Part shown: piece after piece, positions 1 to 64,000 of the stretch | Position numbering within the stretch: position 1 is the first letter of the stretch | Layout: every line of letters starts with the position of its first letter | Origin: Sulfurimonas sp. | Lineage (GTDB): Bacteria; Campylobacterota; Campylobacteria; Campylobacterales; Sulfurimonadaceae | Direction: 5' to 3' | NCBI RefSeq assembly: GCF_028714655.1 | Contig: NZ_JAQTLY010000004.1 | Coordinates: 62,001 to 126,000 of the forward strand | DNA: 64,000 nt | Position numbers and translations under genes: made by a program | The notes under the pieces: model-generated | Database searches by the model: none | What the model saw: only the letters and a program-made list of their open reading frames with translations | What the model was told of the DNA's origin: nothing

Positions 1-4
1 CCAA

Positions 5-505
5 TTAATTTCCTAAAAGCTGTTTTCTTATTAGAGGGTTACGAAGAGTCTCGCCTCTTAACATTCTAAGACGCATTGTATCGAAATTAACATATCCGTC
101 ACTATTTTTTTCATAAGCACCAAACCCGTAACCCATAGGAGTCTCATCTCTAAGCGAGTAAAAAGCCTCTTTTGCGTCTATCCATCTCTTTGTATCTCTG
201 CTCATAACCCAGATTTTTGCGCTATCTCTAAACTCCTTATCATCAAGCCACTTTGTCATTCCGCCGTGATCATGAAAAAACCAGCTTTTTCCGCTCTTTA
301 TAATAACTTGAGAAGCATCCCTCAGGTTATCAATAACCATTTTGCAATCGCTGTCTTGATAAAGACCGGCTTGCATCTCAATAGGAAGCTGCTCTATATT
401 TCCCTCTTTTACCACAACCGTTTTTTTTGCTGAGGCAAGAGATATAAAAAGTATTACTACAACTAATATCAACACTACCGACAAAGGAATAATTTTTTTC
501 ATCAT
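5..505 (-). CDS. NosL-family-like membrane-anchored protein
   Basis: An N-terminal hydrophobic segment of about 20 residues suggests export or membrane anchoring. The mature part has a Cys-Lys-Met box, a stretch ending HDHGGMTKW, a WIDAKEAFY stretch and a TPMGYGFGA box. These match the NosL pattern (CxM copper site, WIDA, TPMGYG). NosL proteins carry Cu(I) to nitrous oxide reductase, but no nos gene lies here, so this may be a stand-alone paralogue with another copper or metal role. The ATG at 505 is preferred over an upstream TTG because an AAGG lies nine bases before it. It has no cysteine lipobox, unlike classical lipoprotein NosL. Confidence 0.72.
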   Translation of the reverse strand: MMKKIIPLSVVLILVVVILFISLASAKKTVVVKEGNIEQLPIEMQAGLYQDSDCKMVIDNLRDASQVIIKSGKSWFFHDHGGMTKWLDDKEFRDSAKIWVMSRDTKRWIDAKEAFYSLRDETPMGYGFGAYEKNSDGYVNFDTMRLRMLRGETLRNPLIRKQLLGN

Positions 506-575
506 GACCCGCAACCTTAAATAAAAGTAAATTTTACACTCTTTTTGTTACATTTGTGTTAGATTTGTGCTCTAT

Positions 576-1049
576 TTATCTTCTTTTTTTCCCTTTACCT
601 AAATCATCATATATTATAAATTTCTCCAAATCTTTTTTAAAATCTTCACTTAGACTATCCCAAATCTTTTTTTTTCTCTCATATCTGGCATAATCCTCTT
701 CTTTGCTCTTTATAATGTCTCGTATCAGATAATGATAGCGAACGATATTTTTCGTATATTCGCTTATAAAGAACCAGTTTTTAATTATCTCATAACTTCT
801 CTCTTCGTGATCCGTAAAACTATACTCATGAAACTCGATATCCTCTTCATCTTTTTTAAAAGCGCAAAAAGGCTTGCCTATATCGTGCAAAAGCCCTGCG
901 GCAAAAAATCTAAACTCCATAGATTTTAAAATATGATATGTAACGAGAATCGTATGAAGCAAAACCCCGTGCTGATGCCATTTGTTTTGAACAAAAAAGA
1001 GAGAGTCCAAAAACGGTCTTGAAAAAAAGCTGTTATTGACTCTGTTCAT
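576..1049 (-). CDS. HD-domain phosphohydrolase
   Basis: A protein of about 157 residues with the metal ligands of the HD superfamily: a histidine near residue 32, the HDIGK motif at about 55-59 and a further histidine near 81. HD proteins hydrolyse nucleotides or phosphoesters; the substrate is unknown here. The ATG at 1049 is chosen because it overlaps the TGA stop of the upstream recombinase by four bases (ATGA), the usual sign of translational coupling. The ORF opens upstream, but those codons lie inside the recombinase gene. The C-terminus is rich in lysine and arginine. Confidence 0.75.
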   Translation of the reverse strand: MNRVNNSFFSRPFLDSLFFVQNKWHQHGVLLHTILVTYHILKSMEFRFFAAGLLHDIGKPFCAFKKDEEDIEFHEYSFTDHEERSYEIIKNWFFISEYTKNIVRYHYLIRDIIKSKEEDYARYERKKKIWDSLSEDFKKDLEKFIIYDDLGKGKKRR

Positions 1050-1873
1050 ATCTGCTCTTTTGCCATGGGATGACAAACTTCAACAGTCTCTTTTAAATCC
1101 TGCTTTTGTATATGCGTATATATTTGAGTCGTAATAAGCGAAGCATGACCCAGTAACTCTTGAACAACCCTCAAATCGGCTCCTCCCGTTATAAGTGATG
1201 TTGCGTATGAGTGACGAAGCACATGGGGAGAAACTCCCAAATATTTTTGCGTTATTTTATAGGCTGATATACGGCTAAGCTTATCGCCTTTATAGTTGCG
1301 CCAAACAAATCCGCTCTCTTTTTTCATCTCATTCAAATAATTTTCTATTGCTTTTATCGCAACTTTTGCCAATGGAACTATACGCTCTTTTTCACCTTTG
1401 GCATGTCTTATATGAAGCCATTCACCCTCTATATCTTCTCGTCTTAGAGCTAAACATTCACTTATTCTGGCACCTGATGCATATAAAAAGAGTATCAACG
1501 CATAGTCACGAAGACCTATAATCGTACTTTTATCTATTTGATTAAGCCCGTTTTGTATCTCTTTGTATGATAGAAATTTCGGAAGGAGTTTAGGAATCTT
1601 TGAAAATTTAAGTTTTGTTTTTTCCTGAGAAAATTGACTTTTATAGCAAAAATCAAAAAACGCATTCACGGAAGAGAGTTTTCTATTTAGCGTTCTTCTG
1701 TTTTTGTATACGCCGAGTGCGGCAAAAAGAGAAGCCGAATCAAGTTCTATAAGAGGTTTGTTTAGAGTCGTCTCAAGAGCATCAAGGTCACTTCTGTATG
1801 CCTCGACGCTTTTTTTGCTAAGAGCTTTTATAACACCGATATACTCTATAAAAGCTTCAAGCTCGTTTGACAT
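1046..1873 (-). CDS. XerC/XerD-like tyrosine recombinase
   Basis: 275 residues with an N-terminal SAM-like core-binding domain (about 1-90) and a C-terminal catalytic domain. Visible catalytic positions are the arginine in ASGARISE, the HVLRHSYA box (HxxR), LLGHASLITTQIYTH with the second histidine, and the nucleophilic tyrosine in IYTH. The length fits XerC/D-type enzymes rather than the longer XerH of Campylobacter and Helicobacter. It may resolve chromosome dimers or serve another integrase role. It sits in a tight minus-strand run, overlapping the lipoprotein stop by one base (TAATG) and the HD gene by four, so it looks like a resident gene rather than an element integrase. Confidence 0.85.
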   Translation of the reverse strand: MSNELEAFIEYIGVIKALSKKSVEAYRSDLDALETTLNKPLIELDSASLFAALGVYKNRRTLNRKLSSVNAFFDFCYKSQFSQEKTKLKFSKIPKLLPKFLSYKEIQNGLNQIDKSTIIGLRDYALILFLYASGARISECLALRREDIEGEWLHIRHAKGEKERIVPLAKVAIKAIENYLNEMKKESGFVWRNYKGDKLSRISAYKITQKYLGVSPHVLRHSYATSLITGGADLRVVQELLGHASLITTQIYTHIQKQDLKETVEVCHPMAKEQI

Positions 1874-2868
1874 TACTCTACCGAGATATATTCATCATCC
1901 ACGAAAAATATTTTATCATTAATGAATACGAAACCGTCCTCGACTTTTACCTTATATATTTTATGTTTTGACAAGTCTCTTGACATTTCTATAACATAGC
2001 CCTCTTTTTCCAGAGCATAAAGGTTCTCACCGCTGACTATCATCCCTAAAAAGTGGGCAAACGGAAATTTTAATTTTGCATTTTGCTGTAAATCAGGCGT
2101 TAATGAAATTATCTCACCCTGCTTTGTAGCTACAAATATATTTTTATCATCAGTCGTCACACTTCTTATATCGTGAGAGAGTCTAATCTCTTTTTGAGCC
2201 AAAGAAAGTATTTTATGCCCTGTTGCCGCTACAATTTTATTGTCTATCAGATTTAAAAATATAACATTATTAAAATGCTCTTCACCGCTAACGATAACAG
2301 TTCTTAGTTTCTTTTTTGTTTTTGAATTTATAATAACTATTTTTCCGTCAAGTGTTGAAAAAATAACTAAATCATCTTTGAAATGCGGTTTTACTATTTT
2401 TGAATTAACAACTATCGGTGCATTGCCCTGCTCTTTTAAAAGCGGAGATTTATTTGCTATTGAGTAAAGCGCCATTTCGTTGTTTGAAAATAAGACAGCC
2501 AATATATCATCTTTAATACTTGCAGTTGCTATTGTTCTTTTTAAGTTAAACTTATTAACCGTTTTACTATCCGCAGAACTTTGCAGTGTCAAATTCCCGT
2601 CGATATCCGAGCTCATAACCCAACCGTCACTATATCCTAACAATTTATAGCCGTCTTGAATCTTGATATCAAAAACTCTTCCGTCTGCAAATACTTTTCT
2701 ATTCTCTATAAGAGCCGCATCAGGTGAAATATTTTTAATTGTAAATTCGCTGTTTCCAAAAGAGTCCCATTTACCGGCAATCTCAGTAGGTTTATATACT
2801 TCTTTTGAACTGCATGCAGAAAAAATCAGTGCCGCAACCGATATTAGTGTTATAAGTAAAATTTTCAA
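1873..2868 (-). CDS. Beta-propeller outer-membrane lipoprotein (BamB-like)
   Basis: The N-terminus is a signal peptide ending in a lipobox (SACSS), so the mature protein should be lipidated. The rest consists of repeated beta-rich segments of about 40 residues, such as DDLVIFSTLDGKIVIIN and KNIFVATKQGEIISL, typical of a PQQ/WD-type propeller. It starts with TTG, four bases after the stop of a YfgM-like gene. In E. coli yfgM is followed by bamB, so the pairing suggests a BamB-like role in outer-membrane protein assembly. That role is inferred from context; sequence similarity to BamB is weak by eye. Confidence 0.65.
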   Translation of the reverse strand: MKILLITLISVAALIFSACSSKEVYKPTEIAGKWDSFGNSEFTIKNISPDAALIENRKVFADGRVFDIKIQDGYKLLGYSDGWVMSSDIDGNLTLQSSADSKTVNKFNLKRTIATASIKDDILAVLFSNNEMALYSIANKSPLLKEQGNAPIVVNSKIVKPHFKDDLVIFSTLDGKIVIINSKTKKKLRTVIVSGEEHFNNVIFLNLIDNKIVAATGHKILSLAQKEIRLSHDIRSVTTDDKNIFVATKQGEIISLTPDLQQNAKLKFPFAHFLGMIVSGENLYALEKEGYVIEMSRDLSKHKIYKVKVEDGFVFINDKIFFVDDEYISVE

Positions 2869-2872
2869 GATA

Positions 2873-3460
2873 TTACTTTATACCGTAATGCATAAGAGCT
2901 GAAACCATCTTATTTAGCGAAGAGTCTTTTGAGACTTTTGATAATTTCTCTTTGGCTTCATCTATTTTATTTTCACTAAAAAGCAATACCGCGCTTTGAA
3001 CGAGTGCCAAATCTCTAAATATTGCATCTTGCTTTGAAGCATACTCATCCAAAGAAGCTGCTGTTTGGGCAGCTTCATACTTAGCCAAATCACCGACAAC
3101 CAATGCTTTTGAGTTTTTTAAACCATTTAATGCTTCTAAATCTTTTTTAGCTACAGCTTGAGAAAAAATCCAAACATCATACAGATTTGGACTCACTGCT
3201 TTTAGTTCGTTTAAAGCGGTAGCATTGTTTGCATCTGCCTGAAGTTTAGAGAGTGCAGCGTTTGCAGCTGCCGCTTTGCTTTTCTCATTAGCATCATAAA
3301 GCAAATTAGCACCTACGACAAAAGCAACCACCGCTACTGAAGCTATCATAACTCTTTTATATTTTTTAATAAACTTCTCAGTCATCACCGCTTTTTCAAA
3401 AAACTTCTCTTCGGAGTTTAACTCCTCTTTTACCATAGTAATATTGTCTTTTAAACTCAA
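2873..3460 (-). CDS. YfgM-like single-pass TPR protein
   Basis: 195 residues: a cytoplasmic N-terminal stretch, one transmembrane segment near residues 38-54 (VMIASVAVVAFVVGANLLY) and an alanine-rich helical periplasmic part that reads like degenerate TPR helices. This layout matches YfgM, a SecYEG-associated periplasmic chaperone-like protein. The next gene is a propeller lipoprotein, copying the yfgM-bamB order of gammaproteobacteria. This gene appears to head a minus-strand operon running through the lipoprotein, the recombinase and the HD gene, divergent from gatC. Confidence 0.6.
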   Translation of the reverse strand: MSLKDNITMVKEELNSEEKFFEKAVMTEKFIKKYKRVMIASVAVVAFVVGANLLYDANEKSKAAAANAALSKLQADANNATALNELKAVSPNLYDVWIFSQAVAKKDLEALNGLKNSKALVVGDLAKYEAAQTAASLDEYASKQDAIFRDLALVQSAVLLFSENKIDEAKEKLSKVSKDSSLNKMVSALMHYGIK

Positions 3461-3589
3461 AAATATTCCTTCGTTTTATATATAATTATTAAAAAGATTA
3501 CAATATTATCGCATAGTTTGTTAAAGTTTCATCAAATAGATAGATTTTTTTTGTTACAATCTTGTAAATTATTATAATAGGATTATCAT

Positions 3590-3880
3590 ATGCAAGTAGA
3601 TGACGCGTTATTGGCTAAATTGGAAAAGTTGTCATTTTTAAAAATTTCAGACGATAAGCGGGAAGAGATTGTAAATCAACTCTCACAAATTGTTAATTTT
3701 GTAGATAATTTAAGTGAATTAAATACGGATAATGTCGATGACAAATTTGCTATGAGCGACGAGGCGACATTTTTAAGAGAAGATATCGCATTTTGCAATT
3801 CTGAGATAAACGATAGTATTCTTAAAAATGCACCGATGGCAAGTGATCATTTCTTTATCGTACCTAAAATAATCGAGTAA
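3590..3880 (+). CDS. gatC: Asp-tRNA(Asn)/Glu-tRNA(Gln) amidotransferase subunit C
   Basis: 96 residues, the normal size for GatC, with the typical opening VDDALLAKLEKLSFLKISD, a central IVNFVDNLSELNTDNVD and an N-terminal-to-middle hairpin region that wraps between GatA and GatB. GatC stabilises the transamidosome that makes Gln-tRNA(Gln) and Asn-tRNA(Asn) from misacylated precursors. gatA and gatB are elsewhere. A TATAAT at 3573-3578 lies only about a dozen bases before the ATG, so the leader may be very short if that is the promoter. pilT follows 12 bases downstream. Confidence 0.93.
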   Translation: MQVDDALLAKLEKLSFLKISDDKREEIVNQLSQIVNFVDNLSELNTDNVDDKFAMSDEATFLREDIAFCNSEINDSILKNAPMASDHFFIVPKIIE

Positions 3881-3892
3881 TAGGAGAGTATT

Positions 3893-4975
3893 ATGAGTGA
3901 AGAGACAAATAAACCCATCGACATCAAAAAACTGCTAAAAAGCGTTCTGCACTTTAACTCCTCGGATTTACATCTTGTTCCGGGAAGCGAGCCGCAAATC
4001 AGGATTGACAAATCGTTAAAACCTCTCAATCTTCCTATTTTATCCGCTAAAGAGATAGAAGAGATGGCTTATTCACTTATTGAAGATAAGCAGAAGAAAA
4101 TATTTGAAGAAAAAGATGAACTTGACTTCTCTTTCGAGTTGGAAAATGTCGGTCGTTTTCGTGCAAACTACTACCGTACAATCGGCGGTGTCGCGTGTGC
4201 ATTTCGTATGATTCCTATAGATATACCGCCATTAGAAAAATTTAACAATAACCCGATTTTTAAAGAACTCGTTAAAAGAGAAAAAGGTCTGATTCTTGTA
4301 ACGGGACCGACCGGCAGCGGTAAGTCGACTACGCTTGCTTCAATGCTCCATGAGATAAATCTGACGGCAAATAAACATATCATTACAATCGAAGATCCCG
4401 TAGAGTTTGTTCACACGAACATAAAATCACTCTTTTCACAAAGGGAGGTCGGTGCCAACACCAGAACATTTGCAACCGCGCTTAAGTATGCATTAAGACA
4501 AGATCCCGATGTCATACTAATCGGGGAGATGAGGGATAAAGAGACGATTGAAGCTGCACTTACGGCGGCGGAAACCGGTCATATTGTTTTTGCTACTCTT
4601 CACACAAACTCGGCACCCGCAACAATCAACCGTATTATCGATGTATTTGACTCCGGAGAACAGGCTCAAGCTAGAGCGCAACTTGCATCTTCGCTTATCT
4701 CTATCATCTCACAATCTCTTATGCCAAGAATCGGCGGCGGTATAGTTGCAACCCAAGAGGTATTGATAGCAAATCCTGCTATTCAAAACTTGATTCGAGA
4801 AGACAAAGTTCACCAAATCTACTCTCAAATGCAGTTAAATCAAAATGAGACAAATATGACTACTCAAACCGATCAACTTTTAGCTCTGCTGCGCAAAAAA
4901 GTTATCTCAAAAGAGACTGCAATAACAGCTTCAAACAGACCCGAAGAGCTTATGAAAATTATTCATAATCTGTAA
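3893..4975 (+). CDS. pilT: Type IV pilus retraction ATPase PilT
   Basis: 360 residues with a PilT N-terminal PAS-like domain (HFNSSDLHLVPGS), Walker A GPTGSGKST near residue 140, the Asp box, the Walker B region DVILIGEMRD and the His box ATLHTNSA. GEMRD and the overall length fit PilT/PilU rather than PilB. The enzyme powers pilus retraction at the inner membrane (twitching, DNA uptake). No other pilus gene is in the window. A GGAGAG ribosome site lies before the ATG. It is probably co-transcribed with gatC and ends at a hairpin shared with the convergent methyltransferase gene. Confidence 0.92.
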   Translation: MSEETNKPIDIKKLLKSVLHFNSSDLHLVPGSEPQIRIDKSLKPLNLPILSAKEIEEMAYSLIEDKQKKIFEEKDELDFSFELENVGRFRANYYRTIGGVACAFRMIPIDIPPLEKFNNNPIFKELVKREKGLILVTGPTGSGKSTTLASMLHEINLTANKHIITIEDPVEFVHTNIKSLFSQREVGANTRTFATALKYALRQDPDVILIGEMRDKETIEAALTAAETGHIVFATLHTNSAPATINRIIDVFDSGEQAQARAQLASSLISIISQSLMPRIGGGIVATQEVLIANPAIQNLIREDKVHQIYSQMQLNQNETNMTTQTDQLLALLRKKVISKETAITASNRPEELMKIIHNL

Positions 4976-4985
4976 CAAAAGTTTG

Positions 4986-5007
4986 TGACATGTTTCAAAA
5001 CATGTCA
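4986..5007. terminator. Bidirectional hairpin between pilT and the methyltransferase gene
   Basis: A perfect 10-base inverted repeat (TGACATGTTT / AAACATGTCA) with a two-base centre sits between two convergent stop codons. AT-rich sequence flanks it, though neither side has a long uninterrupted T-run. The best reading is a bidirectional terminator. Confidence 0.55.
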
Positions 5008-5012
5008 AGACT

Positions 5013-6005
5013 TTAAGCTTTTCTAAACCTTACCATCTTAAACCGTTCACCTAAAAAATTCGGCATAATTAAGATTTTTACCTTTTCCAACTCTTGTTTG
5101 TAGATTTTCTCATCCGCTTTTTCTCTTAATATCTCTAAAAGTTCCAAGATTCCCATATTTACAAGAGCTGCCATTTGAGCTTTTAGTTCTATAAACTCTA
5201 CCCCTGCTTCAAGAAATGCATCCCTGACATGGGCAAATGTTACATCATAAGTTATATCCGACTTTGCAAAAAGCTCATCTCTTTTTATATTTTCATCAAA
5301 AAATGGGATTACCTCGTGCTTTGCATAGACTCTGAGTGAAAAGTCGGGGCGGGCTTGCATCTCTCCGTAATCAAAGCTCATAAACTCAAATTTTTTGCAT
5401 GAGGCTGCCATCTCAAGGGCAAACTCTTCATATCCTACGGCTATTTCGCCTCTGTCTTTATGATACTTTTTTGCTTTTTGTTCTACCCACTCATCATCTG
5501 CATCAAAAACAATTTCATGCCCGTCAACTCTTGCACTCTTGCCTTTGTAGTAGAGTTCGCACGGGAACGCGTCAAATATCTCGTTTGCTATAAAAAAAGC
5601 ATTTTTACACTTTAGCTCGCTTAAAGATTTGTAGTGTGTAAGCTTTATGACATCGCCGAAACTCTCAAAAAAATACTTCTTCTGAAACTCTTGAAGCGAC
5701 TCAAATCTCTCGACTATCGCAAATTTTAAAGTGCCTAGCAGTTTTGGTCTAAGAGTATATATAAACTCTATCACATCCGCTAAAAAATAGCCGTGATGCG
5801 CCCCGATTTCACAAACGACACCGTCTTCATCCAAAAAACCCTCATCGACTAAAGAGATGATATGTTTCGCAATCGTTCCGCCGAAAAATTTACTCGTACT
5901 GACCGCCGTATAAAAATCTCCGCTTTTTCCGATATTTTTATAGGTTGCATAGTATCCGTTTTTACCGTAGAGCCATTCGCTCATATAGTCGCTAAATTTT
6001 ATCAT
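5013..6005 (-). CDS. SAM-dependent methyltransferase, MidA/NDUFAF7 family
   Basis: About 330 residues. The N-terminal GDFYTAVSTSKFFGGTIA and the glycine-rich EIGAHHGYFLADV are signatures of the COG1565 family, whose mitochondrial member NDUFAF7 methylates an arginine of a complex I subunit. Bacterial members are mostly uncharacterised. FFIANEIFDAFPCE is the second family box. The start at 6005 (MIKFSDYM) is preferred, with a weak GAGA before it; an in-frame ATG at 6017 lacks a ribosome site. It follows argD by about 38 bases and is probably the last gene of the molybdoenzyme-argD operon. Confidence 0.8.
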   Translation of the reverse strand: MIKFSDYMSEWLYGKNGYYATYKNIGKSGDFYTAVSTSKFFGGTIAKHIISLVDEGFLDEDGVVCEIGAHHGYFLADVIEFIYTLRPKLLGTLKFAIVERFESLQEFQKKYFFESFGDVIKLTHYKSLSELKCKNAFFIANEIFDAFPCELYYKGKSARVDGHEIVFDADDEWVEQKAKKYHKDRGEIAVGYEEFALEMAASCKKFEFMSFDYGEMQARPDFSLRVYAKHEVIPFFDENIKRDELFAKSDITYDVTFAHVRDAFLEAGVEFIELKAQMAALVNMGILELLEILREKADEKIYKQELEKVKILIMPNFLGERFKMVRFRKA

Positions 6006-6043
6006 TGTACATCTCATACAGCGTCAATAACTTAAGTTGTCCG

Positions 6044-7228
6044 TTACAAAGAACTAACAGCGCGATTGAGGCACATAAAACCTTCATCAATCTCCTCTTT
6101 GGTAATCGTTAGAGCCGGTAAAAGTCTAAGCGTATCCCTTCCTGCTTTAAGCACTATAACACCCTCTTGCCTTGCACTTGAGATTACTTTCGTTAAGGTT
6201 TCGCCGTCTTTGACGCGTAATCCGCACATCATACCGATACCCACTTTTGAAGTAAAGATATCTCTGTGGGCATTATAAAATTTCTCTAACTCGCCGTCAA
6301 AATAATCTATGCTCCTTTGAAGCTCGCCGCTCTCATAACTCTCATTTAAAATATCTACAACTTCACATGCAGCAATCGTGCTTAGGAAGTTCCCGCCGAA
6401 TGTAGATCCGTGATCCCCTGCATTAAAGATATCTTTTAAAGTCGTCATAACGACGCCGATTGGTACTCCGCCGCCTAGCCCTTTTGCCAAAGTTACGATA
6501 TCAGGCTCTATGTCATAGTAGTTTGATGCCAAAAATTTACCCGTTCTGTAAACTCCCGTTTGCACCTCGTCGATAATTAGCAAAACATTTTTTGATTTTA
6601 AAAACTTTGCAAGCTTTTGAACCGCTTCTCTATCTAAGGGCTGAACTCCGCCCTCCCCTTGAACAAGCTCTATCATAACCGCACAAGTATGATCATCGAC
6701 CAGACTCTCGACATGATCTATATTATCCGCATAAACAAAACCGTCGGGATACGGTCCGAAATAGTTATGCATATATGCCTGACCTGTTGCTTTTACCGTC
6801 GTAATCGTTCTTCCGTGAAAAGAGTGCTGAAGCGTTATAACCTTATATCTCTTTAGCTCACCGTCTTTTTCACCGAATTTTCTGGCTATCTTTATAGCCC
6901 CTTCATTTGCCTCGGCTCCGCTGTTTCCAAAAAAACATTTCATATCGTATCCGCTAGCCTCAACAATCTTCTCGGCTGCTTTTGCTTGCGGAGCGATGTA
7001 ATAGAGATTTGATGTATGCGTTATATTTGATATTTGCTTGCAAATAGCATCATTGACTCTCTTATTTGCATGTCCGACACTGCAAACCGCTATGCCCGAA
7101 GCAAAATCTACATAGTTTTTACCATCTGCATCAACCAGTCTTGCGTTATTGCCGCTTACAAACTCTACATCCGCTCTTGCATAAGTCGGCAAAACATATT
7201 TTTTATCTAAATCTTTTATATTGTTCAT
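6044..7228 (-). CDS. argD: Acetylornithine aminotransferase
   Basis: 394 residues, typical for class III PLP aminotransferases of arginine synthesis. It shows the YVDFASGIAVCSVGH opening, the SGAEANEGAIKIAR cofactor loop, LLIIDEVQTGVYRTG with the PLP-contacting aspartate, and the catalytic lysine in TLAKGLGGGVPIG. It converts N-acetylglutamate semialdehyde to N-acetylornithine and may also act as succinyldiaminopimelate aminotransferase in lysine synthesis. Its ATG overlaps the end of the molybdoenzyme gene by four bases, implying coupling between functionally unrelated genes. Confidence 0.93.
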   Translation of the reverse strand: MNNIKDLDKKYVLPTYARADVEFVSGNNARLVDADGKNYVDFASGIAVCSVGHANKRVNDAICKQISNITHTSNLYYIAPQAKAAEKIVEASGYDMKCFFGNSGAEANEGAIKIARKFGEKDGELKRYKVITLQHSFHGRTITTVKATGQAYMHNYFGPYPDGFVYADNIDHVESLVDDHTCAVMIELVQGEGGVQPLDREAVQKLAKFLKSKNVLLIIDEVQTGVYRTGKFLASNYYDIEPDIVTLAKGLGGGVPIGVVMTTLKDIFNAGDHGSTFGGNFLSTIAACEVVDILNESYESGELQRSIDYFDGELEKFYNAHRDIFTSKVGIGMMCGLRVKDGETLTKVISSARQEGVIVLKAGRDTLRLLPALTITKEEIDEGFMCLNRAVSSL

Positions 7229-8958
7229 CTTTTGATTTCTACCTTATTTTCTTGAAATATTGCACTCTTTGCACTTAATGAATGCTTTTTGGTCGTTAAA
7301 TTGTTCACGCCTTTCGTACCGCTGTAGATTAAAACACAATCCTCTCTTAAATCATCATTATGTTTAACTCTCAAGCTAACGCTCCCATCAACCGAACTAA
7401 TAGTCACGACTTCACCTTCGCCAAATCCTAAAGAGCTATGCAGATAAACATGCTCGCTGCGATTAAACTGAGAGTTTAAACTTGTCGGACTCTTGCATGT
7501 GATAAGATACATACCGTCCTCTTCATCCACCTTTGAGTCAAGTTCTTCTAAAAACGCAAACTCTTTCGTCTTGGTATCAAAACCGTCTGCATAAGGTATC
7601 TCTTCTCTATTTTCAACATACCAAGAGCCGTCAATTCTCTGCACTGCAAAATTTCTAAAATGTTTTATATAAAACTCTTCGCTTTGCAGCTCGATACCGA
7701 ACTCCCTGCACAGATACGCACTCAAATCATACTCGCTTATACCTATATCGCTTTGTGCAACTTTAGGCATAAACGACATTTTATTATGAGAGTATGATGT
7801 TCTGATATCATCTTTATATAAAAAACTCTTTGCCGGAATGATTAGATTTGCCATTTCGCTTGTTTCGTTTTCATAAAGCCCAAAATAGACAATATTTTTT
7901 ACCTTGCTAATAGACTCTTTTACTCTCGTGGAGTTTGGCATTTGCGAAAGAGGGTTGGCACCTTGGATAAAAACGGTTTTAAAATCGCTAAATTCTGTAT
8001 TTACCTTAGAAACCTTTTTGCTTTTTTTATTAAAAGGCGAAACTATGTTTGCTCTTGAAGAGCCGAGATAGCTAACTCCGCATCCTTCTTTGCCAAATAG
8101 CCCGAGCATCGCGGCAAAGGCGTCGATTGCCCTCATAACATCTGCACCGTCACTGTATTTTTGGATGCCGACACCGCAAACGATAGCGACTTTTTTATCT
8201 TTCACCAACCTAAGGACATCTCCAAGCTGACCGATAGAAACATCTATCTGATCTAAAACGGCTTTTATCCTTATATTTTGCGTCAGCTCATAATAGTCTT
8301 CATATTCGCTTGCATACTTTTCTAAAAACTCTTCATCACATCCATTTTCTATGTGTAAAAAACGGCTAAGAAGCATCGCTAAAAAGAGATCCGTATGAGG
8401 CTTTAGTTGGATATGGACATCAGCCGTCTTTGCTATTTGCGTTTTTACCGGATCTATAACGATAACGGTTTTGTTTTTTATTAGCGGCAATATATGGCTT
8501 GAAGTCGTATGAGGATTTCTTCCCCAAAATATGACTACATCGGATTTTGCAACCTCGGTAATAGGCATATTTTTATTGCTCCCTCTTCCCTCTTCTATAC
8601 CTGCTTCTCCTGCTCCGTCGCATAAAGTTCCCTCTGTAAGTGCGGCACCGTGTGAGGCAAAAAAATGATCCGTCACCTCTTGCATAAGAGCGAAGTTTCC
8701 GCTTCCTCTATAGTGCAAAATCTCATCGCTTCTGCTCTCTTTTATCATCTCTTTTAAAATTTTCAATGCCTCTTGCATAGAAATTTCTTTACCGTTGTAT
8801 CTTGGTTTTTCTATAAACTGATGTTTATCAAAATGGTTTAGATGCGGACACAAAAAACCTTGCGTGTAACCGTTTTTTAAACCTTTTAATCTGCCGCTCT
8901 CAAAAACTATTTCGCATGCATCGTAACAATCAAGCGGACATGCCGTAACACTACTCAT
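7225..8958 (-). CDS. Small bis-MGD molybdopterin oxidoreductase
   Basis: About 577 residues, short for this superfamily. The N-terminus has an Fe4S4 motif with cysteines at about 7, 11, 15 and 37 (CPLDCYDAC...LCPH). Later parts match the molybdopterin-binding core (VIFWGRNPHTTSSHILP, IQGANPLSQMPN) and a C-terminal dinucleotide-binding domain (HVYLHSSLGFGEGEVVTI). A cysteine in TLCDGAG is a candidate molybdenum ligand. There is no twin-arginine signal, so it is probably cytoplasmic. The substrate is unknown, and no partner electron-transfer subunit is encoded nearby. The ATG at 8958 is preferred to a TTG three codons upstream. Confidence 0.82.
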   Translation of the reverse strand: MSSVTACPLDCYDACEIVFESGRLKGLKNGYTQGFLCPHLNHFDKHQFIEKPRYNGKEISMQEALKILKEMIKESRSDEILHYRGSGNFALMQEVTDHFFASHGAALTEGTLCDGAGEAGIEEGRGSNKNMPITEVAKSDVVIFWGRNPHTTSSHILPLIKNKTVIVIDPVKTQIAKTADVHIQLKPHTDLFLAMLLSRFLHIENGCDEEFLEKYASEYEDYYELTQNIRIKAVLDQIDVSIGQLGDVLRLVKDKKVAIVCGVGIQKYSDGADVMRAIDAFAAMLGLFGKEGCGVSYLGSSRANIVSPFNKKSKKVSKVNTEFSDFKTVFIQGANPLSQMPNSTRVKESISKVKNIVYFGLYENETSEMANLIIPAKSFLYKDDIRTSYSHNKMSFMPKVAQSDIGISEYDLSAYLCREFGIELQSEEFYIKHFRNFAVQRIDGSWYVENREEIPYADGFDTKTKEFAFLEELDSKVDEEDGMYLITCKSPTSLNSQFNRSEHVYLHSSLGFGEGEVVTISSVDGSVSLRVKHNDDLREDCVLIYSGTKGVNNLTTKKHSLSAKSAIFQENKVEIKR

Positions 8959-9130
8959 TGTAAACAACCAATCCGAAAACTTTTAAATAAAATCAACATT
9001 AAAATTTTCATTAACAATACCTTCAAATAATCATGGATATTTTATCATTTCATTGCTAATATTAAAGCATAATTCATTATATTTTCGGTACTATCTGCCG
9101 ATATTAGAGAACAAAACACAAAGGGTCTAA

Positions 9131-10075
9131 ATGTCCGTTTTAGATAATGTAGATGCCGCTACAAATCTGGCAAAAAACAATGAAGTCCAACTTTTAGTAT
9201 TTAGAGTCAGCGACAAAGAGGACTCCGCTTATTACGCTATAAATGTTTTTAAAACAAGAGAAGTAGTGGAATCCAAAAATCATTTTATAACTCAGATGCC
9301 CTCATCTCACAGAATGTTAGAGGGTACCATAGTTCTTCGCGGAATGCAAATTCCCATACTAAACCTTCCGCTGTGGCTTGGAACAACCATGAATAAAGAG
9401 GATATCGATAAATCAAATATTCTTATTTGTGACTTTAACGGCATAGTAATAGGACTAAGGATTATGTCGGCATATAGAGTTTTAAAGAAAAATTGGAATG
9501 AAATGCATTCTCCCGACAGCTATAGAGTCGGTGAAGACAATGTAGTTATCAATGATACAAGGCTAGAAGACGGTAGTTTATGCCTCGTCCTTGATTATGA
9601 AAAGCTATTAGCCGATGTTATCCCTCAAGCAATGGTTGATGTATCTGAATCACCTGCAAATCTAAAAGATTTTAATATACCCGAAAAACTAAAATACGGA
9701 ACGGTTTTAATAGCCGAAGATTCTAAAACGGCACAAAAACATCTCAAACAAATTTTTAAAAATGCAAATCTCTCTATGAAACTTTTTGACAACGGAAAAC
9801 TGCTTGTTGACTATATAAATTCATTGGGTGAAGATGTCTCAAAAATTCCGGCTGTGATTACGGATATAGAGATGCCCGAGATGTCAGGTTTTACGGTTGT
9901 AAAACTGCTAAAGGGCAGTTTAAAAACAAAAAATATACCTGTTATCATAAACAGCTCAATGACAGGGCTTAATAATAAAAGAGAAGCGGATGTTTTAGGA
10001 GCTGATGGTTTTATAGACAAAACAAAAAGTCAAAATATTATCCCGCTAATTATAGAAATTATGAATCAAAATTAA
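9131..10075 (+). CDS. cheV: Chemotaxis coupling protein CheV
   Basis: 314 residues: a CheW-like domain (about 15-170) followed by a receiver domain (about 190-312). In the receiver the phospho-acceptor is the aspartate in AVITDIEMPEMSG, and the conserved lysine is in GFIDKTKS. CheV couples receptors to CheA and its receiver probably allows adaptation. Several CheV paralogues are usual in Campylobacterota. A good AAAGGG ribosome site lies before the ATG. It precedes, with a 72-base gap, a second receiver protein and a kinase on the same strand. Confidence 0.93.
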   Translation: MSVLDNVDAATNLAKNNEVQLLVFRVSDKEDSAYYAINVFKTREVVESKNHFITQMPSSHRMLEGTIVLRGMQIPILNLPLWLGTTMNKEDIDKSNILICDFNGIVIGLRIMSAYRVLKKNWNEMHSPDSYRVGEDNVVINDTRLEDGSLCLVLDYEKLLADVIPQAMVDVSESPANLKDFNIPEKLKYGTVLIAEDSKTAQKHLKQIFKNANLSMKLFDNGKLLVDYINSLGEDVSKIPAVITDIEMPEMSGFTVVKLLKGSLKTKNIPVIINSSMTGLNNKREADVLGADGFIDKTKSQNIIPLIIEIMNQN

Positions 10076-10147
10076 TGGGTGCTTCTAATTTTGACCAAAG
10101 CTGTTTTATCATAAAATTTAATATATTTACCAATAGGTAGTAGCACA

Positions 10148-11665
10148 ATGAATGAAAAAATTGAGACAATAAAAAAATTATCAAAAGATATCGGCATCTT
10201 ATATGTGGAAGACAATCAAGGTTTGTCCAAAAATATGCAAACTCTTCTAAGCAGAATCTTTGATAATGTCTACATAGCCTATAACGGCGAAGATGGCTAT
10301 AACGAATATATTAAACATAAGCCGAAAATTGTTATAACAGATGTAAATATGCCCATAATGAGCGGCTTTGAAATGATAAAAAAAATCAAGGCACTGGAGT
10401 TGGAATGTAAAATTATTATACTCTCTGCCTACGATGAAAAAGAGGATCTATATAAAGCACTTGAACTAGGCGTATTTTCTTATCTTCACAAACCGGCAAA
10501 AGCTCCGGAACTTGTGGATGCTATCTATAATGCAACCGTAGCAATACAAAAAGAGGAAAATAGCCGTATCTTTTTAAATCAGCTTCAAAATATTTTTAAC
10601 TATCAAAACAATATAGTAATTATGATGCATGAAGATAAATTTGTTTTGGTAAATCAGCGTTTTAACGAGTTTTTCGGAGTAGAGAGCATAGATGAATTTA
10701 AAAAGGAGCATGGCGATATCGACAAATTGCTGCTTGAACATAAAGAATTTTTATATACTACACCCTCATTTAAATGGATAGATATCGCCATAAAAAATCC
10801 GGGAAAACTTTTTCATACAAAAATACAAAATTATAAAGGCGAAAAAAGACATCTTATCTTAAAACTTAGAGAGATTCCACAAAAAGATAAACACTACATT
10901 CTCTCTTTTGATGATGTAACAGAGTTAAACCTGATGACTCTCTTTGATGCAAACGCATCAAAAAATGATGAAACATCAAAAGATAAAGCATCCATTTTAG
11001 CTCTGCTAAAAGTTATCAAAGATAACTCCGCAGAGATAAGACTGCACAATTTTTATAAAGGGTTGACTATTATAAATCCTGCTGTTCTAATAAATATAGA
11101 TGAAGAAAGTTTCTCGTTAAAAACAGTAAATACTCAACTAAAAGTTGTCCAAATTACTAGATTTATGACTATTACCTCTGAAATATTTCCAAAAGATGTC
11201 GTATGTAAATCCATTAAAAATGTCGATTCCGACAACCAAATAATTGTTATAGACGATTTCGCTTTTGCATCAAGAAGTGCGGCAGACAGGAAATACACCC
11301 GCTTAGAGCCTGATGCCGATCACGGATGTACCCTCTACTATAAAAATATAAAATTTCCCGGTGAAACTCATATTGTAGACATTTCTGAAGTCTCCGTAAA
11401 AATAAAAATAGATGCACTGCCGGCAGGAATAGAAATCGGCACAACGGTTAAAGTAGCTATATTTTTAAAACTAAAGGGAAAACCGATGTCATTTATCACA
11501 TTAGGCAAAGTTTATAGAATTGACGAAAACAAATATGACTACAATATCGTACTCTTATATGAGCTTGACAAAAAAAATCTAAACAATATAAGAGAGTACC
11601 TCTCCAACCGCCAAATTGAGCTTATAAGAGAGTTTAAATCGACGGATATCAATTCACTATCATAA
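10148..11665 (+). CDS. Response regulator with receiver, PAS-like and PilZ-like domains
   Basis: 505 residues. The receiver domain (about 12-130) has the acceptor aspartate in IVITDVNMPIMSG and the lysine in YLHKPAK. Residues about 140-265 look PAS-like (NIVIMMHEDKFVLVNQRFNEFF). The C-terminus has RKYTR and VDISEVSVKIKI, resembling the RxxxR and D/NxSxxG signature of PilZ c-di-GMP receptors; the last glycine is replaced by serine, so binding is uncertain. It may turn phosphorylation and c-di-GMP into one output. The histidine kinase gene starts 16 bases downstream, so the two are likely partners. Confidence 0.75.
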   Translation: MNEKIETIKKLSKDIGILYVEDNQGLSKNMQTLLSRIFDNVYIAYNGEDGYNEYIKHKPKIVITDVNMPIMSGFEMIKKIKALELECKIIILSAYDEKEDLYKALELGVFSYLHKPAKAPELVDAIYNATVAIQKEENSRIFLNQLQNIFNYQNNIVIMMHEDKFVLVNQRFNEFFGVESIDEFKKEHGDIDKLLLEHKEFLYTTPSFKWIDIAIKNPGKLFHTKIQNYKGEKRHLILKLREIPQKDKHYILSFDDVTELNLMTLFDANASKNDETSKDKASILALLKVIKDNSAEIRLHNFYKGLTIINPAVLINIDEESFSLKTVNTQLKVVQITRFMTITSEIFPKDVVCKSIKNVDSDNQIIVIDDFAFASRSAADRKYTRLEPDADHGCTLYYKNIKFPGETHIVDISEVSVKIKIDALPAGIEIGTTVKVAIFLKLKGKPMSFITLGKVYRIDENKYDYNIVLLYELDKKNLNNIREYLSNRQIELIREFKSTDINSLS

Positions 11666-11681
11666 AATATCTGGAGTCAAA

Positions 11682-13061
11682 ATGAATAAAATAAGCTTAA
11701 GAAAAAAGTATATATTCGCTTTAATTCTAGTGGCGGTATATGCACTGCTGTTTCATACCTCTACTATCACTCTTGTTAAAAACCATGATAAATATGCCCA
11801 AGATATAAATCTGGTGGCAAAAGAGCAGATGCTCACGGCAAAGATAATATACTGCATCAACTATATGTCATATCATGAAGCAAATGGACACAAAACATCA
11901 CTAAATGAGGCTGTAGGGGAGTTTGAAAAAACTGAACTTATCTTAAAAGAGAAAGGATATATTTTTGAAGAAGAGAGCAAAAAAGAGTATCTTCAAAGCG
12001 TAAAACAGTTTTTAAATATTTTTGAAGACAGAGGAGATAATGAACGATATGACAAGATAGAAGAGATTAATGTTTTCCTACAAAAAAAGTATGATTTTTT
12101 AATAAAAAATATCGGTGATTATACTCTTGCCATCCAAAAAGAGAGTGAAAAATCAACCCAAAATATAGTATTTATAAAAACACTTCTTTTGATACTTTTG
12201 CTTCTGCTATTAGCTTTTGAAGCTTTTTTTATATTCTTACCGACAGAAAATGAGATAAAGGCAAAAACAAAAGAGCTAGAAGATATAAATAAAGATTTAC
12301 AAGAGCGTGTTATGGACGAAGTATATAAAAATAGAGAAAAAACTATACAAATCATTCAGCAATCAAAACTGGCACAAATGGGAGAGATGCTTAATATGAT
12401 TGCGCATCAGTGGCGTCAACCGCTGGCGTCTATATCGGCAATATCGGGAACTCTCTCGCTTGATATTATGATGGATAACTACAAAGCCGATTTCTTTCAA
12501 GCAAAATTGGACTCTATTGATGAACTGGCGAATTACCTCTCACAAACTATTGATGATTTTAGAAATTTCTTTAAAAACGACAAAAAGCTAGAGCACGGAG
12601 AGTTAAAAGATATAGTCGAAAAGAGTTTTAAGATTATTGCTCCTTGCATAGAAACAAAAAATATCACAATAAGCACCGATATAGATGATGATATCTTTGT
12701 ATATACCTATATCACGGAAATAAAACAAGTTTTGTTAAATATTATAAAAAATGCAGAGGATGTACTGCTCGAAAAAAATATTAACAATGCAACCATTTGG
12801 GTTAATGGACGCAAAGATGAAAAGTATGCAGAATTAACCATTGAAGATAACGGTGGAGGCATTTCCGATGAGATAATGAGCAAAATTTTCGAACCGTATT
12901 TTAGTACAAAAAAAGATAAAGAGGGAACCGGCATCGGTCTGTATATGTCTAAAATGATTGTTGAAGAGCATTGCAAAGGCAAAATCAGTGTTCAAAACGG
13001 CAGCTACGGCGCAAAATTTACTATAAATATTCCGCTGGATAAATCAAATTACAAAAAATAG
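11682..13061 (+). CDS. Membrane sensor histidine kinase
   Basis: 459 residues. Transmembrane segments at about 10-30 and 165-185 enclose a periplasmic sensor region of about 130 residues rich in charged helices, resembling four-helix-bundle sensors. A coiled coil leads into a dimerisation domain whose phospho-accepting histidine is in IAHQWRQPLASI, the form common in Campylobacterota. The ATP-binding domain shows NIIKNAED (N box), EDNGGGI (G1) and GTGIGLYMSK (G2). The likely cognate regulator is the REC/PilZ-like protein 16 bases upstream. The ligand is unknown. Confidence 0.88.
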   Translation: MNKISLRKKYIFALILVAVYALLFHTSTITLVKNHDKYAQDINLVAKEQMLTAKIIYCINYMSYHEANGHKTSLNEAVGEFEKTELILKEKGYIFEEESKKEYLQSVKQFLNIFEDRGDNERYDKIEEINVFLQKKYDFLIKNIGDYTLAIQKESEKSTQNIVFIKTLLLILLLLLLAFEAFFIFLPTENEIKAKTKELEDINKDLQERVMDEVYKNREKTIQIIQQSKLAQMGEMLNMIAHQWRQPLASISAISGTLSLDIMMDNYKADFFQAKLDSIDELANYLSQTIDDFRNFFKNDKKLEHGELKDIVEKSFKIIAPCIETKNITISTDIDDDIFVYTYITEIKQVLLNIIKNAEDVLLEKNINNATIWVNGRKDEKYAELTIEDNGGGISDEIMSKIFEPYFSTKKDKEGTGIGLYMSKMIVEEHCKGKISVQNGSYGAKFTINIPLDKSNYKK

Positions 13062-13065
13062 ACAA

Positions 13066-13097
13066 ACACCGTTAATATCGCGAGATATTAACGGTGT
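13066..13097. terminator. 14-bp hairpin with GCGA loop between convergent genes
   Basis: A perfect 14-base stem (ACACCGTTAATATC and its complement) closed by a GCGA tetraloop (GNRA class) lies between the kinase gene and the convergent carboxylase gene. On the minus strand the stem is followed by a T-rich run, so it should terminate the carboxylase operon. For the plus strand the tail is weaker. Confidence 0.8.
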
Positions 13098-13106
13098 AAG
13101 TTAAAA

Positions 13107-14942
13107 TTATGACATCAACGCTATAACTTGACCTTCAGTTACTCTATCGTTAGTCGCAACATCTATAGATTTGATTATACCGCTTTTTGGTGCAACTACA
13201 TCTATTTCCATTTTCATAGATTCTAATATTAAAATAACATCACCCTCGTTTACGCTTTGACCCGGATTAGCAACTATTTTCCATACATTTCCCGGAAGAA
13301 GCGCTTTTACTTCAAATCCGTTTACTACCGCTTTTGGAGCAACAGGAGCTGCTGCAGGAGCAACTGCTGCACTCTCACCGTTTACTGCAGTTACTTGAAT
13401 ATTTACATCACCTTCAGCAACTTGAACACTATATTTTTGACCGTCAACAACTACCGTATAATTTCCGCTTCCCATTTTTCTACTCCCTTGTTCATTTTTA
13501 TTTTGTTCTTTTTTCTCTTCTTCTTTTTTCATATCCGACAGTTTGCGAACCATTAGCTCACCTTGACCTTTTAGAAAAGCAATTCCTTTTTCGTGACAAG
13601 CTGCAGCTATAAAAATATTTTCTTCGGTTATTTCGATATTTTCTGCTTTTAGTTTGTCAATCCAAGTAGCCAAAGACTTACTCTCATCCGCATTTGCGAT
13701 ATCAAGAGCTTTCTCCGTTGTAGGCGCTAAACCTAATTTTTCAGAAGCAATTTTAACAACTTCAGGATCAGGTGCAACCGGAGTTTTACCGAAATAACCC
13801 AGAACCATTCTTCCGTATCCCGGAGCGATTGCATTCCACGGACCTTGCATAACATTGTTAAGCGCTTGTTGAAAATAAAATTGTGAAACAGGTGTAACGG
13901 ATGTTCCGTATCCGCCTTTTTTTACAACTTCAGTCATAGCAGCGATTACTTCGGGAAATCTATCCATAATGCCGTTATCACGCATCATTTGAGTATTTGC
14001 AGTAAGCGCACCGCCCGGCATTGGAGAAAATGGAATAATCGGAGAAACCATTGTTGCTTCAGGCGGCATAAAATAGTCTGCCAAACAGTGTTGAAGCTCT
14101 TTTTCATAAGTAAGTACTTTATCTATTTCAAGTCCGCCAAGGTCATAATTCATCCCTTTTGTAGCATGAAGCATAGTTAAAATATCCGGCTGGCTTGTTC
14201 CCCCGCTTACAGGTGCAGCAGCCAAATCGATACCGTCTACACCCGCTTCAAGAGCAGCCATATATGCAGCTACCGAAACACCTGCCGTTTCATGAGTATG
14301 AAGTCTTAAGTGTGTTCCCTCGGGAATCAAGCGTCTTGCCATTTGAATAGTTTCAAAAACTTTTTGAGGATTTGAAGTTCCTGATGCATCTTTAAAACAG
14401 ATACTGTCATAAGGAATACCGCTGTCTAGTATCTCGCGCAATGTTTTTTCGTAAAACTCTACGGTATGAGCACCAAAACAACCCGGAGGCAGATCCATCA
14501 TAGTAACTACAACTTCATGTTTTAATCCATGATGCGTTATTCGCTCTGCCGAATATTTTAAATTTTCAACATCGTTTAATGCATCAAAATTTCTAATAGT
14601 CGTCGTACCGTGTTTTTTAAACATTTTTGCATGTAAATCTATAAGCTCTTTAGAGCCTGTATCTAACATTACAGTATTAATACCGCGAGATAATGTTTGA
14701 AGATTTGCATCAGGTCCTACAATGCTGCGAAACTTGTCCATCATAAGAAACGCATCTTCTCTTAAGTAAAAGTAGAGTGACTGAAATCTAGCGCCGCCGC
14801 CAAATTCAAAGTGAGTAATTCCCGCTCTTTTTGCCGCTTCAACAGCCGGAAAAAAATCGTTCATCAATACACGACCGCCAAAGACGGACTGAACACCGTC
14901 TCTAAATGTTGTATCCATTACATCTATAAATTTTTTAGCCAT
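13107..14942 (-). CDS. Biotin-carrying carboxyltransferase subunit (OadA/PycB type)
   Basis: 611 residues: an HMGL-like carboxyltransferase domain starting DTTFRDGVQS with RLHTHETAG, a conserved middle domain, a linker rich in lysine, glutamate, alanine and proline, and a C-terminal biotinyl domain with the biotin lysine in ESMKMEID. The family includes oxaloacetate decarboxylase alpha (Na+ pump) and pyruvate carboxylase subunit B. An OadG-like gene lies six bases upstream and favours the decarboxylase reading. No membrane beta subunit or biotin carboxylase gene is present here, so direction and partner stay open. Confidence 0.85.
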   Translation of the reverse strand: MAKKFIDVMDTTFRDGVQSVFGGRVLMNDFFPAVEAAKRAGITHFEFGGGARFQSLYFYLREDAFLMMDKFRSIVGPDANLQTLSRGINTVMLDTGSKELIDLHAKMFKKHGTTTIRNFDALNDVENLKYSAERITHHGLKHEVVVTMMDLPPGCFGAHTVEFYEKTLREILDSGIPYDSICFKDASGTSNPQKVFETIQMARRLIPEGTHLRLHTHETAGVSVAAYMAALEAGVDGIDLAAAPVSGGTSQPDILTMLHATKGMNYDLGGLEIDKVLTYEKELQHCLADYFMPPEATMVSPIIPFSPMPGGALTANTQMMRDNGIMDRFPEVIAAMTEVVKKGGYGTSVTPVSQFYFQQALNNVMQGPWNAIAPGYGRMVLGYFGKTPVAPDPEVVKIASEKLGLAPTTEKALDIANADESKSLATWIDKLKAENIEITEENIFIAAACHEKGIAFLKGQGELMVRKLSDMKKEEEKKEQNKNEQGSRKMGSGNYTVVVDGQKYSVQVAEGDVNIQVTAVNGESAAVAPAAAPVAPKAVVNGFEVKALLPGNVWKIVANPGQSVNEGDVILILESMKMEIDVVAPKSGIIKSIDVATNDRVTEGQVIALMS

Positions 14943-14948
14943 TTTATT

Positions 14949-15164
14949 TTAACCTTCTCTATGATATTTAATTGCAGCCGTTATTGCAGCAACTACTTTT
15001 TTTTGATTATCTTGATTTTGAGCATTGTTTAATGTAGGATTTACCTCAGGTTTTACTTCAGGTTCCACTTCAGGATAAAATTTCTTTATAATATTTGACA
15101 CGGCATCCGTCTTAGATACTACTATTCCAATTATTATTCCAATAAATAAAAAAACAACTTCCAT
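14949..15164 (-). CDS. OadG-like single-pass small subunit
   Basis: 71 residues: one N-terminal transmembrane segment (VVFLFIGIIIGIVV), a linker with PEVxPEV-type repeats, and a short C-terminus ending VVAAITAAIKYHREG. A membrane anchor, Pro/Glu-rich linker and 'AAI.AAI' tail are the layout of oxaloacetate decarboxylase gamma, which tethers the alpha subunit to the membrane beta subunit. It is the first gene of a two-gene operon with the biotin-carrying subunit. The match is by pattern only. Confidence 0.6.
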   Translation of the reverse strand: MEVVFLFIGIIIGIVVSKTDAVSNIIKKFYPEVEPEVKPEVNPTLNNAQNQDNQKKVVAAITAAIKYHREG

Positions 15165-15335
15165 TTTAGAACTCTCTACTACAAAGTTTAGTTTCCATCA
15201 ATATACCTTTCTAACATCTTTCGCGGTACTTTACAATATTAATGTTTAAAAAGAGTTTGTGCCACTTTTCGTAATCTTAAAAAATAATCGGATTGTTACT
15301 TTTTGATTATATAATTCATAAAAAATATCAATAGA

Positions 15336-15647
15336 GTGTATATGAAAAATGAAAATGTTGTAAAATTTGGATTAATAAATACGGTAGAAGGATACTCATA
15401 CTTGGCACTCGTTTTTATTGCAATGCCGTTAAAATACATATTTGGAATCGCTTTGGCGGTAAAGATGGTCGGTATGATTCACGGCATACTTTTTGTACTA
15501 TTTTGTTTATATCTTATAAAAGCATGGCAAGAGAGCAAATGGTCATTTGGAGAAAATATCATATTTTTTATAGCTTCGCTTATACCGTTTGGAACTTTTT
15601 TTACTAAAACTAAAATTAAAACTTATGAATTAAAAAGTTTTGTTTAG
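15336..15647 (+). CDS. DUF3817-family integral membrane protein
   Basis: 103 residues with three hydrophobic segments. The opening NTVEGYSYLALVFIAMPLKYIFG and the middle GMIHGILFVLFCLYL are typical of DUF3817 proteins, whose function is unknown. It is divergent from the OadG-like gene across about 170 bases that must hold both promoters. A second small membrane protein gene follows after 33 bases. Confidence 0.7.
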   Translation: MYMKNENVVKFGLINTVEGYSYLALVFIAMPLKYIFGIALAVKMVGMIHGILFVLFCLYLIKAWQESKWSFGENIIFFIASLIPFGTFFTKTKIKTYELKSFV

Positions 15648-15680
15648 TTAAAATATTTTATAAAATCAAGGAGCGTGTTT

Positions 15681-15989
15681 ATGATTGCCGGAATGAACGA
15701 ACAAGATTTAATGGCGTATATCATATTTGGATTAATACTGAATTTTACTTTTTCTATACTTTTTGGAATGTATCTTAGTAAAAATATAGGGATGCAGGAG
15801 ATGATTGAACTAAAAGGCGATAAAGAACAATCGCTATTTGTAAGCCTTAGTCTTTTTATACCGTATGCAAAAATGATAGTTACGCTTTACAGAGTTGCGA
15901 TTTTGCAGATATTCTTTTTAGATAAAGGTTATACGCATAAAGAGTTTTGGATATATATGACTACAAATCAGTTAAATAAATTAGATTAG
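15681..15989 (+). CDS. Small membrane protein of unknown function
   Basis: About 102 residues. One clear membrane segment lies near the N-terminus (IIFGLILNFTFSILFGMYL) and a second hydrophobic stretch is SLSLFIPYAKMIVTLYRVAILQIFF. I do not recognise the family. AAGGAG lies seven bases before the ATG at 15681, which rules out the GTG two codons upstream. It probably shares a transcript with the DUF3817 gene. Its stop lies 11 bases from the stop of a convergent gene. Confidence 0.6.
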   Translation: MIAGMNEQDLMAYIIFGLILNFTFSILFGMYLSKNIGMQEMIELKGDKEQSLFVSLSLFIPYAKMIVTLYRVAILQIFFLDKGYTHKEFWIYMTTNQLNKLD

Positions 15990-16000
15990 AACTGGCAAGT

Positions 16001-16513
16001 TTATAAAGATTTTTTAACTTCGATTAGTTTTAGCGTCTCATAGGCGCATAGAGGATTTAATTTTACTGCAGATGTTTCTAAAGCTTTAACGCAAAGTCTT
16101 AAATGATCCAAGTCATTTTCGCGCATTATTGCTTCAAGCAATATTTGAGCATCTTTGATTCGAAGATTTCTAACGACTCCCAAGTTTTTGTGCGCCAGAT
16201 TTCTAATATTTGTATAATCTAAACTCTTGCCTTCCAACTCATCTTTTTTCAATTCATGGATATATTTATAAAAAGCTATTTTTGATTTTAAAATTTGTAT
16301 GATATAGTCTTCGATAAGTTGACGGATAGTGTCTTCATCCAAAGACAACTCTTCTAGCGCTTCGGCAATTTCATAGCGATAATCAGATATTTCTAAATGT
16401 TGAAGATTTTCTTCAATAAAAGATTCCCCCTCATTGAGCAACATATCTATCTTGCGCCGAAGTTCGGCGTTTTCAGGCCGTCTCTTATCTTTGTATTTAT
16501 TATCCATGAACAT
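16001..16513 (-). CDS. Conserved helical protein of unknown function
   Basis: 170 residues, highly charged and predicted all-helical, with no signal peptide or membrane segment and a mid-sequence LSLDEDTIRQLIEDYIIQILKSK. It may be a cytoplasmic helical bundle, but I recognise no family motif. Either the ATG at 16513 or the one at 16507 could be the start. It follows htpG by about 90 bases on the same strand, with a hairpin between. Confidence 0.5.
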   Translation of the reverse strand: MFMDNKYKDKRRPENAELRRKIDMLLNEGESFIEENLQHLEISDYRYEIAEALEELSLDEDTIRQLIEDYIIQILKSKIAFYKYIHELKKDELEGKSLDYTNIRNLAHKNLGVVRNLRIKDAQILLEAIMRENDLDHLRLCVKALETSAVKLNPLCAYETLKLIEVKKSL

Positions 16514-16574
16514 ATGATATCATAATCTTTCTCTTTATCATAATTTAACGGTAAAAAATAATCTAAACTATTAC

Positions 16575-16593
16575 GAGTGCTACAAATGCACTC
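16575..16593 (-). terminator. Probable htpG terminator hairpin
   Basis: A 6-base stem (GAGTGC / GCACTC) with a seven-base loop lies just past the htpG stop. On the minus strand a T-rich tract follows about ten bases later. It is weak but well placed. Confidence 0.4.
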
Positions 16594-16604
16594 ATAATCA
16601 GAAA

Positions 16605-18500
16605 TTATACAACAGCTTTTGCAATAATTCTATTTAATCTTGAAATAAAACCTGCAGTATCTTCAAGTTCAACTCCGTCAAAAAGTTTTGCCTGATCAAG
16701 AAGCACATGCGCTGCATCATTAATCAAGTTTTGATCTACGGAATTTTTCAACTTTATAATCAAATCGTGATTAGGATTTATCTGTAAAATAGGTGCCGGA
16801 GTCGGCATCTCTGAACCTTGTCCCATCTGTCTCATAATTTTAGCCATCATATAAGCCGAATCTTCTTTATCCTCTTTGAGTTTTACCGGAGAATCAACCA
16901 AATCAAAAGTCACTTCAACCGATTTTACACTCTCGCCGAGTGCGTCTTTTAGCTCTTTAGTCAGACTTTCAAATGATTTGGCACTCTCTTCGTGAGCTTT
17001 TTTAGCATCCTCGTTCTCTTCAAATTTAGCATCGCTTACATGGACAAATTTGTACTCTTTATACTCCGTTACCATCGGGAAGATTATCGTATCTATCTCT
17101 TCGTTTAAGACCAAAACATCTATGCCGCGAGACTTAAATCTCTCTAATGACGGCGAATTTCTAAGCATTGAGAGCGAAGTTTTACCTGTAATATAGTAAA
17201 TCTCTTTTTTAGCTTCATCTACGGTTTTTACGAAATCCTCTATCATAACCTTTTGGCTTGAGTTTAGAGTATTGAACTTCATAAGCTCTAAGAGTTTTTC
17301 ACGATTACCGTAATCGCTGTAAATCCCCTCTTTTAAAACATTGCCGAACTGTGCAAAAAAGTCGTCATACTTTTTAGTGTCGTTTTTCGCCATTTTAGAT
17401 AGTTCCGAGAGAACCTTTTTTACCGAAGCATTTTTGATTTTTGCCATAACCGCGTTTGACTGTAAAATCTCGCGGGATACATTTAGAGGCAGATCTTTAG
17501 AGTCGATTACACCGCGTAAAAATCTAAGATATGTCGGCATAAGTTCTTTTTCGTCATCGGTGATAAATACGCGGTTAATATAGAGTTTGATACCTGTTTG
17601 ATAATCTACTCTATACAAATCCATCGGTGCTTTGGACGGGATGTAAAAGAGTGTCGTGTACTCCATCGCACCCTCTGCTTTATGGTGCATCCAAGCGAGA
17701 GGCTCTTCTGAGGAGTGAGCGATTGAGCTGTAAAAATCTTTGTACTCTTCATCGCTTATCTCATTTTTTGAGATTGTCCAAAGTGCGTTTGCGCGGTTGA
17801 TTTGCACATTTTCTATCTCTGTTCTTGAAGGCTCTGTTTCCTTACCCTCATCATCTTTTACGGCTGCAATAAACTTCTCTTTATCCATAAAAATTGGAAA
17901 CGGGATGTGATTTGAATATTTTTTTATGATATTTTCAATTCTGTAACTATCTAAAAATTCACTCTCGTCATCGTTTAGATGCATAACTATCGTAGTACCG
18001 TGACCGTCTTGTGTCGTATGCTCTATCTCAAACTCGCCGTCTCCCTTGCTTATCCACAGATAAGCCTGCTCTTCGCCGGCTTTTTTCGTGGTTACTTCAA
18101 CCTTGTGCGCAACCATAAAACAAGCATAAAAGCCAACACCGAATTGACCGATAAGATTTGAATCTTTTTTCTGGTCACCCGTTAGATTTTCTAAAAACGC
18201 TTTTGTGCCTGATTTTGCGATAGTACCTAAATTATTCATTAGATCTTCTTCGTTCATACCGATACCGCTATCTTTAATGGTTAGAGTTTTTGCCTCTTTA
18301 TTTGCTACGATATCTATACGAGGAACAAAATTTACACCTTTATAAGCATCATTGGTTAAAACCGACATATTTAACTTATCAAGTGCGTCAGATGCGTTTG
18401 AAACCAGCTCTCGTATGAATATCTCTTTATTTGAATAAAGCGAGTGTATCATAAGATTTAATATTTGATTTGCTTCTGTTTGAAACTGATGTTTTGCCAT
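16605..18500 (-). CDS. htpG: Hsp90-family chaperone HtpG
   Basis: 631 residues, full length. The N-terminal GHKL ATPase domain shows QILNLMIHSLYSNKEIFIREL, DSGIGM and GQFGVGFYA. The middle domain has LPLNVSREILQ, and the C-terminal dimerisation region follows. It refolds stress-damaged clients in the cytoplasm. AAGGATTC precedes the ATG. It reads away from a 285-base intergenic region that also carries the promoter and leader of the small gene at 18786. Confidence 0.96.
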   Translation of the reverse strand: MAKHQFQTEANQILNLMIHSLYSNKEIFIRELVSNASDALDKLNMSVLTNDAYKGVNFVPRIDIVANKEAKTLTIKDSGIGMNEEDLMNNLGTIAKSGTKAFLENLTGDQKKDSNLIGQFGVGFYACFMVAHKVEVTTKKAGEEQAYLWISKGDGEFEIEHTTQDGHGTTIVMHLNDDESEFLDSYRIENIIKKYSNHIPFPIFMDKEKFIAAVKDDEGKETEPSRTEIENVQINRANALWTISKNEISDEEYKDFYSSIAHSSEEPLAWMHHKAEGAMEYTTLFYIPSKAPMDLYRVDYQTGIKLYINRVFITDDEKELMPTYLRFLRGVIDSKDLPLNVSREILQSNAVMAKIKNASVKKVLSELSKMAKNDTKKYDDFFAQFGNVLKEGIYSDYGNREKLLELMKFNTLNSSQKVMIEDFVKTVDEAKKEIYYITGKTSLSMLRNSPSLERFKSRGIDVLVLNEEIDTIIFPMVTEYKEYKFVHVSDAKFEENEDAKKAHEESAKSFESLTKELKDALGESVKSVEVTFDLVDSPVKLKEDKEDSAYMMAKIMRQMGQGSEMPTPAPILQINPNHDLIIKLKNSVDQNLINDAAHVLLDQAKLFDGVELEDTAGFISRLNRIIAKAVV

Positions 18501-18634
18501 CTTTTGAATCCTTTTGGTTAAAATTTAAAAGTATATAGTAGCAAAAAAAAGTTAATGAGTGCAAATAAAATCAACTTAGTTTAGTCTACTATACTCAACT
18601 ATATTTAGTCTAAAAATTATTAATATTTTTTTGA

Positions 18635-18640
18635 TATAAT
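18635..18640 (+). promoter_or_regulatory. Candidate sigma-70 -10 box for the 18786 gene
   Basis: A TATAAT preceded by a T-run (TTTTTTTGA) fits the housekeeping promoter pattern of Campylobacterota, in which a T-rich tract replaces a strong -35. Transcription from near 18647 would give a leader of about 140 bases containing the palindromic repeat and terminator hairpin below. Confidence 0.55.
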
Positions 18641-18669
18641 TGTAGCCTCTGAACAATTATCAAATTAGA

Positions 18670-18725
18670 CCATGAATTAAGTTCAGGGTGATGAGCAGTT
18701 CGTCATTCCAAGCTTGACTTGGAAT
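18670..18725. repeat. Palindromic dispersed repeat, copy 1
   Basis: Two adjacent inverted repeats: CCATGAA-TTAAG-TTCAGGG (one mismatch) and ATTCCAAG-CTTGA-CTTGGAAT. The same pair with near-identical arms occurs inside hypF at 34115-34213 in the same orientation. The arms resemble the RPE-type palindromic elements described in Rickettsia and other bacteria. This copy lies in the leader of the gene at 18786. Confidence 0.8.
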
Positions 18726-18772
18726 CTAGTTTAAAATTTAATCAGAAGATTCAATTTTAAACTAGATTTTTT
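18723..18772 (+). terminator. Strong intrinsic-terminator hairpin in a 5' leader
   Basis: AATCTAGTTTAAAATT (18723-18738) pairs perfectly with 18753-18768 over 16 bases, with a nested 4-base stem (AATC/GATT) in the loop and TTTT directly after. It lies just before the ribosome site of the gene at 18786, so it would stop transcription ahead of that gene. Its left arm shares the AAT at 18723-18725 with the second palindrome of the repeat. Confidence 0.7.
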
Positions 18773-18785
18773 ACAGGAGAATGAT

Positions 18786-19094
18786 ATGTCGGATAATTAT
18801 ATAGAGATGCTTGAACCGACGCCTAAGCTTTATTCAAAAAAATGTAAATTTATCTCTTTTTTACTGAAACTATTTTTACAATTTACTACGCCGCTATCTA
18901 GTTTGGCGGCATGGTATCTGTATGACTATTTTATAGCAATGCTTACTTTGGTATTATCTTTTATAGTAATGGGCATAGTTCGTTCAAAACTGCGAAACAG
19001 CGTAATTCCCCCTGCTCAAAGAGAGTATCACTATAACGACAAAGGGATAGCCGACTGGTATACGGCAAAAGAGTTATGCTATGAGACTCATTAG
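18786..19094 (+). CDS. Small two-helix membrane protein of unknown function
   Basis: 102 residues. Hydrophobic segments at about 25-45 and 50-65 (IAMLTLVLSFIVMGIV) are followed by a soluble tail with YHYNDKGIADWYTAKELCYETH. No family recognised. A good CAGGAG site lies before the ATG. The leader carries a palindromic repeat and terminator-like hairpin, so expression may be conditional. Its stop overlaps the 3' end of the convergent MBL-fold gene by four bases. Confidence 0.6.
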   Translation: MSDNYIEMLEPTPKLYSKKCKFISFLLKLFLQFTTPLSSLAAWYLYDYFIAMLTLVLSFIVMGIVRSKLRNSVIPPAQREYHYNDKGIADWYTAKELCYETH

Positions 19095-20488
19095 AGCTTC
19101 ATAGGAACGCCATAACTCATAATGTGACTCTCATGCCCTAATTCTCTCTTAATGACATCGGCAAATGCCCCCATCTTATCTACTTCTCCGTGAATTAGAT
19201 AAATATTTTTCAAACCTTCAATAGGTCGTATCCACTCAATCAACTCATTCTGATCCGCATGAGCCGAAAAGCCGTTAATAGTGTAAACTTTAGCTTTTAC
19301 TACGATATCTTCACCGTAAATTTTTATTAATTTTTCACCGTCAACTATACTTCGTCCTAATGTTTCTTTAACCTGATATCCGACAAAAACAACTGCATTT
19401 TTTGGATTCCAAAGTCTATGTTTTAAGTGGTGCATTATCCGTCCGCCGTTACACATACCGCTGCCTGCAATTATTATACACTTCTCTTTTACTCTATTTA
19501 TTGCTATTGATTGTTCTCTTGTCGTAGTCGGCTCAAGCCATGCAAATGAAAACGGATCGCTTCCGCTTCCTGTTGAATATTCAACCTCGTCGCTTAAATG
19601 AATCGGATAGCGATTGTAAAGCTTTGTCGCTTTTATAGCAAGCGGACTATCGAGAAAGATGCGGCACTTAGGCAGCTCGCCGTTATCATGCATCCCGTGA
19701 AGCAGCCATAGTATCTCTTGCGTTCTCTCTAGCGCAAAAGAGGGGATTATAACACTACCGTTATGCTTAAGCGTTGAGACTACCGCCTCTTTAAACTCTT
19801 CTATGCTTTGTTCTAACAGTTTGTGATTGCGATCTCCGTATGTCGACTCGATAAAGAGCGAATCCGCTTCCCCGATATTGTCACGACTGTCTATTATCAT
19901 CCTTTGCGGGGAGCCAATATCGCCTGAAAATACAATCCTCTTATGTTGATTCTCCTCTTGATAATCAATCATAACAAAAGCACTGCCCATTATATGTCCT
20001 GCATTGCCTAAAGATACTCTTATATGCTGTTTAAGCTTATGTTCTTCAAAATACTCAAGCGTGCGCCATTTTTTCGCAAAAACTTCTTTTACATCTTCTT
20101 TGCTGTACAGAGGTTCAAATATGCCATCCTCTTCACCGCGTCTTCTGGCTTTTTTTCTTATAGTCTTATACTCTTCTTGAAGTATTGAAGCACTGTCAAG
20201 AAGCATTATTTTTGCTATCTCGCAAGTTGCCTCCGTAGAAATTATAGTGCCGTGAAATCCGTCTTTTACCAGCTTTGGCACTCTTCCGATATGATCAAGA
20301 TGTGCGTGAGTCAAAATAAGATAGTCAATTTTTGAGGGGATAAACTCAAAAGGCTTATAATTTTTTTCATCACCGCCGTTTCCTTGAAACATACCGCAAT
20401 CAATCAATATTCTTATAGAGCCTATTTTCAGTAGGTGACACGAACCCGTTACAGTTTGCGCCGCCCCATATGATGTTACGGTTACCAT
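19091..20488 (-). CDS. MBL-fold/beta-CASP RNA-processing exonuclease-like protein
   Basis: About 465 residues. The metallo-beta-lactamase core begins VTVTSYGAAQTVTGSCHLL; the zinc motif is THAHLDHIGR; later motifs are MGSAFVMI, SGDIG and FIESTYGDR. The beta-CASP part has PSFALERTQEILWLL, and the C-terminal zinc ligand box is GFSAHADQNELIEW. This fits COG1236, related to CPSF-73 and bacterial RNases. The ATG at 20488 is preferred because AAGGAT lies eight bases before it; the ORF extends 34 codons upstream without a ribosome site. Confidence 0.87.
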   Translation of the reverse strand: MVTVTSYGAAQTVTGSCHLLKIGSIRILIDCGMFQGNGGDEKNYKPFEFIPSKIDYLILTHAHLDHIGRVPKLVKDGFHGTIISTEATCEIAKIMLLDSASILQEEYKTIRKKARRRGEEDGIFEPLYSKEDVKEVFAKKWRTLEYFEEHKLKQHIRVSLGNAGHIMGSAFVMIDYQEENQHKRIVFSGDIGSPQRMIIDSRDNIGEADSLFIESTYGDRNHKLLEQSIEEFKEAVVSTLKHNGSVIIPSFALERTQEILWLLHGMHDNGELPKCRIFLDSPLAIKATKLYNRYPIHLSDEVEYSTGSGSDPFSFAWLEPTTTREQSIAINRVKEKCIIIAGSGMCNGGRIMHHLKHRLWNPKNAVVFVGYQVKETLGRSIVDGEKLIKIYGEDIVVKAKVYTINGFSAHADQNELIEWIRPIEGLKNIYLIHGEVDKMGAFADVIKRELGHESHIMSYGVPMKL

Positions 20489-20653
20489 TATTAAATCCTT
20501 GATAAAAACTGCTTGATTATATTCAAATTTAACTATTATGAAACTTATACTATAATTCAACATAATAAATAACGATTTACTAAACACCACTAGAAAGGCT
20601 TTTGCTCATTCTAGTGCATAACATATCGGTAAACAAGGGAAATAAAATATTTT

Positions 20654-22591
20654 ATGGCACTAATAGACTTACTAAATATATCAAAACATTATGAAGCTCA
20701 AAAGATTTTAATCGATGTTAATTTTCATGTAGACGAAGGCGAGAGAATCGTTATCATAGGTAAAAACGGAAGCGGAAAATCCACTCTGATGAAGATTGTC
20801 AACGGAACGCTTGAACAAGACGGCGGTGAGAGGATATCCAGACAAAATTTAGAAGTAAAAATGCTATCCCAAAAACCTGAGTTTAAAGAGGGAGATACAG
20901 TAAGAGAAGCCGTAGAGGCAGGTTTAGATGAGCTTAATCGTGCAAAAAAAAGATATGACGAACTCTCCTTACTGCTCGCTGATGATTTTGAGAACAAACT
21001 TTTCATTGATGAACATGAGAGGCTGTCTCGCTATATTGAGCATCACAACGCTTGGAACTTAGACGATAAAATAGAGAGAATTATCCAACATTTTGATCTT
21101 GTGCAGTATGAAGACAAACCCGTAACACTGCTAAGCGGCGGAGAACAAAGAAGAGTAGCACTTGCTTCACTGCTGCTGCAAAAACCGGATGTTTTACTGC
21201 TTGACGAACCTACGAACCACCTTGATGTATATATGGTTGAATTTTTAGAAGAGTTGCTTTTAAAAGAAAAATTTACTCTAGTTTTTATCTCTCACGATAG
21301 ATATTTTATAGACAGAGTAGCTACAAAATGTGTTGAAGTCGAAGATTGTTCTATTAGGGAGTATAGCGGCGGTTACAGCAGTTACTTGACTCAAAAAGAG
21401 GAGTATATGCGAACGCTGGAAAAACAGCATGAAACTCTGCTAACAATACTAAAGAGAGAAAATGAGTGGTTTTCAAGAGGCGTAAAAGCAAGGCTAAAAA
21501 GAAACGAAGGTCGCAAAGAACGACTTATGTCTCTTAGAGAAGATGCCAAAACAAACCCATCCAAAATAAAAAAAATGACGCTGGAGCTTGAGCGCGAAGC
21601 AAAACACTTCAATCGCGACAAAAGCGTAAACAAACAAAAAATGCTCTTTGAAGTGGAAAATTTGGGTTTAACACTGGGAGACAAAGAACTTTTAAAAAAT
21701 TTCACTACCAGAATCCTTCAAAAAGATGTTATAGCTATCGTAGGTCCAAACGGCAGCGGCAAGTCAACCCTGCTTAAAGCTCTTTTAGGACGCATAGAGC
21801 CGACAAGCGGAACCATAAAAAGAGGTGAATTTAAAATAGGTTACTTTGATCAACACCGCGAAATGCTTGATGACGATAAAAATCTTATAGAGACTTTTTG
21901 CCCGCACGGCGGAGACAGAGTAAGTGTTCGCGGTCGCGATATGCATGTTTACGGTTACTTAAAAAATTTTCTTTTTCCAAGAGAGTTTTTGGATAAAAAA
22001 ATAGGCATCCTCAGCGGCGGAGAAAAAAACCGTATCGCTTTAGCCCTGCTTTTTACGAAAAATGTCGACATACTCATACTGGATGAGCCTACAAACGATT
22101 TGGACATCCCGACCATAAACATTTTAGAAGAACAGTTAACCAACTTTAGCGGAGCCGTAATCATAGTAAGCCACGATAGGTATTTTGTAGATAAAATTGC
22201 AAAAAAACTCTTTATTTTTAAAGAAGATAAGCATATTGAGGAGAGTTACCAAAACTACTCTGAGTATTTAGAGCTTGAAAAAGAGCTAAAAGAGCTTGAT
22301 GAAATGGAAAAAGAGAGTCAAAAAGCAGAACCTAAAGCAAGAGAGAGCAAACCAAAAGAGTTAAAACTTACTTTCAAAGAGAAAATTGCACTTGAAAAAC
22401 TGCCTATTGATATAGAAGAGCTTGAAGCAAAACTGGAAGAAAAAAACAGCTGCTTGACAAATCCGCAATGCTACGAGAAAATAGGCATAACGCAATTGGC
22501 AAAAGAGTTAGAAGAACTTGAGAAGCTTTATGAACAAAAGGTTGAGGAGCTGTTAACTATTCAATTAAAAGAGGAAGAGATAAACAGCTAA
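20654..22591 (+). CDS. ABC-F ATPase (Uup-like)
   Basis: 645 residues with two ATP-binding cassettes and no membrane segments. Cassette 1: GKNGSGKST, LLSGGEQRRVALA, LLLDEPTNHLD. Cassette 2: GPNGSGKST, ILSGGEKNRIALA, LILDEPTNDLD. A charged linker lies between them, and the C-terminal 100 residues form a coiled coil as in Uup. ABC-F proteins act on the ribosome, and Uup also affects DNA stability; the exact role here is open. A dispersed-repeat hairpin lies just downstream of the stop. Confidence 0.9.
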   Translation: MALIDLLNISKHYEAQKILIDVNFHVDEGERIVIIGKNGSGKSTLMKIVNGTLEQDGGERISRQNLEVKMLSQKPEFKEGDTVREAVEAGLDELNRAKKRYDELSLLLADDFENKLFIDEHERLSRYIEHHNAWNLDDKIERIIQHFDLVQYEDKPVTLLSGGEQRRVALASLLLQKPDVLLLDEPTNHLDVYMVEFLEELLLKEKFTLVFISHDRYFIDRVATKCVEVEDCSIREYSGGYSSYLTQKEEYMRTLEKQHETLLTILKRENEWFSRGVKARLKRNEGRKERLMSLREDAKTNPSKIKKMTLELEREAKHFNRDKSVNKQKMLFEVENLGLTLGDKELLKNFTTRILQKDVIAIVGPNGSGKSTLLKALLGRIEPTSGTIKRGEFKIGYFDQHREMLDDDKNLIETFCPHGGDRVSVRGRDMHVYGYLKNFLFPREFLDKKIGILSGGEKNRIALALLFTKNVDILILDEPTNDLDIPTINILEEQLTNFSGAVIIVSHDRYFVDKIAKKLFIFKEDKHIEESYQNYSEYLELEKELKELDEMEKESQKAEPKARESKPKELKLTFKEKIALEKLPIDIEELEAKLEEKNSCLTNPQCYEKIGITQLAKELEELEKLYEQKVEELLTIQLKEEEINS

Positions 22592-22612
22592 CTTCCTACA
22601 TAACTTTTTTTT

Positions 22613-22673
22613 AGATTGCTTCACTTTGTTCGCAATGACAGTCATTGCGAGGAGAGAAGCGACGAAGCAATCT
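22613..22673. repeat. 'CEERSDEAI'-type palindromic repeat
   Basis: AGATTGCTTC at 22613 pairs with GAAGCAATCT at 22664, and inside lie TCGCAATGAC and its partner CATTGCGA. The whole can fold into one hairpin. Reading through it yields the peptide CEERSDEAI, a well-known false coding product of this repeat class. It sits between the convergent ABC-F and DAHP synthase genes and could help termination. Confidence 0.85.
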
Positions 22674-22688
22674 ATATGAAAGTGTTAA

Positions 22689-24038
22689 TTACTTTTGAGC
22701 CTCTTTTAGCGTGTCTGCAATCAGAAACGCCAATTCTAACGCCTGATCGGCATTTAGACGAGGGTCGCAATGAGTATGGTAACGAGAGCTTAAATCCTCT
22801 TCGGTTACAACGAATGAACCGCCGATACACTCTGTTACATTTTTACCCGTCATCTCTAAATGAACACCGCCTGCAAATGTGCCCTCTGCTTTATGGACTT
22901 GGAAAAACTGCTTCATCTCTCTAAGGATAGAATCAACAGGACGGGTTTTAAAGTTGTTTGACGATTTGATGGTGTTTCCGTGCATAGGGTCGCAGCTCCA
23001 AAGAACTTTTTTGCCTTCTCTCTCGATTGCGTGGATAAGCTTCGGCATACCGTCGGCTACTTTATCCGCACCCATTCTTACGATAACATTGAGTCGCCCC
23101 GCTTCATTGTCAGGGTTTAAAATATCGCAAAGTCTTACCAAATCTTCAGGATCCATTGACGGACCCGCTTTTAAACCGATAGGATTTTTAATGCCTCTCA
23201 TATACTCGACATGAGCACCGTCAAGCTGGCGAGTTCTGTCCCCTATCCATAACATATGCGCAGAAGTGTCGTACCACTCTCCCGTTAGCGAATCTTTTCT
23301 CGTAAATGCCTCTTCATAAGGAAGCAAAAGAGCTTCGTGAGAAGTGTAAAAATCCGTTTCACGCAAAGTTCTGTGTGTTTTGGATGTAATCCCGCACGCT
23401 TCCATAAATTTTAAAGATTTACCGATTTCTTCTGCCAAATCTTCATATTTTTTACTTATCTCGCTCTGATGCGTAAAATCTAAATTCCATTTGTGAACTT
23501 CGTGCAAATCAGCCAAACCGCCGGATGCAAATGCACGAAGCAAGTTTAGCGTCGCAGCCGATTGGTTGTAAGCCTTTATCATTCTTTGCGGATCGGGTAT
23601 GCGCGCCTCTGAAGTAAAATCAACACCGTTTATGATATCGCCGCGATATGCATCAAGCGTTATGCCGTCAATCGTTTCGGTATTGCTTGAGCGAGGTTTT
23701 GCGAACTGACCGCCCAAACGACCTACTTTTACGACCGGAAGCCCGCCCGCGTATGTCATAACTACCGCCATTTGGAGAACCGCTTTGAAGGTATCGCGAA
23801 TATTGTGCGCATGAAACTCGCTAAAACTCTCGGCGCAATCTCCGCCTTGAAGCAAAAATGCTTTGCCTTCTACAACATTAGCCAGTTGACTCTTAAGCGA
23901 ACGCGCTTCCCCGGCAAAAACAAGCGGCGGATAGTTTCTTAATTCAGCCAAAACTTTATTTAATTCATTTTCGTTTGGATAAGTCGGTTGTTGCACTATA
24001 GGCTTTTCTCTCCAACTTGACGGACTCCAAATACTCAT
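22689..24038 (-). CDS. Class II 3-deoxy-7-phosphoheptulonate synthase
   Basis: 449 residues, the class II (plant/Mycobacterium/Helicobacter) form. Typical motifs are [50 protein letters not shown] and GGVHLEMTG. It condenses PEP with erythrose 4-phosphate to start the shikimate pathway, feeding aroE and trpE further along. AAAAGG precedes the ATG. It is divergent from the diguanylate cyclase gene across about 155 bases. Confidence 0.93.
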
Positions 24039-24194
24039 AATAAAACCTTTTTAAATTATCTATTTTTTGTGATTATACATTACGGTACCTAAAATAGGAC
24101 TGATTAAGGGATTTAAAGTTGAAAAACGGTATAAAAGCTATTTTTTATGCTTAAAAATGTATAATGCAAAATATTTTTTTACGGATTATATATT

Positions 24195-25109
24195 ATGCAA
24201 AAAAACGATTTAAAAGCACTTATAGAAGAGATTTATGAAAACCTCCTCGAGCGCATTGATGCAGATGAAAATGCAACAAAAGGGCAAGTTGTCAACTATC
24301 TAAAAGATGCTATTGATATCGTTTCAAATATTAACGATAAAGATATCGACTCCATTGAGCACGCAAAAGCGGCTTTTAGCAATTCATACAAAGAGCTTGT
24401 AAGCCAAAGTTTAAGTTCATATAAAAGCACTAATCAAAAATTTGGAGAGTTGACACAACTCAATGAACAGACACTGCAAAAGTGCAATAACAAACAAATT
24501 GATTTGGAAACTTTGACGACTAAATTTAGCGAGATTCAAACTCATATGACCGACGAAGTGAAAAAAGCAAATCAAATTATCTCAGAGCTATCGGAAAAAG
24601 TCAGAACGCTGGAAGAAACCACAAATTTAGACCCGCTTACAAAAGTTTTTAACAGAAGAGCCTTAATATCATATCTTAACGGCGTATGCTCAAATAAAAA
24701 CATACCGTACAGTCTGCATGTGCTAATGCTTGACATAGACCATTTTAAAGCAATAAACGATACCTACGGGCATATAGCCGGCGATAAAATTTTAATTTTT
24801 ATTTCTAATATCCTTAGAAAAACACTCAGAGACGGAGATAAAATCTTTAGGTTTGGCGGAGAAGAGTTTACGGTTATACTAAATCGCAACAATGATGAAG
24901 ACAGCGAAGCAATCGCAAATAGAATTTTAAAACTGATTTGTTCAAACAAACTGGTTTATATGGGTGAAAATATATCCGTTACGGCAAGTATCGGGATGAC
25001 TAAATTTGTTGAAAACGATACGCCGGACACACTCCTCTCCAGAGCGGACAAAGCTCTTTACGCTTCTAAACATAATGGCAAAAACATGGTCTCTAAGGTA
25101 ATGAAATAA
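24195..25109 (+). CDS. GGDEF diguanylate cyclase
   Basis: 304 residues. The N-terminal half is helical with a coiled coil (about 70-145); the C-terminal GGDEF domain has LDPLTKVFNRRAL, MLDIDHFKAINDTYGH and the active-site form RFGGEEF. It should make c-di-GMP. An inhibitory RxxD site is not obvious. There is no membrane segment. The stop overlaps the cvpA ATG by one base (TAATG). Confidence 0.88.
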   Translation: MQKNDLKALIEEIYENLLERIDADENATKGQVVNYLKDAIDIVSNINDKDIDSIEHAKAAFSNSYKELVSQSLSSYKSTNQKFGELTQLNEQTLQKCNNKQIDLETLTTKFSEIQTHMTDEVKKANQIISELSEKVRTLEETTNLDPLTKVFNRRALISYLNGVCSNKNIPYSLHVLMLDIDHFKAINDTYGHIAGDKILIFISNILRKTLRDGDKIFRFGGEEFTVILNRNNDEDSEAIANRILKLICSNKLVYMGENISVTASIGMTKFVENDTPDTLLSRADKALYASKHNGKNMVSKVMK

Positions 25110-25759
25110 TGGCACTTAGTTATTTTGATATCGTAGTTTCTATTATCATTCTTTTTTTGGGACTAAAAGGAATTATAAACGGCTTTTTCAAAGAGTTGTT
25201 TGGTCTTTTAGGTATTATCGGCGGTATTTTTATAGCTTCTAGAGTAGGCGAAAATGTAGGTAAACTTGTAAGCGACTCTATTTTTAAACTTCAAAGCAGC
25301 GCAGCCGTCAGTTTTACGGGCTTTTTGATTACACTTGCACTTTTTTGGCTCTTTATGGTCGGAGTAGGAGCGCTGTTTAAAAAACTTAGTTCCGTAAGCG
25401 GTCTCGGTGTTTTTGATAAAACTTTAGGTTTTATCTTTAGTGCAAGTAAATTTTTTCTTATCGCCTCTGTAATTGCGTATGCGGCTTATAATGTTAAAGC
25501 CGTAAAAACAAACATCGACCAAATGATGAAAAACAGTATCGTATTTCCTATGCTGGTTAAAATCGGAAGCGTTATTATGAAACTTGATGCCATTGAAATT
25601 TCCCAAGACCTCAATAAGAGTATAAATAAAAGTACGGAGATGATGCAAGAGAACATAAGTGAAACTCTGCAAAACTCAACACTAAAAACCTTAGAAGAGA
25701 CAAAAAAAATATTAAATGAAACCGTAGAGCAAAACACACCTAATAAAGAGAGTAGATAA
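25109..25759 (+). CDS. cvpA: CvpA-family membrane protein
   Basis: 216 residues with four hydrophobic helices in the first 160, starting YFDIVVSIIILFLGLKGIINGFFKELFGLLG, the CvpA signature, and a charged tail rich in Glu, Thr and Asn. In other bacteria CvpA is tied to colicin V export and envelope stress resistance. cvpA followed by fur, lysS and glyA matches the order in Campylobacter jejuni as I recall it, so the block is ancestral. fur starts one base after its stop. Confidence 0.85.
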   Translation: MALSYFDIVVSIIILFLGLKGIINGFFKELFGLLGIIGGIFIASRVGENVGKLVSDSIFKLQSSAAVSFTGFLITLALFWLFMVGVGALFKKLSSVSGLGVFDKTLGFIFSASKFFLIASVIAYAAYNVKAVKTNIDQMMKNSIVFPMLVKIGSVIMKLDAIEISQDLNKSINKSTEMMQENISETLQNSTLKTLEETKKILNETVEQNTPNKESR

Positions 25760-25760
25760 T

Positions 25761-26234
25761 ATGTCTGAAATTACAACCGATTTCAATTATAAAACAGTTG
25801 CATATAAACAATTACTTAATAACTTTAAAGAGCTGCTTAAAAAAAACAATCTAAAGTTTACAATTCAAAGAGAAGTAATACTTGAAACGCTCTACAATTC
25901 CGATGAACACTTAACGCCGGAATCTCTTCATAATCTCATACAGGAGAAATTTCCCGACTTAAAAACAGGAATTGCAACAGTATATAGAACGCTATCGCTC
26001 TTAGAAGAGTCGGATATGGTCACATCTCTCTCTTTCGGTGCGCAAGGAAAGAAGTATGAACTCGGTGCAAAACATCATCATGATCACTTTATCTGCACCG
26101 TATGCGGAAGCATAACCGAGTTTGTTGATGGACAGATAGAAGCGAGACAACATAAAATTGCAAAGGAGTTAGGTTTTAATATGCAAGATCACTCTATGCA
26201 AATTTACGGGATTTGCAAAAATTGCCAAAACTAG
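25761..26234 (+). CDS. fur: Ferric uptake regulator Fur
   Basis: 157 residues. The winged-helix part includes LKFTIQREVILETLYNSDEHLTPESL and GIATVYRTLSLLEE. The metal sites are in HHHDHFICTVCGSITEF and the C-terminal GICKNC pair, so both CxxC zinc sites are intact. It represses iron uptake when iron is plentiful. It has a longer N-terminus than E. coli Fur, as is usual in Campylobacterota. Its position before lysS supports Fur over the PerR paralogue. Confidence 0.92.
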   Translation: MSEITTDFNYKTVAYKQLLNNFKELLKKNNLKFTIQREVILETLYNSDEHLTPESLHNLIQEKFPDLKTGIATVYRTLSLLEESDMVTSLSFGAQGKKYELGAKHHHDHFICTVCGSITEFVDGQIEARQHKIAKELGFNMQDHSMQIYGICKNCQN

Positions 26235-26286
26235 CAAATGCGGTTACGAAGTAAAGTTTCCGTGAAAAAAAATAAAGGAAAAACTA

Positions 26287-27801
26287 TTGGTTTTTGATAA
26301 TAAATTTATACAACAAAGAATTGAAAAAGCAGAACTTCTAAGAAAAGAAGGGATTAATCCATATTCTAACAACTCTAAAAGAAATACGACAATTGAAAAA
26401 TTTTTAAATGTAAACTCCGATATTATTAATAAAGAGAACAAAAGAGACGAAAATCGCCACTATACTTTAAGCGGTCGTATAAAACTATTTAGAATTATGG
26501 GAAAAGCCAGTTTTATTCAAATCGAAGATGAGAGCGGAGTGCTTCAAGTCTATGTAGCAAGAGACCATCTTAAAGAAGACTTCTATAATGAGACTTTTAA
26601 AAAAAATATAGAAGTCGGAGATATCGTAGAAGTTAGCGGATACCCTTTTGTAACCGGTCAAGGCGAGTTATCTCTGCATGCGGATGAACTAAGACTTTTA
26701 ACAAAAGCTATATCACCGTTGCCTGAAAAATTTCACGGTATAACGGATAAAGAGACAAGATACAGAAAAAGATATCTCGACCTTATAATGAACGCGGATG
26801 TCCGTAAAACATTCAAAATTCGTTCAAAAGTCATCTCTCTGACTCGCCGTTTCTTTGAAGACAAAGGCTTTTTAGAAGTTGAAACTCCTATGATGCATCC
26901 GATAGCCGGCGGTGCAAACGCTAAACCGTTTATTACCCATCACAACGCGCTTGGCATCGACAGATACTTGCGAATCGCTCCTGAACTCTATCTAAAAAGA
27001 CTTATTGTCGGTGGTTTTGAAGCTGTTTTTGAGATAAACCGCAACTTTAGAAATGAGGGCATGGACGCTACTCACAACCCTGAGTTTACCTCTATAGAGT
27101 TCTACTGGGCATACAAAACATACAAAGATTTGATTGAAATCACAAAAGAGTATTTTAGATATCTATTTGACCACTTAAATCTGCCTACACAGCTTCCTTA
27201 CGGAGATATGGAAGTCGATTTTAGCCGCTTTAGCGAAGTACCTCTTATCGAGTCTCTCACTACTATCGGCGGAGTTCCGCAAGATATAGTCAACGACAAA
27301 GAGAAGATAGTTGCATTTTTAAAGAGCAAAAATATTCAGGTAAAAAACGGTCTAAATTTAGGTCAACTTCAAGGTGAACTATTTGACGAGTTTGTTGAAG
27401 AGAAACTTATAAATCCTACTTTTATTACAGAGTATCCGGTTGAAATCTCTCCGCTTGCAAGAAGAAGCGACAAAAATCCGGCTATTACAGAGAGATTTGA
27501 GCTTTTCATTGCAGGACGCGAAATTGCCAACGCTTTTAGCGAGTTGAATGACCCAATTGATCAGCTACAAAGATTTGAAGCTCAAGGTGCAGCTAAAGAG
27601 AACGGTGACGATGAAGCGCATGAAATGGATTTGGATTTTATAGAGGCACTTAGCTACGGCATGGCTCCGACAGCCGGTCAAGGTATAGGCATAGACAGAC
27701 TTGTAATGCTGCTCACAAACGAGCACTCAATCAGAGATGTTCTGCTCTTCCCTGCTATGAAACCACTACACAACGAAGAGAAAAACGAAGAAAACGAGTA
27801 G
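26287..27801 (+). CDS. lysS: Lysyl-tRNA synthetase, class II
   Basis: 504 residues: an N-terminal OB-fold anticodon domain ([24 protein letters not shown]) and a class II catalytic core with motif 2 ([23 protein letters not shown]) and motif 3 ([12 protein letters not shown]). It starts with TTG at 26287, with AAAGGAA about eight bases before it. The stop TAG forms part of a 14-base direct repeat that recurs ahead of glyA. Confidence 0.95.
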
Positions 27802-27896
27802 CTAAAGGAATGATTTCTTTTTACATCTTATCTGACACAAATGTGTCAAGCTTTAGTGCCAAAGCGGCTAGCGTAGCTAAAGGAATTACTTCCTTT
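27798..27896 (+). promoter_or_regulatory. lysS-glyA spacer with direct repeats and hairpins
   Basis: GTAGCTAAAGGAAT occurs exactly at 27798-27811 and 27873-27886, and similarity continues for about 20 bases after each. Each copy can form a stem; the second is AAAGGAA-TTAC-TTCCTTT at 27879-27896. Between them lies TGACACA-AA-TGTGTCA (27833-27848) and GCTTT...AAAGC (27850-27865). This could be a duplicated terminator or leader control of glyA. Confidence 0.45.
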
Positions 27897-27926
27897 TGCG
27901 TTTTAAATTAAATAAAAGGATAGAAA

Positions 27927-29174
27927 ATGGGTTTTTTACAAGATTACGATAAAGAAATTTTCGATTTATGCGAAAAAGAGCTGGAGAGACAAACCGACCA
28001 CTTAGAGATGATTGCATCTGAGAACTTTACGCTTCCGGCTGTTATGGAAGCAATGGGATCAGTTTTTACAAACAAGTATGCAGAGGGTTATCCGGGTAAG
28101 AGATACTACGGCGGTTGTGAATATGCAGACGGCGTTGAGCAGTTGGCGATTGACAGAGCGTGCAAGCTGTTTGGATGTAACTTTGCAAATGTTCAGCCTC
28201 ACTCAGGAAGCCAAGCAAATGCAGCAGTTTATGCGGCACTTTTAAATGCAGGCGACAAGCTTTTAGGAATGGATCTTAGCCACGGCGGTCACTTGACACA
28301 TGGTTCTAAGCCAAGCTTTTCAGGAAAAAACTACCACTCTTTTACTTACGGTGTAGAGCTTGACGGTCGTATGAACTATGACAAAATCATGGAAATCGCA
28401 AAAGCGGTACAGCCAAAAATTATCGTTTGCGGTGCTTCTGCTTACGCTAGAGAGATAGATTTTGCAAAATTCCGTGAGATTGCCGATGCGGTTGGAGCAA
28501 TTTTATTTGCCGACATTGCCCATGTTGCAGGTCTTGTTGCAGCGGGAGAGCATCCTAGTCCATTCCCTCATGCACATGTTGTTACAACTACAACACACAA
28601 AACTCTTGCAGGTCCAAGAGGCGGTATGATTATGACAAACGACGAGGAGATGGCAAAAAAACTTAACTCTGCCATCTTCCCGGGTATCCAAGGCGGGCCG
28701 CTTGTTCATGTTATCGCCGCAAAAGCAGTAGGTTTCAAGTACAACCTCTCTCCTGAGTGGAAAGAGTACGCTAAACAGGTAAAAGCAAATGCAAGAGTGT
28801 TAGGCGAAGTTCTTGTTAAAAGAGGCTATGAGCTTGTAAGCGGCGGAACAGATAACCATCTTATTCTTCTTTCTTTCATCAACCGTGATTTTTCAGGTAA
28901 AGATGCAGATATTGCTCTTGGCAATGCGGGCATTACCGTAAACAAAAACACTGTTCCCGGTGAGACGAGAAGCCCGTTTGTGACTTCAGGTATCCGTATC
29001 GGAAGCCCTGCGCTTACAAGCAGAGGTATGAAAGAAAAAGAGTTTGAATTTATTGCAAATAAAATTGCCGATGTTCTTGATGATATCAACAATACTGAGC
29101 TGCAAGCAAATATCAAAAAAGAGTTAAAAGCATTGGCTCAAAACTTTGTAATATACAATCAATCAACATATTAA
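27927..29174 (+). CDS. glyA: Serine hydroxymethyltransferase
   Basis: 415 residues. Typical motifs are [47 protein letters not shown], the PLP lysine box [18 protein letters not shown] and [10 protein letters not shown]. It interconverts serine and glycine and charges tetrahydrofolate with one-carbon units. AAAAGGATAG precedes the ATG. The DUF1882 gene follows ten bases later, the neighbour order seen in Campylobacter. Confidence 0.97.
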
Positions 29175-29184
29175 GGATAGATAA

Positions 29185-29727
29185 ATGACGGCGATGGATT
29201 TAAAACTTATAAAAATGCTAACGGATCACTACTGGATTAAAAAAGACGAAGTAGTCAATAAAATAGTTTTTAAGGGTCGTACATTTTATAATAAGTTTGA
29301 AAAAGTAAATTCAACACTATCGCAAAGCGTCATAAACCAGCATACAAAGGGTGAGATAACCGTAGCTCACTCTTTGATCAACAAACTCGGCAAAGTCGAA
29401 AATATAGTAATCGACTACAACGGAAGGGATCCTGAGCGTTTTTACCACAAGACTCAACTTCTTCTTCGTGAAGAGGGTTTTATAAACTTTACCGCTTTTA
29501 AAACGAAAACAGAGGGTCATCTTCATGTTTACATACACAAAGGGCATACTACTCTTCAAGAAGCCATACAACTCGGAAAAATGATAAGCATGAAACTAGC
29601 GGCAAAACAGCCTAAACAGTGGAGAATGTTTCCAAACGACGAAATGCCCGAAGAGTACAATATACTGACTCTTCCGTATGAAGTTTATTCTAAAGAGCGA
29701 GGTGCTTCTTGGTCAAAGCACATGTAG
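29185..29727 (+). CDS. DUF1882-family protein
   Basis: 180 residues, soluble, with the opening [21 protein letters not shown] and the tail [21 protein letters not shown] typical of DUF1882, a family found essentially only in Campylobacterota. Its function is unknown. It is always found close to glyA, which suggests shared expression more than a shared pathway. AAGGATAG lies before the ATG; an internal ATG three codons later is also possible. Confidence 0.8.
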
Positions 29728-29799
29728 TGCTTCTTAAAAAAAACATATGTAAATAAGTTTTTGGTATTATTATAAACTAAGAGTTAAGAAGGAGAAGTT

Positions 29800-30516
29800 A
29801 TGGAAGAAGAAAAAAATCAGCTTAATGATATTATTTTAAACAAAAACAGCTCATCTGCCGGAAATAAAAAAATTATTTTGGCAGTTGCGACTTTAGGTAT
29901 TATTTTAATTATTGTCGTGATGCTTATGAATTCACTTGCATCAAGCGGCACTAAAAATCTACCTCAAGCAGCGCTTCCTCCTGAGCCTCAAAAAGAGATT
30001 ATAGCCGGGAATAACGAACCTCTTTTTGAAGAAGTAAAAGTCGTTCAAGAAGGTGCACCTGAAAACGGTTCTCTTGATAAAATTGCACAAAAATTAAAAG
30101 AAGAGAGCATAAAAGAGAGTAGTAAAACAGCTGAAACAGTAAAAAAAGAGAGTGCTAAAGCGACAACGGTTGTTGAAGAACCTAAAAAAGCAGAACCTAA
30201 AAAAGCAGCAGTTAAAGAAGCGGTTGTACCGGCATTTCCTGCACCCAAGACAGCTCATACACCTACTGCCGCGGACGATTCTATAGGAAGCCATTACATT
30301 CAAGTAGGTTCTTTTGAAAAGAGCCAGCCTGACGAAAAGTTATTGAGTTCTATTTCAAAATTAGGCTATAAATATAAATTTCATGAAGTTAAAATAAATT
30401 CTAGAACGGTAAGTAAAGTTTTAGTAGGTCCGTTTTCTTCGCAAGAAGAAGCAAGAAAAGCATTGGTAAAAGTAAGAAGTTCTGTTGAACCGGGCGCTTT
30501 TTTAACAAAAATATAA
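29800..30516 (+). CDS. SPOR-domain single-pass membrane protein
   Basis: 238 residues. A cytoplasmic N-terminus of about 25 residues leads to one transmembrane helix (IILAVATLGIILIIVVMLM), a long Lys/Glu/Ala/Pro-rich periplasmic linker with repeated EPKKAEPKKA, and a C-terminal SPOR domain (HYIQVGSFEKSQPDEKLL ... KVLVGPFSSQEEARKAL). SPOR domains bind denuded septal peptidoglycan, so a cell-division role is likely. GGAGAAG precedes the ATG, and a terminator hairpin follows the stop. Confidence 0.88.
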   Translation: MEEEKNQLNDIILNKNSSSAGNKKIILAVATLGIILIIVVMLMNSLASSGTKNLPQAALPPEPQKEIIAGNNEPLFEEVKVVQEGAPENGSLDKIAQKLKEESIKESSKTAETVKKESAKATTVVEEPKKAEPKKAAVKEAVVPAFPAPKTAHTPTAADDSIGSHYIQVGSFEKSQPDEKLLSSISKLGYKYKFHEVKINSRTVSKVLVGPFSSQEEARKALVKVRSSVEPGAFLTKI

Positions 30517-30524
30517 TTAATTTA

Positions 30525-30553
30525 TGCTCCTTTTGCGGGAGCAACTCTTTTTT
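30525..30553 (+). terminator. Intrinsic terminator after the SPOR gene
   Basis: Stem TGCTCC/GGAGCA with a seven-base loop, followed by ACTC and six T. It overlaps the region just before the trpE ribosome site, so it may also act as a leader hairpin for trpE. Confidence 0.7.
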
Positions 30554-30567
30554 AACAAGGTGCCCAT

Positions 30568-31971
30568 TTGATTTACTCTAAACAATTTATACAAGACCAA
30601 CTAGCTCCTATCGCTGTTTATGCAAAACTTAAAACACTTTTTAAAGATGAAATTTCATATCTTTTTGAAAGCGCCGGAGGAAGCGAAGGAAACTACAGCT
30701 TTATCTGTATCGGTGCAAGAGAGAGAATTCAGTATATAGATAATCAGACACTTTATACCGATATAAACGGTGTTGTACATACGAAAGAAGAATCTCCGTT
30801 TATTTTTTTAAAAAACTACTATAAAAATATAGATACTTCAATATATAAAAAAGCTACAAGTGAACTTAAAGTGGGCTTCGTAGACGGCTTTATCGGTTAT
30901 ATCGGTTATGATATGGTCAAGGTTTTTGAGCCAAAACTTCATACGACTATGGATGGTTTAAAAGATGAGTTAAATACTCCCGATTTGGATCTTATACTTC
31001 CGAAAATCGTTTTGGTTTATTCTCATAAAAATTATCAATTAACTCTTATTTCAACACTTAAAGAGATGAGCGATAAGTTTGAAGCGGTCGAAGCCGAACT
31101 AAAAAACTCTTATGAATATGTTCATATGAAGAGAAACATAGGGGATGACAAAGGCAGCTTTGCATTCTCTAAAGAGCAGTTTTTTGAGATGGTAGACAAA
31201 TCAAAAGAGATGATAAGAAGCGGTGATGTTTTTCAAATCCTTATGACAAACCGTTTTACAAGAAAGATAAAAGTAGATCCGTTTAGTTTTTACAGAATAC
31301 TCCGAAGCAAAAACCCATCACCTTATATGTTTTTGATGGAGTATGAGGATTTCAATATCGTCGGCTCTTCACCTGAGGTTATGGTAAGAGTTACAAACGG
31401 AGAGCTTCTGCTTCGCCCCATAGCGGGAACAAGAAAAAGGGGTGCTACAAAACAGAGAGATATGGAGCTAGAAGCTGAACTGCTTCAAGACCCAAAAGAG
31501 CTCTCAGAACATCTTATGCTTATAGATCTTGGAAGAAACGATGTTAGCCGTGTAGCAAAAACTGGAAGCGTAAAAGTTGAAAATATGATGCACATTGAGA
31601 GATTTTCGCATGTTATGCACATCGTCTCAGATGTTACGGCTACGCTTGCGGACGATAAAGATATGTTTGACCTCTTTATGGCGACTTTTACGGCAGGAAC
31701 TATGACGGGTGCGCCAAAGATAAGAGCGATGGAGCTTATAGCAGAGTACGAGGGACTAAAGCGAGGTTTTTACAGCGGAAGCATAGGCTACTTTGGATTT
31801 GACGGCAATATGGACAGTGCTATCACCATAAGAACTGCTTTGGTAAAAGAGGACAAAGTTGTTCTTCAAGCGGGTGCAGGCGTTGTAGCCGACAGTCAAA
31901 ATGAGCTTGAGTATTTGGAAGTAAAAAACAAACTCGGCGCTCTTGTTGCTTCGCTGGAAGATTTAGACTAA
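30568..31971 (+). CDS. trpE: Anthranilate synthase component I
   Basis: 467 residues. The chorismate-binding C-terminal domain has DVFQILMTNRFTRK, NPSPYMFLMEYEDF, RPIAGTRKRG, LIDLGRNDVSRVAKTGSVKVE and GTMTGAPKIRAMELI. It uses glutamine-derived ammonia to turn chorismate into anthranilate; the amidotransferase partner (TrpG) is elsewhere. PabB is the alternative. TTG start at 30568 with AAGGTG before it. The aroE ATG directly abuts its TAA stop. In Campylobacter the SPOR gene is, as I recall, next to aroE, so trpE is an addition here. Confidence 0.87.
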   Translation: MIYSKQFIQDQLAPIAVYAKLKTLFKDEISYLFESAGGSEGNYSFICIGARERIQYIDNQTLYTDINGVVHTKEESPFIFLKNYYKNIDTSIYKKATSELKVGFVDGFIGYIGYDMVKVFEPKLHTTMDGLKDELNTPDLDLILPKIVLVYSHKNYQLTLISTLKEMSDKFEAVEAELKNSYEYVHMKRNIGDDKGSFAFSKEQFFEMVDKSKEMIRSGDVFQILMTNRFTRKIKVDPFSFYRILRSKNPSPYMFLMEYEDFNIVGSSPEVMVRVTNGELLLRPIAGTRKRGATKQRDMELEAELLQDPKELSEHLMLIDLGRNDVSRVAKTGSVKVENMMHIERFSHVMHIVSDVTATLADDKDMFDLFMATFTAGTMTGAPKIRAMELIAEYEGLKRGFYSGSIGYFGFDGNMDSAITIRTALVKEDKVVLQAGAGVVADSQNELEYLEVKNKLGALVASLEDLD

Positions 31972-32763
31972 ATGAAGTTATTTGCCGTATTTGGCGACCC
32001 TGTTGCGCACTCCCGCTCTCCTCTTATGCACAACAGCGTATTTAAAAACTTAAACTACAAAGCTTGCTACACGAGAATTCATCTTCAAGATGGTTCAAAA
32101 CTAAGAGAGACTTTTTTTGCTCTGGGTCTTAGCGGCGCAAATATTACCGTTCCTCATAAGGAAGCGGCATACATGGCTTGTGATGAAGTTCGCGGTTTTG
32201 CAAAAAAAGTGGGTGTTGTAAATACACTTGTAAATGAAAACGGCAGATTAATCGGCTACAACACCGATGCGGACGGTTTTATGTTCGCCATAAAAGAGTT
32301 CGGAGACATAAAAAATATTTTAGTTTTAGGTGCGGGCGGAACTGCAAAAGCGTTGTCTGCAAGATTTATGGAAGATGGCATAAAAGTAAGCGTTTTAAAC
32401 AGAAGCAAAGAGAGGCTTGCATACTTTAGAGAACTTGGTTGTGACTGCTTTATCTGGGAAGATTTTACAATCGGTAAGTATGATTTGGTTGTAAACACGA
32501 CAAGTGCGGGGCTTAAAGATGAAGAGCTGCCGGCTCCATTAAAGTTGATAGAAAAAATTTTAGATAACTCATCTTTTGCGGCTGATGCTATCTACGGCAA
32601 AGTAACACCGTTTTTAAAACTCTCCAAAGGCAAAAACATCATCTGCAAAGACGGTGCCGATATGCTTCTGGGTCAAGGTGTTTTGGCAAATGAACTCTTT
32701 GTAAACTATGAGTTAAAAACAAATGACATCAAACTTCATATGTCAAAAAGTTTTGAACTTTGA
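31972..32763 (+). CDS. aroE: Shikimate dehydrogenase
   Basis: 263 residues. Substrate-binding motifs FGDPVAHSRSPLMHN and GANITVPHKE (catalytic lysine) are followed by an NADP-binding glycine loop (VLGAGGTAKAL) and GADMLLGQG. It reduces 3-dehydroshikimate. The start codon abuts the trpE stop, so the two aromatic genes are coupled. The last 21 bases overlap the 3' end of convergent hypF, an unusually long tail-to-tail overlap that limits where a terminator can be. Confidence 0.94.
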   Translation: MKLFAVFGDPVAHSRSPLMHNSVFKNLNYKACYTRIHLQDGSKLRETFFALGLSGANITVPHKEAAYMACDEVRGFAKKVGVVNTLVNENGRLIGYNTDADGFMFAIKEFGDIKNILVLGAGGTAKALSARFMEDGIKVSVLNRSKERLAYFRELGCDCFIWEDFTIGKYDLVVNTTSAGLKDEELPAPLKLIEKILDNSSFAADAIYGKVTPFLKLSKGKNIICKDGADMLLGQGVLANELFVNYELKTNDIKLHMSKSFEL

Positions 32764-35091
32764 AGCAGCAGCAATCGCCTGTCCGTAAGCGATTGCCCCG
32801 TCATTACTGACAAATTTCTCAGGCAAAATAACATCGGGAATCTTTCTCATAATCAACCTTAAAAGCACTCTGTTTTGAAACACTCCTCCGCTTAGAACTA
32901 ATGGCAAATCGTACTTTTTGTGCATCCCATAAACAATCTCGACTATCGTGTTAAAAAATTTTGAAACCGCTACTCGCACATATTTTTCATCTAAAATCTG
33001 TTTTACTATTTGGCTAAAATCTATCTCGTTATCTTGCGTGCCAAACTCATAATACTCTGCAATATTTTCATCATATAGACTCTCTAAGAGCAGACCGCTC
33101 TCGCCCTCGTAACTGCAAACCTGAACTATATCCAAAAGAGATGCAACAGCATCAAAGAGTCGTCCGCAAGAGCTGCTAAGAGGTGCGTTTAGTCCGTTCC
33201 TCCATGCCCTAAGGAGTGTTTTTATCTCAGAGCTAGAAAAAGAGTTGATTGTCGGATTGTTAAGATTAAAAACTTCATTGCCGTATATCTCAAACAAGAA
33301 GCTAAGGGCAACACGCCTCGGCTCTTTTATAGCCTTCTCACCGCCGATAAGCTTAAAATATTTAAACTGCCCTATTCTTTCATACCCCTCCAAGTCACAT
33401 ACCAAAAACTCTCCGCCCCAAAGATTGCCGTCATCCCCATACCCTGTTCCGTCAAAACTCACACCCAAAACTTTTGTCGTTATACCATTTACACCCATAG
33501 TTGCCAAAATATGCGCATAGTGATGCTGAACTTGCAGTAACTCTATATCTTTGTTTTGCGCTTTTAACTCTTTGGCGTATTTGGTGGATTCATAGTTTGG
33601 ATGTTTGTCGCAAACAACTACATCGGGAGTAAAATCATAAATCCTCTTTAGCGTCTCCATATGTGATTTGAAGTGGTTTATACTGGACAAACTTCCCAAA
33701 TCCCCTATATATGGTGAGAGAATCACGCTATCTTCTACGGTTATGGCAACTGTGCTTTTCTGGTTTGCTCCAAGTGCCAAAATCTTTTTATCTGTTGTTT
33801 TTGGAAGTTTCAGATAAGTTGGCGCGTATCCTCTTGCATTTCTTAGCATAAATACTTTTTCATTTTCAACAAAGGCAACCGAGTCGTCGCAACTATTGAG
33901 TATCTCTCTGTTATGCTCCAAACAGTAGTCCCAAATCCCCAGTAGCTTTATAATATCATCATAAGCAGTACATAACGGCTCATCAGAGATATTTGCGCTT
34001 GTAGCGACTACGGGGCGGTTTAACTTTTGCAAGATAAGATGATGAAGAGGAGTATATGCCAAAAAAAGACCGATTTGATTGATATTTGGAGCGACAAAAT
34101 CACTCAGTAGATTTCTTGCAAAACTAGACCCTGAATCAAGTTCAGGGTGACTCAAACTCAAAAACTTTGTCATTCCAAACTTGCTTTGGAATCTAATTTT
34201 TAGGTTATGCAAGAAGTCCGGTGCCTTATTATATCTTTTTTTAAGCAGGACAATCGGTCGTCTGTTTGAACAAAACAGTTCCTCCTCTTTTGCGTTCATA
34301 TAAGCGATTTTTTTTGCAACATCAATATCTTTTACCATAATTCCAAAAGGTTTTGAGGGTCGTTTTTTTCTCTCTCGCAGAAGTTTCACGGCTTTATCAT
34401 TTGAGGCATCGCAAACCAGATGATAACCGCCTATTCCCTTTATGGCTACAATCTTGCCCTCACTTATAGCTTGTACGACTATATCTACGATGTTTTTGGA
34501 CTCTATTTTTGTACCGCTGTTGTCAAAAAGAGAGAGACTTGCGCCGCACTCGTGACACCCGATGGGCTGAGCGTGGTATCTCCTGTCTTTTGGATTTTCA
34601 TACTCTGCCGCGCACTTTTTGCACATAACAAACTCATCCATAGATGTGTTTTTTCTATCATAGGGAAGATTTTTTATGATGCTGTATCTCGGACCGCAAT
34701 TTGTGCATGTGATAAAGGGGTACTCAAATCTACGGTTGGTTTTATCGCTAAGTTCACTCTCGCACTCCGCGCACATTGCGATGTCTGAGGGTATATGGCT
34801 TGATAGAGTTTTGGTACTTTTGCTCATCTCTATGCTAAAGCCCTCAAACGATTTTGTTTTTTTTATTTGAGTGATTTTTATGGAGTCTATCTCGCAAAGG
34901 GGCGGTCTGCTTTGTCTGATTTTTTGGACAAATAGATTCATATCTTCTTGGCAGGCATCAAGCAGTATCGACACGCCGTAACCGTTGTTTGAAACTTGAC
35001 CATTTAGCCCCGATGAAACGGCAAGGTTGTAGATAAAAGGACGAAAACCAACCCCCTGCACCACTCCTCTTATCTCTATTGAATAAAACAT
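32743..35091 (-). CDS. hypF: Carbamoyltransferase HypF with an in-frame repeat insertion
   Basis: 782 residues. Domains in order: acylphosphatase (GVVQGVGFRPFIYNLA), two zinc fingers (CAECES...CTNCGPRYSI; CKKCAAEY...CHECG), YrdC-like (IVAIKGIGGYHLVCDA) and Kae1-like carbamoyltransferase (VQHHYAHILATMG; LVLSGGVFQNRVLL). It makes carbamoyl adenylate from carbamoyl phosphate and passes the group to HypE for the CN ligands of NiFe hydrogenase. Residues about 293-326 come from an inserted palindromic repeat and have no counterpart in usual HypF. The insert keeps the frame, so the gene may still work. Confidence 0.93.
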   Translation of the reverse strand: MFYSIEIRGVVQGVGFRPFIYNLAVSSGLNGQVSNNGYGVSILLDACQEDMNLFVQKIRQSRPPLCEIDSIKITQIKKTKSFEGFSIEMSKSTKTLSSHIPSDIAMCAECESELSDKTNRRFEYPFITCTNCGPRYSIIKNLPYDRKNTSMDEFVMCKKCAAEYENPKDRRYHAQPIGCHECGASLSLFDNSGTKIESKNIVDIVVQAISEGKIVAIKGIGGYHLVCDASNDKAVKLLRERKKRPSKPFGIMVKDIDVAKKIAYMNAKEEELFCSNRRPIVLLKKRYNKAPDFLHNLKIRFQSKFGMTKFLSLSHPELDSGSSFARNLLSDFVAPNINQIGLFLAYTPLHHLILQKLNRPVVATSANISDEPLCTAYDDIIKLLGIWDYCLEHNREILNSCDDSVAFVENEKVFMLRNARGYAPTYLKLPKTTDKKILALGANQKSTVAITVEDSVILSPYIGDLGSLSSINHFKSHMETLKRIYDFTPDVVVCDKHPNYESTKYAKELKAQNKDIELLQVQHHYAHILATMGVNGITTKVLGVSFDGTGYGDDGNLWGGEFLVCDLEGYERIGQFKYFKLIGGEKAIKEPRRVALSFLFEIYGNEVFNLNNPTINSFSSSEIKTLLRAWRNGLNAPLSSSCGRLFDAVASLLDIVQVCSYEGESGLLLESLYDENIAEYYEFGTQDNEIDFSQIVKQILDEKYVRVAVSKFFNTIVEIVYGMHKKYDLPLVLSGGVFQNRVLLRLIMRKIPDVILPEKFVSNDGAIAYGQAIAAASKFKTF
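34115..34213. repeat. Palindromic dispersed repeat inside hypF, copy 2
   Basis: Nested inverted repeats: outer CTTGCA/TGCAAG (34115, 34208), CCCTGAA-TCAAG-TTCAGGG (34129-34147) and ATTCCAAA-CTTGC-TTTGGAAT (34172-34192). Both inner palindromes match copy 1 at 18670 closely and in the same orientation. The span bounded by the outer arms is 99 bases, a multiple of three. On the minus strand it adds a peptide containing FGMTKF and HPELDSGSSF. Confidence 0.88.
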
Positions 35092-35100
35092 AATTTAAAA

Positions 35101-35240
35101 TCCTATCATAGACTGCCGCGCTGCGCTCGCAGTGACATATGTTCAGTCATTGCGTTTTGCCAGTGGCTAAATGGGCTAAATCCACTCACTAGCAGTGACA
35201 ACACCTCGTCATTGCGAGAAGCTTGCGACGAAGCAATCTC
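35101..35240. repeat. Mosaic of 'CEERSDEAI'-type repeats upstream of hypF
   Basis: The right part (TCATTGCGAGAAG..GCGACGAAGCAATCTC) matches the repeat at 22613. The left part (GACTGCCGCGCTGCGCTCGCAGTGAC) is a diverged relative, and a partial inverted repeat (CCAGTGG..CCACT) lies between. It fills most of the 224 bases between the hypA stop and the hypF start, and may separate hypF transcription from hypE-hypA. Confidence 0.75.
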
Positions 35241-35315
35241 TATGTGTTCTAAATGTTGCTTTCGTATGACAGAGTGCTTAACTGTATTTATAGTGACAAA
35301 AAAATCAAATCTCAT

Positions 35316-35657
35316 TTACTCCAGCTCCAAACTCATCAAATACATCTCTTCGCCGTCAAGAACCTTTAAGTCGAAACTCCCGCATTTTGGACATACAAAC
35401 TCATTTTTCTCAAGTTCCGACTCAGCCAGACAGCTGTTGCAGTACACTTTTACTTTTTGAAGATTTATAACCAACTCCGCATTATGACATATTGTGCCGA
35501 GCCTAAACATCTCGTAAGCTTCACGCAGAAGATGAGGCTCAACTCCGCTAAGTACGCCTATTTTAACGACGACTTTTGTTACTTTTTTTGCAGAGTTTTT
35601 TCTTGCATGTTCCTCGCAACTGTCAATAAGCGAGAGCACGATGCTATACTCATGCAT
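35316..35657 (-). CDS. hypA: Hydrogenase nickel-insertion protein HypA
   Basis: 113 residues. The N-terminal MHEYSIV contains the nickel-binding His2-Glu3 pair (here His-Glu, then Tyr), and the zinc site is formed by CNSC and CPKC about 60% along the chain. HypA delivers nickel to the hydrogenase large subunit and, in related bacteria, to urease. Its ATG follows directly on the hypE stop, so the two are coupled. hypB, its usual GTPase partner, is not in the window. Confidence 0.94.
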   Translation of the reverse strand: MHEYSIVLSLIDSCEEHARKNSAKKVTKVVVKIGVLSGVEPHLLREAYEMFRLGTICHNAELVINLQKVKVYCNSCLAESELEKNEFVCPKCGSFDLKVLDGEEMYLMSLELE

Positions 35658-36650
35658 TTAGCAAATCCTTGGGAGCAGTTCACCGCTTGGCATATCTAAA
35701 AACCTCTGCGTCTGCCACGCCGAATTTATAATGACTTTTTTTGGATGCAGATTTGTCACTTTGCCGATGATGGAAGCATTTTTATTAAATGTTTTCAAAA
35801 TCTGCTCTGCCCTCCCTGCTTCTTCTTTTTTAACTGCAAGCAAAAATGTTCCCTCATTTGCCAGAGACATAGCATCAAACCCTAAAAGCTCGCAAAGTCC
35901 CATAACTTCGTCACTTATAACGATTTTGCTCTCATCTGCCTCTATACAGATATTTGACTGTTTTGCCCACTCGTTTAACACCGCACTAACTCCGCCGCGC
36001 GTTGCATCTCTCATAGCCGTTATATCTATGCCGGCATCTATCAAACTCTTTACGGTTGGATAAAGAGAAGTGCAGTCGCTCATAAGAGAGCTGCTTAACT
36101 CAATCCCCTCGCGTGATGCAAAAATAGTCGCCCCATGACACCCGATATCACGACTAAGAAGTATGATATCATCCTCTGTTATGCTGTTTGAGCTTATACC
36201 GCTTTGCAAAATTTCGCCTATGCCAGTCGTGTTTATAAATATCTTATCAACACTTCCTTTGGGCACCACTTTTGTATCACCGCTCACTATTTGTGCGCCG
36301 TTTACCTCTAGCTCTTTTTGCATAGATGAAACTATGCGTTCAAGCTCATCTACGCTAAAACCCTCTTCGATTATCACGCTGCAAGTAAGATATTTCGGCT
36401 TCGCACCCATCATAGAGAGGTCGTTACAAGTTCCGCAAACGGCAAGTTTGCCTATATCCGCACCCGCAAAAAAAAGCGGAGTGACCGTAAAACTGTCGGT
36501 TGAAAATGCCAATCTTCCGCCCTCTATAACCGCCGCATCTTCGCTTTGCTCAAGTATGTCGTTTTTAAACGCTTTGTAAAAAACATCGCTTATCAGCTCG
36601 TTGTTCTCAGCTCCACCGTTCCCATGGGAAAGTTTTATTGTTTTAGTCAT
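35658..36650 (-). CDS. hypE: Carbamoyl dehydratase HypE
   Basis: 330 residues of the PurM-like ATP-binding fold: KLSHGNGGAENNELI, DAAVIEGGRLAFSTDSF, VSGDTKVVPKG and MRDATRGGVSAVLNEWA. The C-terminus is exactly PRIC, whose terminal cysteine takes the carbamoyl group and is dehydrated to thiocyanate. It starts 37 bases beyond the HepT-like gene end and is cut off from hypD by about 15.8 kb, unlike the usual hypC-D-E-A run. Confidence 0.95.
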   Translation of the reverse strand: MTKTIKLSHGNGGAENNELISDVFYKAFKNDILEQSEDAAVIEGGRLAFSTDSFTVTPLFFAGADIGKLAVCGTCNDLSMMGAKPKYLTCSVIIEEGFSVDELERIVSSMQKELEVNGAQIVSGDTKVVPKGSVDKIFINTTGIGEILQSGISSNSITEDDIILLSRDIGCHGATIFASREGIELSSSLMSDCTSLYPTVKSLIDAGIDITAMRDATRGGVSAVLNEWAKQSNICIEADESKIVISDEVMGLCELLGFDAMSLANEGTFLLAVKKEEAGRAEQILKTFNKNASIIGKVTNLHPKKVIINSAWQTQRFLDMPSGELLPRIC

Positions 36651-36687
36651 CTATTTTCTCCTTTAAAAAAACCAAAATCACACTTTT

Positions 36688-37107
36688 TTATAGTTTTAAA
36701 TATGCCAAATCTTCGTAATACTCACTCTTTAGAGCTTCTTCAATATAAATTTTATGATTTTCGATTTTTGGCAACATTTCAATAAGTAATTTTTTTAAAG
36801 TCGGCAAATAGTTTTGGATAATATCCCAAACCATACTCTCATCTATACCCCTGTAATTATGTGAGATTTTATCTCTCATAGCTGAAATACTTTTCCAACT
36901 GAGAGCATCAGAACTCTTAAGAGCATCATCAATCTTTTTGTTTTCTTCACCTATTGCAATGAGCAAATTAACGGTAGCATTAAAATTTAGCTGTTTATTT
37001 GCATGAAAGAACTCTTCTTCATCTTCAAAATCTTTAGAATAGTAAAAAATCTTCTCAATCGCTTCAAGAATAGTCAAGATGTAAGTTATATTTTTGCTGC
37101 TAAACAT
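36688..37107 (-). CDS. HepT-like HEPN toxin (pair 1)
   Basis: About 139 residues, all-helical. The RNase motif RX4HXY is present as RDKISHNY, the signature of HepT. In the HepT/MntA system HepT is an RNase that the nucleotidyltransferase silences by adding AMP to the tyrosine. The ATG at 37107 (MFSSKN) overlaps the partner's stop by eight bases (ATGTTTAG), the same overlap as in pair 2 at 47230. An upstream in-frame start exists inside the partner gene but is less likely. Confidence 0.82.
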   Translation of the reverse strand: MFSSKNITYILTILEAIEKIFYYSKDFEDEEEFFHANKQLNFNATVNLLIAIGEENKKIDDALKSSDALSWKSISAMRDKISHNYRGIDESMVWDIIQNYLPTLKKLLIEMLPKIENHKIYIEEALKSEYYEDLAYLKL

Positions 37108-37384
37108 AGATAAAATCCTCTTTTGCATCAAACTTTATCAAAGGATTTATCTTTTTAAAATTCATCAAATCAACCTTTGTATGCAACTTTTGAGTTAGCT
37201 CCTCTTCAAGTGTCAAATAGTTCTCAAAACTCATCTTACAACCCTCTTTTAGTATATAAGCTATATCAATATCGCTATCTTGTCGGTTCGCTTCTTTGGC
37301 AAAAGAGCCAAAAAGAACAAACTGAGCAATGTTAAAATCACTTTTTTTATCTTTTAAAATATTTAAAATTTCGTTTTTATTCAT
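37100..37384 (-). CDS. MntA-like nucleotidyltransferase antitoxin (pair 1)
   Basis: 94 residues with the minimal nucleotidyltransferase motif GSX10DXD: LFGSFAKEANRQDSDID, and a later VDLMNF that supplies the third acidic residue. MntA antitoxins adenylylate HepT. It is first in the two-gene unit, as is usual. It lies 54 bases past the end of the giant helicase gene on the same strand and may be on its transcript or have its own promoter. Confidence 0.83.
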   Translation of the reverse strand: MNKNEILNILKDKKSDFNIAQFVLFGSFAKEANRQDSDIDIAYILKEGCKMSFENYLTLEEELTQKLHTKVDLMNFKKINPLIKFDAKEDFIYV

Positions 37385-37438
37385 CTGCTGTATCCTTTAT
37401 GTTTTTTGTGTGTATTTATATATATTTTAAATACTATC

Positions 37439-40400
37439 TTATTCATCTGATAGTTCTAAAATATCAAAAATATCATTTAAATACTTCAACTGTTCTATAT
37501 GAACAATTCTTTCATCTCTATATCTTTTTGGAATTTTATTTCTAAATTCATCTATATCAATCGGCTTATACTTAACAAATTGCTCAATCATGATATCGGA
37601 TAATACACATCTTCTATCAATTTCAAAATCTTGAGATATAACTTCTTCTCTAAATTTAACTAACAGCTCTTTTATTTTTTCATCAGGTAAAAATTGTTGT
37701 AGATAACTAGGTTCAGAAAGTGTTTCTTCTTTATGATGATGTGTTTCTTTTTCTTTTTTTATCTCATCTATAATACTTTCTTCTAATTTTTCAACTGCTT
37801 TAACTTCTATTTCTTGAACTGGAACAAATTGAATTTTTTCATGATATTTAGCTTGAGCCTCTTTGATAACTTTAACAAGTTTTGATATTTCATTTTCTCT
37901 ATTTTTATACCAGTCAACAGACCAAATTCTATAAACTTGCCAACCAAGCATTTCTAAAACATCTTGTTTTAATCTATCTCTATCTCTCGCTGATTTTGAA
38001 GAATGATATGTTGCTCCATCATATTCAATTGCTAATACAAAATCATTAGGATTTTTAATTGATGTCACAGCTAAATCAATAAAATATCCAGCAACTCCCA
38101 CTTGAGGAACACATTTAAAACCACAATCTTTTAAAATGTTATAAACTGAGACTTCAAATTCAGAATCAAAATCTCTATTTATAATTTCTGAAAAGTCAGA
38201 AACAATTCCTTTTTCTAAATAGTTTAAAAAGGCTTTTAAGGCTCTAACACCTCTTGAACTATTTTCAGAAACAATAATATCGCTACTTCTCATTGAAGTA
38301 AATATTTCCATTTTTTGTTTAGAGCGAGTGAATAAAACATTTAGTCTTCTCCATCCCGTATCTGAATTTATAGGTCCAAATCTTTGATAAACCTTTCCTG
38401 TATCTTTATCTTTTCCAAAAGTAGTTGAAATTAAAATTACATCTCTTTCATCTCCTTGAAGATTCTCAAGGTTCTTAATAAAAAATGGTTCACTTGTTTT
38501 TGACCATTTAGAAATATAATTTGATATGGTTGGAGATTCCTTTTCTTTTTCATCAACCATATCTTGAATCAAATCTCTTTGTGTTGAGTTAAATGTTCCA
38601 ATTCCTATTGACCTGTCTGGATAATTTTTCATTTGTTTTTCTAAATGCTCAATAATTATTTTTGCTTCAACCTTATTCCTACTACTCTGATAAGCAGAGT
38701 TTTCTATATAGTGATATTTCACTCCCAACTCTGCACTGTTTTTACTTATAGGAGATGGAAAAACGATTAAATTCCCATCATAAAACTGTTGATTAGAAAA
38801 ATCAATCAAACTTTCATGCTGAGAACGATAATGCCATCTTAATTGTCTAATCGGTTTGTATAAATTTAAACAAATATCTAAAATTGATTCACTTTCACCT
38901 GCAACTGTATCTTCATCTTCTGTTTTATTCATTGAGTCAAAAAATGATGTCGGAGGTAATTGTTTTGGGTCTCCAACAATTACAATTTGATTTACACGCG
39001 CAATTGAGCCTAAAGCTTCTTCTGGTCTCAATTGCGAAGCTTCATCAACAATTAAAACATCAAATTCAACTTGATTGGGTGGTAAATATTGAGCAACAGA
39101 AAGTGGACTCATCATAAAACAAGGCTTCAATGCTTTTAAAGCACCTGATGCTCTTGAAACTAATTGTCTAATTGGGATATGTCTTTTTTTCTTATTTAAT
39201 TCATTTTCAAGTAAGCTAAATTCTGTTAAATCGCTTTTTCTATTTCCTCTATAACCTAAGGGGATTTCTTTTTGGCTTGTTAAATATGCAACTTTTTGTT
39301 TATTTAATTCAATAAGTTTTACATCCAATTCTTTAAAAGTTTTAAGAGATTGTTCGTGTGAAAGTCTATTAAATCTATTGAAAAGTTGATTTTTCCTAAA
39401 TATCTCTTTTAATAAAGTATGATAAAAATTATATGTGAAGTTTTTGATAATTTCATCAATTGGTAAAATCTCATCTTCAACACTCTCAACGATTAAGCTT
39501 AATCCTTGATTTTTTAAATCATGCACAAGTTGTCTATAATTAATCCATATTGATAAAGTTTGTTTATTATTATCCAATTTATCAAGCTTTTCTATACAAT
39601 CATTAATTTTAATATTTTCTCCAAAGAAAACATCATTAATTGTTCCTTTTGTTTCTATTTTTTGATAAATTTTATCAATATCATTTTGTGTATTGGATAT
39701 TTTTTTAAGTATATTGACTCTATCAATATCTTTTACTAGGTATCGTTTTAGATTATTGTCAAGACTAGAGTTCAAAATAAATGTAAACAAATCTTTTGTA
39801 TTAACAATTAATTCATAAGCCTCATCATTTAAATCAATATTTTGACTGTTACTACATTCATTCAACTTTTGAGACAAATCCATAAATAGTTCAAAGTTAA
39901 AGGTTAAATCATTGATGCCTATATCATATTTTTTTATTAAAATAAAAATATCTTCAATTTTCTTACTTGTAATTAAATTAAAAATTTCTCTACCAAAATC
40001 GGAATTTTTACTTACATTTGCGGATTTATAAATAGAGTTAGTTAAATTATCTAAATCATCATTGATGGTTTCTAATTTGGTTTTTAATTCAATAATATCA
40101 ATATCTTCTCTATCATAATAGATTTTTTTAATAAATTTTTTGTTGCAATCTTTTTCCAATGAATCTAAGGAACGATTATATAATTCTAAGTTTTCTATCA
40201 ATGAGTCTTTATATGATAAAAGTAAATGATAGTTGGTTATATCTCCAGATATTAATAGGTTCAAAATTTCTGTAATGTTAATATTTTGTTGAATAACTAA
40301 AACCCATTTGTGAAGCTTTTCAATTTCATCAATATTAGTTTTAGTGCCATTAAATAATTTGCCAAAATATTTAATATATTTTTCATTACTTTCAAATTTA

Positions 40401-42856
40401 CTCTTGAATGAAATATATTCTTTCATTTCTCTAGTAATATCATTCCATTTAGACTTATCATTTGGAAGAGATTTAATAAGAACAGATTCGATTGCATTCC
40501 TTGCTTGTTTATATTCTGTGGAAAAGAAATTAAAGAAAGAGTCTTTTTTATCTTTGATTATTTTTTCAAATAATTCAATTTTTTCAAGATTAATATCATC
40601 TACTTTTTGAGTTTGTGCGATTTTTGATAAATTTTTATTTAGACTATGATATTGATTTAAATCATTTTTCATTAAATCAAATTCTCTTGAAAAGGCTGTA
40701 TCTATATAATTGGAATTTATAAAAGAATATAGTATAGCATCAACATGTGACAGGTAATTTATCCCACTTGATAACTGCTGTATATATTGAATATTTCTGT
40801 TATTAGAAATATTGGTCTCATTTTTAATATGCTTCAAGATTTTATCTATCTTTGCTATATTTAGAATTGTTTTTTCAAATAGTTCAACATACATGTCAAA
40901 ACTATTCAAATTATCTACGATACTGTTGATACTATCTTTTATACTTGAATAGTTTTTAAGATATTCATCATAAACATTAGAAGTATCTGCAAGATTGATT
41001 AATATTTCTTTAGAATAATTCTTAGCTTTATCATTAAATGCTCTTACGAATGCATTTATTTTTTTGCTTTGAGTATATTCATTTGCAATATCTGCATTTA
41101 ATAATTTAAATTGCTCTTGAAGTTGAACAAAATCATTCTTTAATAACTCTAAAGTTTGAATAAAAGAGTCGATATCAACAAAATTTAAATTGTATGTATC
41201 CAAACCATTCCAATAAAATCTATTAAAATCATACTCTTTTAAAAACATTTTGAATTTTTTCAATTCTTCTATTGTGTGTGAAAGCTTATATGCACTATAT
41301 TCATTTGCATTAGGAACATCAAACTTCAAAAACTTAGATGCATTATTATATTTCTCAACTAACCAAAAAATATTGTACGCTTTTTTATCTATTGCTCCAT
41401 GAGATTCATGTAATAAATCAATATATTCTTTGAGATTTTTCTTTTTCTCTTCTATCTCTTGAATTATTCTATCATGAACTTCTGTATCATCGTATTTTGT
41501 TTCAACTCTTTTTTTTATACTCTCTAATATTTTTGTTTTTTGTGATTTATGGCTATGTAACTCTAAACAAAAGTCAGAAAGACCGATAGAATCGAGCCTT
41601 TTATGTACGACTTCTAAGGCGGCAAGTTTTTCTGAAACAAATAAAACAGATTTTCCCTCAGACAACAATACTGCTATCAAGTTTGAAATTGTTTGAGACT
41701 TTCCAGTTCCAGGAGGTCCCTCAATCACAATATTTTTTCCATTTAATACATCAACTATTGCACTATGTTGTGAAGAATCCGCATTCATTACAAGAGGAAT
41801 ATTATTTGCCAATGTGTCTAGATCTATATCGTACTCTTGTGCAAACATGGAAGTGTCAGAAATTTTTTTGCCTTCAAAAATATCTTTAAATATATCTTTT
41901 TCTGACAAAAGCGTGCCATTTTGCCAATTCTCTTCCTTTAAATCTTGATACATCAAAATTTTTCCAAACTTTAAAAAATCGATTGCAATTTCATGTTTTA
42001 ATGACCAATCTTTTTGATATTGGATAGCCTCTTGCACTTCTTTTAAATACTCATAATATGATAGTTCTTCTGTTAGTTCTGGCAATATAACCCCATACTC
42101 ATTATTGAGCTTTTCAGATAATGACCTATTTGTATCAATACCAGCTCCACTATATTCCAAAGTAAATTGATATCTATTAGCTCTTTTTTCTTTATTGAGA
42201 ACAATTGGAATACTGATTAATGGAGAATAATTGTATTGTTCAGAGTTTTTTGCTTCTTTCCATTTTAATAATCCGATAACAAAATAAAGCATATTTGAGC
42301 CTGTTTCTTCTATAATTGTTCTCGCATCTCTTTCAATAGATGTTAATATTTTTTCCATTTCATTTGGATAATGTAATGTTTGCAAGGAATCATCAATATA
42401 TTTTTCTTCAACATCTGAACTGCCTAAATCTATTTCTGGAAGTTCTTTTGAAATATTATAACCTAACTCTTTTGCCCTTTCTTCTGCTGTAAGTAATGCC
42501 TGTTTTTGAAGTTCTTTTTTTTCTGTTTCTAATTTTTCAATAATAAATTGTAATTCTTTTTTGGATAGTTCATCTTCATCTTTTGTAGCTTCTTGTAATT
42601 TTTCTTTATGCTTACTTATTTCATTGTCAATTTTTACTAAGTCCTCTTTTGAAATTGATGGTTCTAGTATAAACTTAAATTTAAATTTGCCTTCATCTTT
42701 TACTAAATAGTTATAAATAAATTCAGCAGATTCATCTATTATTTGAATATTTTTAGATTTACTAGGTCGTTTATAGTTTATAAGTTTGTTTCTTCTTGAT
42801 GTATCTATTAACTTATCTCTTAACTCCTCTATACCTTTAGTAAACAGATTATTCAT
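37439..42856 (-). CDS. DUF4011-type SF1 helicase with C-terminal nuclease
   Basis: About 1805 residues. The N-terminal part resembles DUF4011 (FTKGIEELRDKLIDTSRRNKLINY). Walker A GPPGTGKSQT lies at about 387, then some 800 helical residues. Motif II VDEASQLRPEEA lies at about 1275 with GDPKQLPPTSFF; UvrD-type motifs end at about 1515. A Vsr/MTES_1575-like nuclease follows at about 1575-1680 (YFIDLAV, LAIEYDGATYHSS, DVLEMLGWQVYRIW), and a DUF3320-like tail ends the protein. Such helicase-nuclease giants are frequent in defence islands. The ATG at 42856 has GAAGGGAA before it. No frameshift is visible. Confidence 0.85.
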   Translation of the reverse strand: MNNLFTKGIEELRDKLIDTSRRNKLINYKRPSKSKNIQIIDESAEFIYNYLVKDEGKFKFKFILEPSISKEDLVKIDNEISKHKEKLQEATKDEDELSKKELQFIIEKLETEKKELQKQALLTAEERAKELGYNISKELPEIDLGSSDVEEKYIDDSLQTLHYPNEMEKILTSIERDARTIIEETGSNMLYFVIGLLKWKEAKNSEQYNYSPLISIPIVLNKEKRANRYQFTLEYSGAGIDTNRSLSEKLNNEYGVILPELTEELSYYEYLKEVQEAIQYQKDWSLKHEIAIDFLKFGKILMYQDLKEENWQNGTLLSEKDIFKDIFEGKKISDTSMFAQEYDIDLDTLANNIPLVMNADSSQHSAIVDVLNGKNIVIEGPPGTGKSQTISNLIAVLLSEGKSVLFVSEKLAALEVVHKRLDSIGLSDFCLELHSHKSQKTKILESIKKRVETKYDDTEVHDRIIQEIEEKKKNLKEYIDLLHESHGAIDKKAYNIFWLVEKYNNASKFLKFDVPNANEYSAYKLSHTIEELKKFKMFLKEYDFNRFYWNGLDTYNLNFVDIDSFIQTLELLKNDFVQLQEQFKLLNADIANEYTQSKKINAFVRAFNDKAKNYSKEILINLADTSNVYDEYLKNYSSIKDSINSIVDNLNSFDMYVELFEKTILNIAKIDKILKHIKNETNISNNRNIQYIQQLSSGINYLSHVDAILYSFINSNYIDTAFSREFDLMKNDLNQYHSLNKNLSKIAQTQKVDDINLEKIELFEKIIKDKKDSFFNFFSTEYKQARNAIESVLIKSLPNDKSKWNDITREMKEYISFKSKFESNEKYIKYFGKLFNGTKTNIDEIEKLHKWVLVIQQNINITEILNLLISGDITNYHLLLSYKDSLIENLELYNRSLDSLEKDCNKKFIKKIYYDREDIDIIELKTKLETINDDLDNLTNSIYKSANVSKNSDFGREIFNLITSKKIEDIFILIKKYDIGINDLTFNFELFMDLSQKLNECSNSQNIDLNDEAYELIVNTKDLFTFILNSSLDNNLKRYLVKDIDRVNILKKISNTQNDIDKIYQKIETKGTINDVFFGENIKINDCIEKLDKLDNNKQTLSIWINYRQLVHDLKNQGLSLIVESVEDEILPIDEIIKNFTYNFYHTLLKEIFRKNQLFNRFNRLSHEQSLKTFKELDVKLIELNKQKVAYLTSQKEIPLGYRGNRKSDLTEFSLLENELNKKKRHIPIRQLVSRASGALKALKPCFMMSPLSVAQYLPPNQVEFDVLIVDEASQLRPEEALGSIARVNQIVIVGDPKQLPPTSFFDSMNKTEDEDTVAGESESILDICLNLYKPIRQLRWHYRSQHESLIDFSNQQFYDGNLIVFPSPISKNSAELGVKYHYIENSAYQSSRNKVEAKIIIEHLEKQMKNYPDRSIGIGTFNSTQRDLIQDMVDEKEKESPTISNYISKWSKTSEPFFIKNLENLQGDERDVILISTTFGKDKDTGKVYQRFGPINSDTGWRRLNVLFTRSKQKMEIFTSMRSSDIIVSENSSRGVRALKAFLNYLEKGIVSDFSEIINRDFDSEFEVSVYNILKDCGFKCVPQVGVAGYFIDLAVTSIKNPNDFVLAIEYDGATYHSSKSARDRDRLKQDVLEMLGWQVYRIWSVDWYKNRENEISKLVKVIKEAQAKYHEKIQFVPVQEIEVKAVEKLEESIIDEIKKEKETHHHKEETLSEPSYLQQFLPDEKIKELLVKFREEVISQDFEIDRRCVLSDIMIEQFVKYKPIDIDEFRNKIPKRYRDERIVHIEQLKYLNDIFDILELSDE

Positions 42857-42941
42857 ATAGCTTCCCTTCTTAAACACAATTTTTTATTAAAACTAATATT
42901 ATTTTTTCATATGGAATATTGTAGCAAATTCTCATATTGTT

Positions 42942-44027
42942 TTAGTCATCTTCTTTCTCCATCGTATTTAAACTATGTTTTAACTCATTTTCTATCATTT
43001 GGATAGTCGGTAAACTTGATTCAAACTCTTTTGGTAAAATCTCTGTCAATTCATACTCCGATATGCCAATAGGCTGTGACATATTTCTCAGTGAATATTC
43101 AGCAACTATTTCATTTTTTTCTTGACAAAGAATAAGTCCAATCGTCGGTTTGTCTTCTTTATGAGCTAAAATCCCATCTATAGCAGAACAGTAAAAATTA
43201 ACCTGCCCCGAATATTCAGGCTTGAATTTACCTTTTTTAAGTTCAACTACTACATAACATCGAAGTTTCAGATGATAAAAAAGTAAGTCAATATAAAAAT
43301 CATCCTCGCCAACTTCAAGCTTATACTGTCTGCCGACAAATGCAAAACCGCTTCCAAGCTCTATGAGAAACTTTTCCATATGTTTGATCAGATTTGACTC
43401 AAGTTCTCTTTCTAAAAAAGGCTCGGCAATAGTTAAAAAATCAAATAAGTAAGGGTCTTTAAATGATTGTTGCACCAAATCACTATCTTGTGGGGCTAAA
43501 ATATTTTTAAAGTTTGATACGAGCTTTCCTTCTCTTTTATGCAGTTGGCTTTGTATCATTAAAGCCAACACATCCCTACTCCAACCATGTTCAAGAGTTT
43601 TTTGCATATACCAATATCGCAAATCTGCGTCTTTGATTTTCTCTATTAAAATTACATTATGCGACCAAGGAATTTGTGACACTATTGGTGGCATAATCTC
43701 ATCCTCCATTTGTGCCACTGCTTGTGGCACTTTTTCAAAAGGCTGTGTATATTCCTTATAAAAACGCAACATTCTTTTAATATTTCTAACAGAAAACCCG
43801 CCAAGCTCTGGAAATGCACTCTTTATGTCATGACTAAGGTTATCAATAACCTTCGCACCCCATCCAAGCTCTTTTTGTTTTTGGTTTATACTCTTTCCAA
43901 TACGAAAATAAAGCAGTATCATCTCTTTATTTACACTATTTATAGCTCTTATCTGCGATGATTTTATCTGTTGTTTTATCTCTGCTAAAAAAGAGTTGTA
44001 ATCATTTTGTGTTTGCATGTCATTCAT
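42942..44027 (-). CDS. DUF1016/YhcG-type PD-(D/E)XK nuclease
   Basis: 361 residues. The N-terminal DUF1016 domain has LYFRIGKSINQKQKELGWGAKVIDNLS and GFSVRNIKRMLRFYKEY. The C-terminal nuclease has the acid in DDFYIDLLFYH and the ExK in YVVVELKKGKF, followed by the conserved QVNFYCSAIDG. Family members sit beside restriction-modification and defence genes; their target is not established. No methylase is present here. It is the middle gene between the helicase and the Septu-like pair, with gaps of about 30-85 bases. Confidence 0.85.
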   Translation of the reverse strand: MNDMQTQNDYNSFLAEIKQQIKSSQIRAINSVNKEMILLYFRIGKSINQKQKELGWGAKVIDNLSHDIKSAFPELGGFSVRNIKRMLRFYKEYTQPFEKVPQAVAQMEDEIMPPIVSQIPWSHNVILIEKIKDADLRYWYMQKTLEHGWSRDVLALMIQSQLHKREGKLVSNFKNILAPQDSDLVQQSFKDPYLFDFLTIAEPFLERELESNLIKHMEKFLIELGSGFAFVGRQYKLEVGEDDFYIDLLFYHLKLRCYVVVELKKGKFKPEYSGQVNFYCSAIDGILAHKEDKPTIGLILCQEKNEIVAEYSLRNMSQPIGISEYELTEILPKEFESSLPTIQMIENELKHSLNTMEKEDD

Positions 44028-44058
44028 CTCTATTTTCCCGCATCTTTCTTAATTTTAC

Positions 44059-44985
44059 TCATATCAGATTTAACTCTTCGCTAATATCTTTGATAAGTTT
44101 GCTTAGAGGGCGTTTGTGAAGGTCGTCATCTTTTTTGTAATTATTTAATAAAAGCCTATAAATTTCATCTTTTGTAAATCCAAAATTATTTTCTAACTCT
44201 TCAATATACGATTTTGGATAATAAGCTTTTTTCATAAGTAAATCTACAACAATATCTTTATGTTGTTTATAAAGCTCATCTAATTTAAAAATTTCTATAT
44301 TATCGTTATTTTTAATGAACTCTATTTCAAAGCTATCTGTATTATATTTTGTGCTTTCAATTTGCAAAAAATTTACATCATTGGGTATGTATGTTAATTT
44401 AAAATCATCATCTTTTATATCATAAGGATTTATTAAATTTTCAGCACTCTTACTACTTTTTGTATGATTGCAAATAGGACAACTAGGAATGAGATTATAA
44501 AAACTCATAGCTAAAAATGGATAAATAGATTTTGGATAAAAATGGTCTATTTCTGGTCGTAACTTTCCGCTCTCTTTATCAACTATTAAAGTATAATTTC
44601 TATTACAATATGGACAAGTTTTTAAATCTATTGTTTTTATAAATTCATAAGAGCCGTATTTTTTTCTTTCACACCAATTATCATATTCTTTTTCAAAAAT
44701 ATCTTTTCTCAAAATCTTATAAAGTCTTTTCCAATTTTTTTCTTTAGTATTTGGCATACCTATAGCTTTTGGAAAATTAATTTTAAAATGCTCAATATAT
44801 GTTTTCATTTGATTGTTGTCAGCTTGTAAAATACTTTTCAAATTATCTTTAAGATAATTTAAACATTCTTTTTCATAAAGCAATAACTTGGATTTTAATT
44901 TATTTGTTAATAATTTAGTGATTGATTTTTCAATTTCAGTAATATGCTTATAAAAAAGCTCTTGATTAAATTTTATTTTGAACAT
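44059..44985 (-). CDS. HNH nuclease, Septu PtuB-like
   Basis: About 308 residues. The zinc-bound HNH region has CPYC at about 129-132 (longer-start numbering), the catalytic pair in PEIDHFYPKS at about 152 and CPICNHTKSSKSAENLINP at about 174. This spacing is typical of PtuB/RetB-type HNH proteins paired with an ATPase. The start at 44985 (MFKIKFN) lies inside the end of the ATPase gene by 20 bases; an in-frame ATG at 45000 would make it 35. Septu systems cut nucleic acids on phage infection. Confidence 0.78.
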   Translation of the reverse strand: MFKIKFNQELFYKHITEIEKSITKLLTNKLKSKLLLYEKECLNYLKDNLKSILQADNNQMKTYIEHFKINFPKAIGMPNTKEKNWKRLYKILRKDIFEKEYDNWCERKKYGSYEFIKTIDLKTCPYCNRNYTLIVDKESGKLRPEIDHFYPKSIYPFLAMSFYNLIPSCPICNHTKSSKSAENLINPYDIKDDDFKLTYIPNDVNFLQIESTKYNTDSFEIEFIKNNDNIEIFKLDELYKQHKDIVVDLLMKKAYYPKSYIEELENNFGFTKDEIYRLLLNNYKKDDDLHKRPLSKLIKDISEELNLI

Positions 44986-46807
44986 TTTTAAGTCTTTCAA
45001 TTTCTGCTTTTAATTCTTTTATCTCTTCATCTTTTGAGTTTATCTTAAATTTTTCATCATACATTTTTAAAAGTTTTTCTCTTAAAAAATCTTCTCCAAT
45101 TTTTTCAATTATTAACTTCACTTGTTCTTCTTTAATGCTTTTAAGAGGTTTGTTATTTTTTAAATAATCAAGTATTTCTGTAATTTTCTCTTTCGCAAAT
45201 TCTCCCATAAGTCCACCCTGCATAAAAAAACCGTCAGCTAAAAGAGTATGGATATTTGCACCAAAAGTTTGTTTTTTTTCTAAAGCATCAATCTGCTTAC
45301 CTTCTTTTAAAAATATTACATTTTCTTTTGGTAAGTCCGAGAGAATAAATGGGGAGTGTGAAGTAAATATCAAATGAAGATATAATTTTTTGGTTTTTGA
45401 TATTTCATTTTGAATATGTATAAAACTTTTCAATAATCTTTTTTGCCAATTAGGATGAAATGAGAGTTCAATTTCATCAAATAACATTACACCGTTAAAG
45501 TCATCTTGTAATCTAAAAAGTGTATATGCAAAGTTTGTTAAGACATTCAAAAAAAGTTTTTCACCAGAACTAAGTTCTAAAAAATGGCAATTATTCTTTT
45601 TAGAATTTAAAAAATTGCATCTTAAAATATTATTGTTCATCATAAAATTTAAAAGCTCATTGTTATAAACAGTTTCTAAATAATTATCTTCCATCTTGAA
45701 AATTTTACTTTGGAATATTGTGTTAGATTGAGGAACTTCATAATTTCCCATAATTTCGTGAATATTATTCATAGGTTTTATCGGTTCCCATTGAGGATAA
45801 GCAGAAAATAAATTTATATCAAATATTTCTTCTGAAATAGACTCTTCAATTTTTTCCAAACTATTTTTACAAATGTGTAATGTAAGCTTTAAAGAGGAGT
45901 CATTAAAATAATTTATTTGATTAATTAACTTATCTTCAATGTTTTCTTTAATATATTTTTTCAATATTTCAGCATTTGCAGTATTTGGCTCCAAAGAATG
46001 ATGCTTTGAGTTATGAATTTTATCTGTTGTCATCTCAATTGCTAAAACAATAAGCATTTTATATAACAATTCTTCATTATTTAAATGCTTTTTCTTTTGA
46101 AAACTTATATATTCGCCAAATTCTTTATTATCATATTGAACGATACTAACTTCTATTTCTTGTAACTTTATTTCACATTGGTAGCTATCAAAAATAAAAT
46201 TTTCATCAATAAAGTTGAAAAAATCAACATTTTTTTTCAAAATATATTGAAATTTTTGATTGAAATTATCATAAGAATTTTCACTTTTCATCAAAGGTTT
46301 TATTGGTTGAATTCCATTGTAAAATTTATCGTAATTTTTTAAAGCTTTAAGGCTGTAGTTATGTGTAATATCACTAATACAATTTGAGAAATGTATTAAT
46401 GGCATCATAGTTCTGTAACAAAATTCTTTACTCATAGCTATAGATGTATTATTTTTAATTTTGATAAAATCTTCTAATTCAATATTTTTATGTTTATAAT
46501 TTTCACATTGAATAAAAAATCTATCGTCTTTATAAAAAAGAAAAAATGTTTTATCTTCTCTATTTACTATCACTCCTTGATAAAATAAAAAAGTTAAAAC
46601 TTCAAATAAACTACTCTTCCCACTCCCATTCTCCCCCACAATTGCAGTAATATTAATATTCTCAGGAAAGATACTTACATGTTCTTTTTCATCAATAGTT
46701 AATTCTTTACTAGCTTCATCATACTTACATGTAAACCTAGGCGAAAAGTTAAACCCCTGATTTTTTATATTTTTATACTCTTCAACCCAAAGATATACTA
46801 ACTCCAC
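44966..46807 (-). CDS. AAA ATPase, Septu PtuA-like
   Basis: 613 residues, SMC/ABC-like. Walker A GENGSGKSS at about 58-66; a long helical insertion; the signature ELSSGEKLFLNVL; Walker B VMLFDEIELSFHPNWQKRLL; and the histidine switch FTSHSPFILSDLP. The C-terminus is coiled coil (KDEEIKELKAEIERLK). No TOPRIM nuclease domain is visible, which separates it from OLD proteins and Gabija GajA and leaves cleavage to the downstream HNH partner. It overlaps that gene, so expression is coupled. Confidence 0.8.
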   Translation of the reverse strand: MELVYLWVEEYKNIKNQGFNFSPRFTCKYDEASKELTIDEKEHVSIFPENINITAIVGENGSGKSSLFEVLTFLFYQGVIVNREDKTFFLFYKDDRFFIQCENYKHKNIELEDFIKIKNNTSIAMSKEFCYRTMMPLIHFSNCISDITHNYSLKALKNYDKFYNGIQPIKPLMKSENSYDNFNQKFQYILKKNVDFFNFIDENFIFDSYQCEIKLQEIEVSIVQYDNKEFGEYISFQKKKHLNNEELLYKMLIVLAIEMTTDKIHNSKHHSLEPNTANAEILKKYIKENIEDKLINQINYFNDSSLKLTLHICKNSLEKIEESISEEIFDINLFSAYPQWEPIKPMNNIHEIMGNYEVPQSNTIFQSKIFKMEDNYLETVYNNELLNFMMNNNILRCNFLNSKKNNCHFLELSSGEKLFLNVLTNFAYTLFRLQDDFNGVMLFDEIELSFHPNWQKRLLKSFIHIQNEISKTKKLYLHLIFTSHSPFILSDLPKENVIFLKEGKQIDALEKKQTFGANIHTLLADGFFMQGGLMGEFAKEKITEILDYLKNNKPLKSIKEEQVKLIIEKIGEDFLREKLLKMYDEKFKINSKDEEIKELKAEIERLKNVQNKI

Positions 46808-46871
46808 AGCTTACGCCCTTTCTTTCAATAACAAAATATATTGTTCTAGCCAACTTTATAAATAGTCTTAT

Positions 46872-47237
46872 CTATGACATATAATTTTGCATTATTTTTT
46901 TAACTGACTCTTTTATCACAGGCAGTCTTTGCACAATAACATCTTCGATTATATACAAGTCCACGCCTTCATAATCATGAGCTATAAAATTTCTAAGTTC
47001 ATAACTGCCCTTTATATCTTGTTTGTCAAAAAATGCCAACACCTCAAGTTCTCCGTTGTGAAGAAGCTTATCAAACTGTTCTGCTATGGATGTCAGGTGC
47101 ATAAGCACGGAAGCTCTTGAGTTTTGTTCATCTTCAAGAGCTTTTGATACGGAACCTTTTTCACTCACTATAGCATTTATAAAATCTATCTTTTTGTCTA
47201 TAAGAGCTACTCTTTCTATGGCTTTTTGACTAAACAT
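46872..47237 (-). CDS. HepT-like HEPN toxin (pair 2)
   Basis: About 121 residues with RX4HXY as RNFIAHDY. The start at 47237 (MFSQKAIER) overlaps the partner's stop by eight bases (ATGTTTAG), exactly as in pair 1. The two HepT proteins share the MFS start, the motif and the following 'EGVD/RGID' but differ elsewhere, so they are diverged relatives, not a recent duplicate. It is the last gene of its unit, 64 bases before the Septu-like ATPase start. Confidence 0.83.
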   Translation of the reverse strand: MFSQKAIERVALIDKKIDFINAIVSEKGSVSKALEDEQNSRASVLMHLTSIAEQFDKLLHNGELEVLAFFDKQDIKGSYELRNFIAHDYEGVDLYIIEDVIVQRLPVIKESVKKIMQNYMS

Positions 47238-47544
47238 ATATAAGTTCCTTTTGTATTGTCTCTTTAAATGGGCTTTGGCTGTCAAGGTCAAATATATCTA
47301 TATTGCGGTGAAATTTTTTTCTTATTTTATCTTTGATCTTTGAAATAGTCTCGAAATAGGAGTAAGAAGAGTTATGAGATAGGTAGTCGCTTCTTTTTGC
47401 AATGGCTACATCTATATCGCTATATACGCTCTGCGTATCTTTGGCGAAACTTCCAAAAAGTGCAAATGTCGTAATTCCGTCTTTTGAGAACTCTGCTTTT
47501 AATTCTATTAAATAGTACAATATACTCTCTTTTGTTGCTCTCAT
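47230..47544 (-). CDS. MntA-like nucleotidyltransferase antitoxin (pair 2)
   Basis: 104 residues with GSX10DXD (ALFGSFAKDTQSVYSDID) and a later NIDIFDL acidic residue. The end KELIYV resembles EDFIYV in pair 1. It should adenylylate and neutralise the HepT partner. It marks the upstream edge of the AT-rich defence island; beyond it, after about 90 bases, lie metabolic genes. Confidence 0.83.
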   Translation of the reverse strand: MRATKESILYYLIELKAEFSKDGITTFALFGSFAKDTQSVYSDIDVAIAKRSDYLSHNSSYSYFETISKIKDKIRKKFHRNIDIFDLDSQSPFKETIQKELIYV

Positions 47545-47630
47545 CTTTTTCCTTTAAACATTCAAAAATTATATCATAACGGTGTATCATAGATTCTATT
47601 TTTCATAATTTAGGCAAGTTTTCTCTAAAC

Positions 47631-48650
47631 TCACCCCATCGGGTACATTATCTCTTGCTGCACTGCTTTTATCTCACTCATTGTCTCTTCGCTCAAAGTC
47701 ACATCTAGTGCGGCAAGTGACTCGTCCATCTGTTCTCTGTTTCTTGCTCCTATTATCGTCGACGCTACAAAATCAAACTGTTTTGTGTATGCCACCGCCA
47801 AAGTCACGGGAGAGATTTCAAGCTTTTTTGCAATACCAAGATAGCGTGCCGTAGCTTTAAGCGTTTTTTCATTTACAAACTTTGCGGCTTGAGAGTTTAG
47901 GCGGCTGCTTTTGCTTGACGCATAGTCCGAGTATCTTGCATTTTCAGGGTAAAACGCACCGTTATATTTACCGCTGAGCACTCCTCCTGCTATGGGTGAG
48001 TACGCCAGAAGTGAAATCTGCTCTCTTTTGCACACGGTTGCAAGCTCATCCAAAAATCGCGGATTGTTTAGAGAAAAGTTGTTTTGTATGGACTCAAATC
48101 TTGCAATTCCTAAGCGTTTTGAAGTCTCATTTGCTTTTGTAAGTCCGTAAGCGGTGTCGTTTGAAGTTCCTATATAGCGTACCTTGCCCTCTTTTACCAG
48201 CTCATCAAAAGCCTTTAACGACTCCTCGATAGGCACAACGGAATCAGGCCAGTGCATCTGGTACAGGTCGATATAATCCGTTTGAAGCCGCTTCAAGCTC
48301 CCCTCGATGGCTTTTTTGATATGAAATGAGTCAATCGCGGTATAACCATGGCGGATAGGCGGAACAAACCAGCCGTTTGCCGCACCTGCGACTTTTGAAG
48401 CTAAAATAACACTATCTCTGGGTTTGCCCTTTAGCCATTTTCCGATTATAGTCTCGGTTATGCCCGCATCTTCAACCCTCGGCGGTACGGGATAGAGTTC
48501 TGCGGTGTCAAAAAAGTTAATCCCTCGCTCATACGCCTTATCCATAATCCTAAAAGCTTCCGCCTCATCGCTCCAACTGCCAAAACTCATTGTCCCTAAA
48601 CCGATAGAAGTTACTCTAAGTCCCGTTTTTCCTATATATCTGTACTGCAT
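47631..48650 (-). CDS. Aldo/keto reductase
   Basis: 339 residues of the AKR TIM barrel: YRYIGKTGLRVTSIGLGTMSFG, the catalytic tyrosine in FDTAELYP, the lysine in VILASKVAG and the histidine in LYQMHWPD. The C-terminal STIIGARNREQM binds the NADPH phosphate. It is of the YajO/Tas-like group; the substrate is unknown. It lies 31 bases past pyk, probably the last gene of the CHAD-sixA-pyk run. Confidence 0.85.
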   Translation of the reverse strand: MQYRYIGKTGLRVTSIGLGTMSFGSWSDEAEAFRIMDKAYERGINFFDTAELYPVPPRVEDAGITETIIGKWLKGKPRDSVILASKVAGAANGWFVPPIRHGYTAIDSFHIKKAIEGSLKRLQTDYIDLYQMHWPDSVVPIEESLKAFDELVKEGKVRYIGTSNDTAYGLTKANETSKRLGIARFESIQNNFSLNNPRFLDELATVCKREQISLLAYSPIAGGVLSGKYNGAFYPENARYSDYASSKSSRLNSQAAKFVNEKTLKATARYLGIAKKLEISPVTLAVAYTKQFDFVASTIIGARNREQMDESLAALDVTLSEETMSEIKAVQQEIMYPMG

Positions 48651-48681
48651 TTAAAGTTCCTCCGCCAAAGAATTTTTATTT

Positions 48682-50145
48682 TTAATAACAATCTAAATCT
48701 TTTAAATTGATAAAAAAATCTATCTCATCTTTTTTAAGCACTCTTATCATATTTGTGCTGCCTCTGACATCGGACGGGTCGCCTGCCGTTAAGATATAAC
48801 TTTTATCAGGGCTGATAAAATTGCGATTTACTCCGTCTGTAAATACCTGATTTAACATCTGCCCGATTGAGCCTTTTTTTACCAAAAATGCGGGAACTAC
48901 TCCCCAAACAATGGTTAGCAATCTTGCGGTTTTTTCTGTATGAAAAACAGCATAAATAGCTTGGCTCGGTCTGTATCTGGCTATCTTTTTAGCACTGTCG
49001 CCGGAGTTTGTCATAGTAAAAATTCCGTCTGTTTTTAGATGATTTGACAACCTCGCAGCCGAATAGTTTATGCTATCGGTAGAGTCATGCATCTCAAAAT
49101 CTCCAAATTTATAGTAAGGATAAGTGGATCTCTCGGTAGCCTTGATAGTCTCCATCATAATCGTTACTGCTTCTATCGGATACTTGCCGACGGTTGTCTC
49201 TTCGGACAACATCACGGCATCGCTGCCGTCTAGTATTGCATTTGCCACATCGCTTATCTCGGCTCTTGTTGCGCTTTTACTGTTTGTCACGGAGAGAAGC
49301 ATTTGAGTAGCGGTAATTACTGGTTTACTCATCTCATTTGCTTTTTTGATAATCATTTTTTGAACTTGCGGCACTTCATAATATGGAATTTCTATACCCA
49401 AATCACCCCTTGCGACCATTATCCCGTCACTGACATCTATGATTTCATCAATATTTTCAACGCCGTCAAATTTTTCTATTTTGGCAAAGAGTTGCACATC
49501 TCCGCCAAAAGAAGTCACAATTTCTCTGGCTTTTATGATATCCCCGGCATGCTGCACAAACGATATTGCCATAAAATCCACATCATTTTCAACGCCCCAT
49601 TTTATATCTTTGATATCTTTTGGCGTAAGCACATCAAGCCCAATCTTTGTATTTGGAAAATTTACCCCTTTAAAAGAGGACAATATGCCATTGCTAAGAG
49701 CCTCAACCACAACTCTATCATCTCCGATTTGCACTACTTTTGTCTTAATCTGCCCGTCACAAAAAAAGATATAACTATCCGGCTGAAGATTTTGCAAAAT
49801 TTTAGGTTCACTAATACTTAGCGTATAGCTGCTATTTTGATTTTTGTATCCGACTACATCATTTTTTAAAATCTCTATTCTTTCGCCTACTGCTATCTCA
49901 AAAGTACCCTCTAAAGCCCCTACCCTTATCTTAGGACCGCTAATATCTTGCAAAACCCCGATAAACAGATTTGTCAGTTTGCCTGCCTCTCTAATCCTTT
50001 GCAAAACACCGGCGTGATACTCGTGAGTACCGTGAGAAAAATTCAGTCTAAAGACATTTACTCCGGCTCGCACCAAAGCTATGATTTTTTCTAAACTGTC
50101 GGATGATGGTCCAATCGTTGCTACTATTTTTGTTCTTTTTTTCAT
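48682..50145 (-). CDS. pyk: Pyruvate kinase
   Basis: 487 residues. Core motifs are TKIVATIGPSS, LNFSHGTHEYH, DISGPKIRVG, the active site IEKFDGVENIDEI, MVARGDLGIEIPY and ITATQMLLS, followed by a C-terminal allosteric domain. It turns PEP and ADP into pyruvate and ATP. It starts 15 bases after the SixA-like gene, which suggests co-expression. Confidence 0.94.
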   Translation of the reverse strand: MKKRTKIVATIGPSSDSLEKIIALVRAGVNVFRLNFSHGTHEYHAGVLQRIREAGKLTNLFIGVLQDISGPKIRVGALEGTFEIAVGERIEILKNDVVGYKNQNSSYTLSISEPKILQNLQPDSYIFFCDGQIKTKVVQIGDDRVVVEALSNGILSSFKGVNFPNTKIGLDVLTPKDIKDIKWGVENDVDFMAISFVQHAGDIIKAREIVTSFGGDVQLFAKIEKFDGVENIDEIIDVSDGIMVARGDLGIEIPYYEVPQVQKMIIKKANEMSKPVITATQMLLSVTNSKSATRAEISDVANAILDGSDAVMLSEETTVGKYPIEAVTIMMETIKATERSTYPYYKFGDFEMHDSTDSINYSAARLSNHLKTDGIFTMTNSGDSAKKIARYRPSQAIYAVFHTEKTARLLTIVWGVVPAFLVKKGSIGQMLNQVFTDGVNRNFISPDKSYILTAGDPSDVRGSTNMIRVLKKDEIDFFINLKDLDCY

Positions 50146-50160
50146 GATTTATTAGTATCC

Positions 50161-50646
50161 TTATATTTTTTTTGGATAATCAAATGATATAAATTTTGCA
50201 TTTTTTGCACTTATATCCGCCCATTTATCGCAATCAAACTCTATCTCGACAACTCCGCTTGTAGGGATGTTTTGGCTAAAATCGACATAATATTCTGCCA
50301 ACATATTTAGAGCGGGGTTGTGTCCTACTAAAAAAAGTATGCCGCACTTATCGTCAATTTTGGTCAATATGCTATGAAGAGTGCTTACGCTCGACTCATA
50401 GATATCTTGGTTAAAGAGAATATCTTTAGAGTACTTTATCTCTTTGGCAATCATTTTTGCCGTAGTTTTGGCTCTCAATGCAGGGCTTGATACGATAATA
50501 TCAGGCATTACGCCACTCTCTTTTAGTCTTTTTCCCATAAAAGGAGCGTTTTGTTTGCCTCTTTTGTTTAGCGGTCTGTCAAAATCATTTATCGCTTCAT
50601 CTTTCCAACTTGATTTTGCATGTCTTATAATGTAGAGTTTTTTCAT
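50161..50646 (-). CDS. SixA-like histidine phosphatase
   Basis: 161 residues. The phosphohistidine motif is IIRHAKSSWKD near the N-terminus and the second catalytic histidine is in LVGHNPALN. DFDRPLNKRGKQNAP is typical of SixA, which removes phosphate from histidine phosphotransfer proteins such as PtsN-system NPr in E. coli. Its ATG overlaps the CHAD gene stop by four bases. SixA-type and CHAD genes recur as neighbours, pointing to phosphate or polyphosphate handling. Confidence 0.85.
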   Translation of the reverse strand: MKKLYIIRHAKSSWKDEAINDFDRPLNKRGKQNAPFMGKRLKESGVMPDIIVSSPALRAKTTAKMIAKEIKYSKDILFNQDIYESSVSTLHSILTKIDDKCGILFLVGHNPALNMLAEYYVDFSQNIPTSGVVEIEFDCDKWADISAKNAKFISFDYPKKI

Positions 50647-51338
50647 AATGCATATCCATACTCATCTTCTATACCTTTAAACTCTTTAAAAATTCTCAAA
50701 TTTTCCATATTTGTGAAATCTTGAATCTTTTCAAAGAGCTTAGGTTTAACGGCAAAGCGGCTCAATCTTTTCAAACCGTTATAATTATCGTTTATCTCTC
50801 CAAGCAAATCTTTTACTTTTATAAGGATCTCCACTCTCTTCTCATCCAAAGGAGTGCTGTTTTTCTCGTTGTACAATCTTTTTTTTATGTAGATCCTGTA
50901 CTTATGCAGCTCTTCTTGATTTAGCGTTTCTATTTTTCTGCTCTTTAAAGATTTGTTACGCACATTTTGTTCAAACTCTGCACTTTGGGGAATAACTAAA
51001 GATTTTAAATAAAGACGAAGCTTTTTTATCTTCTTTTTTCTTTTTTTCTTTATAGACTTTTTGATAGCTTTGATATCTAATTTTAAAATATATTTTTTTG
51101 GCAAAGAACCGAGATATGTTTGGATAAACACATCCATATCCCGTATCTTGTTACTTTGTTTGATTACTTTTTTAAGCTCCGTCGAAAACGGATCATCGGC
51201 ACTTACCAAAGAGAGCAACTCCCTGCCGTTGACTCTTAATGAATGGATGCTTTTAACACTGCTTTTTTGCTTTACTATAAACTGAGTGATATATTTTTTA
51301 AACTCTTCTAGTTTTTTTGATAAAAGTTCATTTTGCAT
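50643..51338 (-). CDS. CHAD-domain protein
   Basis: 231 residues, helical and very basic, with SIHSLRVNGRELLSL (the conserved histidine and arginine helix of CHAD) and long Lys/Arg runs (IKKSIKKKRKKKIKKLRLYLK). CHAD domains bind inorganic polyphosphate. No CYTH triphosphatase domain is fused here. It heads a run with sixA, pyk and the aldo/keto reductase. The RxxR/lysine density fits an anionic ligand. Confidence 0.8.
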   Translation of the reverse strand: MQNELLSKKLEEFKKYITQFIVKQKSSVKSIHSLRVNGRELLSLVSADDPFSTELKKVIKQSNKIRDMDVFIQTYLGSLPKKYILKLDIKAIKKSIKKKRKKKIKKLRLYLKSLVIPQSAEFEQNVRNKSLKSRKIETLNQEELHKYRIYIKKRLYNEKNSTPLDEKRVEILIKVKDLLGEINDNYNGLKRLSRFAVKPKLFEKIQDFTNMENLRIFKEFKGIEDEYGYAL

Positions 51339-51419
51339 AATATTTAAGCTCTTTCATTGCTCTGTTTTTTTCTAAAATATCAAGATTCTTTCATAACATA
51401 GAGGGTTGTCAAAAATCTA

Positions 51420-52403
51420 TTATATCAAAATTTTCCAATGCCCACTTTTCAAACTTCCAACTCTTATAAGCTTGTTTTGTTCTTTTAGTTTTGTAAGATC
51501 TCTTTTTATTGTTTTATCACTTACATTCAATATTTGTGCTATTTGCAAAGATGTTATATCTCTATTTTTTTCTATAAGTTTTAAAATATCATCGAGACGA
51601 TTTAAAGGGACATTTAAAGGGACATTTAAAGGGACATTTTTATTGTCTTTAATGAATTTTTTTAGAGTATTCAAAATAATATCCAGCATAAATTCTATGA
51701 AAGGCGTACTCTCGCCTGCACTTCCGGCATCTTCTAGTGCTTTATAATATTTTTGTTGATTATCCCTTACAACACTCTCTATCGGTATAAATCCAAAAAA
51801 CTTTTTATAGTTATGAAGTATTACACTCTGCCAAAGCCGCCCGACTCTACCGTTTCCATCGCTAAAAGGGTGAATAAACTCAAACTCATAATGAAATATG
51901 CAAGAGACTATCAACGGGTGCTCTTTAGTGCTCCCTAACCACTCAAACAGCTCACCCATAAGCTCAGGTACTCTAAATGGCGGTGGTGCAACATGCGTAA
52001 CTCCATCCTTGCCGCCAATTCCTACATTCGTGTTTCTATACATACCGGCATTTTTTAAAAGTTCATCCATCATTAATTTATGAGAATAAAGTAAATCTTT
52101 TTCACTTTTAAAAGAGTACTTATCAAGATACTCATAAGCTTTTATAGCACCTTGAACTTCTGCTATTTCTCTCATCGTTCCTAAAACTGTTTTACCGTTT
52201 ATAACATTGGTGATTTTCTCTTCACTAAAGCTATTGCCCTCTATTTGCAGAGTTCCCGTGATAGATTTTATTCTATTTATTTTGCGGAGCTTCGGGGTAT
52301 TTAACTTTGGCTCAATATGCTTAATATCCGCAACTAATTCGGCTATATCACTAACTAAAGATAATATCTTAGATGTAATCGTAAAAGGCGGTTTATAGCT
52401 CAT
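51420..52403 (-). CDS. Fic-domain AMPylase-like protein with winged-helix tail
   Basis: About 327 residues. The inhibitory helix motif (S/T)xxxE(G/N) is present near the N-terminus as TLQIEG, making this a self-inhibited class II Fic protein. The catalytic motif HPFSDGNGRVGR is intact. The C-terminus is a DeoR-like winged helix (LQIAQILNVSDKTIKRDLTKL), linked by three NVPL units encoded by a perfect 12-base tandem repeat. GGAG lies before the ATG at 52403; the ORF opens 23 codons earlier. It sits directly after hypD on the same strand. Confidence 0.87.
   Translation of the reverse strand: MSYKPPFTITSKILSLVSDIAELVADIKHIEPKLNTPKLRKINRIKSITGTLQIEGNSFSEEKITNVINGKTVLGTMREIAEVQGAIKAYEYLDKYSFKSEKDLLYSHKLMMDELLKNAGMYRNTNVGIGGKDGVTHVAPPPFRVPELMGELFEWLGSTKEHPLIVSCIFHYEFEFIHPFSDGNGRVGRLWQSVILHNYKKFFGFIPIESVVRDNQQKYYKALEDAGSAGESTPFIEFMLDIILNTLKKFIKDNKNVPLNVPLNVPLNRLDDILKLIEKNRDITSLQIAQILNVSDKTIKRDLTKLKEQNKLIRVGSLKSGHWKILI
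51601..51636. repeat. 12-base tandem repeat, three units
   Basis: TTTAAAGGGACA occurs three times without mismatch, encoding the NVPL linker of the Fic protein on the minus strand. The unit is four codons, so gain or loss keeps the frame. Confidence 0.95.
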
Positions 52404-52431
52404 AGCTTCACTCCAAATCTTATGTCGGCTA

Positions 52432-53559
52432 TTATAACAGATTTCCATACTTGTAGTATGCAGCACATGCACCTTCGCTGCTTACCATACAGCTTCCGAG
52501 CGGGGTTTGGGGTTTGCAGGCTTTACCAAAAACTTTACAATCTTTCGGGTTTGCTTTGCCTTTTAAGATATCTCCGCAGATGCAGAGTTTATGGTCGTCT
52601 ATCTTTTGGTCGGGAAGTATATCTTTGTAAACAGCTTCCACATCAAGCCAGCTGTACTCATCCCTTAACTTTAGCGCACTTTTGGATATATCGCCGATAC
52701 CTCGCCATCTAAAATGCTCTCTTCTCTCAAAGAACTTCTCGTTTAGTTTTTGCGCCTCGGTGTTACCCTCTTTTGTAACGCTTCTGCTGTACTCAACCTC
52801 AACTTCGCATCTTTTTTCATTGAACTGTTTTAAAATCATATAGAGAGATTTTATCACATCGACAGGCTCAAATCCGCTTACAACCAAGGGCTTTTTATAT
52901 TTTTGGGCAAACTCGTCGTAAATCTTGCTTCCGCTTATAACACTGACATGCGCAGGGCCTATGAAAGCGTCTATCTTGTTTGTCTCATCGTCTAGCAAAA
53001 CCCTCATGGGTTCTGGAACGGTTACATGGTTTATGTGAAAAAGTAGATTTTTTATATCATTTTTTATGACTTGCTCTATAAGTGCAGCCGTCATAGGCGT
53101 AGTCGTCTCAAAACCTATGGCAAAAAACACAACGGTTTTGTCGGGATTTTGCAAAGCTATTTTTAGAGTATCGGCAGGAGAGTAGACAAATCTGACATCG
53201 GCTCCCTTGGCTCTTGCATCTTGCAGGCTTCCGTGACTTCCGGGAACTTTTATCATATCGCCCAAGGTAATCAAAATCACATCTTTTTGCCCTGCCAAGA
53301 TATAGGCGTGGTCTATCCTCTCCTTTGGCATAACGCAAACGGGACACCCGGGACCGTGAATGAACTTGACATTTTTAGGCAAAATCTGATTTAACCCATA
53401 CTTCATAATGGTATGCGTATGACCTCCGCAAACTTCCATTATATTTACATCGCGTGTAAGCTTTTTTGATTCTTCTTCTATAAGCTTTGCGTACGCTTTT
53501 ATGGTTTGCGGGTTTCTAAAGCCGAAATATAGCTCTTTTAATTCTAATTCTCTACTCAT
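52432..53559 (-). CDS. hypD: Hydrogenase maturation Fe-S protein HypD
   Basis: 375 residues. Motifs are MEVCGGHTHTIMKYG, HGPGCPVCVMP, GFETTTPMTAALI and a C-terminal cysteine cluster (CICGDILKG, CKVFGKAC, GSCMVSSEGACAAYY) that binds the Fe4S4 cluster. With HypC it holds the iron while CN and CO ligands are built. The ATG at 53559 overlaps the hypC stop by four bases (ATGA). The next gene downstream is Fic, not hypE. Confidence 0.95.
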   Translation of the reverse strand: MSRELELKELYFGFRNPQTIKAYAKLIEEESKKLTRDVNIMEVCGGHTHTIMKYGLNQILPKNVKFIHGPGCPVCVMPKERIDHAYILAGQKDVILITLGDMIKVPGSHGSLQDARAKGADVRFVYSPADTLKIALQNPDKTVVFFAIGFETTTPMTAALIEQVIKNDIKNLLFHINHVTVPEPMRVLLDDETNKIDAFIGPAHVSVISGSKIYDEFAQKYKKPLVVSGFEPVDVIKSLYMILKQFNEKRCEVEVEYSRSVTKEGNTEAQKLNEKFFERREHFRWRGIGDISKSALKLRDEYSWLDVEAVYKDILPDQKIDDHKLCICGDILKGKANPKDCKVFGKACKPQTPLGSCMVSSEGACAAYYKYGNLL

Positions 53560-53837
53560 TGAAAACACTTATCGCTGTCTATGATGCTCTGTTGCAGTTC
53601 ATCATCATCCATCCGCCCGAGTATCTCATCAAATGCTTCAAGAGATAACAGAGCATCCTCTTTGTCGATTTTGTTCATAATAAAACCGACATGTATAAGC
53701 ACATAGTCCCCGACCTTAACACTGCCCTCTTGCATAAGGTCTAAAGAAGCTTCACGGCTCACTCCCATAGTATCAACGGTTGCAGTGTTTGTAGTTTTAT
53801 CTATCTTGGTTACACGGCTGGGAATTGAAAGACACAT
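53556..53837 (-). CDS. hypC: Hydrogenase maturation chaperone HypC
   Basis: 93 residues beginning MCLSIPSRV; the second-position cysteine binds the Fe(CN)2CO unit and the hydrogenase large-subunit precursor. It contains VGDYVLIHVGFIMNKID, the family core. It is first in the hypC-hypD unit. hypB does not precede it; instead, a Phd/VapC pair is transcribed divergently from a 146-base spacer. Confidence 0.94.
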   Translation of the reverse strand: MCLSIPSRVTKIDKTTNTATVDTMGVSREASLDLMQEGSVKVGDYVLIHVGFIMNKIDKEDALLSLEAFDEILGRMDDDELQQSIIDSDKCFQ

Positions 53838-53924
53838 ATCTACTCTTTATATCTAGTTTTTTCATTAAGCAACTTATTTTATCTTTTTTTTCAACATATT
53901 GCTATATCAGATCTAAACCAAAAC

Positions 53925-53961
53925 TTGATTATTTTGACTATTTTTGGCTACAATATAGTCA
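53925..53961 (+). promoter_or_regulatory. phd-vapC promoter with candidate Phd operator
   Basis: TTGATT (53925) and TACAAT (53949) are spaced by 18 bases. A perfect inverted repeat TGACTAT-N13-ATAGTCA (53935-53961) spans the -10 box, well placed for autorepression by the antitoxin. The start codon lies about 30 bases after the -10 box. Confidence 0.65.
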
Positions 53962-53983
53962 TATTAACTAAAAAGGCTAAATT

Positions 53984-54331
53984 ATGACTAAAGTTAATCT
54001 TGCCGAAACAAAAGCTCATCTAAGCAAATATGTAAATATGGCAGAGTTTGCAGGGGAAGAAATTGTCATTCAAAAACACGGTCGCCCCGTTGCCGCTCTG
54101 ATTAACATTGAACTCTACGAAAAGCTTAAGCAGATGGACTTACCTATAAATAATGATAAGTTGATATATAAAAAACTCAATTATAAAGAACATATAGCAA
54201 AACCTTCATATACTCTTGATGAAATGCTGCGTTTGATAGGCGATGAAGAAAAGGGTGTAAAGCCTTTTTCAGACATTGATGATGTTGCGGCTTTTTCTAA
54301 AGAGCTTCGTAACAATGCTTGGAGTAGATAA
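53984..54331 (+). CDS. Phd/YefM-family antitoxin
   Basis: 115 residues. The N-terminal Phd fold is NLAETKAHLSKYVNMAEFAGEEIVIQKHGRPVAALI, which binds DNA; the C-terminal half, with FSDIDDVAAFSKELRNNAW, should wrap the toxin. It overlaps the vapC start by one base. The palindrome over its promoter supports autoregulation. Confidence 0.85.
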   Translation: MTKVNLAETKAHLSKYVNMAEFAGEEIVIQKHGRPVAALINIELYEKLKQMDLPINNDKLIYKKLNYKEHIAKPSYTLDEMLRLIGDEEKGVKPFSDIDDVAAFSKELRNNAWSR

Positions 54332-54711
54332 TGGCATTGCTCATCGATACTTGTATTATCATAGATTATCTACGAGACAGTAGCAAGGTTGATTTATCGA
54401 AAAAGGAGATTTTGATAAATCCAATCGTAGAGCTTGAAATTTTACAAGGTGTTAGAAATAAAAAAGAGCAAAAAGATGCACTCCGCTTTATGGAACAATT
54501 CCAACACATAGAGTACACTTCAGAGTGTTTTGACCTTGCCAAAATACTACTGCTTCGCTACTCGCTATCACATTCACTAAAAATCCCCGATGCACTCATC
54601 GCCGCTTCATGTTTGATTTATGATTTAGAGTTATGGACATACAACATCAAAGATTTCGCTTATATCGAGGGGATGAAAATTTATCAACAAGGGAATGATG
54701 ATGACAAATGA
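54331..54711 (+). CDS. VapC-like PIN-domain toxin
   Basis: 126 residues of the PIN fold. Acidic residues stand in LLIDTCIIIDYLRD, NPIVELEILQGV and IPDALIAASCLIYDLELWTYN, the expected four-acid pattern. It should be an RNase, often against tRNA. The antitoxin is the Phd-type gene immediately upstream. The downstream short ORF overlaps its stop. Confidence 0.87.
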   Translation: MALLIDTCIIIDYLRDSSKVDLSKKEILINPIVELEILQGVRNKKEQKDALRFMEQFQHIEYTSECFDLAKILLLRYSLSHSLKIPDALIAASCLIYDLELWTYNIKDFAYIEGMKIYQQGNDDDK

Positions 54712-54766
54712 AGAGTTGAGTAAAAAGACATTAAATTATATTCAATCAAAACACAACACTCTCTAG
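54701..54766 (+). other. Short ORF overlapping the vapC end, possible gene remnant
   Basis: Reads MTNEELSKKTLNYIQSKHNTL and stops. It opens at two or three tandem ATGs overlapping the vapC stop, as a coupled third gene would, but is closed after about 21 codons near the convergent mazF stop. It may be the truncated head of a lost gene or chance. Confidence 0.25.
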
Positions 54767-55081
54767 CATCCCCAAAACTTTTACCATTACCTCATCGCTG
54801 ACTCTCTCGACAAATTTAACTTTTCTAACATTGTAGTCTATGGATTTTACCTGTTCAGTCATTATAAAACCTGTTAAATTGTCACTTTCTACTTTTACAT
54901 GAAAAGGGAAATTTCTATCGGTGTTAGTTATTGGACAAGCTATTGCCAATCCTACATGTTTGTTAAACACTTCATTTGAGATGATAAGAGCGGGTCTTCT
55001 GCCTTGTTGCTCATGTCCGGCTGAGGGGTCAAAGGTAAGTATGACTAAGTCACCTTTTTTTGGAATATACTCTTTTACCAT
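54746..55081 (-). CDS. MazF/PemK-family toxin
   Basis: 111 residues. Motifs are KKGDLVILTFDPSAGHEQQGRRPALIIS, with the catalytic arginine in GRRPALI and the threonine/serine in CPITNTDR, and the DxxVKVE and GFIMTEQVKSID strands. MazF toxins cut mRNA at short sites. Its ATG overlaps the antitoxin stop by seven bases (ATGGTAA), so the pair is coupled. It converges with the Phd/VapC unit. Confidence 0.88.
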   Translation of the reverse strand: MVKEYIPKKGDLVILTFDPSAGHEQQGRRPALIISNEVFNKHVGLAIACPITNTDRNFPFHVKVESDNLTGFIMTEQVKSIDYNVRKVKFVERVSDEVMVKVLGMLESVVF

Positions 55082-55320
55082 TCTTCTATTCCGACTGATG
55101 AAATAAACTCTTCTTTTGCTTGATAATCTTTTGGAATTTTTGCGACAAGCTCATTGATGTCATATTTTATTTTTTCTTTTTTTACAGGCTCGATTATCGC
55201 TTTATTGTTTTGCACAAATATATTAACTTCATCACCGACCGATAAATGCAAAGTTTTCATAACATCTTTTGGAACTCTAAGCCCCTGTGAATTTCCCCAT
55301 TTTGAGATAACAGCAGTCAT
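55075..55320 (-). CDS. MazE/AbrB-type antitoxin
   Basis: About 81 residues: an AbrB swapped-hairpin DNA-binding domain (VISKWGNSQGLRVPKDVMKTLHLSVGD) and an acidic C-terminal tail (AKEEFISSVGIEEW) that would occupy the MazF active site. AAGGAG lies six bases before the ATG at 55320, so the earlier TTG is not used. Confidence 0.87.
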   Translation of the reverse strand: MTAVISKWGNSQGLRVPKDVMKTLHLSVGDEVNIFVQNNKAIIEPVKKEKIKYDINELVAKIPKDYQAKEEFISSVGIEEW

Positions 55321-55377
55321 TTTCAACTCCTTAATGTATATCCAAAGTATATCATAGTATTGTTAAATACTAAACCC

Positions 55378-56715
55378 TCAAATTCCCATCCCATTCAACT
55401 GATTTGCCACATACATAGCGTGATTGTCCGTCATTCCGACAATGTAGTCGATAACTCTTTGATACATATTGTACAAACTCTCTGTTTTTTTAGGTCTGTT
55501 TTCACCCATAAGTTCCAGTGCTCTTTTGTATCTAAAAGAGAGTTTTGACTCATCCTCCTTTTTGTAAAGCTCATACGAAGCATGCATCAGATTTTCAAGC
55601 AGAGTCTCTATTATGTTATAAGCTCCGAGTTCTAGTTCTATTTTTCTTTTTTCATTAAATATTTTTTGGCTTCCAAGTCTTTTTGCTTCTTTGATGGCAG
55701 TTTGAAACTCTTTTTTTCTAAAGACTTCAATCAAATCTTTTGGCTGTTCATCGCTTATGATGGCATCAAAATTTTCTTCAAAAACATCCATCGTATGCAC
55801 GGCTAAGAGGTGTATGGAGACAGCAACCAGTCTTGAGACTTTTTTTGTATCCTCAATACTCACATCCGAGTATATTTTTACTACCTCATCTTCGCCGCAA
55901 ATGAGGGTAAATATATTTTTTGTATCTTCAAGCGTTATGATCTTAAGCTCCAGAGCATCTTGTAAATCCAGCAACCCGTAACAAATATCATCAGAGGCTT
56001 CCATAAGGTAAGAGAGCGGATGTCTTTTGTAAGAGCCGTCTATATTAACAAGTCCAAGTTCTAAAAATAGAGTTCTAAAAAACTCAGCTTCGCTTTGAAA
56101 AAAGTTGAACTTCGATTTTCCTAGATGTTCACATCTGCCTGATGAGTAAGGATACTTTACCAAAGTACCGAGTGTTGCAAAAGTAAGTCTCATTCCTCCG
56201 CAAAAAAGGTTATTCTCTATCTGACTTACAATCCTAAAACTCTGTGCATTTCCGTCAATATGGATAAAATCTTCAAGCTCATCTTTTGAGAGTTCTTTTA
56301 AAAAATTTTTATCTCGATTACTCTCAAACCACTCTTTTATAACCTCCTCTCCCGCATGTCCAAATGGCGGATTTCCGATGTCATGAGCTAAACATGCTGT
56401 CTGAATTATATATGCGACATCATAAGGGTCTATCTCTATTTCAGGATATTTTTTACTTAAAAATTCTCCTGCCCTAAGCCCTAAACTTCGCCCGACACTT
56501 GCAACTTCTAAGCTGTGAGTCAGTCTGTTATGAACATGGTCGTTTTTTGAGAGAGGATGCACCTGCGTCTTTTTTGAGAGCCTTCTAAATGAGTTTGAAA
56601 ATATTACCCTGTCGTAATCTTTATGAAAACTGCTTCGATAATACTTCTGTTCATCATCCTCTTTTGTATCATTAATGCCGTAGTACCTCTTATTTGACAG
56701 TAGCTTTTTAAACAT
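55378..56715 (-). CDS. dGTP triphosphohydrolase-like HD protein
   Basis: 445 residues of the Dgt family: YYRSSFHKDYDRVIFSNSFRRLSKKTQV, HNRLTHSLEVASVGRSLG, the HD pair in CLAHDIGNPPFGHAGEE and DDICYGLLDLQDA. The enzyme splits dNTPs to nucleoside and triphosphate, and some members resist phage by draining dNTPs. Here it borders toxin-antitoxin genes, but a housekeeping role is equally likely. It is divergent from lemA across about 120 bases. Confidence 0.88.
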   Translation of the reverse strand: MFKKLLSNKRYYGINDTKEDDEQKYYRSSFHKDYDRVIFSNSFRRLSKKTQVHPLSKNDHVHNRLTHSLEVASVGRSLGLRAGEFLSKKYPEIEIDPYDVAYIIQTACLAHDIGNPPFGHAGEEVIKEWFESNRDKNFLKELSKDELEDFIHIDGNAQSFRIVSQIENNLFCGGMRLTFATLGTLVKYPYSSGRCEHLGKSKFNFFQSEAEFFRTLFLELGLVNIDGSYKRHPLSYLMEASDDICYGLLDLQDALELKIITLEDTKNIFTLICGEDEVVKIYSDVSIEDTKKVSRLVAVSIHLLAVHTMDVFEENFDAIISDEQPKDLIEVFRKKEFQTAIKEAKRLGSQKIFNEKRKIELELGAYNIIETLLENLMHASYELYKKEDESKLSFRYKRALELMGENRPKKTESLYNMYQRVIDYIVGMTDNHAMYVANQLNGMGI

Positions 56716-56835
56716 TTTTTATTTCCATATATAGGGATTTTATATTGCTATATTATACCAAACCCAATTAACTTTACTCACTTTCAACCATTTTTGGATA
56801 GACTATTGCACTAACCTCATCCAAAGGATTTGCTC

Positions 56836-57390
56836 ATGTCAACTTCGCTTATCATAGTTATAGTTCTAGCCCTTGTTCTTGTTTTGATGTACAACTCGCT
56901 TGTAGGAAAGAAAAATCAAGTAGAAAATATTTTTGCAAGTGTAGATACGGTTCTTAGAAAACGCTATGACCTTATCCCAAACCTTGTTGCAAGCGTGAGC
57001 AAATATATGGATCATGAAAAATCGCTTCTTGAAAATGTTACTAAACTTCGTGCAGAAGCAAACAGACCAAACCTAAGCGATACAGATAAAATCGCCCTTG
57101 ATGCAAAAGTAACCTCCGCTCTTGGCTCTATCATGGTGGCGGTTGAGAACTACCCTGAGCTAAAAGCAAACGAAAATGTTATGCACCTGCAACACACCCT
57201 GCACGAGGTTGAAGAGCAGATATCTGCGGCTAGACGCGCATACAACCAGAGCGTAACGGACTACAACAATGCTATAGAGATGGTTCCGACAAGTTTTATG
57301 GCTTCGCTTATGAACTACAAACGAAAAGAGGTGTTTGCCATAGTTGAAGAGCAGCGCCAAAATGTAAATGTCAAAGAGCTTTTTAGCTAA
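56836..57390 (+). CDS. lemA: LemA-family protein
   Basis: About 184 residues: one N-terminal transmembrane helix (LIIVIVLALVLVLMYNSLV), then the LemA helical bundle (KNQVENIFASVDTVLRKRYDLIPNLVASV, ARRAYNQSVTDYNNAIEMVP). The function is not settled. AAAGGA lies seven bases before the ATG at 56836, which is preferred to the TTG at 56830. It forms an operon with DUF3137 and EI24-like genes, a common LemA association. Confidence 0.9.
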   Translation: MSTSLIIVIVLALVLVLMYNSLVGKKNQVENIFASVDTVLRKRYDLIPNLVASVSKYMDHEKSLLENVTKLRAEANRPNLSDTDKIALDAKVTSALGSIMVAVENYPELKANENVMHLQHTLHEVEEQISAARRAYNQSVTDYNNAIEMVPTSFMASLMNYKRKEVFAIVEEQRQNVNVKELFS

Positions 57391-57401
57391 CGGCTTTTGT
57401 G

Positions 57402-58343
57402 ATGAAAAGCGTAAGCGAGCTTACAGACTTTTACTATAACGATCTATTTCCTACTTTGCAAAAGCTGGAGAATGATAGAAAAAGTCTCAGACACAGAATT
57501 ATCTTTGTTGCTATAACAGTTAGTGCTATTTTTGCCGCTATCGCTTACGCTTTAAATAACTATTATGACTTTATCATCTTTATATATATTGCTATTGGCG
57601 CACTGATTTATAAATTTATGATAAAAGATTACACACATGAATTTAAAATGAGTGTCATAAAACCGCTTATTCATGCGATAGACAAAACTCTACTCTACTC
57701 CTCTGCAACTCATGTTTCAGAGTATCTTTTTAAACACTCAAAGCTTTTTGCCGATCCCGACAGAATGAGCGGAAATGATTATGTCAAAGGTCAAATTGAC
57801 GGTATAAATATCCAGTTTTCAGACATACATGCCCAAAAGAAAAATCAAAATTCCAAAGGCAAAGATAGCTGGAGTACGATATTTCAAGGGCTTTTTATAG
57901 TTGCCGATTTTAACAAACACTTTAACGGAGAAACGGTTGTTTTGCCCGATACCGCTCAAAGCACATTCGGCGATATCATAGGGCATTGGCTGCAATCAAA
58001 TAATGCCTCCAGAGATGAGCTGGTTAAAATGGATGACCCTGAATTTGAAAAAGAGTTTGTCGTCTACTCATCGGATCAGATAGAAGCAAGGTATATCTTA
58101 TCCCACTCGCTTATGAAAAAACTGCTTGACTTTAAACACAAATCAAAACACCCCGTTTATATCTCATTTATCGGTACTCATATCTATATGGCTATCAGTT
58201 ATGACAAAGATTTGTTTGAGCCGTCCGTATTTCATTCGCTTTTAGATTATAAAGTAGCGATGGAGTATGTAAAAACCCTGCATTTAGCCATCGGAGTCGT
58301 AGAGGAGTTAAAACTAAATCAAAAACTATGGAGCAAAGTATGA
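57402..58343 (+). CDS. DUF3137-family membrane protein
   Basis: About 313 residues. Two hydrophobic helices near 30-75 (IIFVAITVSAIFAAIAYAL, FIIFIYIAIGALIYKF) are followed by a large soluble domain with WSTIFQGLFIVADFNKHFNG and FVVYSSDQIEARYILSHSLM, as in DUF3137 proteins found beside lemA. The function is unknown. GTG at 57399 and ATG at 57402 are both possible; the ATG is chosen. The stop overlaps the next gene by four bases. Confidence 0.75.
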   Translation: MKSVSELTDFYYNDLFPTLQKLENDRKSLRHRIIFVAITVSAIFAAIAYALNNYYDFIIFIYIAIGALIYKFMIKDYTHEFKMSVIKPLIHAIDKTLLYSSATHVSEYLFKHSKLFADPDRMSGNDYVKGQIDGINIQFSDIHAQKKNQNSKGKDSWSTIFQGLFIVADFNKHFNGETVVLPDTAQSTFGDIIGHWLQSNNASRDELVKMDDPEFEKEFVVYSSDQIEARYILSHSLMKKLLDFKHKSKHPVYISFIGTHIYMAISYDKDLFEPSVFHSLLDYKVAMEYVKTLHLAIGVVEELKLNQKLWSKV

Positions 58344-59116
58344 GCGAAAAAGAGATACTGCTTCTTAGCATCAAAGATTTTTTAACTCCTAAAATGCTCA
58401 AATTCGCCATATTGCCTTTTATAATCAGTTTGATAGTTATGTACATTCTCTTTCTTATCATAGCGGGAATCGGAATTGAACAGCTCGGCACTCTGCAGGT
58501 GTATAGTTCTCAAACTACTATCCAAAACGGCGTACCGCACACCGAAAGTCTAAGCACCGTGCTTGAGGGTTCAGCAATCATAAAATTTTTGATGAGCCAT
58601 GCCATAACTTCTTGGCTGGCAACTTTTCTCATCTACGCAATAGGCGGTTTTTTAACTATCTACATCTCTATATTTTTTGCCGTTGTCATCATAGGTTTTT
58701 TAACCCCGTTTATCTTAAGAGAGCTTCAAGCAAGACACTATAGAGATGTTGAGATGATAGGTTACGGGAATTTAGCGTACTTCATCTTTTTAGCCATAAA
58801 ATGGACATTGGCTATGCTCGCGCTCTTTATCTTGCTTATACCGTTTTACTTTATTCCGCTTTTAAATATAGTCGCACTAAATATTCCTCTTTACTACTTT
58901 TTTCACAAGATGCTGACACTCGATGTCTCTTCAAGTATATGTACGGCTGAGGAGGAGAAGCAGATAAACTTTTTCAACACAAACAAAATAAAAATGAAAA
59001 CTTTAGCACTCTACCTACTATCACTCATCCCGTTTGCCGTATTCTTCGGAGCAATCTTTTTTGTTATTTATCTTGGACATACATATTTTGTGGAGGTTAG
59101 GAAGATTCGTGCTTAA
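58340..59116 (+). CDS. EI24/CysZ-like integral membrane protein
   Basis: About 258 residues with four to six membrane segments (FAILPFIISLIVMYILFLII; LTIYISIFFAVVIIGFLTPF; WTLAMLALFILLIPFYFIPLL; LYLLSLIPFAVFFGAIFFVIYL). LLNIVALNIPLYYFFHKML fits the EI24/CysZ family. Whether it moves sulfate is unknown. GGAG precedes the ATG at 58340, which overlaps the upstream stop (ATGA). The last 50 codons are repeated, diverged, at 62770-62943, across the kup cassette. Confidence 0.7.
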   Translation: MSEKEILLLSIKDFLTPKMLKFAILPFIISLIVMYILFLIIAGIGIEQLGTLQVYSSQTTIQNGVPHTESLSTVLEGSAIIKFLMSHAITSWLATFLIYAIGGFLTIYISIFFAVVIIGFLTPFILRELQARHYRDVEMIGYGNLAYFIFLAIKWTLAMLALFILLIPFYFIPLLNIVALNIPLYYFFHKMLTLDVSSSICTAEEEKQINFFNTNKIKMKTLALYLLSLIPFAVFFGAIFFVIYLGHTYFVEVRKIRA

Positions 59117-59142
59117 TACTTTGAAAGTTTTTTTAAAGTATT
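59115..59142. terminator. Terminator hairpin after the EI24-like gene
   Basis: AATACTTT and AAAGTATT form an 8-base stem around a T-rich loop, and the hairpin overlaps the stop codon of the convergent response regulator. It probably serves both directions. Confidence 0.55.
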
Positions 59143-59821
59143 ATCCTATAAACCTGTATCCTATGCCTGTTTCTGTTCTAATTCTCGTAGGTCTGGATGG
59201 ATTTGGTTCTATTTTTTGTCTTAATTGATTTATAAAAATTCTTAGATAATGAATCTCTTGTTGATAACCTACACCCCAAACTTCTTTTAAAAGCCAATTA
59301 TATGTCAAAACTTTACCTTTGTGCTTCATAAATAATTTTAATAATTCAAACTCTTTTGGTGTACATTTGAGTTCATTGCTATCCAAATGGATTGTGTGAT
59401 TGTTTATATCAAGAGTTAAATTTTCACTTTCAATAATCGTAGAAGTACAATTCTCAGTTTCAAATCTTCTTAATGTGGCTTTTATACGAGCGAGTAATTC
59501 ACCCGTACTAAAAGGCTTTGTTACATAGTCATCCGCTCCACCTTCTAAAAGTGCTATTTTTGCCTCTTCGTTATCCCTAGATGATAAAACAATTACAGGT
59601 ATCGTACTCCACTCTCTGAGTTGTTTTAAAAAATCTTTGCCGTCCATATCAGGAAGTGTCAAATCAAGAAGTATAAGATTTGGCAGATGGTTTAGAGAAT
59701 ATAGCAAACCATCTTTTGCCGTTGTAGCTTGAATTGTTGAATAGCCACCGGCACCCAGTGCCAAATCAAGAAGTTTTTGTATTGATTTTTCATCATCCAC
59801 TATTAAAATTTTTGGTTTCAT
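59141..59821 (-). CDS. KdpE-like OmpR-family response regulator
   Basis: 226 residues: a receiver with the acceptor aspartate in LILLDLTLPDMDG and the lysine in YVTKPFSTGELLARI, and a winged-helix output domain (CTPKEFELLKLFMKHKGKVLTYNWLLKEVWG, RIFINQLRQKIEPNP). The final RTETGIGYRFI is typical of KdpE. Its ATG overlaps the sensor gene stop by four bases. It follows kup and the sensor, not kdpABC, so it may control Kup instead. Confidence 0.85.
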   Translation of the reverse strand: MKPKILIVDDEKSIQKLLDLALGAGGYSTIQATTAKDGLLYSLNHLPNLILLDLTLPDMDGKDFLKQLREWSTIPVIVLSSRDNEEAKIALLEGGADDYVTKPFSTGELLARIKATLRRFETENCTSTIIESENLTLDINNHTIHLDSNELKCTPKEFELLKLFMKHKGKVLTYNWLLKEVWGVGYQQEIHYLRIFINQLRQKIEPNPSRPTRIRTETGIGYRFIG

Positions 59822-60819
59822 TCAGCCCTCTTGGGTAAAAATAATTCTGCAAAAAATCGCTCATTATCAGATTTCAGCGTCAGTGTACCACGATGAATTT
59901 CTGCAATTAGTTGTACAACATGAAGTCCCAATCCTAAACCTCGCTTGGATGACGCGTTAGATAATCTTACAAATGGTTTGATTGCCTCGCAGAGTTCATT
60001 GACTGAGGGAATAGTACCTTGATTACTAACTATAATCAATACTCCATGCGGTTTTTCTGTTACAGTAACAACAACATCAAAGCCATACTTGAAAGCATTA
60101 TCCAAAAGATTAATCAAAGCTTGTTCAATAAAAATGGCATTTGCATAAATTGTTGGAATATTTTGAGATATTACAAAGTTTGCTGTTTGCTCTTTTTCTG
60201 TTTTAAGTAATGCACTGCCAATAATATCTTCTAAATCACAAATATCTTTCTTTAGATGCAGTATGCCATTTTTAAGCTTTGCCGAATTGATAAGATTATG
60301 AATCAATTGTTCCATATCTTCTGCATTTTCATCAATTGTTTCAATCAGTTGTATTCGCTCTTTATCACTTAAAATTAAATTTTGCTCCAACAGTCCGGAT
60401 GAGCAACCTTTGATAACGGCAAGCGGTGTACGCAACTCATGTGAAAGAGACTCAAGAAGTGCATCTTGAATTTTTTCAGATATTTCTAGTTCTTTTGCAA
60501 TAGCAGCTTGTTTTGCCAAGGAAGAGACCATTTGACCGGTAACTACCATTATAATGAAACTAATAAGATAATTTGCATCAGCTACTGTAAGGCTAAATCG
60601 TGGCGGAATAAATAAAACATCAAAAGACAACACGGATAGCAAAGAGATAAAAAGAACCTCTTTTCTTTCATTGTGAAGTGCCGAAAAAAGAATCGGCACC
60701 ATAAAAAGCATAGCAGTATTTAGAAGGTTGAGCATATCGAAAAATAGAAGCGAAAAAATAGAAATTAATACAAGCAACCCAATGCTAATCATAAATCTAC
60801 TTTTTTCATAATATTTCAT
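59818..60819 (-). CDS. Short KdpD-like sensor kinase lacking the N-terminal Usp part
   Basis: 333 residues. Four membrane helices (DUF4118 type) fill the first 100, with the box LSFDVLFIPPRFSLTVAD as in KdpD. Then come the phospho-histidine in ESLSHELRTPLAVIKG and a HATPase domain (NLLDNAFKYG, KRGLGLGLHVVQLIAE). Classical KdpD is about 900 residues with N-terminal KdpD and Usp domains; these are absent. The start lies two bases from the kup stop, so this is a complete short gene, not a broken one. Confidence 0.83.
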   Translation of the reverse strand: MKYYEKSRFMISIGLLVLISIFSLLFFDMLNLLNTAMLFMVPILFSALHNERKEVLFISLLSVLSFDVLFIPPRFSLTVADANYLISFIIMVVTGQMVSSLAKQAAIAKELEISEKIQDALLESLSHELRTPLAVIKGCSSGLLEQNLILSDKERIQLIETIDENAEDMEQLIHNLINSAKLKNGILHLKKDICDLEDIIGSALLKTEKEQTANFVISQNIPTIYANAIFIEQALINLLDNAFKYGFDVVVTVTEKPHGVLIIVSNQGTIPSVNELCEAIKPFVRLSNASSKRGLGLGLHVVQLIAEIHRGTLTLKSDNERFFAELFLPKRAE

Positions 60820-60821
60820 TG

Positions 60822-62663
60822 TTAAATCTCGGCTCTTCTTGAAACTCCAATGAGTTTTTCATGCGGAAAATTATAAAAACTTGCAAAGCTAGGCGAAATA
60901 TTTTTGACCAATGAAAAAAGTTTCCAATGAAGTTTTTTGGAAACAATCTCCTCATCACCATAAAAAATGGTTCGCTCATCAATCCCTTTTTCTTTCAAAA
61001 TTTTTTCCATATTGAGCATTTCCATATACCCTACATGAATTAACAACAAATCAATCCCCGTTGATAGTGGTGAAAGTTCACTATTCACACCCAACGGTTC
61101 ACTTGACGGTTTGACACTTACTATGATATTTCTCTCATACATAATACCATTTTGAAACATAGTTTTTGCAATATATGCCGGAATACTATCAGCTTGTCTT
61201 GCAAAAAACAGAGCAACACCTTTTATGTGAGTTCCCTTTGGGTATTGTTCATTGTACTCTAACAAAAACTCATTTTTTGCTATCGGTGACAATGATTTAT
61301 AAAGGCGTTTTTGCCCTTGTGTGTATAGTATTATTAACCCAAGAGGAATAGATGCTATTATCAAAGACCAATACCCGCCATGTGGTATTTTCATCAAACA
61401 TGACATAAAAAATATAAAGCTTGTTGCTCCTGATGCTATAGCAAACAACATTTTAATTTTTTCATTTCTATATGCAAATATCATTGACATTAAAATACCC
61501 GTAATGCTCATTGCCCCTGCTACTGCCAAACCATAAGCTGCTGCTAATTTGCCTGATTCTTGAAAAACAAAAAGCATAATAATTACACAAACAAACAAAA
61601 ACCAATTTACTGAGCCGACATAGATTTGTGAACGAAGTTCATGTGATGTATAGTCAACCCTAAAATGAGGGAAAATTCGTGTTGTCATCGCTTGATAAAG
61701 GACAGAAAATATTCCGCTTATCATAGCCTGTGATGCGATGACCGTTGCCATAATCGTTAAAATCAAAAATGGTACATACAATGCGGGAGAAAAATCTTTT
61801 GTCATCTCAAATAAAGGACTTTTAATCGCATCTGGGTGTGAAAGTAAAAATGCACCTTGCCCGTAATAACTTAAAATTAAAGCACAAAAAGCAAAAAGCC
61901 AACCTTTTAATATTGGCAATCGTCCCAAATGTCCCATATCAGCGTAAAGTGCTTCACCTCCTGTAGCAGCCAAAAGAACATCTGCCAACATAACAAATGT
62001 AATAAAAGGATGCTCAATTGCAAAATTCAAAGCATATAATGGGTTCATAGCAGCAAAGATTGTAAAATCTTGAGCAACATAATAAAGCCCGACACTAGCC
62101 AAACTCAAAAACCATACAACCATAATCGGTCCAAATGCTGAAGCAACTTTTTCTACGCCTCTTTTTTGAACGGCAAAAAGTGCAAAAGCAATAAGAGAAG
62201 CGATAATCAGCAAAGTAATTTTTGGAGTTTCTTCATAATCAGGTATGAGTATAATCCCCTCCACAGCACTCAAAATACTAATAGCAGGCGTAATTACACC
62301 ATCGCCAATCATTAAAGAAACTCCAAAAAATCCCAAAATAGAAACAGCCCCTACTGCTTTTGCATTTTTAATATACGGGAGCAGTAACTGAACCAATACA
62401 ACGGTTCCGCCTTCTCCTCTTTTACTAAGGCTTGTTGCTAACCATGCATATTGAATGGTTACCAGCATAGTCATTGTCCAAAATACAAACGACAAAATAC
62501 CGTATAAATTCTCGATTGTCGGTGCTATTAATGTACATATTATTGCTATGGTATAAATTGGACTTGTACCAATATCACCATAAACAACACCTAATGCTTT
62601 TACAACCATCATCTCATTTTTTATCCGCTCCCGCAATATCACATAAACTTCCTCAACTTTCAT
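60822..62663 (-). CDS. kup: Kup-family potassium uptake protein
   Basis: 613 residues with about twelve membrane helices and a soluble C-terminal part. Signatures are ALGVVYGDIGTSPIYTI, GDGVITPAISILSAVEG, EALYADMGHLGRLPI and NPLYALNF. It takes up potassium with protons. It is first of three tightly packed genes with a KdpD-like sensor and KdpE-like regulator. Its 5' side is very AT-rich and is followed by a remnant of the EI24-like gene. Confidence 0.93.
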   Translation of the reverse strand: MKVEEVYVILRERIKNEMMVVKALGVVYGDIGTSPIYTIAIICTLIAPTIENLYGILSFVFWTMTMLVTIQYAWLATSLSKRGEGGTVVLVQLLLPYIKNAKAVGAVSILGFFGVSLMIGDGVITPAISILSAVEGIILIPDYEETPKITLLIIASLIAFALFAVQKRGVEKVASAFGPIMVVWFLSLASVGLYYVAQDFTIFAAMNPLYALNFAIEHPFITFVMLADVLLAATGGEALYADMGHLGRLPILKGWLFAFCALILSYYGQGAFLLSHPDAIKSPLFEMTKDFSPALYVPFLILTIMATVIASQAMISGIFSVLYQAMTTRIFPHFRVDYTSHELRSQIYVGSVNWFLFVCVIIMLFVFQESGKLAAAYGLAVAGAMSITGILMSMIFAYRNEKIKMLFAIASGATSFIFFMSCLMKIPHGGYWSLIIASIPLGLIILYTQGQKRLYKSLSPIAKNEFLLEYNEQYPKGTHIKGVALFFARQADSIPAYIAKTMFQNGIMYERNIIVSVKPSSEPLGVNSELSPLSTGIDLLLIHVGYMEMLNMEKILKEKGIDERTIFYGDEEIVSKKLHWKLFSLVKNISPSFASFYNFPHEKLIGVSRRAEI

Positions 62664-62769
62664 TTTAAAAGTTGATTATATAACCAAAGATATATTTAAA
62701 ATATAACGAATATACTAGAAAAATATAATATTTTTATAAAATAATCACAGTATTTAAAAAGCTCATATA

Positions 62770-62943
62770 CTATAAATTTTTCTTTACTACTTTTTCAACG
62801 CAAACAAAATAAGAATGAAAACTTTAACACTCTATCTTCTATCACTCATCCCGTTTGCCTTATTTTTTGGAACAATCTTTTTTGTTATCTACATTGGGCA
62901 TACATATTTTTTAGAGGTTAAGAAACTGCGCTCTTACAAATAA
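62770..62943 (+). pseudogene. Remnant of the EI24-like gene 3' end
   Basis: In frame it reads LYYFFNANKIRMKTLTLYLL ... TIFFVIYIGHTYFLEVKKLRSYK then TAA, against NTNKIKMKTLALYLL ... AIFFVIYLGHTYFVEVRKIRA at the end of the EI24-like gene. Nucleotide identity is roughly 85-90% by eye over 130 bases. LYYFF is fused straight to NANK, missing about 24 codons lying between two TTTTTC runs in the intact gene, and a TAA stands just upstream. No start or ribosome site is visible. Confidence 0.85.
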
Positions 62944-62947
62944 CCCT

Positions 62948-63367
62948 TTACTCTTTTTTTATCTCTAAATCATCCATCATCTCATCAATGAGCTTCGTAA
63001 AGTGAGCTTCACTAAGCTTGCCTCTGTAGTCCATATATGCCGTATAAATTTTGCTCTCCTTATAAAAGAGCGTTATAGCGACAAGACCGTCATATGCCGT
63101 ATTTGAAGTTGCTTTTACAAGAGCATTATTGCAGCTGTTTTTATAGCTCCTATGCTCAACACTTAGTTTATACTCGGACTTTTCAACCAAAAAGCCCTTT
63201 TTTTGCAGAGCGCTTTTTATAAACTTGTTTGAAAACAGGTCAGTTGAATCTATCTCTATTTTTTCTATTTTTATGCCTATTTTACTCTTGTCGTTTATAT
63301 TTTTAAAAACTTTTCCGTCACATCCTAAAAAAAATATTAAGAGCAAAAACAGCAAAATATTTTTCAC
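62948..63367 (-). CDS. Small lipoprotein of unknown function
   Basis: 139 residues with a signal peptide ending in a lipobox (FFLGCDG). The mature part, with KIEKIEIDSTDLFSNKFIKSALQKKGF and a Cys in SCNNALVKA, suggests a small alpha/beta fold like some outer-membrane lipoproteins; no family is recognised. It overlaps the helicase gene end by four bases, so it is expressed with it. It lies only four bases from the remnant above. Confidence 0.65.
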   Translation of the reverse strand: MKNILLFLLLIFFLGCDGKVFKNINDKSKIGIKIEKIEIDSTDLFSNKFIKSALQKKGFLVEKSEYKLSVEHRSYKNSCNNALVKATSNTAYDGLVAITLFYKESKIYTAYMDYRGKLSEAHFTKLIDEMMDDLEIKKE

Positions 63368-64000
63368 GGTAAATCTATATCCTCATCATCCTCTTCATCC
63401 GTCTCTTTTAAAACCATAGCACGGTAGGCTTCATCTTTTGGAACCAGACCCGCTTCATACAAAAATTGAGACGGTAAAAAGTTGGTTTTTTTGATTTTGT
63501 CGTATTTTGCATAGCTAAGATAGAGTATGTCTTTTGCTCTGGTTACTGCGACATAAAAAAGCCTTCTCTCTTCATCTAGCGAGCCGCCGCGCTGCATAAG
63601 TTTTCTGTTTGGAAATCGCCCGTCCATCAGGTCGACTATATAGACCTCTTTGTACTCCAAACCCTTTGAAGCGTGCACACTCAGCAGATTTACCCCCTCG
63701 CCTTGCGTCAAATCAGATGAGCCTAAAATCATAGCATTTAAAAATCTATCATGCTCAGAATACGGCTTTGAGAGTTCTTCCAGCAAGATCATCTTTCTGG
63801 CTATTTTTGAGAGTGAATCCGCCTTTTGTTTCTCGTCAATCGTACCGTCTTTAAGCGTTGCTCTTTTACTTGCCAAACTCTCAGATATATATCTGTAAAT
63901 CGCCGATTCGGCAATCTTTTTCACGATAACGCGAGGCTGTTTGACACCTTTTAAATCACGATACAGAAGATAAAAATCGTGCAAAAATGTAGCGCTCTCT
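63364..64000 (-). CDS. UvrD/PcrA-type helicase, C-terminal part (runs off the window)
   Basis: The frame is open to the window edge. The visible part has helicase motifs IV-VI: LTQGEGVNLLSVHASKGLEYKEVYIVDLMDG (motif V) and DEERRLFYVAVTRAKDILYLSYA (motif VI), then a C-terminal tail with FLPSQFLYEAGL and an acidic end. It is a 3'-5' DNA helicase of the UvrD/Rep group. The N-terminal half, including Walker A, lies beyond 64000. Confidence 0.88.
   Translation of the reverse strand, partial: ESATFLHDFYLLYRDLKGVKQPRVIVKKIAESAIYRYISESLASKRATLKDGTIDEKQKADSLSKIARKMILLEELSKPYSEHDRFLNAMILGSSDLTQGEGVNLLSVHASKGLEYKEVYIVDLMDGRFPNRKLMQRGGSLDEERRLFYVAVTRAKDILYLSYAKYDKIKKTNFLPSQFLYEAGLVPKDEAYRAMVLKETDEEDDEDIDLP

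Follow-up and report, generated by a model that had tools for sequence, protein, structure and literature searches.

A palindromic insert in the hypF gene of a Sulfurimonas species, very probably an IS5-type miniature transposon with a pair of CGTC-type REP hairpins

How does a palindromic repeat come to lie in frame inside the gene of a conserved enzyme? In-frame palindromes have been reported as a striking peculiarity of Rickettsia, with the manner of their movement left open (PMC2229807, PMC3733652). The RPEs of these bacteria, palindromes of about 100-150 bp, occur in frame in genes for conserved proteins, according to Ogata et al. (2000, 2002) as relayed in PMC10969869 and PMC2229807. The same question is raised by the hypF gene of a free-living Sulfurimonas sp., which lies in the window analysed here, a stretch of 64,000 nucleotides (assembly GCF_028714655.1, contig NZ_JAQTLY010000004.1, positions 62,001 to 126,000). 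The original prediction held that nested inverted repeats stand within the hypF frame and that they entered the gene as RPEs do. The repeats are present, and the likeness to RPEs holds for behaviour, a palindrome having entered the gene of a conserved enzyme in frame. Our data indicate that the segment is very probably a non-autonomous miniature transposon (MITE), moved in IS5 fashion into a 3-bp target of hypF.

The ends of the unit were set by aligning 36 genomic copies and by locating the outer inverted repeats (Table 1). A span of 99 bases, adding about 33 residues, had been proposed; the insert is indeed in frame, but the 99 bases are its core. Since the unit measures 111 bp and brings a 3-bp duplication, the gain is 114 bp and 38 residues. 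Read in the sense of hypF, the element adds GLY/PRO-DFLHNLKIRFQSKFGMTKFLSLSHPELDSGSSFARN together with neighbouring residues, the 38 including the duplicated 3 bp.

Table 1. Positions in the window of hypF, the insert and its parts, and complete insertion sequences (IS) of sibling species
Feature	Positions	Strand	Basis or details
hypF, interrupted in frame	32743..35091	-	782 aa; ORF and TIGR00143 match
Putative MITE, 111 bp	34109..34219	-	ends from TIR and family alignment; absent from relatives
Left target-site duplication AGT	34106..34108	.	flank comparison
Right target-site duplication GGT (AGT, one base changed)	34220..34222	.	putative, from the family's 3-bp rule
TIR left arm AGATTTCTTGCAAAAC	34109..34124	+	TIR location, family alignment, pairing
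TIR right arm, minus-strand reading GGACTTCTTGCATAAC	34204..34219	-	TIR location, family alignment, pairing
Inner hairpin 1, CGTC-type REP	34128..34152	-	stem ACCCTGAA/TTCAGGGT, tag GTC inward
Inner hairpin 2, CGTC-type REP	34168..34195	+	TGTC tag, stem ATTCCAAA/TTTGGAAT, tail CTA
Intergenic REP pair without TIRs	18670..18728	+	like the hypF inner hairpins
Complete IS L154, 906 bp			flanks ATT/ATT; sibling species
Complete IS L198, 907 bp			flanks AGT/AGT; sibling species
Complete IS L199, 896 bp			flanks ATT/ATT; both ends AGACTTCTTGCATAACC; sibling species

The hypF segment is an insertion absent from relatives. HypF was matched in 44 of the 60 relatives searched, and not one of these matches spanned the segment. 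When the protein was aligned with 29 relatives, a check that had been suggested for the prediction, it proved about 38 residues longer at the insert than the others, none of which has more than a few residues there; all 29 show the gap, and the insert is also absent from solved HypF proteins. The closest of the empty sites, in the hypF of Sulfurimonas sp. STA_12 (L225), is ungapped and exactly 114 bp shorter, its length being that of the interrupted sequence minus the element and one target copy.

The interrupted protein matches the TIGR00143 profile with 787 bits, and all HypF domains were found. The insertion had been placed between the YrdC-like domain and later conserved boxes; instead, the profiles show this domain itself to be split. 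It appears (Pfam PF01300) as two stretches, the best of which covers HypF residues 208-295 and profile positions 2-93 of 178, and the TsaC profile match resumes at HypF residue 330, profile position 92. Profiles and alignment together locate the 38 residues in a length-variable loop, at a site that maps between residues 292 and 294 of the solved HypF 3vth. Compared with L225, hypF has a dN/dS of 0.17, indicative of purifying selection, and its evolutionary rate is no higher than in relatives, both values also covering the time before the insertion. To judge from sequence, the 38 added residues are presumably present in the mature protein, and HypF with the insert probably still works. A structure prediction from a three-row alignment (mean pLDDT 36) was left unused.

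The hypF copy is one of many. Searching the genome with the 99 bases, as had also been suggested, returned 48 matches, mostly outside genes, the second copy at E=1.6e-31 and thus far beyond chance; the peptide encoded by the element gave 130. Both sets, merged within 150 bp, amount to about 81 distinct places with full or partial copies, a figure that stands for search matches (peptide matches down to about E=1e-3) and not for a curated census. Copies were studied from the matches and their surrounding stretches rather than from a full census, and at the loci scanned nearly all of them fall outside ORFs of more than 100 aa. The elements are multicopy, typically 111-137 bp long and without a transposase gene. 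Of 135 Sulfurimonas genomes, 36 contain relatives of the element, and in several of them these are full-length, with 78-96% identity. The plasmid collection yielded no copy, Rfam no family match within 17500-37500, and the open-access literature no report of Sulfurimonas MITEs.

The terminal inverted repeats (TIRs) of the family read AGACTTCTTGCATAACC. Over 22 aligned rows, 90% of the cells in the 16-bp arms are paired, with four pairs changed on both sides. Exact 3-bp duplications flank 29 of 38 TIR-bounded sites (34 full elements and four solo 28-bp palindromes), against 12.6 expected from shuffled right flanks (p<=5e-5), and flank matches of at least 4 bp were no more frequent than chance. 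Among the 29 identical targets, 26 are AAT or ATT, and AAA, ACT and CTT occur once each. The 3-bp flanks were likewise identical in all eight members of a group made up of seven relatives and L097, an own-genome copy counted once in the 38-site test. Given the TIRs, the 3-bp duplications and the IS with the same ends described below, a MITE mobilised in trans is the best reading, against which stand the substitution in one of the two hypF target copies and, as set out below, the REP pairs without TIRs and the lack of a matching transposase in the assembly.

The TIRs enclose two CGTC-type REP hairpins in head-to-head order, their CGTC tags pointing inward. The hairpins have the CGTC/TGTC tag, the stem of 8-9 bp beginning with AT and the loop of 4-5 nt of this class, except that the tail is mostly CTA and not CCA. 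When 22 rows, the consensus included, are aligned, pairing holds for 94.8% of the cells in the three helices. Ten pairs were changed on both sides, compared with 3.1 in shuffles; none of 500 shuffles reached ten, a count that is not a probability because the rows are related copies. Sliding the partners likewise abolished the pairing signal. Hairpin 1 of the hypF copy itself shows one such compensated change, from U-A to C-G. As predicted, the two inner palindromes recur outside genes at 18670, in a copy devoid of outer TIRs. Since this locus and two others (L024, L068) hold REP pairs without TIRs, such pairs can spread by another route, and together with solo TIR palindromes they reveal the REP pair and the TIR frame as separable modules. 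These solo palindromes, consisting of both MITE ends and a 4-bp loop (L082:965-992, L083:1186-1213, L084:1027-1054 and L095:1050-1077), could be minimal MITEs or deletion remnants; L082 at least has matching AAT flanks. A further CGTC-type palindrome, GTCATTGCGAGAAGCTTGCGACGAAGCAATCTC, occupies 35208-35240 in the gap between hypA and hypF.

A search of the genus for DDE transposases uncovered, in sibling species, autonomous IS of 896-907 bp with MITE-type TIRs and 3-bp duplications. The ends of L199 and of others among these IS are identical to those of the MITE over 17 bp. In L199, HTH_Tnp_4 (PF13613) and DDE_Tnp_4 (PF13359) fall in separate, overlapping frames; both frames match NF033581 (IS5), at 58.8 and 109.4 bits, each below the cut-off of 140 because the transposase is split over the two frames. 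We take these IS with a DDE_Tnp_4 transposase (L154, L198, L199) to belong to the ISL2-like subgroup of the IS5 family. A second IS group, with ends AGACTTCTCCTAAAAC, likewise makes 3-bp duplications, and among the plasmid relatives, which are annotated as IS5 family, one in Sulfurospirillum ends in AGACATCTTGCAAAACTC and one in Spiroplasma in AGACTTCTTGC. The assembly itself (26 contigs, 96% complete) yielded no IS5-family transposase of this kind, and we therefore infer the mover from sibling species: an IS5-family transposase probably moved the hypF copy in trans. Two other partners were considered and rejected, namely IS1182/DUF772-type transposases, whose ends (GAGACTGTGAAA and similar) do not match those of the MITE, and a RAYT, the genome's Y1_Tnp loci (L170, L185, L191) having no REP or paired TIR nearby.

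The insertion very probably proceeded as follows. An IS5-family DDE transposase would act in trans on TIRs of 16-19 bp, with the two head-to-head CGTC-type REP hairpins riding inside them. The 111-bp copy would enter an ANT-type target of 3 bp, which reads ACT in the sense of hypF and is thereby duplicated. The landing spot is the length-variable loop of the YrdC-like domain, and the landing phase coincides with the sole stop-free frame of the family consensus. Because 111 plus 3 is a multiple of three and the phase matches, hypF stayed open, with 38 residues gained by HypF.

Could the segment have arrived otherwise? A RAYT-type tyrosine (HUH) transposase might have moved the REP hairpins into hypF, with the outer arms being incidental, and the genome does contain three Y1_Tnp matches as well as REP pairs that lack outer arms. 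The copies, however, bear TIRs and 3-bp duplications, a pattern that HUH transposition is not known to produce, and both of their outer arms correspond to the ends of an IS. As CGTC REPs are moreover without a known RAYT (PMC3733652), we consider this route improbable. Recombination or template switching between repeats, with no transposition at all, would draw on rearrangements that do happen, as the tandem and partial copies at L061, L064 and L076 attest; yet the unit in hypF is complete and precisely bounded, its 3-bp flanks match, and no donor sequence adjoins it, all of which renders such an origin very improbable.

Nor does an error of assembly account well for the locus. A repeat wrongly stitched into hypF would be a natural suspicion in a genome of 26 contigs, where repeats favour misassembly, but the frame is intact, the copy carries variants of its own (the compensated C-G pair and the mutated duplication), and two more genes are in the same situation with matching empty sites, so that an artefact is extremely improbable. 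The idea that HypF of this lineage has long possessed the segment as a conserved part has no point in its favour and is refuted by the absence of the segment from all 29 relatives and the solved proteins and by the presence of the same sequence at dozens of other places; we give it practically no credence.

Turning back to the MITE, its family consensus is open in only one of six frames, and all three cases within genes share that frame and orientation; in-gene copies are therefore survivors of selection. One of the two besides hypF is a membrane glycosyltransferase-like gene (L069), where the element lies in frame and adds about 51 aa; the homologue in another genome (G004) reads GAACTT where L069 reads GAGCT-element-ACTT, giving a clean ancestral ACT target. 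The other is an LpxL-like gene (L076) with a rearranged, truncated copy, whose homologue in G111 is uninterrupted. Full-length copies most often measure 112 bp, and just 8 of the 34 have a length divisible by three; the survivors must therefore represent a filtered minority. Of about 81 places, three are interior to a gene, as would be expected after the purging of disruptive insertions, and nothing here points to an adaptive role. We also considered and discarded selection for an open frame within the element, of which there is no sign, the hypF frame being open in only 5 of 29 oriented copies. At L076:1758-1900 the REP arm has grown into tandem repeats of 18 bp (GMTKKF) that keep the frame, possibly a length-variable site.

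Several known systems invite comparison. With RPEs the element shares the in-frame palindrome in conserved genes (hypF, L069, L076), a comparison by behaviour and not by sequence. Two RPE families correspond to CGTC REPs (PMC3733652), whereas the target duplication of RPEs is given as unknown and their transposase as unassigned (PMC2229807); the Sulfurimonas element, in a free-living campylobacterote, displays TIRs as well as 3-bp duplications and has an IS family to match. It thus appears to work like an RPE but seems best described as an IS5-type MITE with a CGTC-REP pair, and is not filed as an RPE. CGTC REPs have been reported as head-to-head dimers with no transposase, most of them, though not all, fitting the CCA tail (Di Nocera et al. 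2013, PMC3733652). Our hairpins agree with these dimers in the CGTC/TGTC tag, the 8-bp stem starting with AT, the 5-nt loop and the head-to-head order, and differ in having CTA for CCA and in being enclosed in IS5-type TIRs with a target duplication. The IS5 elements L154, L198 and L199 share the TIR and the 3-bp duplications with the MITE; unlike it they are autonomous, about 900 bp long and unrelated in their interior, and none was found in this genome.

MITE-ORF fusions are known in Coxiella, Neisseria and enterobacteria, and in-frame MITE insertions are not confined to Rickettsia. The Coxiella families QMITE1 and QMITE2, with about 50 copies, overlap ORFs or extend them, in some cases in frame, and QMITE2 contains a GTAG-type REP (PMC5896051). 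Compared with the Sulfurimonas MITE, the QMITEs are longer, have that other type of REP and other duplications, and affect mostly hypothetical genes or gene ends. New here are CGTC-type REPs joined to IS5-type ends, with 3-bp duplications, a candidate transposase family and a free-living host among the Campylobacterota. That CGTC REP pairs spread inside IS5-type TIRs, and that the same route underlies protein-coding palindromes generally, including the RPEs of Rickettsia, is a tentative generalisation and rather unlikely. A free-living host with visible ends, target duplication and a matching transposase family, and with three host genes that have uninterrupted homologues, makes both the mechanism of movement and the effect of the extra peptide on the enzyme directly testable in the laboratory.

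At three loci (L002, L007, L063) elements stand directly before genes and extend the frame upstream in the HPELDSGS frame. The genes are presumably AmmeMemoRadiSam-like, metK-like and aminopeptidase-like, respectively, names that we take from reading the sequences. Their start codons probably lie downstream of the elements, and annotation is likely to misplace the starts of such genes as a result. Beside hypE, finally, positions 36688-44027 hold a defence-like stretch with a HepT-like and nucleotidyltransferase pair, a 1812-aa DUF4011/SF1 helicase/MTES_1575 nuclease and a YhcG PDDEXK nuclease.

Follow-up and report, generated by a model that had tools for sequence, protein, structure and literature searches.

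The window, a stretch of 64 000 nt from a contig of Sulfurimonas sp. (NZ_JAQTLY010000004.1), contains a hydrogenase-maturation (hyp) operon in which hypD and hypE are set apart by a long series of other genes. The genes and features from hypD to hypF, all on the minus strand, are listed below in reading direction.

52432..53568, minus: hypD, core gene that bounds the hot spot upstream (labelled by phmmer with hypD of genome G005 as reference)
51420..52472, minus: Fic family protein (PF02661), true start probably within the ORF
50643..51338, minus: CHAD-like protein (weak phmmer label; family representative below the Pfam CHAD cut-off)
50161..50646, minus: histidine phosphatase, SixA-like (census label; representative PF00300)
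48682..50145, minus: pyruvate kinase (ORF, name recognised from the sequence; homologue beside AKR in G005 and G120)
47631..48650, minus: aldo/keto reductase, AKR (ORF, name recognised from the sequence; relatives)
47603..47629, minus: 3'-terminal remnant of a parE toxin gene, the gene being whole in G120
47230..47544, minus: MntA-B antitoxin (PF18765/PF01909, GSX10DXD)
46872..47237, minus: HepT-B toxin (PF01934, RX4HXY), ATG within an 8-nt overlap
44966..46807, minus: AAA ATPase of PDC-M62A type (PADLOC PDC-M62A, 2e-167)
44059..45000, minus: HNH nuclease of PDC-M62B type (PADLOC PDC-M62B, 2.8e-70; PF01844)
42942..44027, minus: DUF1016/YhcG nuclease (PF17761, PF06250), C-terminus ..EKEDD, the hypE-abutting form
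42935..42949, minus: 15-nt copy of the hypE start (ATGACTAAAACAATA), an insertion scar seen in the sequence
37439..42877, minus: DUF4011-SF1 helicase-MTES_1575 nuclease, Hhe/PDC-S37-like (profile matches), real start probably an ATG ~20 nt inside the ORF
37100..37384, minus: MntA-A antitoxin (PF18765/PF01909, GSX10DXD; NCBIfam MntA above cut-off)
36688..37107, minus: HepT-A toxin (PF01934, RX4HXY), ATG within an 8-nt overlap
35658..36650, minus: hypE, core gene that bounds the hot spot downstream, presumed anchor of recombination
32743..35657, minus: hypA and hypF, remainder of the hyp operon (ORFs, names recognised from the sequence; census references)

The initial annotation described a defence island bracketed by two HepT/MntA pairs, and this layout is indeed present at 36688..47544: on the minus strand, the two pairs flank the helicase-nuclease, the DUF1016 nuclease and the ATPase-HNH pair. 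GC content is 23–26% in the inner genes except DUF1016 (34%), 28–29% in pair A, 33–34% in pair B and 39–45% in the flanking core genes. A DNA match between the window and G120 (97%) starts at 47629.

The inner genes carry DUF4011, SF1-helicase and MTES_1575 nuclease domains, DUF1016_N and YhcG_C, and an AAA ATPase with an HNH nuclease. The last two had been called Septu-like; they fall far short of the NCBIfam cut-offs for PtuA (47.8 versus 500) and PtuB (19.4 versus 150), while PADLOC PDC-M62A/B is a far better match than PtuA/PtuB and extends over nearly the full length of both proteins. PADLOC lists PDC-M62 as a candidate system, distinct from Septu sensu stricto. Similarly, the helicase-nuclease shares its DUF4011, SF1 helicase and MTES_1575 nuclease domains with Hhe and with PADLOC PDC-S37, but its Hhe score (NF042953, 1398 bits) stays below the cut-off of 2000, and PDC-S37 is the better match. 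The idea that Hhe and pair A form a conserved unit was dropped: no MntA or HepT gene was seen beside the Hhe homologues in five other genomes of the genus, within the stretches fetched, three of the five genomes holding fragments only.

The two HepT/MntA pairs

Against Pfam, the two HEPN genes score above the cut-off for PF01934, as do the two nucleotidyltransferases for Polbeta/NTP_transf_2. The motifs read from the sequence are GSFAKEANRQDSDID (MntA-A) and RDKISHNY (HepT-A) in pair A, GSFAKDTQSVYSDID (MntA-B) and RNFIAHDY (HepT-B) in pair B. Pairs A and B thus both belong to HepT/MntA by family and motif, PF01934 with RX4HXY standing beside NTP_transf_2/Polbeta with GSX10DXD. The motifs and the MntA-HepT gene order are those of the type VII system of Shewanella, as far as the available text describes it (PMC7641770); by likeness to that system, HepT would be an RNase neutralised by MntA via AMP transfer. 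The window proteins are nevertheless distant from the Shewanella ones, and only MntA-A passes its NCBIfam equivalog cut-off (61.9 versus 60), with HepT-A (28.9), HepT-B (24.7) and MntA-B (40.7) all scoring below theirs.

As had been pointed out, the same 8-nt overlap, ATGTTTAG, joins the two genes in both pairs. Taken with the identical layout, it could suggest a duplication, or repeats that served as recombination arms with the island inserted between the copies. Alignment of the pairs speaks strongly against such an origin, which we consider extremely improbable: identity is 32% for MntA and 24% for HepT, as in distant paralogues rather than duplicates, and each toxin is closer to another HepT of the same genome (HepT-B, 47%; HepT-A, 37% to a third paralogue). 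Layout and overlap are, moreover, general to the family. An 8-nt overlap was found in 62 of 73 non-redundant HepT/MntA pairs of the surveyed loci, so that it is no sign of kinship, and the word ATGTTTAG itself recurs in 17 of the 73. A search for close sister pairs elsewhere in the genome gave two loci, L001 and L005, which are near-copies of each other but of neither A nor B. In all, the 2.19-Mb genome encodes 11 HepT genes; when 11 genes were placed uniformly in simulation, two of them lay ≤10.5 kb apart in 43% of runs, and the framing by two pairs exceeds chance expectation by little.

A hot spot between hypD and hypE

Of 74 complete loci in the genus Sulfurimonas, 29 have more than 1 kb between hypD and hypE; no gap of this size was seen between hypC and hypD (0/67), hypB and hypC (0/66) or hypE and hypA (0/19). 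In the bare state hypD and hypE overlap by 4 nt. The filled gaps carry McrBC, PDC-M62, DUF1016, KAP, Fic and several toxin-antitoxin families, along with non-defence cargo such as AKR, SixA, CHAD-like, VF530 and pyruvate kinase genes and, in one genome (G065), hydrogenase genes; census labels were assigned by phmmer with references from these loci, on genes from a longest-ORF caller. With respect to the operon, 122 of 123 gap ORFs are in plus orientation and one is in minus.

Differing cargo thus lies between the same two core genes, with relatives in which the site is empty, and gain and loss recur on the tree of the border gene hypD: the tree of 74 requires 15 or more switches between the bare and the filled state, nine of them forced by well-supported branches. 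Features of a mobile element were not seen: the window has no tRNA, and the scanned cargo proteins include neither an integrase nor a transposase family. We conclude with good confidence that the place is a hot spot of gene exchange inside the hydrogenase-maturation operon, which has repeatedly gained defence and toxin genes. Among the top-ranked open-access literature matches, none names a hot spot between these two genes.

Relatives and the order of arrival

Relatives with a single pair, proposed as a check by the initial annotation, do occur. Genome G005 has the order SixA-pair B-HNH-hypE and G055 the order McrBC-pair A-hypE. G039 carries pair B and the PDC-M62/DUF1016 block, on two contigs, without Hhe and pair A; it displays an earlier state of the window locus. 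Other cargo accompanies pair A or B in G005, G073, G055 and G126. In G004 the PDC-M62/DUF1016 block stands behind a YefM/ParE pair instead of HepT/MntA. Inner genes without either pair, which the initial annotation had named as a refuting observation, also occur, so that its reading is refuted in part: PDC-M62 lies so at the site in G116 and G118, and G016 and G062 have Hhe homologues at other places.

We searched 60 loci (198 656 gap bases) for matches to 60-nt windows of hypE and their reverse complement. The first 60 nt of hypE gave six matches scoring ≥14 (47.5, 30, 29, 25.5, 15 and 14), all beginning at hypE nt 0–2, five of the six within 8 nt of the stop of an older cargo gene. None of the matches carries on into the following 60-nt window of the ~1 kb gene. 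In the controls, later hypE windows reached at most 18.5 and the reverse complement 14. Four scars are clear and two are short (the one in the window, score 15, and that in G071, score 14); since chance alone gives up to 18.5 in other hypE windows, the short ones rest on their position as well. A scar was detectable in only 6 of the 60 gap loci, most junctions being scar-free.

For the scar of the window, position is matched by the protein that it ends. The DUF1016 C-terminus is ..EKEDD in the window and ..EKTDD beside hypE in G039 and G004, and likewise in G024; away from hypE (G099) it is ..SLKN. The DUF1016 gene of the window formerly ended in the start of hypE, and Hhe-MntA-A-HepT-A intervened later, between DUF1016 and hypE, leaving 15 nt behind. 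There is no second scar between Hhe and pair A, which may have come together or separately; a candidate at the end of Hhe (ATGAATAA) was discarded, as Hhe homologues away from hypE end alike.

Pairs A and B are unrelated cargo items, independent toxin-antitoxin pairs of different layers. Of the earlier suggestion that the pairs mark successive insertions at related sequences, the first half is borne out by scars and relatives, while the second is not supported as regards the pairs themselves, the insertion point being the hypE start and the pairs distant paralogues.

It had also been suggested that the pairs are functional edges of one island, addiction modules holding the cargo between them. 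HepT/MntA pairs may slow the loss of neighbouring genes, and some observations agree with such a role: pair B is at least 92% identical in four genomes, always beside same-direction defence-type cargo, mostly of different kinds; pair A is at least 91% identical in three; and a toxin-antitoxin gene is present in 8 of 15 gaps with restriction or defence genes versus 2 of 20 without (Fisher p = 0.008, a value that ignores shared ancestry). Still, no other locus examined has both pairs together. PDC-M62 or McrBC lies at the site without a toxin-antitoxin pair in G116, G118, G032 and G134, and with other toxin-antitoxin families in G133, G081 and G037; G120 retains an orphan MntA-B without HepT-B, the window itself has lost a YefM/ParE pair, and more distant orthologues of the two pairs are mostly solitary, adjoining housekeeping genes. 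We find it unlikely that the two pairs are edges of a single island.

How cargo may enter

The 'island' is very probably the newer cargo of the hypD-hypE hot spot, and serial one-sided insertion anchored on hypE is the explanation that best fits the data. Cargo would enter stepwise in the direction of the operon, with the latest item adjoining hypE. Incoming DNA of the form cargo-hypE would pair with the resident hypE, and its other end would join illegitimately at or just inside the resident hypE start, a process of homology-facilitated illegitimate recombination probably proceeding via natural transformation. Selection would retain only inserts that do not block hypE; we propose that this is why the cargo points one way and why its stop codons overlap the hypE start. 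Joints of illegitimate appearance are present at the hypE start. The model further predicts that the first 60 nt of hypE go with the cargo; in pre-selected pairs they seemed to do so (90% versus 81%), but the tendency was not significant by label permutation (301/2000, and 173/2000 without near-copies).

Homology-facilitated illegitimate recombination has been proposed for the T6SS effector-immunity arrays of Vibrio cholerae, built by sequential displacement (PMC5361080). According to the available text, insertion there is serial and one-sided at a conserved anchor, with older genes displaced outwards, as proposed here; in those arrays the region upstream of the effector-immunity module serves as anchor and old effectors disappear, whereas at the hypD-hypE site a housekeeping gene, hypE, would take that role, and defence and toxin-antitoxin genes make up the cargo.

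Whole blocks could instead be exchanged by two-sided homologous recombination through hypD and hypE, after the model of Oliveira et al. 2017, scars being rare by-products; we hold this to be a reasonable possibility, short of probable. Most loci here have no scar, and the hot spots of that study, as far as its available text goes (PMC5635113), are integrase-poor, with recombining flanking core genes, and commoner in transformable species. They resemble the present site in fixed core-gene borders, high turnover and the lack of a recognised integrase or, in the window, of a tRNA; they differ in that the hypD-hypE site lies within a tightly packed operon, with one-directional cargo and readable scars of the border gene. 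Two-sided exchange alone leaves unexplained the accretion on the hypE side and the copies of the hypE start at older stops.

Alternatively, an unseen recombinase might act in trans, in the manner of an integron, and use the hypE start as its attachment site, with the scars as att duplications. All six scars beginning at the hypE start and ending before the next window, together with the strictly one-directional cargo, would suit such a system, and a recombinase acting in trans accords with the lack of integrase and transposase families among the scanned cargo proteins. On the other side, no recombinase was identified among those proteins; the scars vary in length, the sequence after them has no obvious common motif by eye, and most junctions are scarless. 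A site-specific system is, in our judgement, improbable.

Defence systems are likewise exchanged at one core-gene location in the Listeria immigration control region (PMC10059834) and the Pseudomonas core defence hot spots (PMC10250203). Those sites belong to another phylum and another locus, and hypE scars are not mentioned in the available portions of the two reports.

More tentatively, one-sided insertion might be extended to a general rule, about which we are rather doubtful: the hypE start would be a preferred docking point for integrase-free, one-way accretion, at which every new defence or toxin-antitoxin block joins the first codons, is read with the operon and leaves a layer mark, giving ordered acquisitions across Campylobacterota (Sulfurimonas, Sulfuricurvum, Arcobacteraceae).

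Implications

Many defence islands have been studied as mobile elements that bear an integrase. Here, at a site embedded in an operon, defence genes are gained and lost without a visible integrase, and scars reveal the order in which some of them arrived. With the scars and the hypE anchor, the mode of acquisition is open to testing. The defence cargo is also tied to an operon that serves hydrogen use, so it may be expressed in step with hydrogen metabolism.

Anatomy of the island

In order of transcription, the island comprises MntA-B and HepT-B (pair B, at the far edge), a PDC-M62A-type ATPase and a PDC-M62B-type HNH nuclease (the pair initially called Septu-like), a DUF1016 nuclease, an Hhe/PDC-S37-like helicase-nuclease (DUF4011-helicase-nuclease; Hhe), and MntA-A and HepT-A (pair A), followed by hypE, hypA and hypF of the hydrogenase-maturation operon. 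The eight genes of the initial annotation were borne out, all on the minus strand; both pairs carry GSX10DXD and RX4HXY, motifs given for HepT/MntA in an account of that system (PMC7641770). The hypD–hypE gap of the window is 15.8 kb long, and its other cargo includes Fic, a CHAD-like gene, histidine phosphatase, pyruvate kinase and aldo/keto reductase (AKR). Just 5′ of hypC, which hypB does not adjoin in the window, two further pairs were named by eye.

44059–46807, minus strand, PDC-M62 ATPase/HNH pair
53984–55326, plus strand, apparent antitoxin/PIN-toxin pair
53984–55326 (same stretch), minus strand, MazEF-like pair

Relationship between pairs A and B

The earlier observation that two pairs of identical layout bracket the island was right; the bracket, however, is coincidental layering, and the frame is no unit. 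MntA-A and MntA-B share 32% identity and HepT-A and HepT-B 24% (over the alignment). There are 11 HepT genes in the window's genome, and 43% of random placements of 11 genes put two within 10.5 kb. The 8-nt MntA/HepT overlap, found in 62 of 73 non-redundant pairs (as ATGTTTAG in 17), is a rule of the family. In contrast, two near-identical pairs ∼15 kb apart on one contig of the same genome (L001 and L005; MntA 100%, HepT 98% identical, one HepT shortened to 83 aa) are a real recent duplication.

Among the 135 genomes of the genus, HepT-A occurs at ≥91% identity in three: the window's own, G055 (beside McrBC and hypE) and G126 (beside an M62B-type HNH gene, away from hypE). In the G126 locus (L151, 535–1234) pair A (91%) is followed by an unrelated 283-aa gene that begins directly after the HepT stop. 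HepT-B occurs at ≥92% in four, the window's own, G005, G039 and G073, next to an HNH gene, M62A and McrC, respectively, in the last three. Orthologues of the pairs at ≤79% identity mostly stand alone beside housekeeping genes. G120 (L290, 7437–7751) kept MntA-B (97% identical) and lost HepT-B: the DNA match stops 24 nt into HepT-B, and a KAP gene comes next.

The hypD–hypE gap as an insertion hot spot

Our main finding is the place of insertion. A hypE gene was detected in 81 of the 135 genomes, and DNA 5′ of nearly all hypE matches was sampled, some genomes giving two or three loci; second matches in G021 (starting at contig base 3) and G075 (contig already sampled) were left out. Among the 74 loci with hypD and hypE on a single contig, the gap was longer than 400 bp in 34 loci and longer than 1 kb in 29, while the remaining hyp gaps exceeded 1 kb in 0/67, 0/66 and 0/19 cases. 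In many loci the bare state consists of hypD and hypE overlapping by 4 nt. On the hypD tree the bare or filled state changed at least 15 times, with nine changes forced.

In filled gaps 122 of 123 ORFs follow the operon direction, the sole opposing one having 80 codons. Cargo identified by Pfam includes McrBC, KAP, Fic, HNH, YefM, ParE, PemK, AbiEii, YafQ, VF530, histidine phosphatase and ORF6N. Filled gaps do not always hold foreign cargo, since that of G065 contains hydrogenase genes. Filled gaps also occur in Arcobacter caeni, Aliarcobacter vitoriensis, Poseidonibacter and Sulfuricurvum. A MazG-like protein of 117–118 aa (PF12643 tested for L310) recurs in the gap of Arcobacteraceae-type loci L310, L318, L324, L336, L345 and L350, in several of them directly 5′ of hypE.

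Scars of the hypE start and order of arrival

Where DUF1016 abuts hypE (G024, G039 and G004), the stop codon of DUF1016 falls within the start of hypE, GATGACTAA. The window DUF1016 has the same ending, though hypE is now 6.3 kb distant; its stop is embedded in 15 nt copied from the start of hypE, and Hhe comes next. Full-length DUF1016 relatives away from hypE end differently (..SLKN in G099 contig 21, ..DDEK in G054). Such copies, or scars, were also seen in G055 (49 nt, after McrB and before pair A), G099, G100, G071 and Sulfuricurvum STB_35 (L341).

Scanning 60 loci (198 656 gap bases) with the first 60 nt of hypE gave six matches at score ≥14, all starting at nt 0–2 of hypE; as controls, later hypE windows reached at most 18.5 and the reverse complement 14. 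Five of the six lie ≤8 nt from the stop of an older gene; the sixth, in G100, follows such a stop at a distance of 185 nt. The two weakest scars (window, 15; G071, 14) do not exceed chance by score alone and rest on position, that of the window being additionally backed by the DUF1016 C-terminus.

Because the window scar lies at the DUF1016 stop, Hhe and pair A are younger than DUF1016 at the hypE site and entered after it. G039, with pair B–M62A on one contig and M62–DUF1016–hypE on another, shows the state before their arrival. Ahead of MntA-B, the window retains the final 27 nt of a parE gene that is intact in G120, and has therefore probably lost a YefM/ParE pair.

A hypD–hypE hot spot with hypE-start scars was not found among the top-ranked results of the open-access literature searched, and is apparently new.

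Possible mechanism and stabilisation

Most likely, incoming cargo–hypE DNA would pair via hypE, while its other end would join illegitimately at the resident hypE start, a type of mechanism proposed in work on Vibrio effector-immunity arrays (PMC5361080). Two-sided exchange via hypD and hypE, as proposed in a study of integrase-poor hot spots (PMC5635113), probably spreads finished blocks. A further expectation, that the 5′ end of hypE would travel with its cargo, looked well supported by the raw contrast in a pre-selected set, but permutation did not bear it out (301/2000; 173/2000).

The hypE of L231 (G121) looks mosaic at its start: its first 60 nt are 88–92% like those of other hypE genes in its group that lie next to AKR (G063, G025, G134 and G117), and the next 90 nt only 70–72%. 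PDC-M62 loci, in the window and relatives, also look mosaic: in many genomes of the genus, matches to the window DNA (up to 98%) are confined to the initial ∼200 nt of the ATPase gene, a segment close to the end of that gene and the final ∼80 nt of the HNH gene, the middle being unmatched. The gene ends may serve as recombination arms.

Toxin–antitoxin genes were present at the hypD–hypE site in 8 of 15 loci with restriction or defence genes versus 2 of 20 others (P = 0.008, taking no account of shared ancestry; G120 counted through L290, KAP and Fic in neither class). This co-occurrence fits a reading in which toxin–antitoxin genes stabilise the defence cargo.
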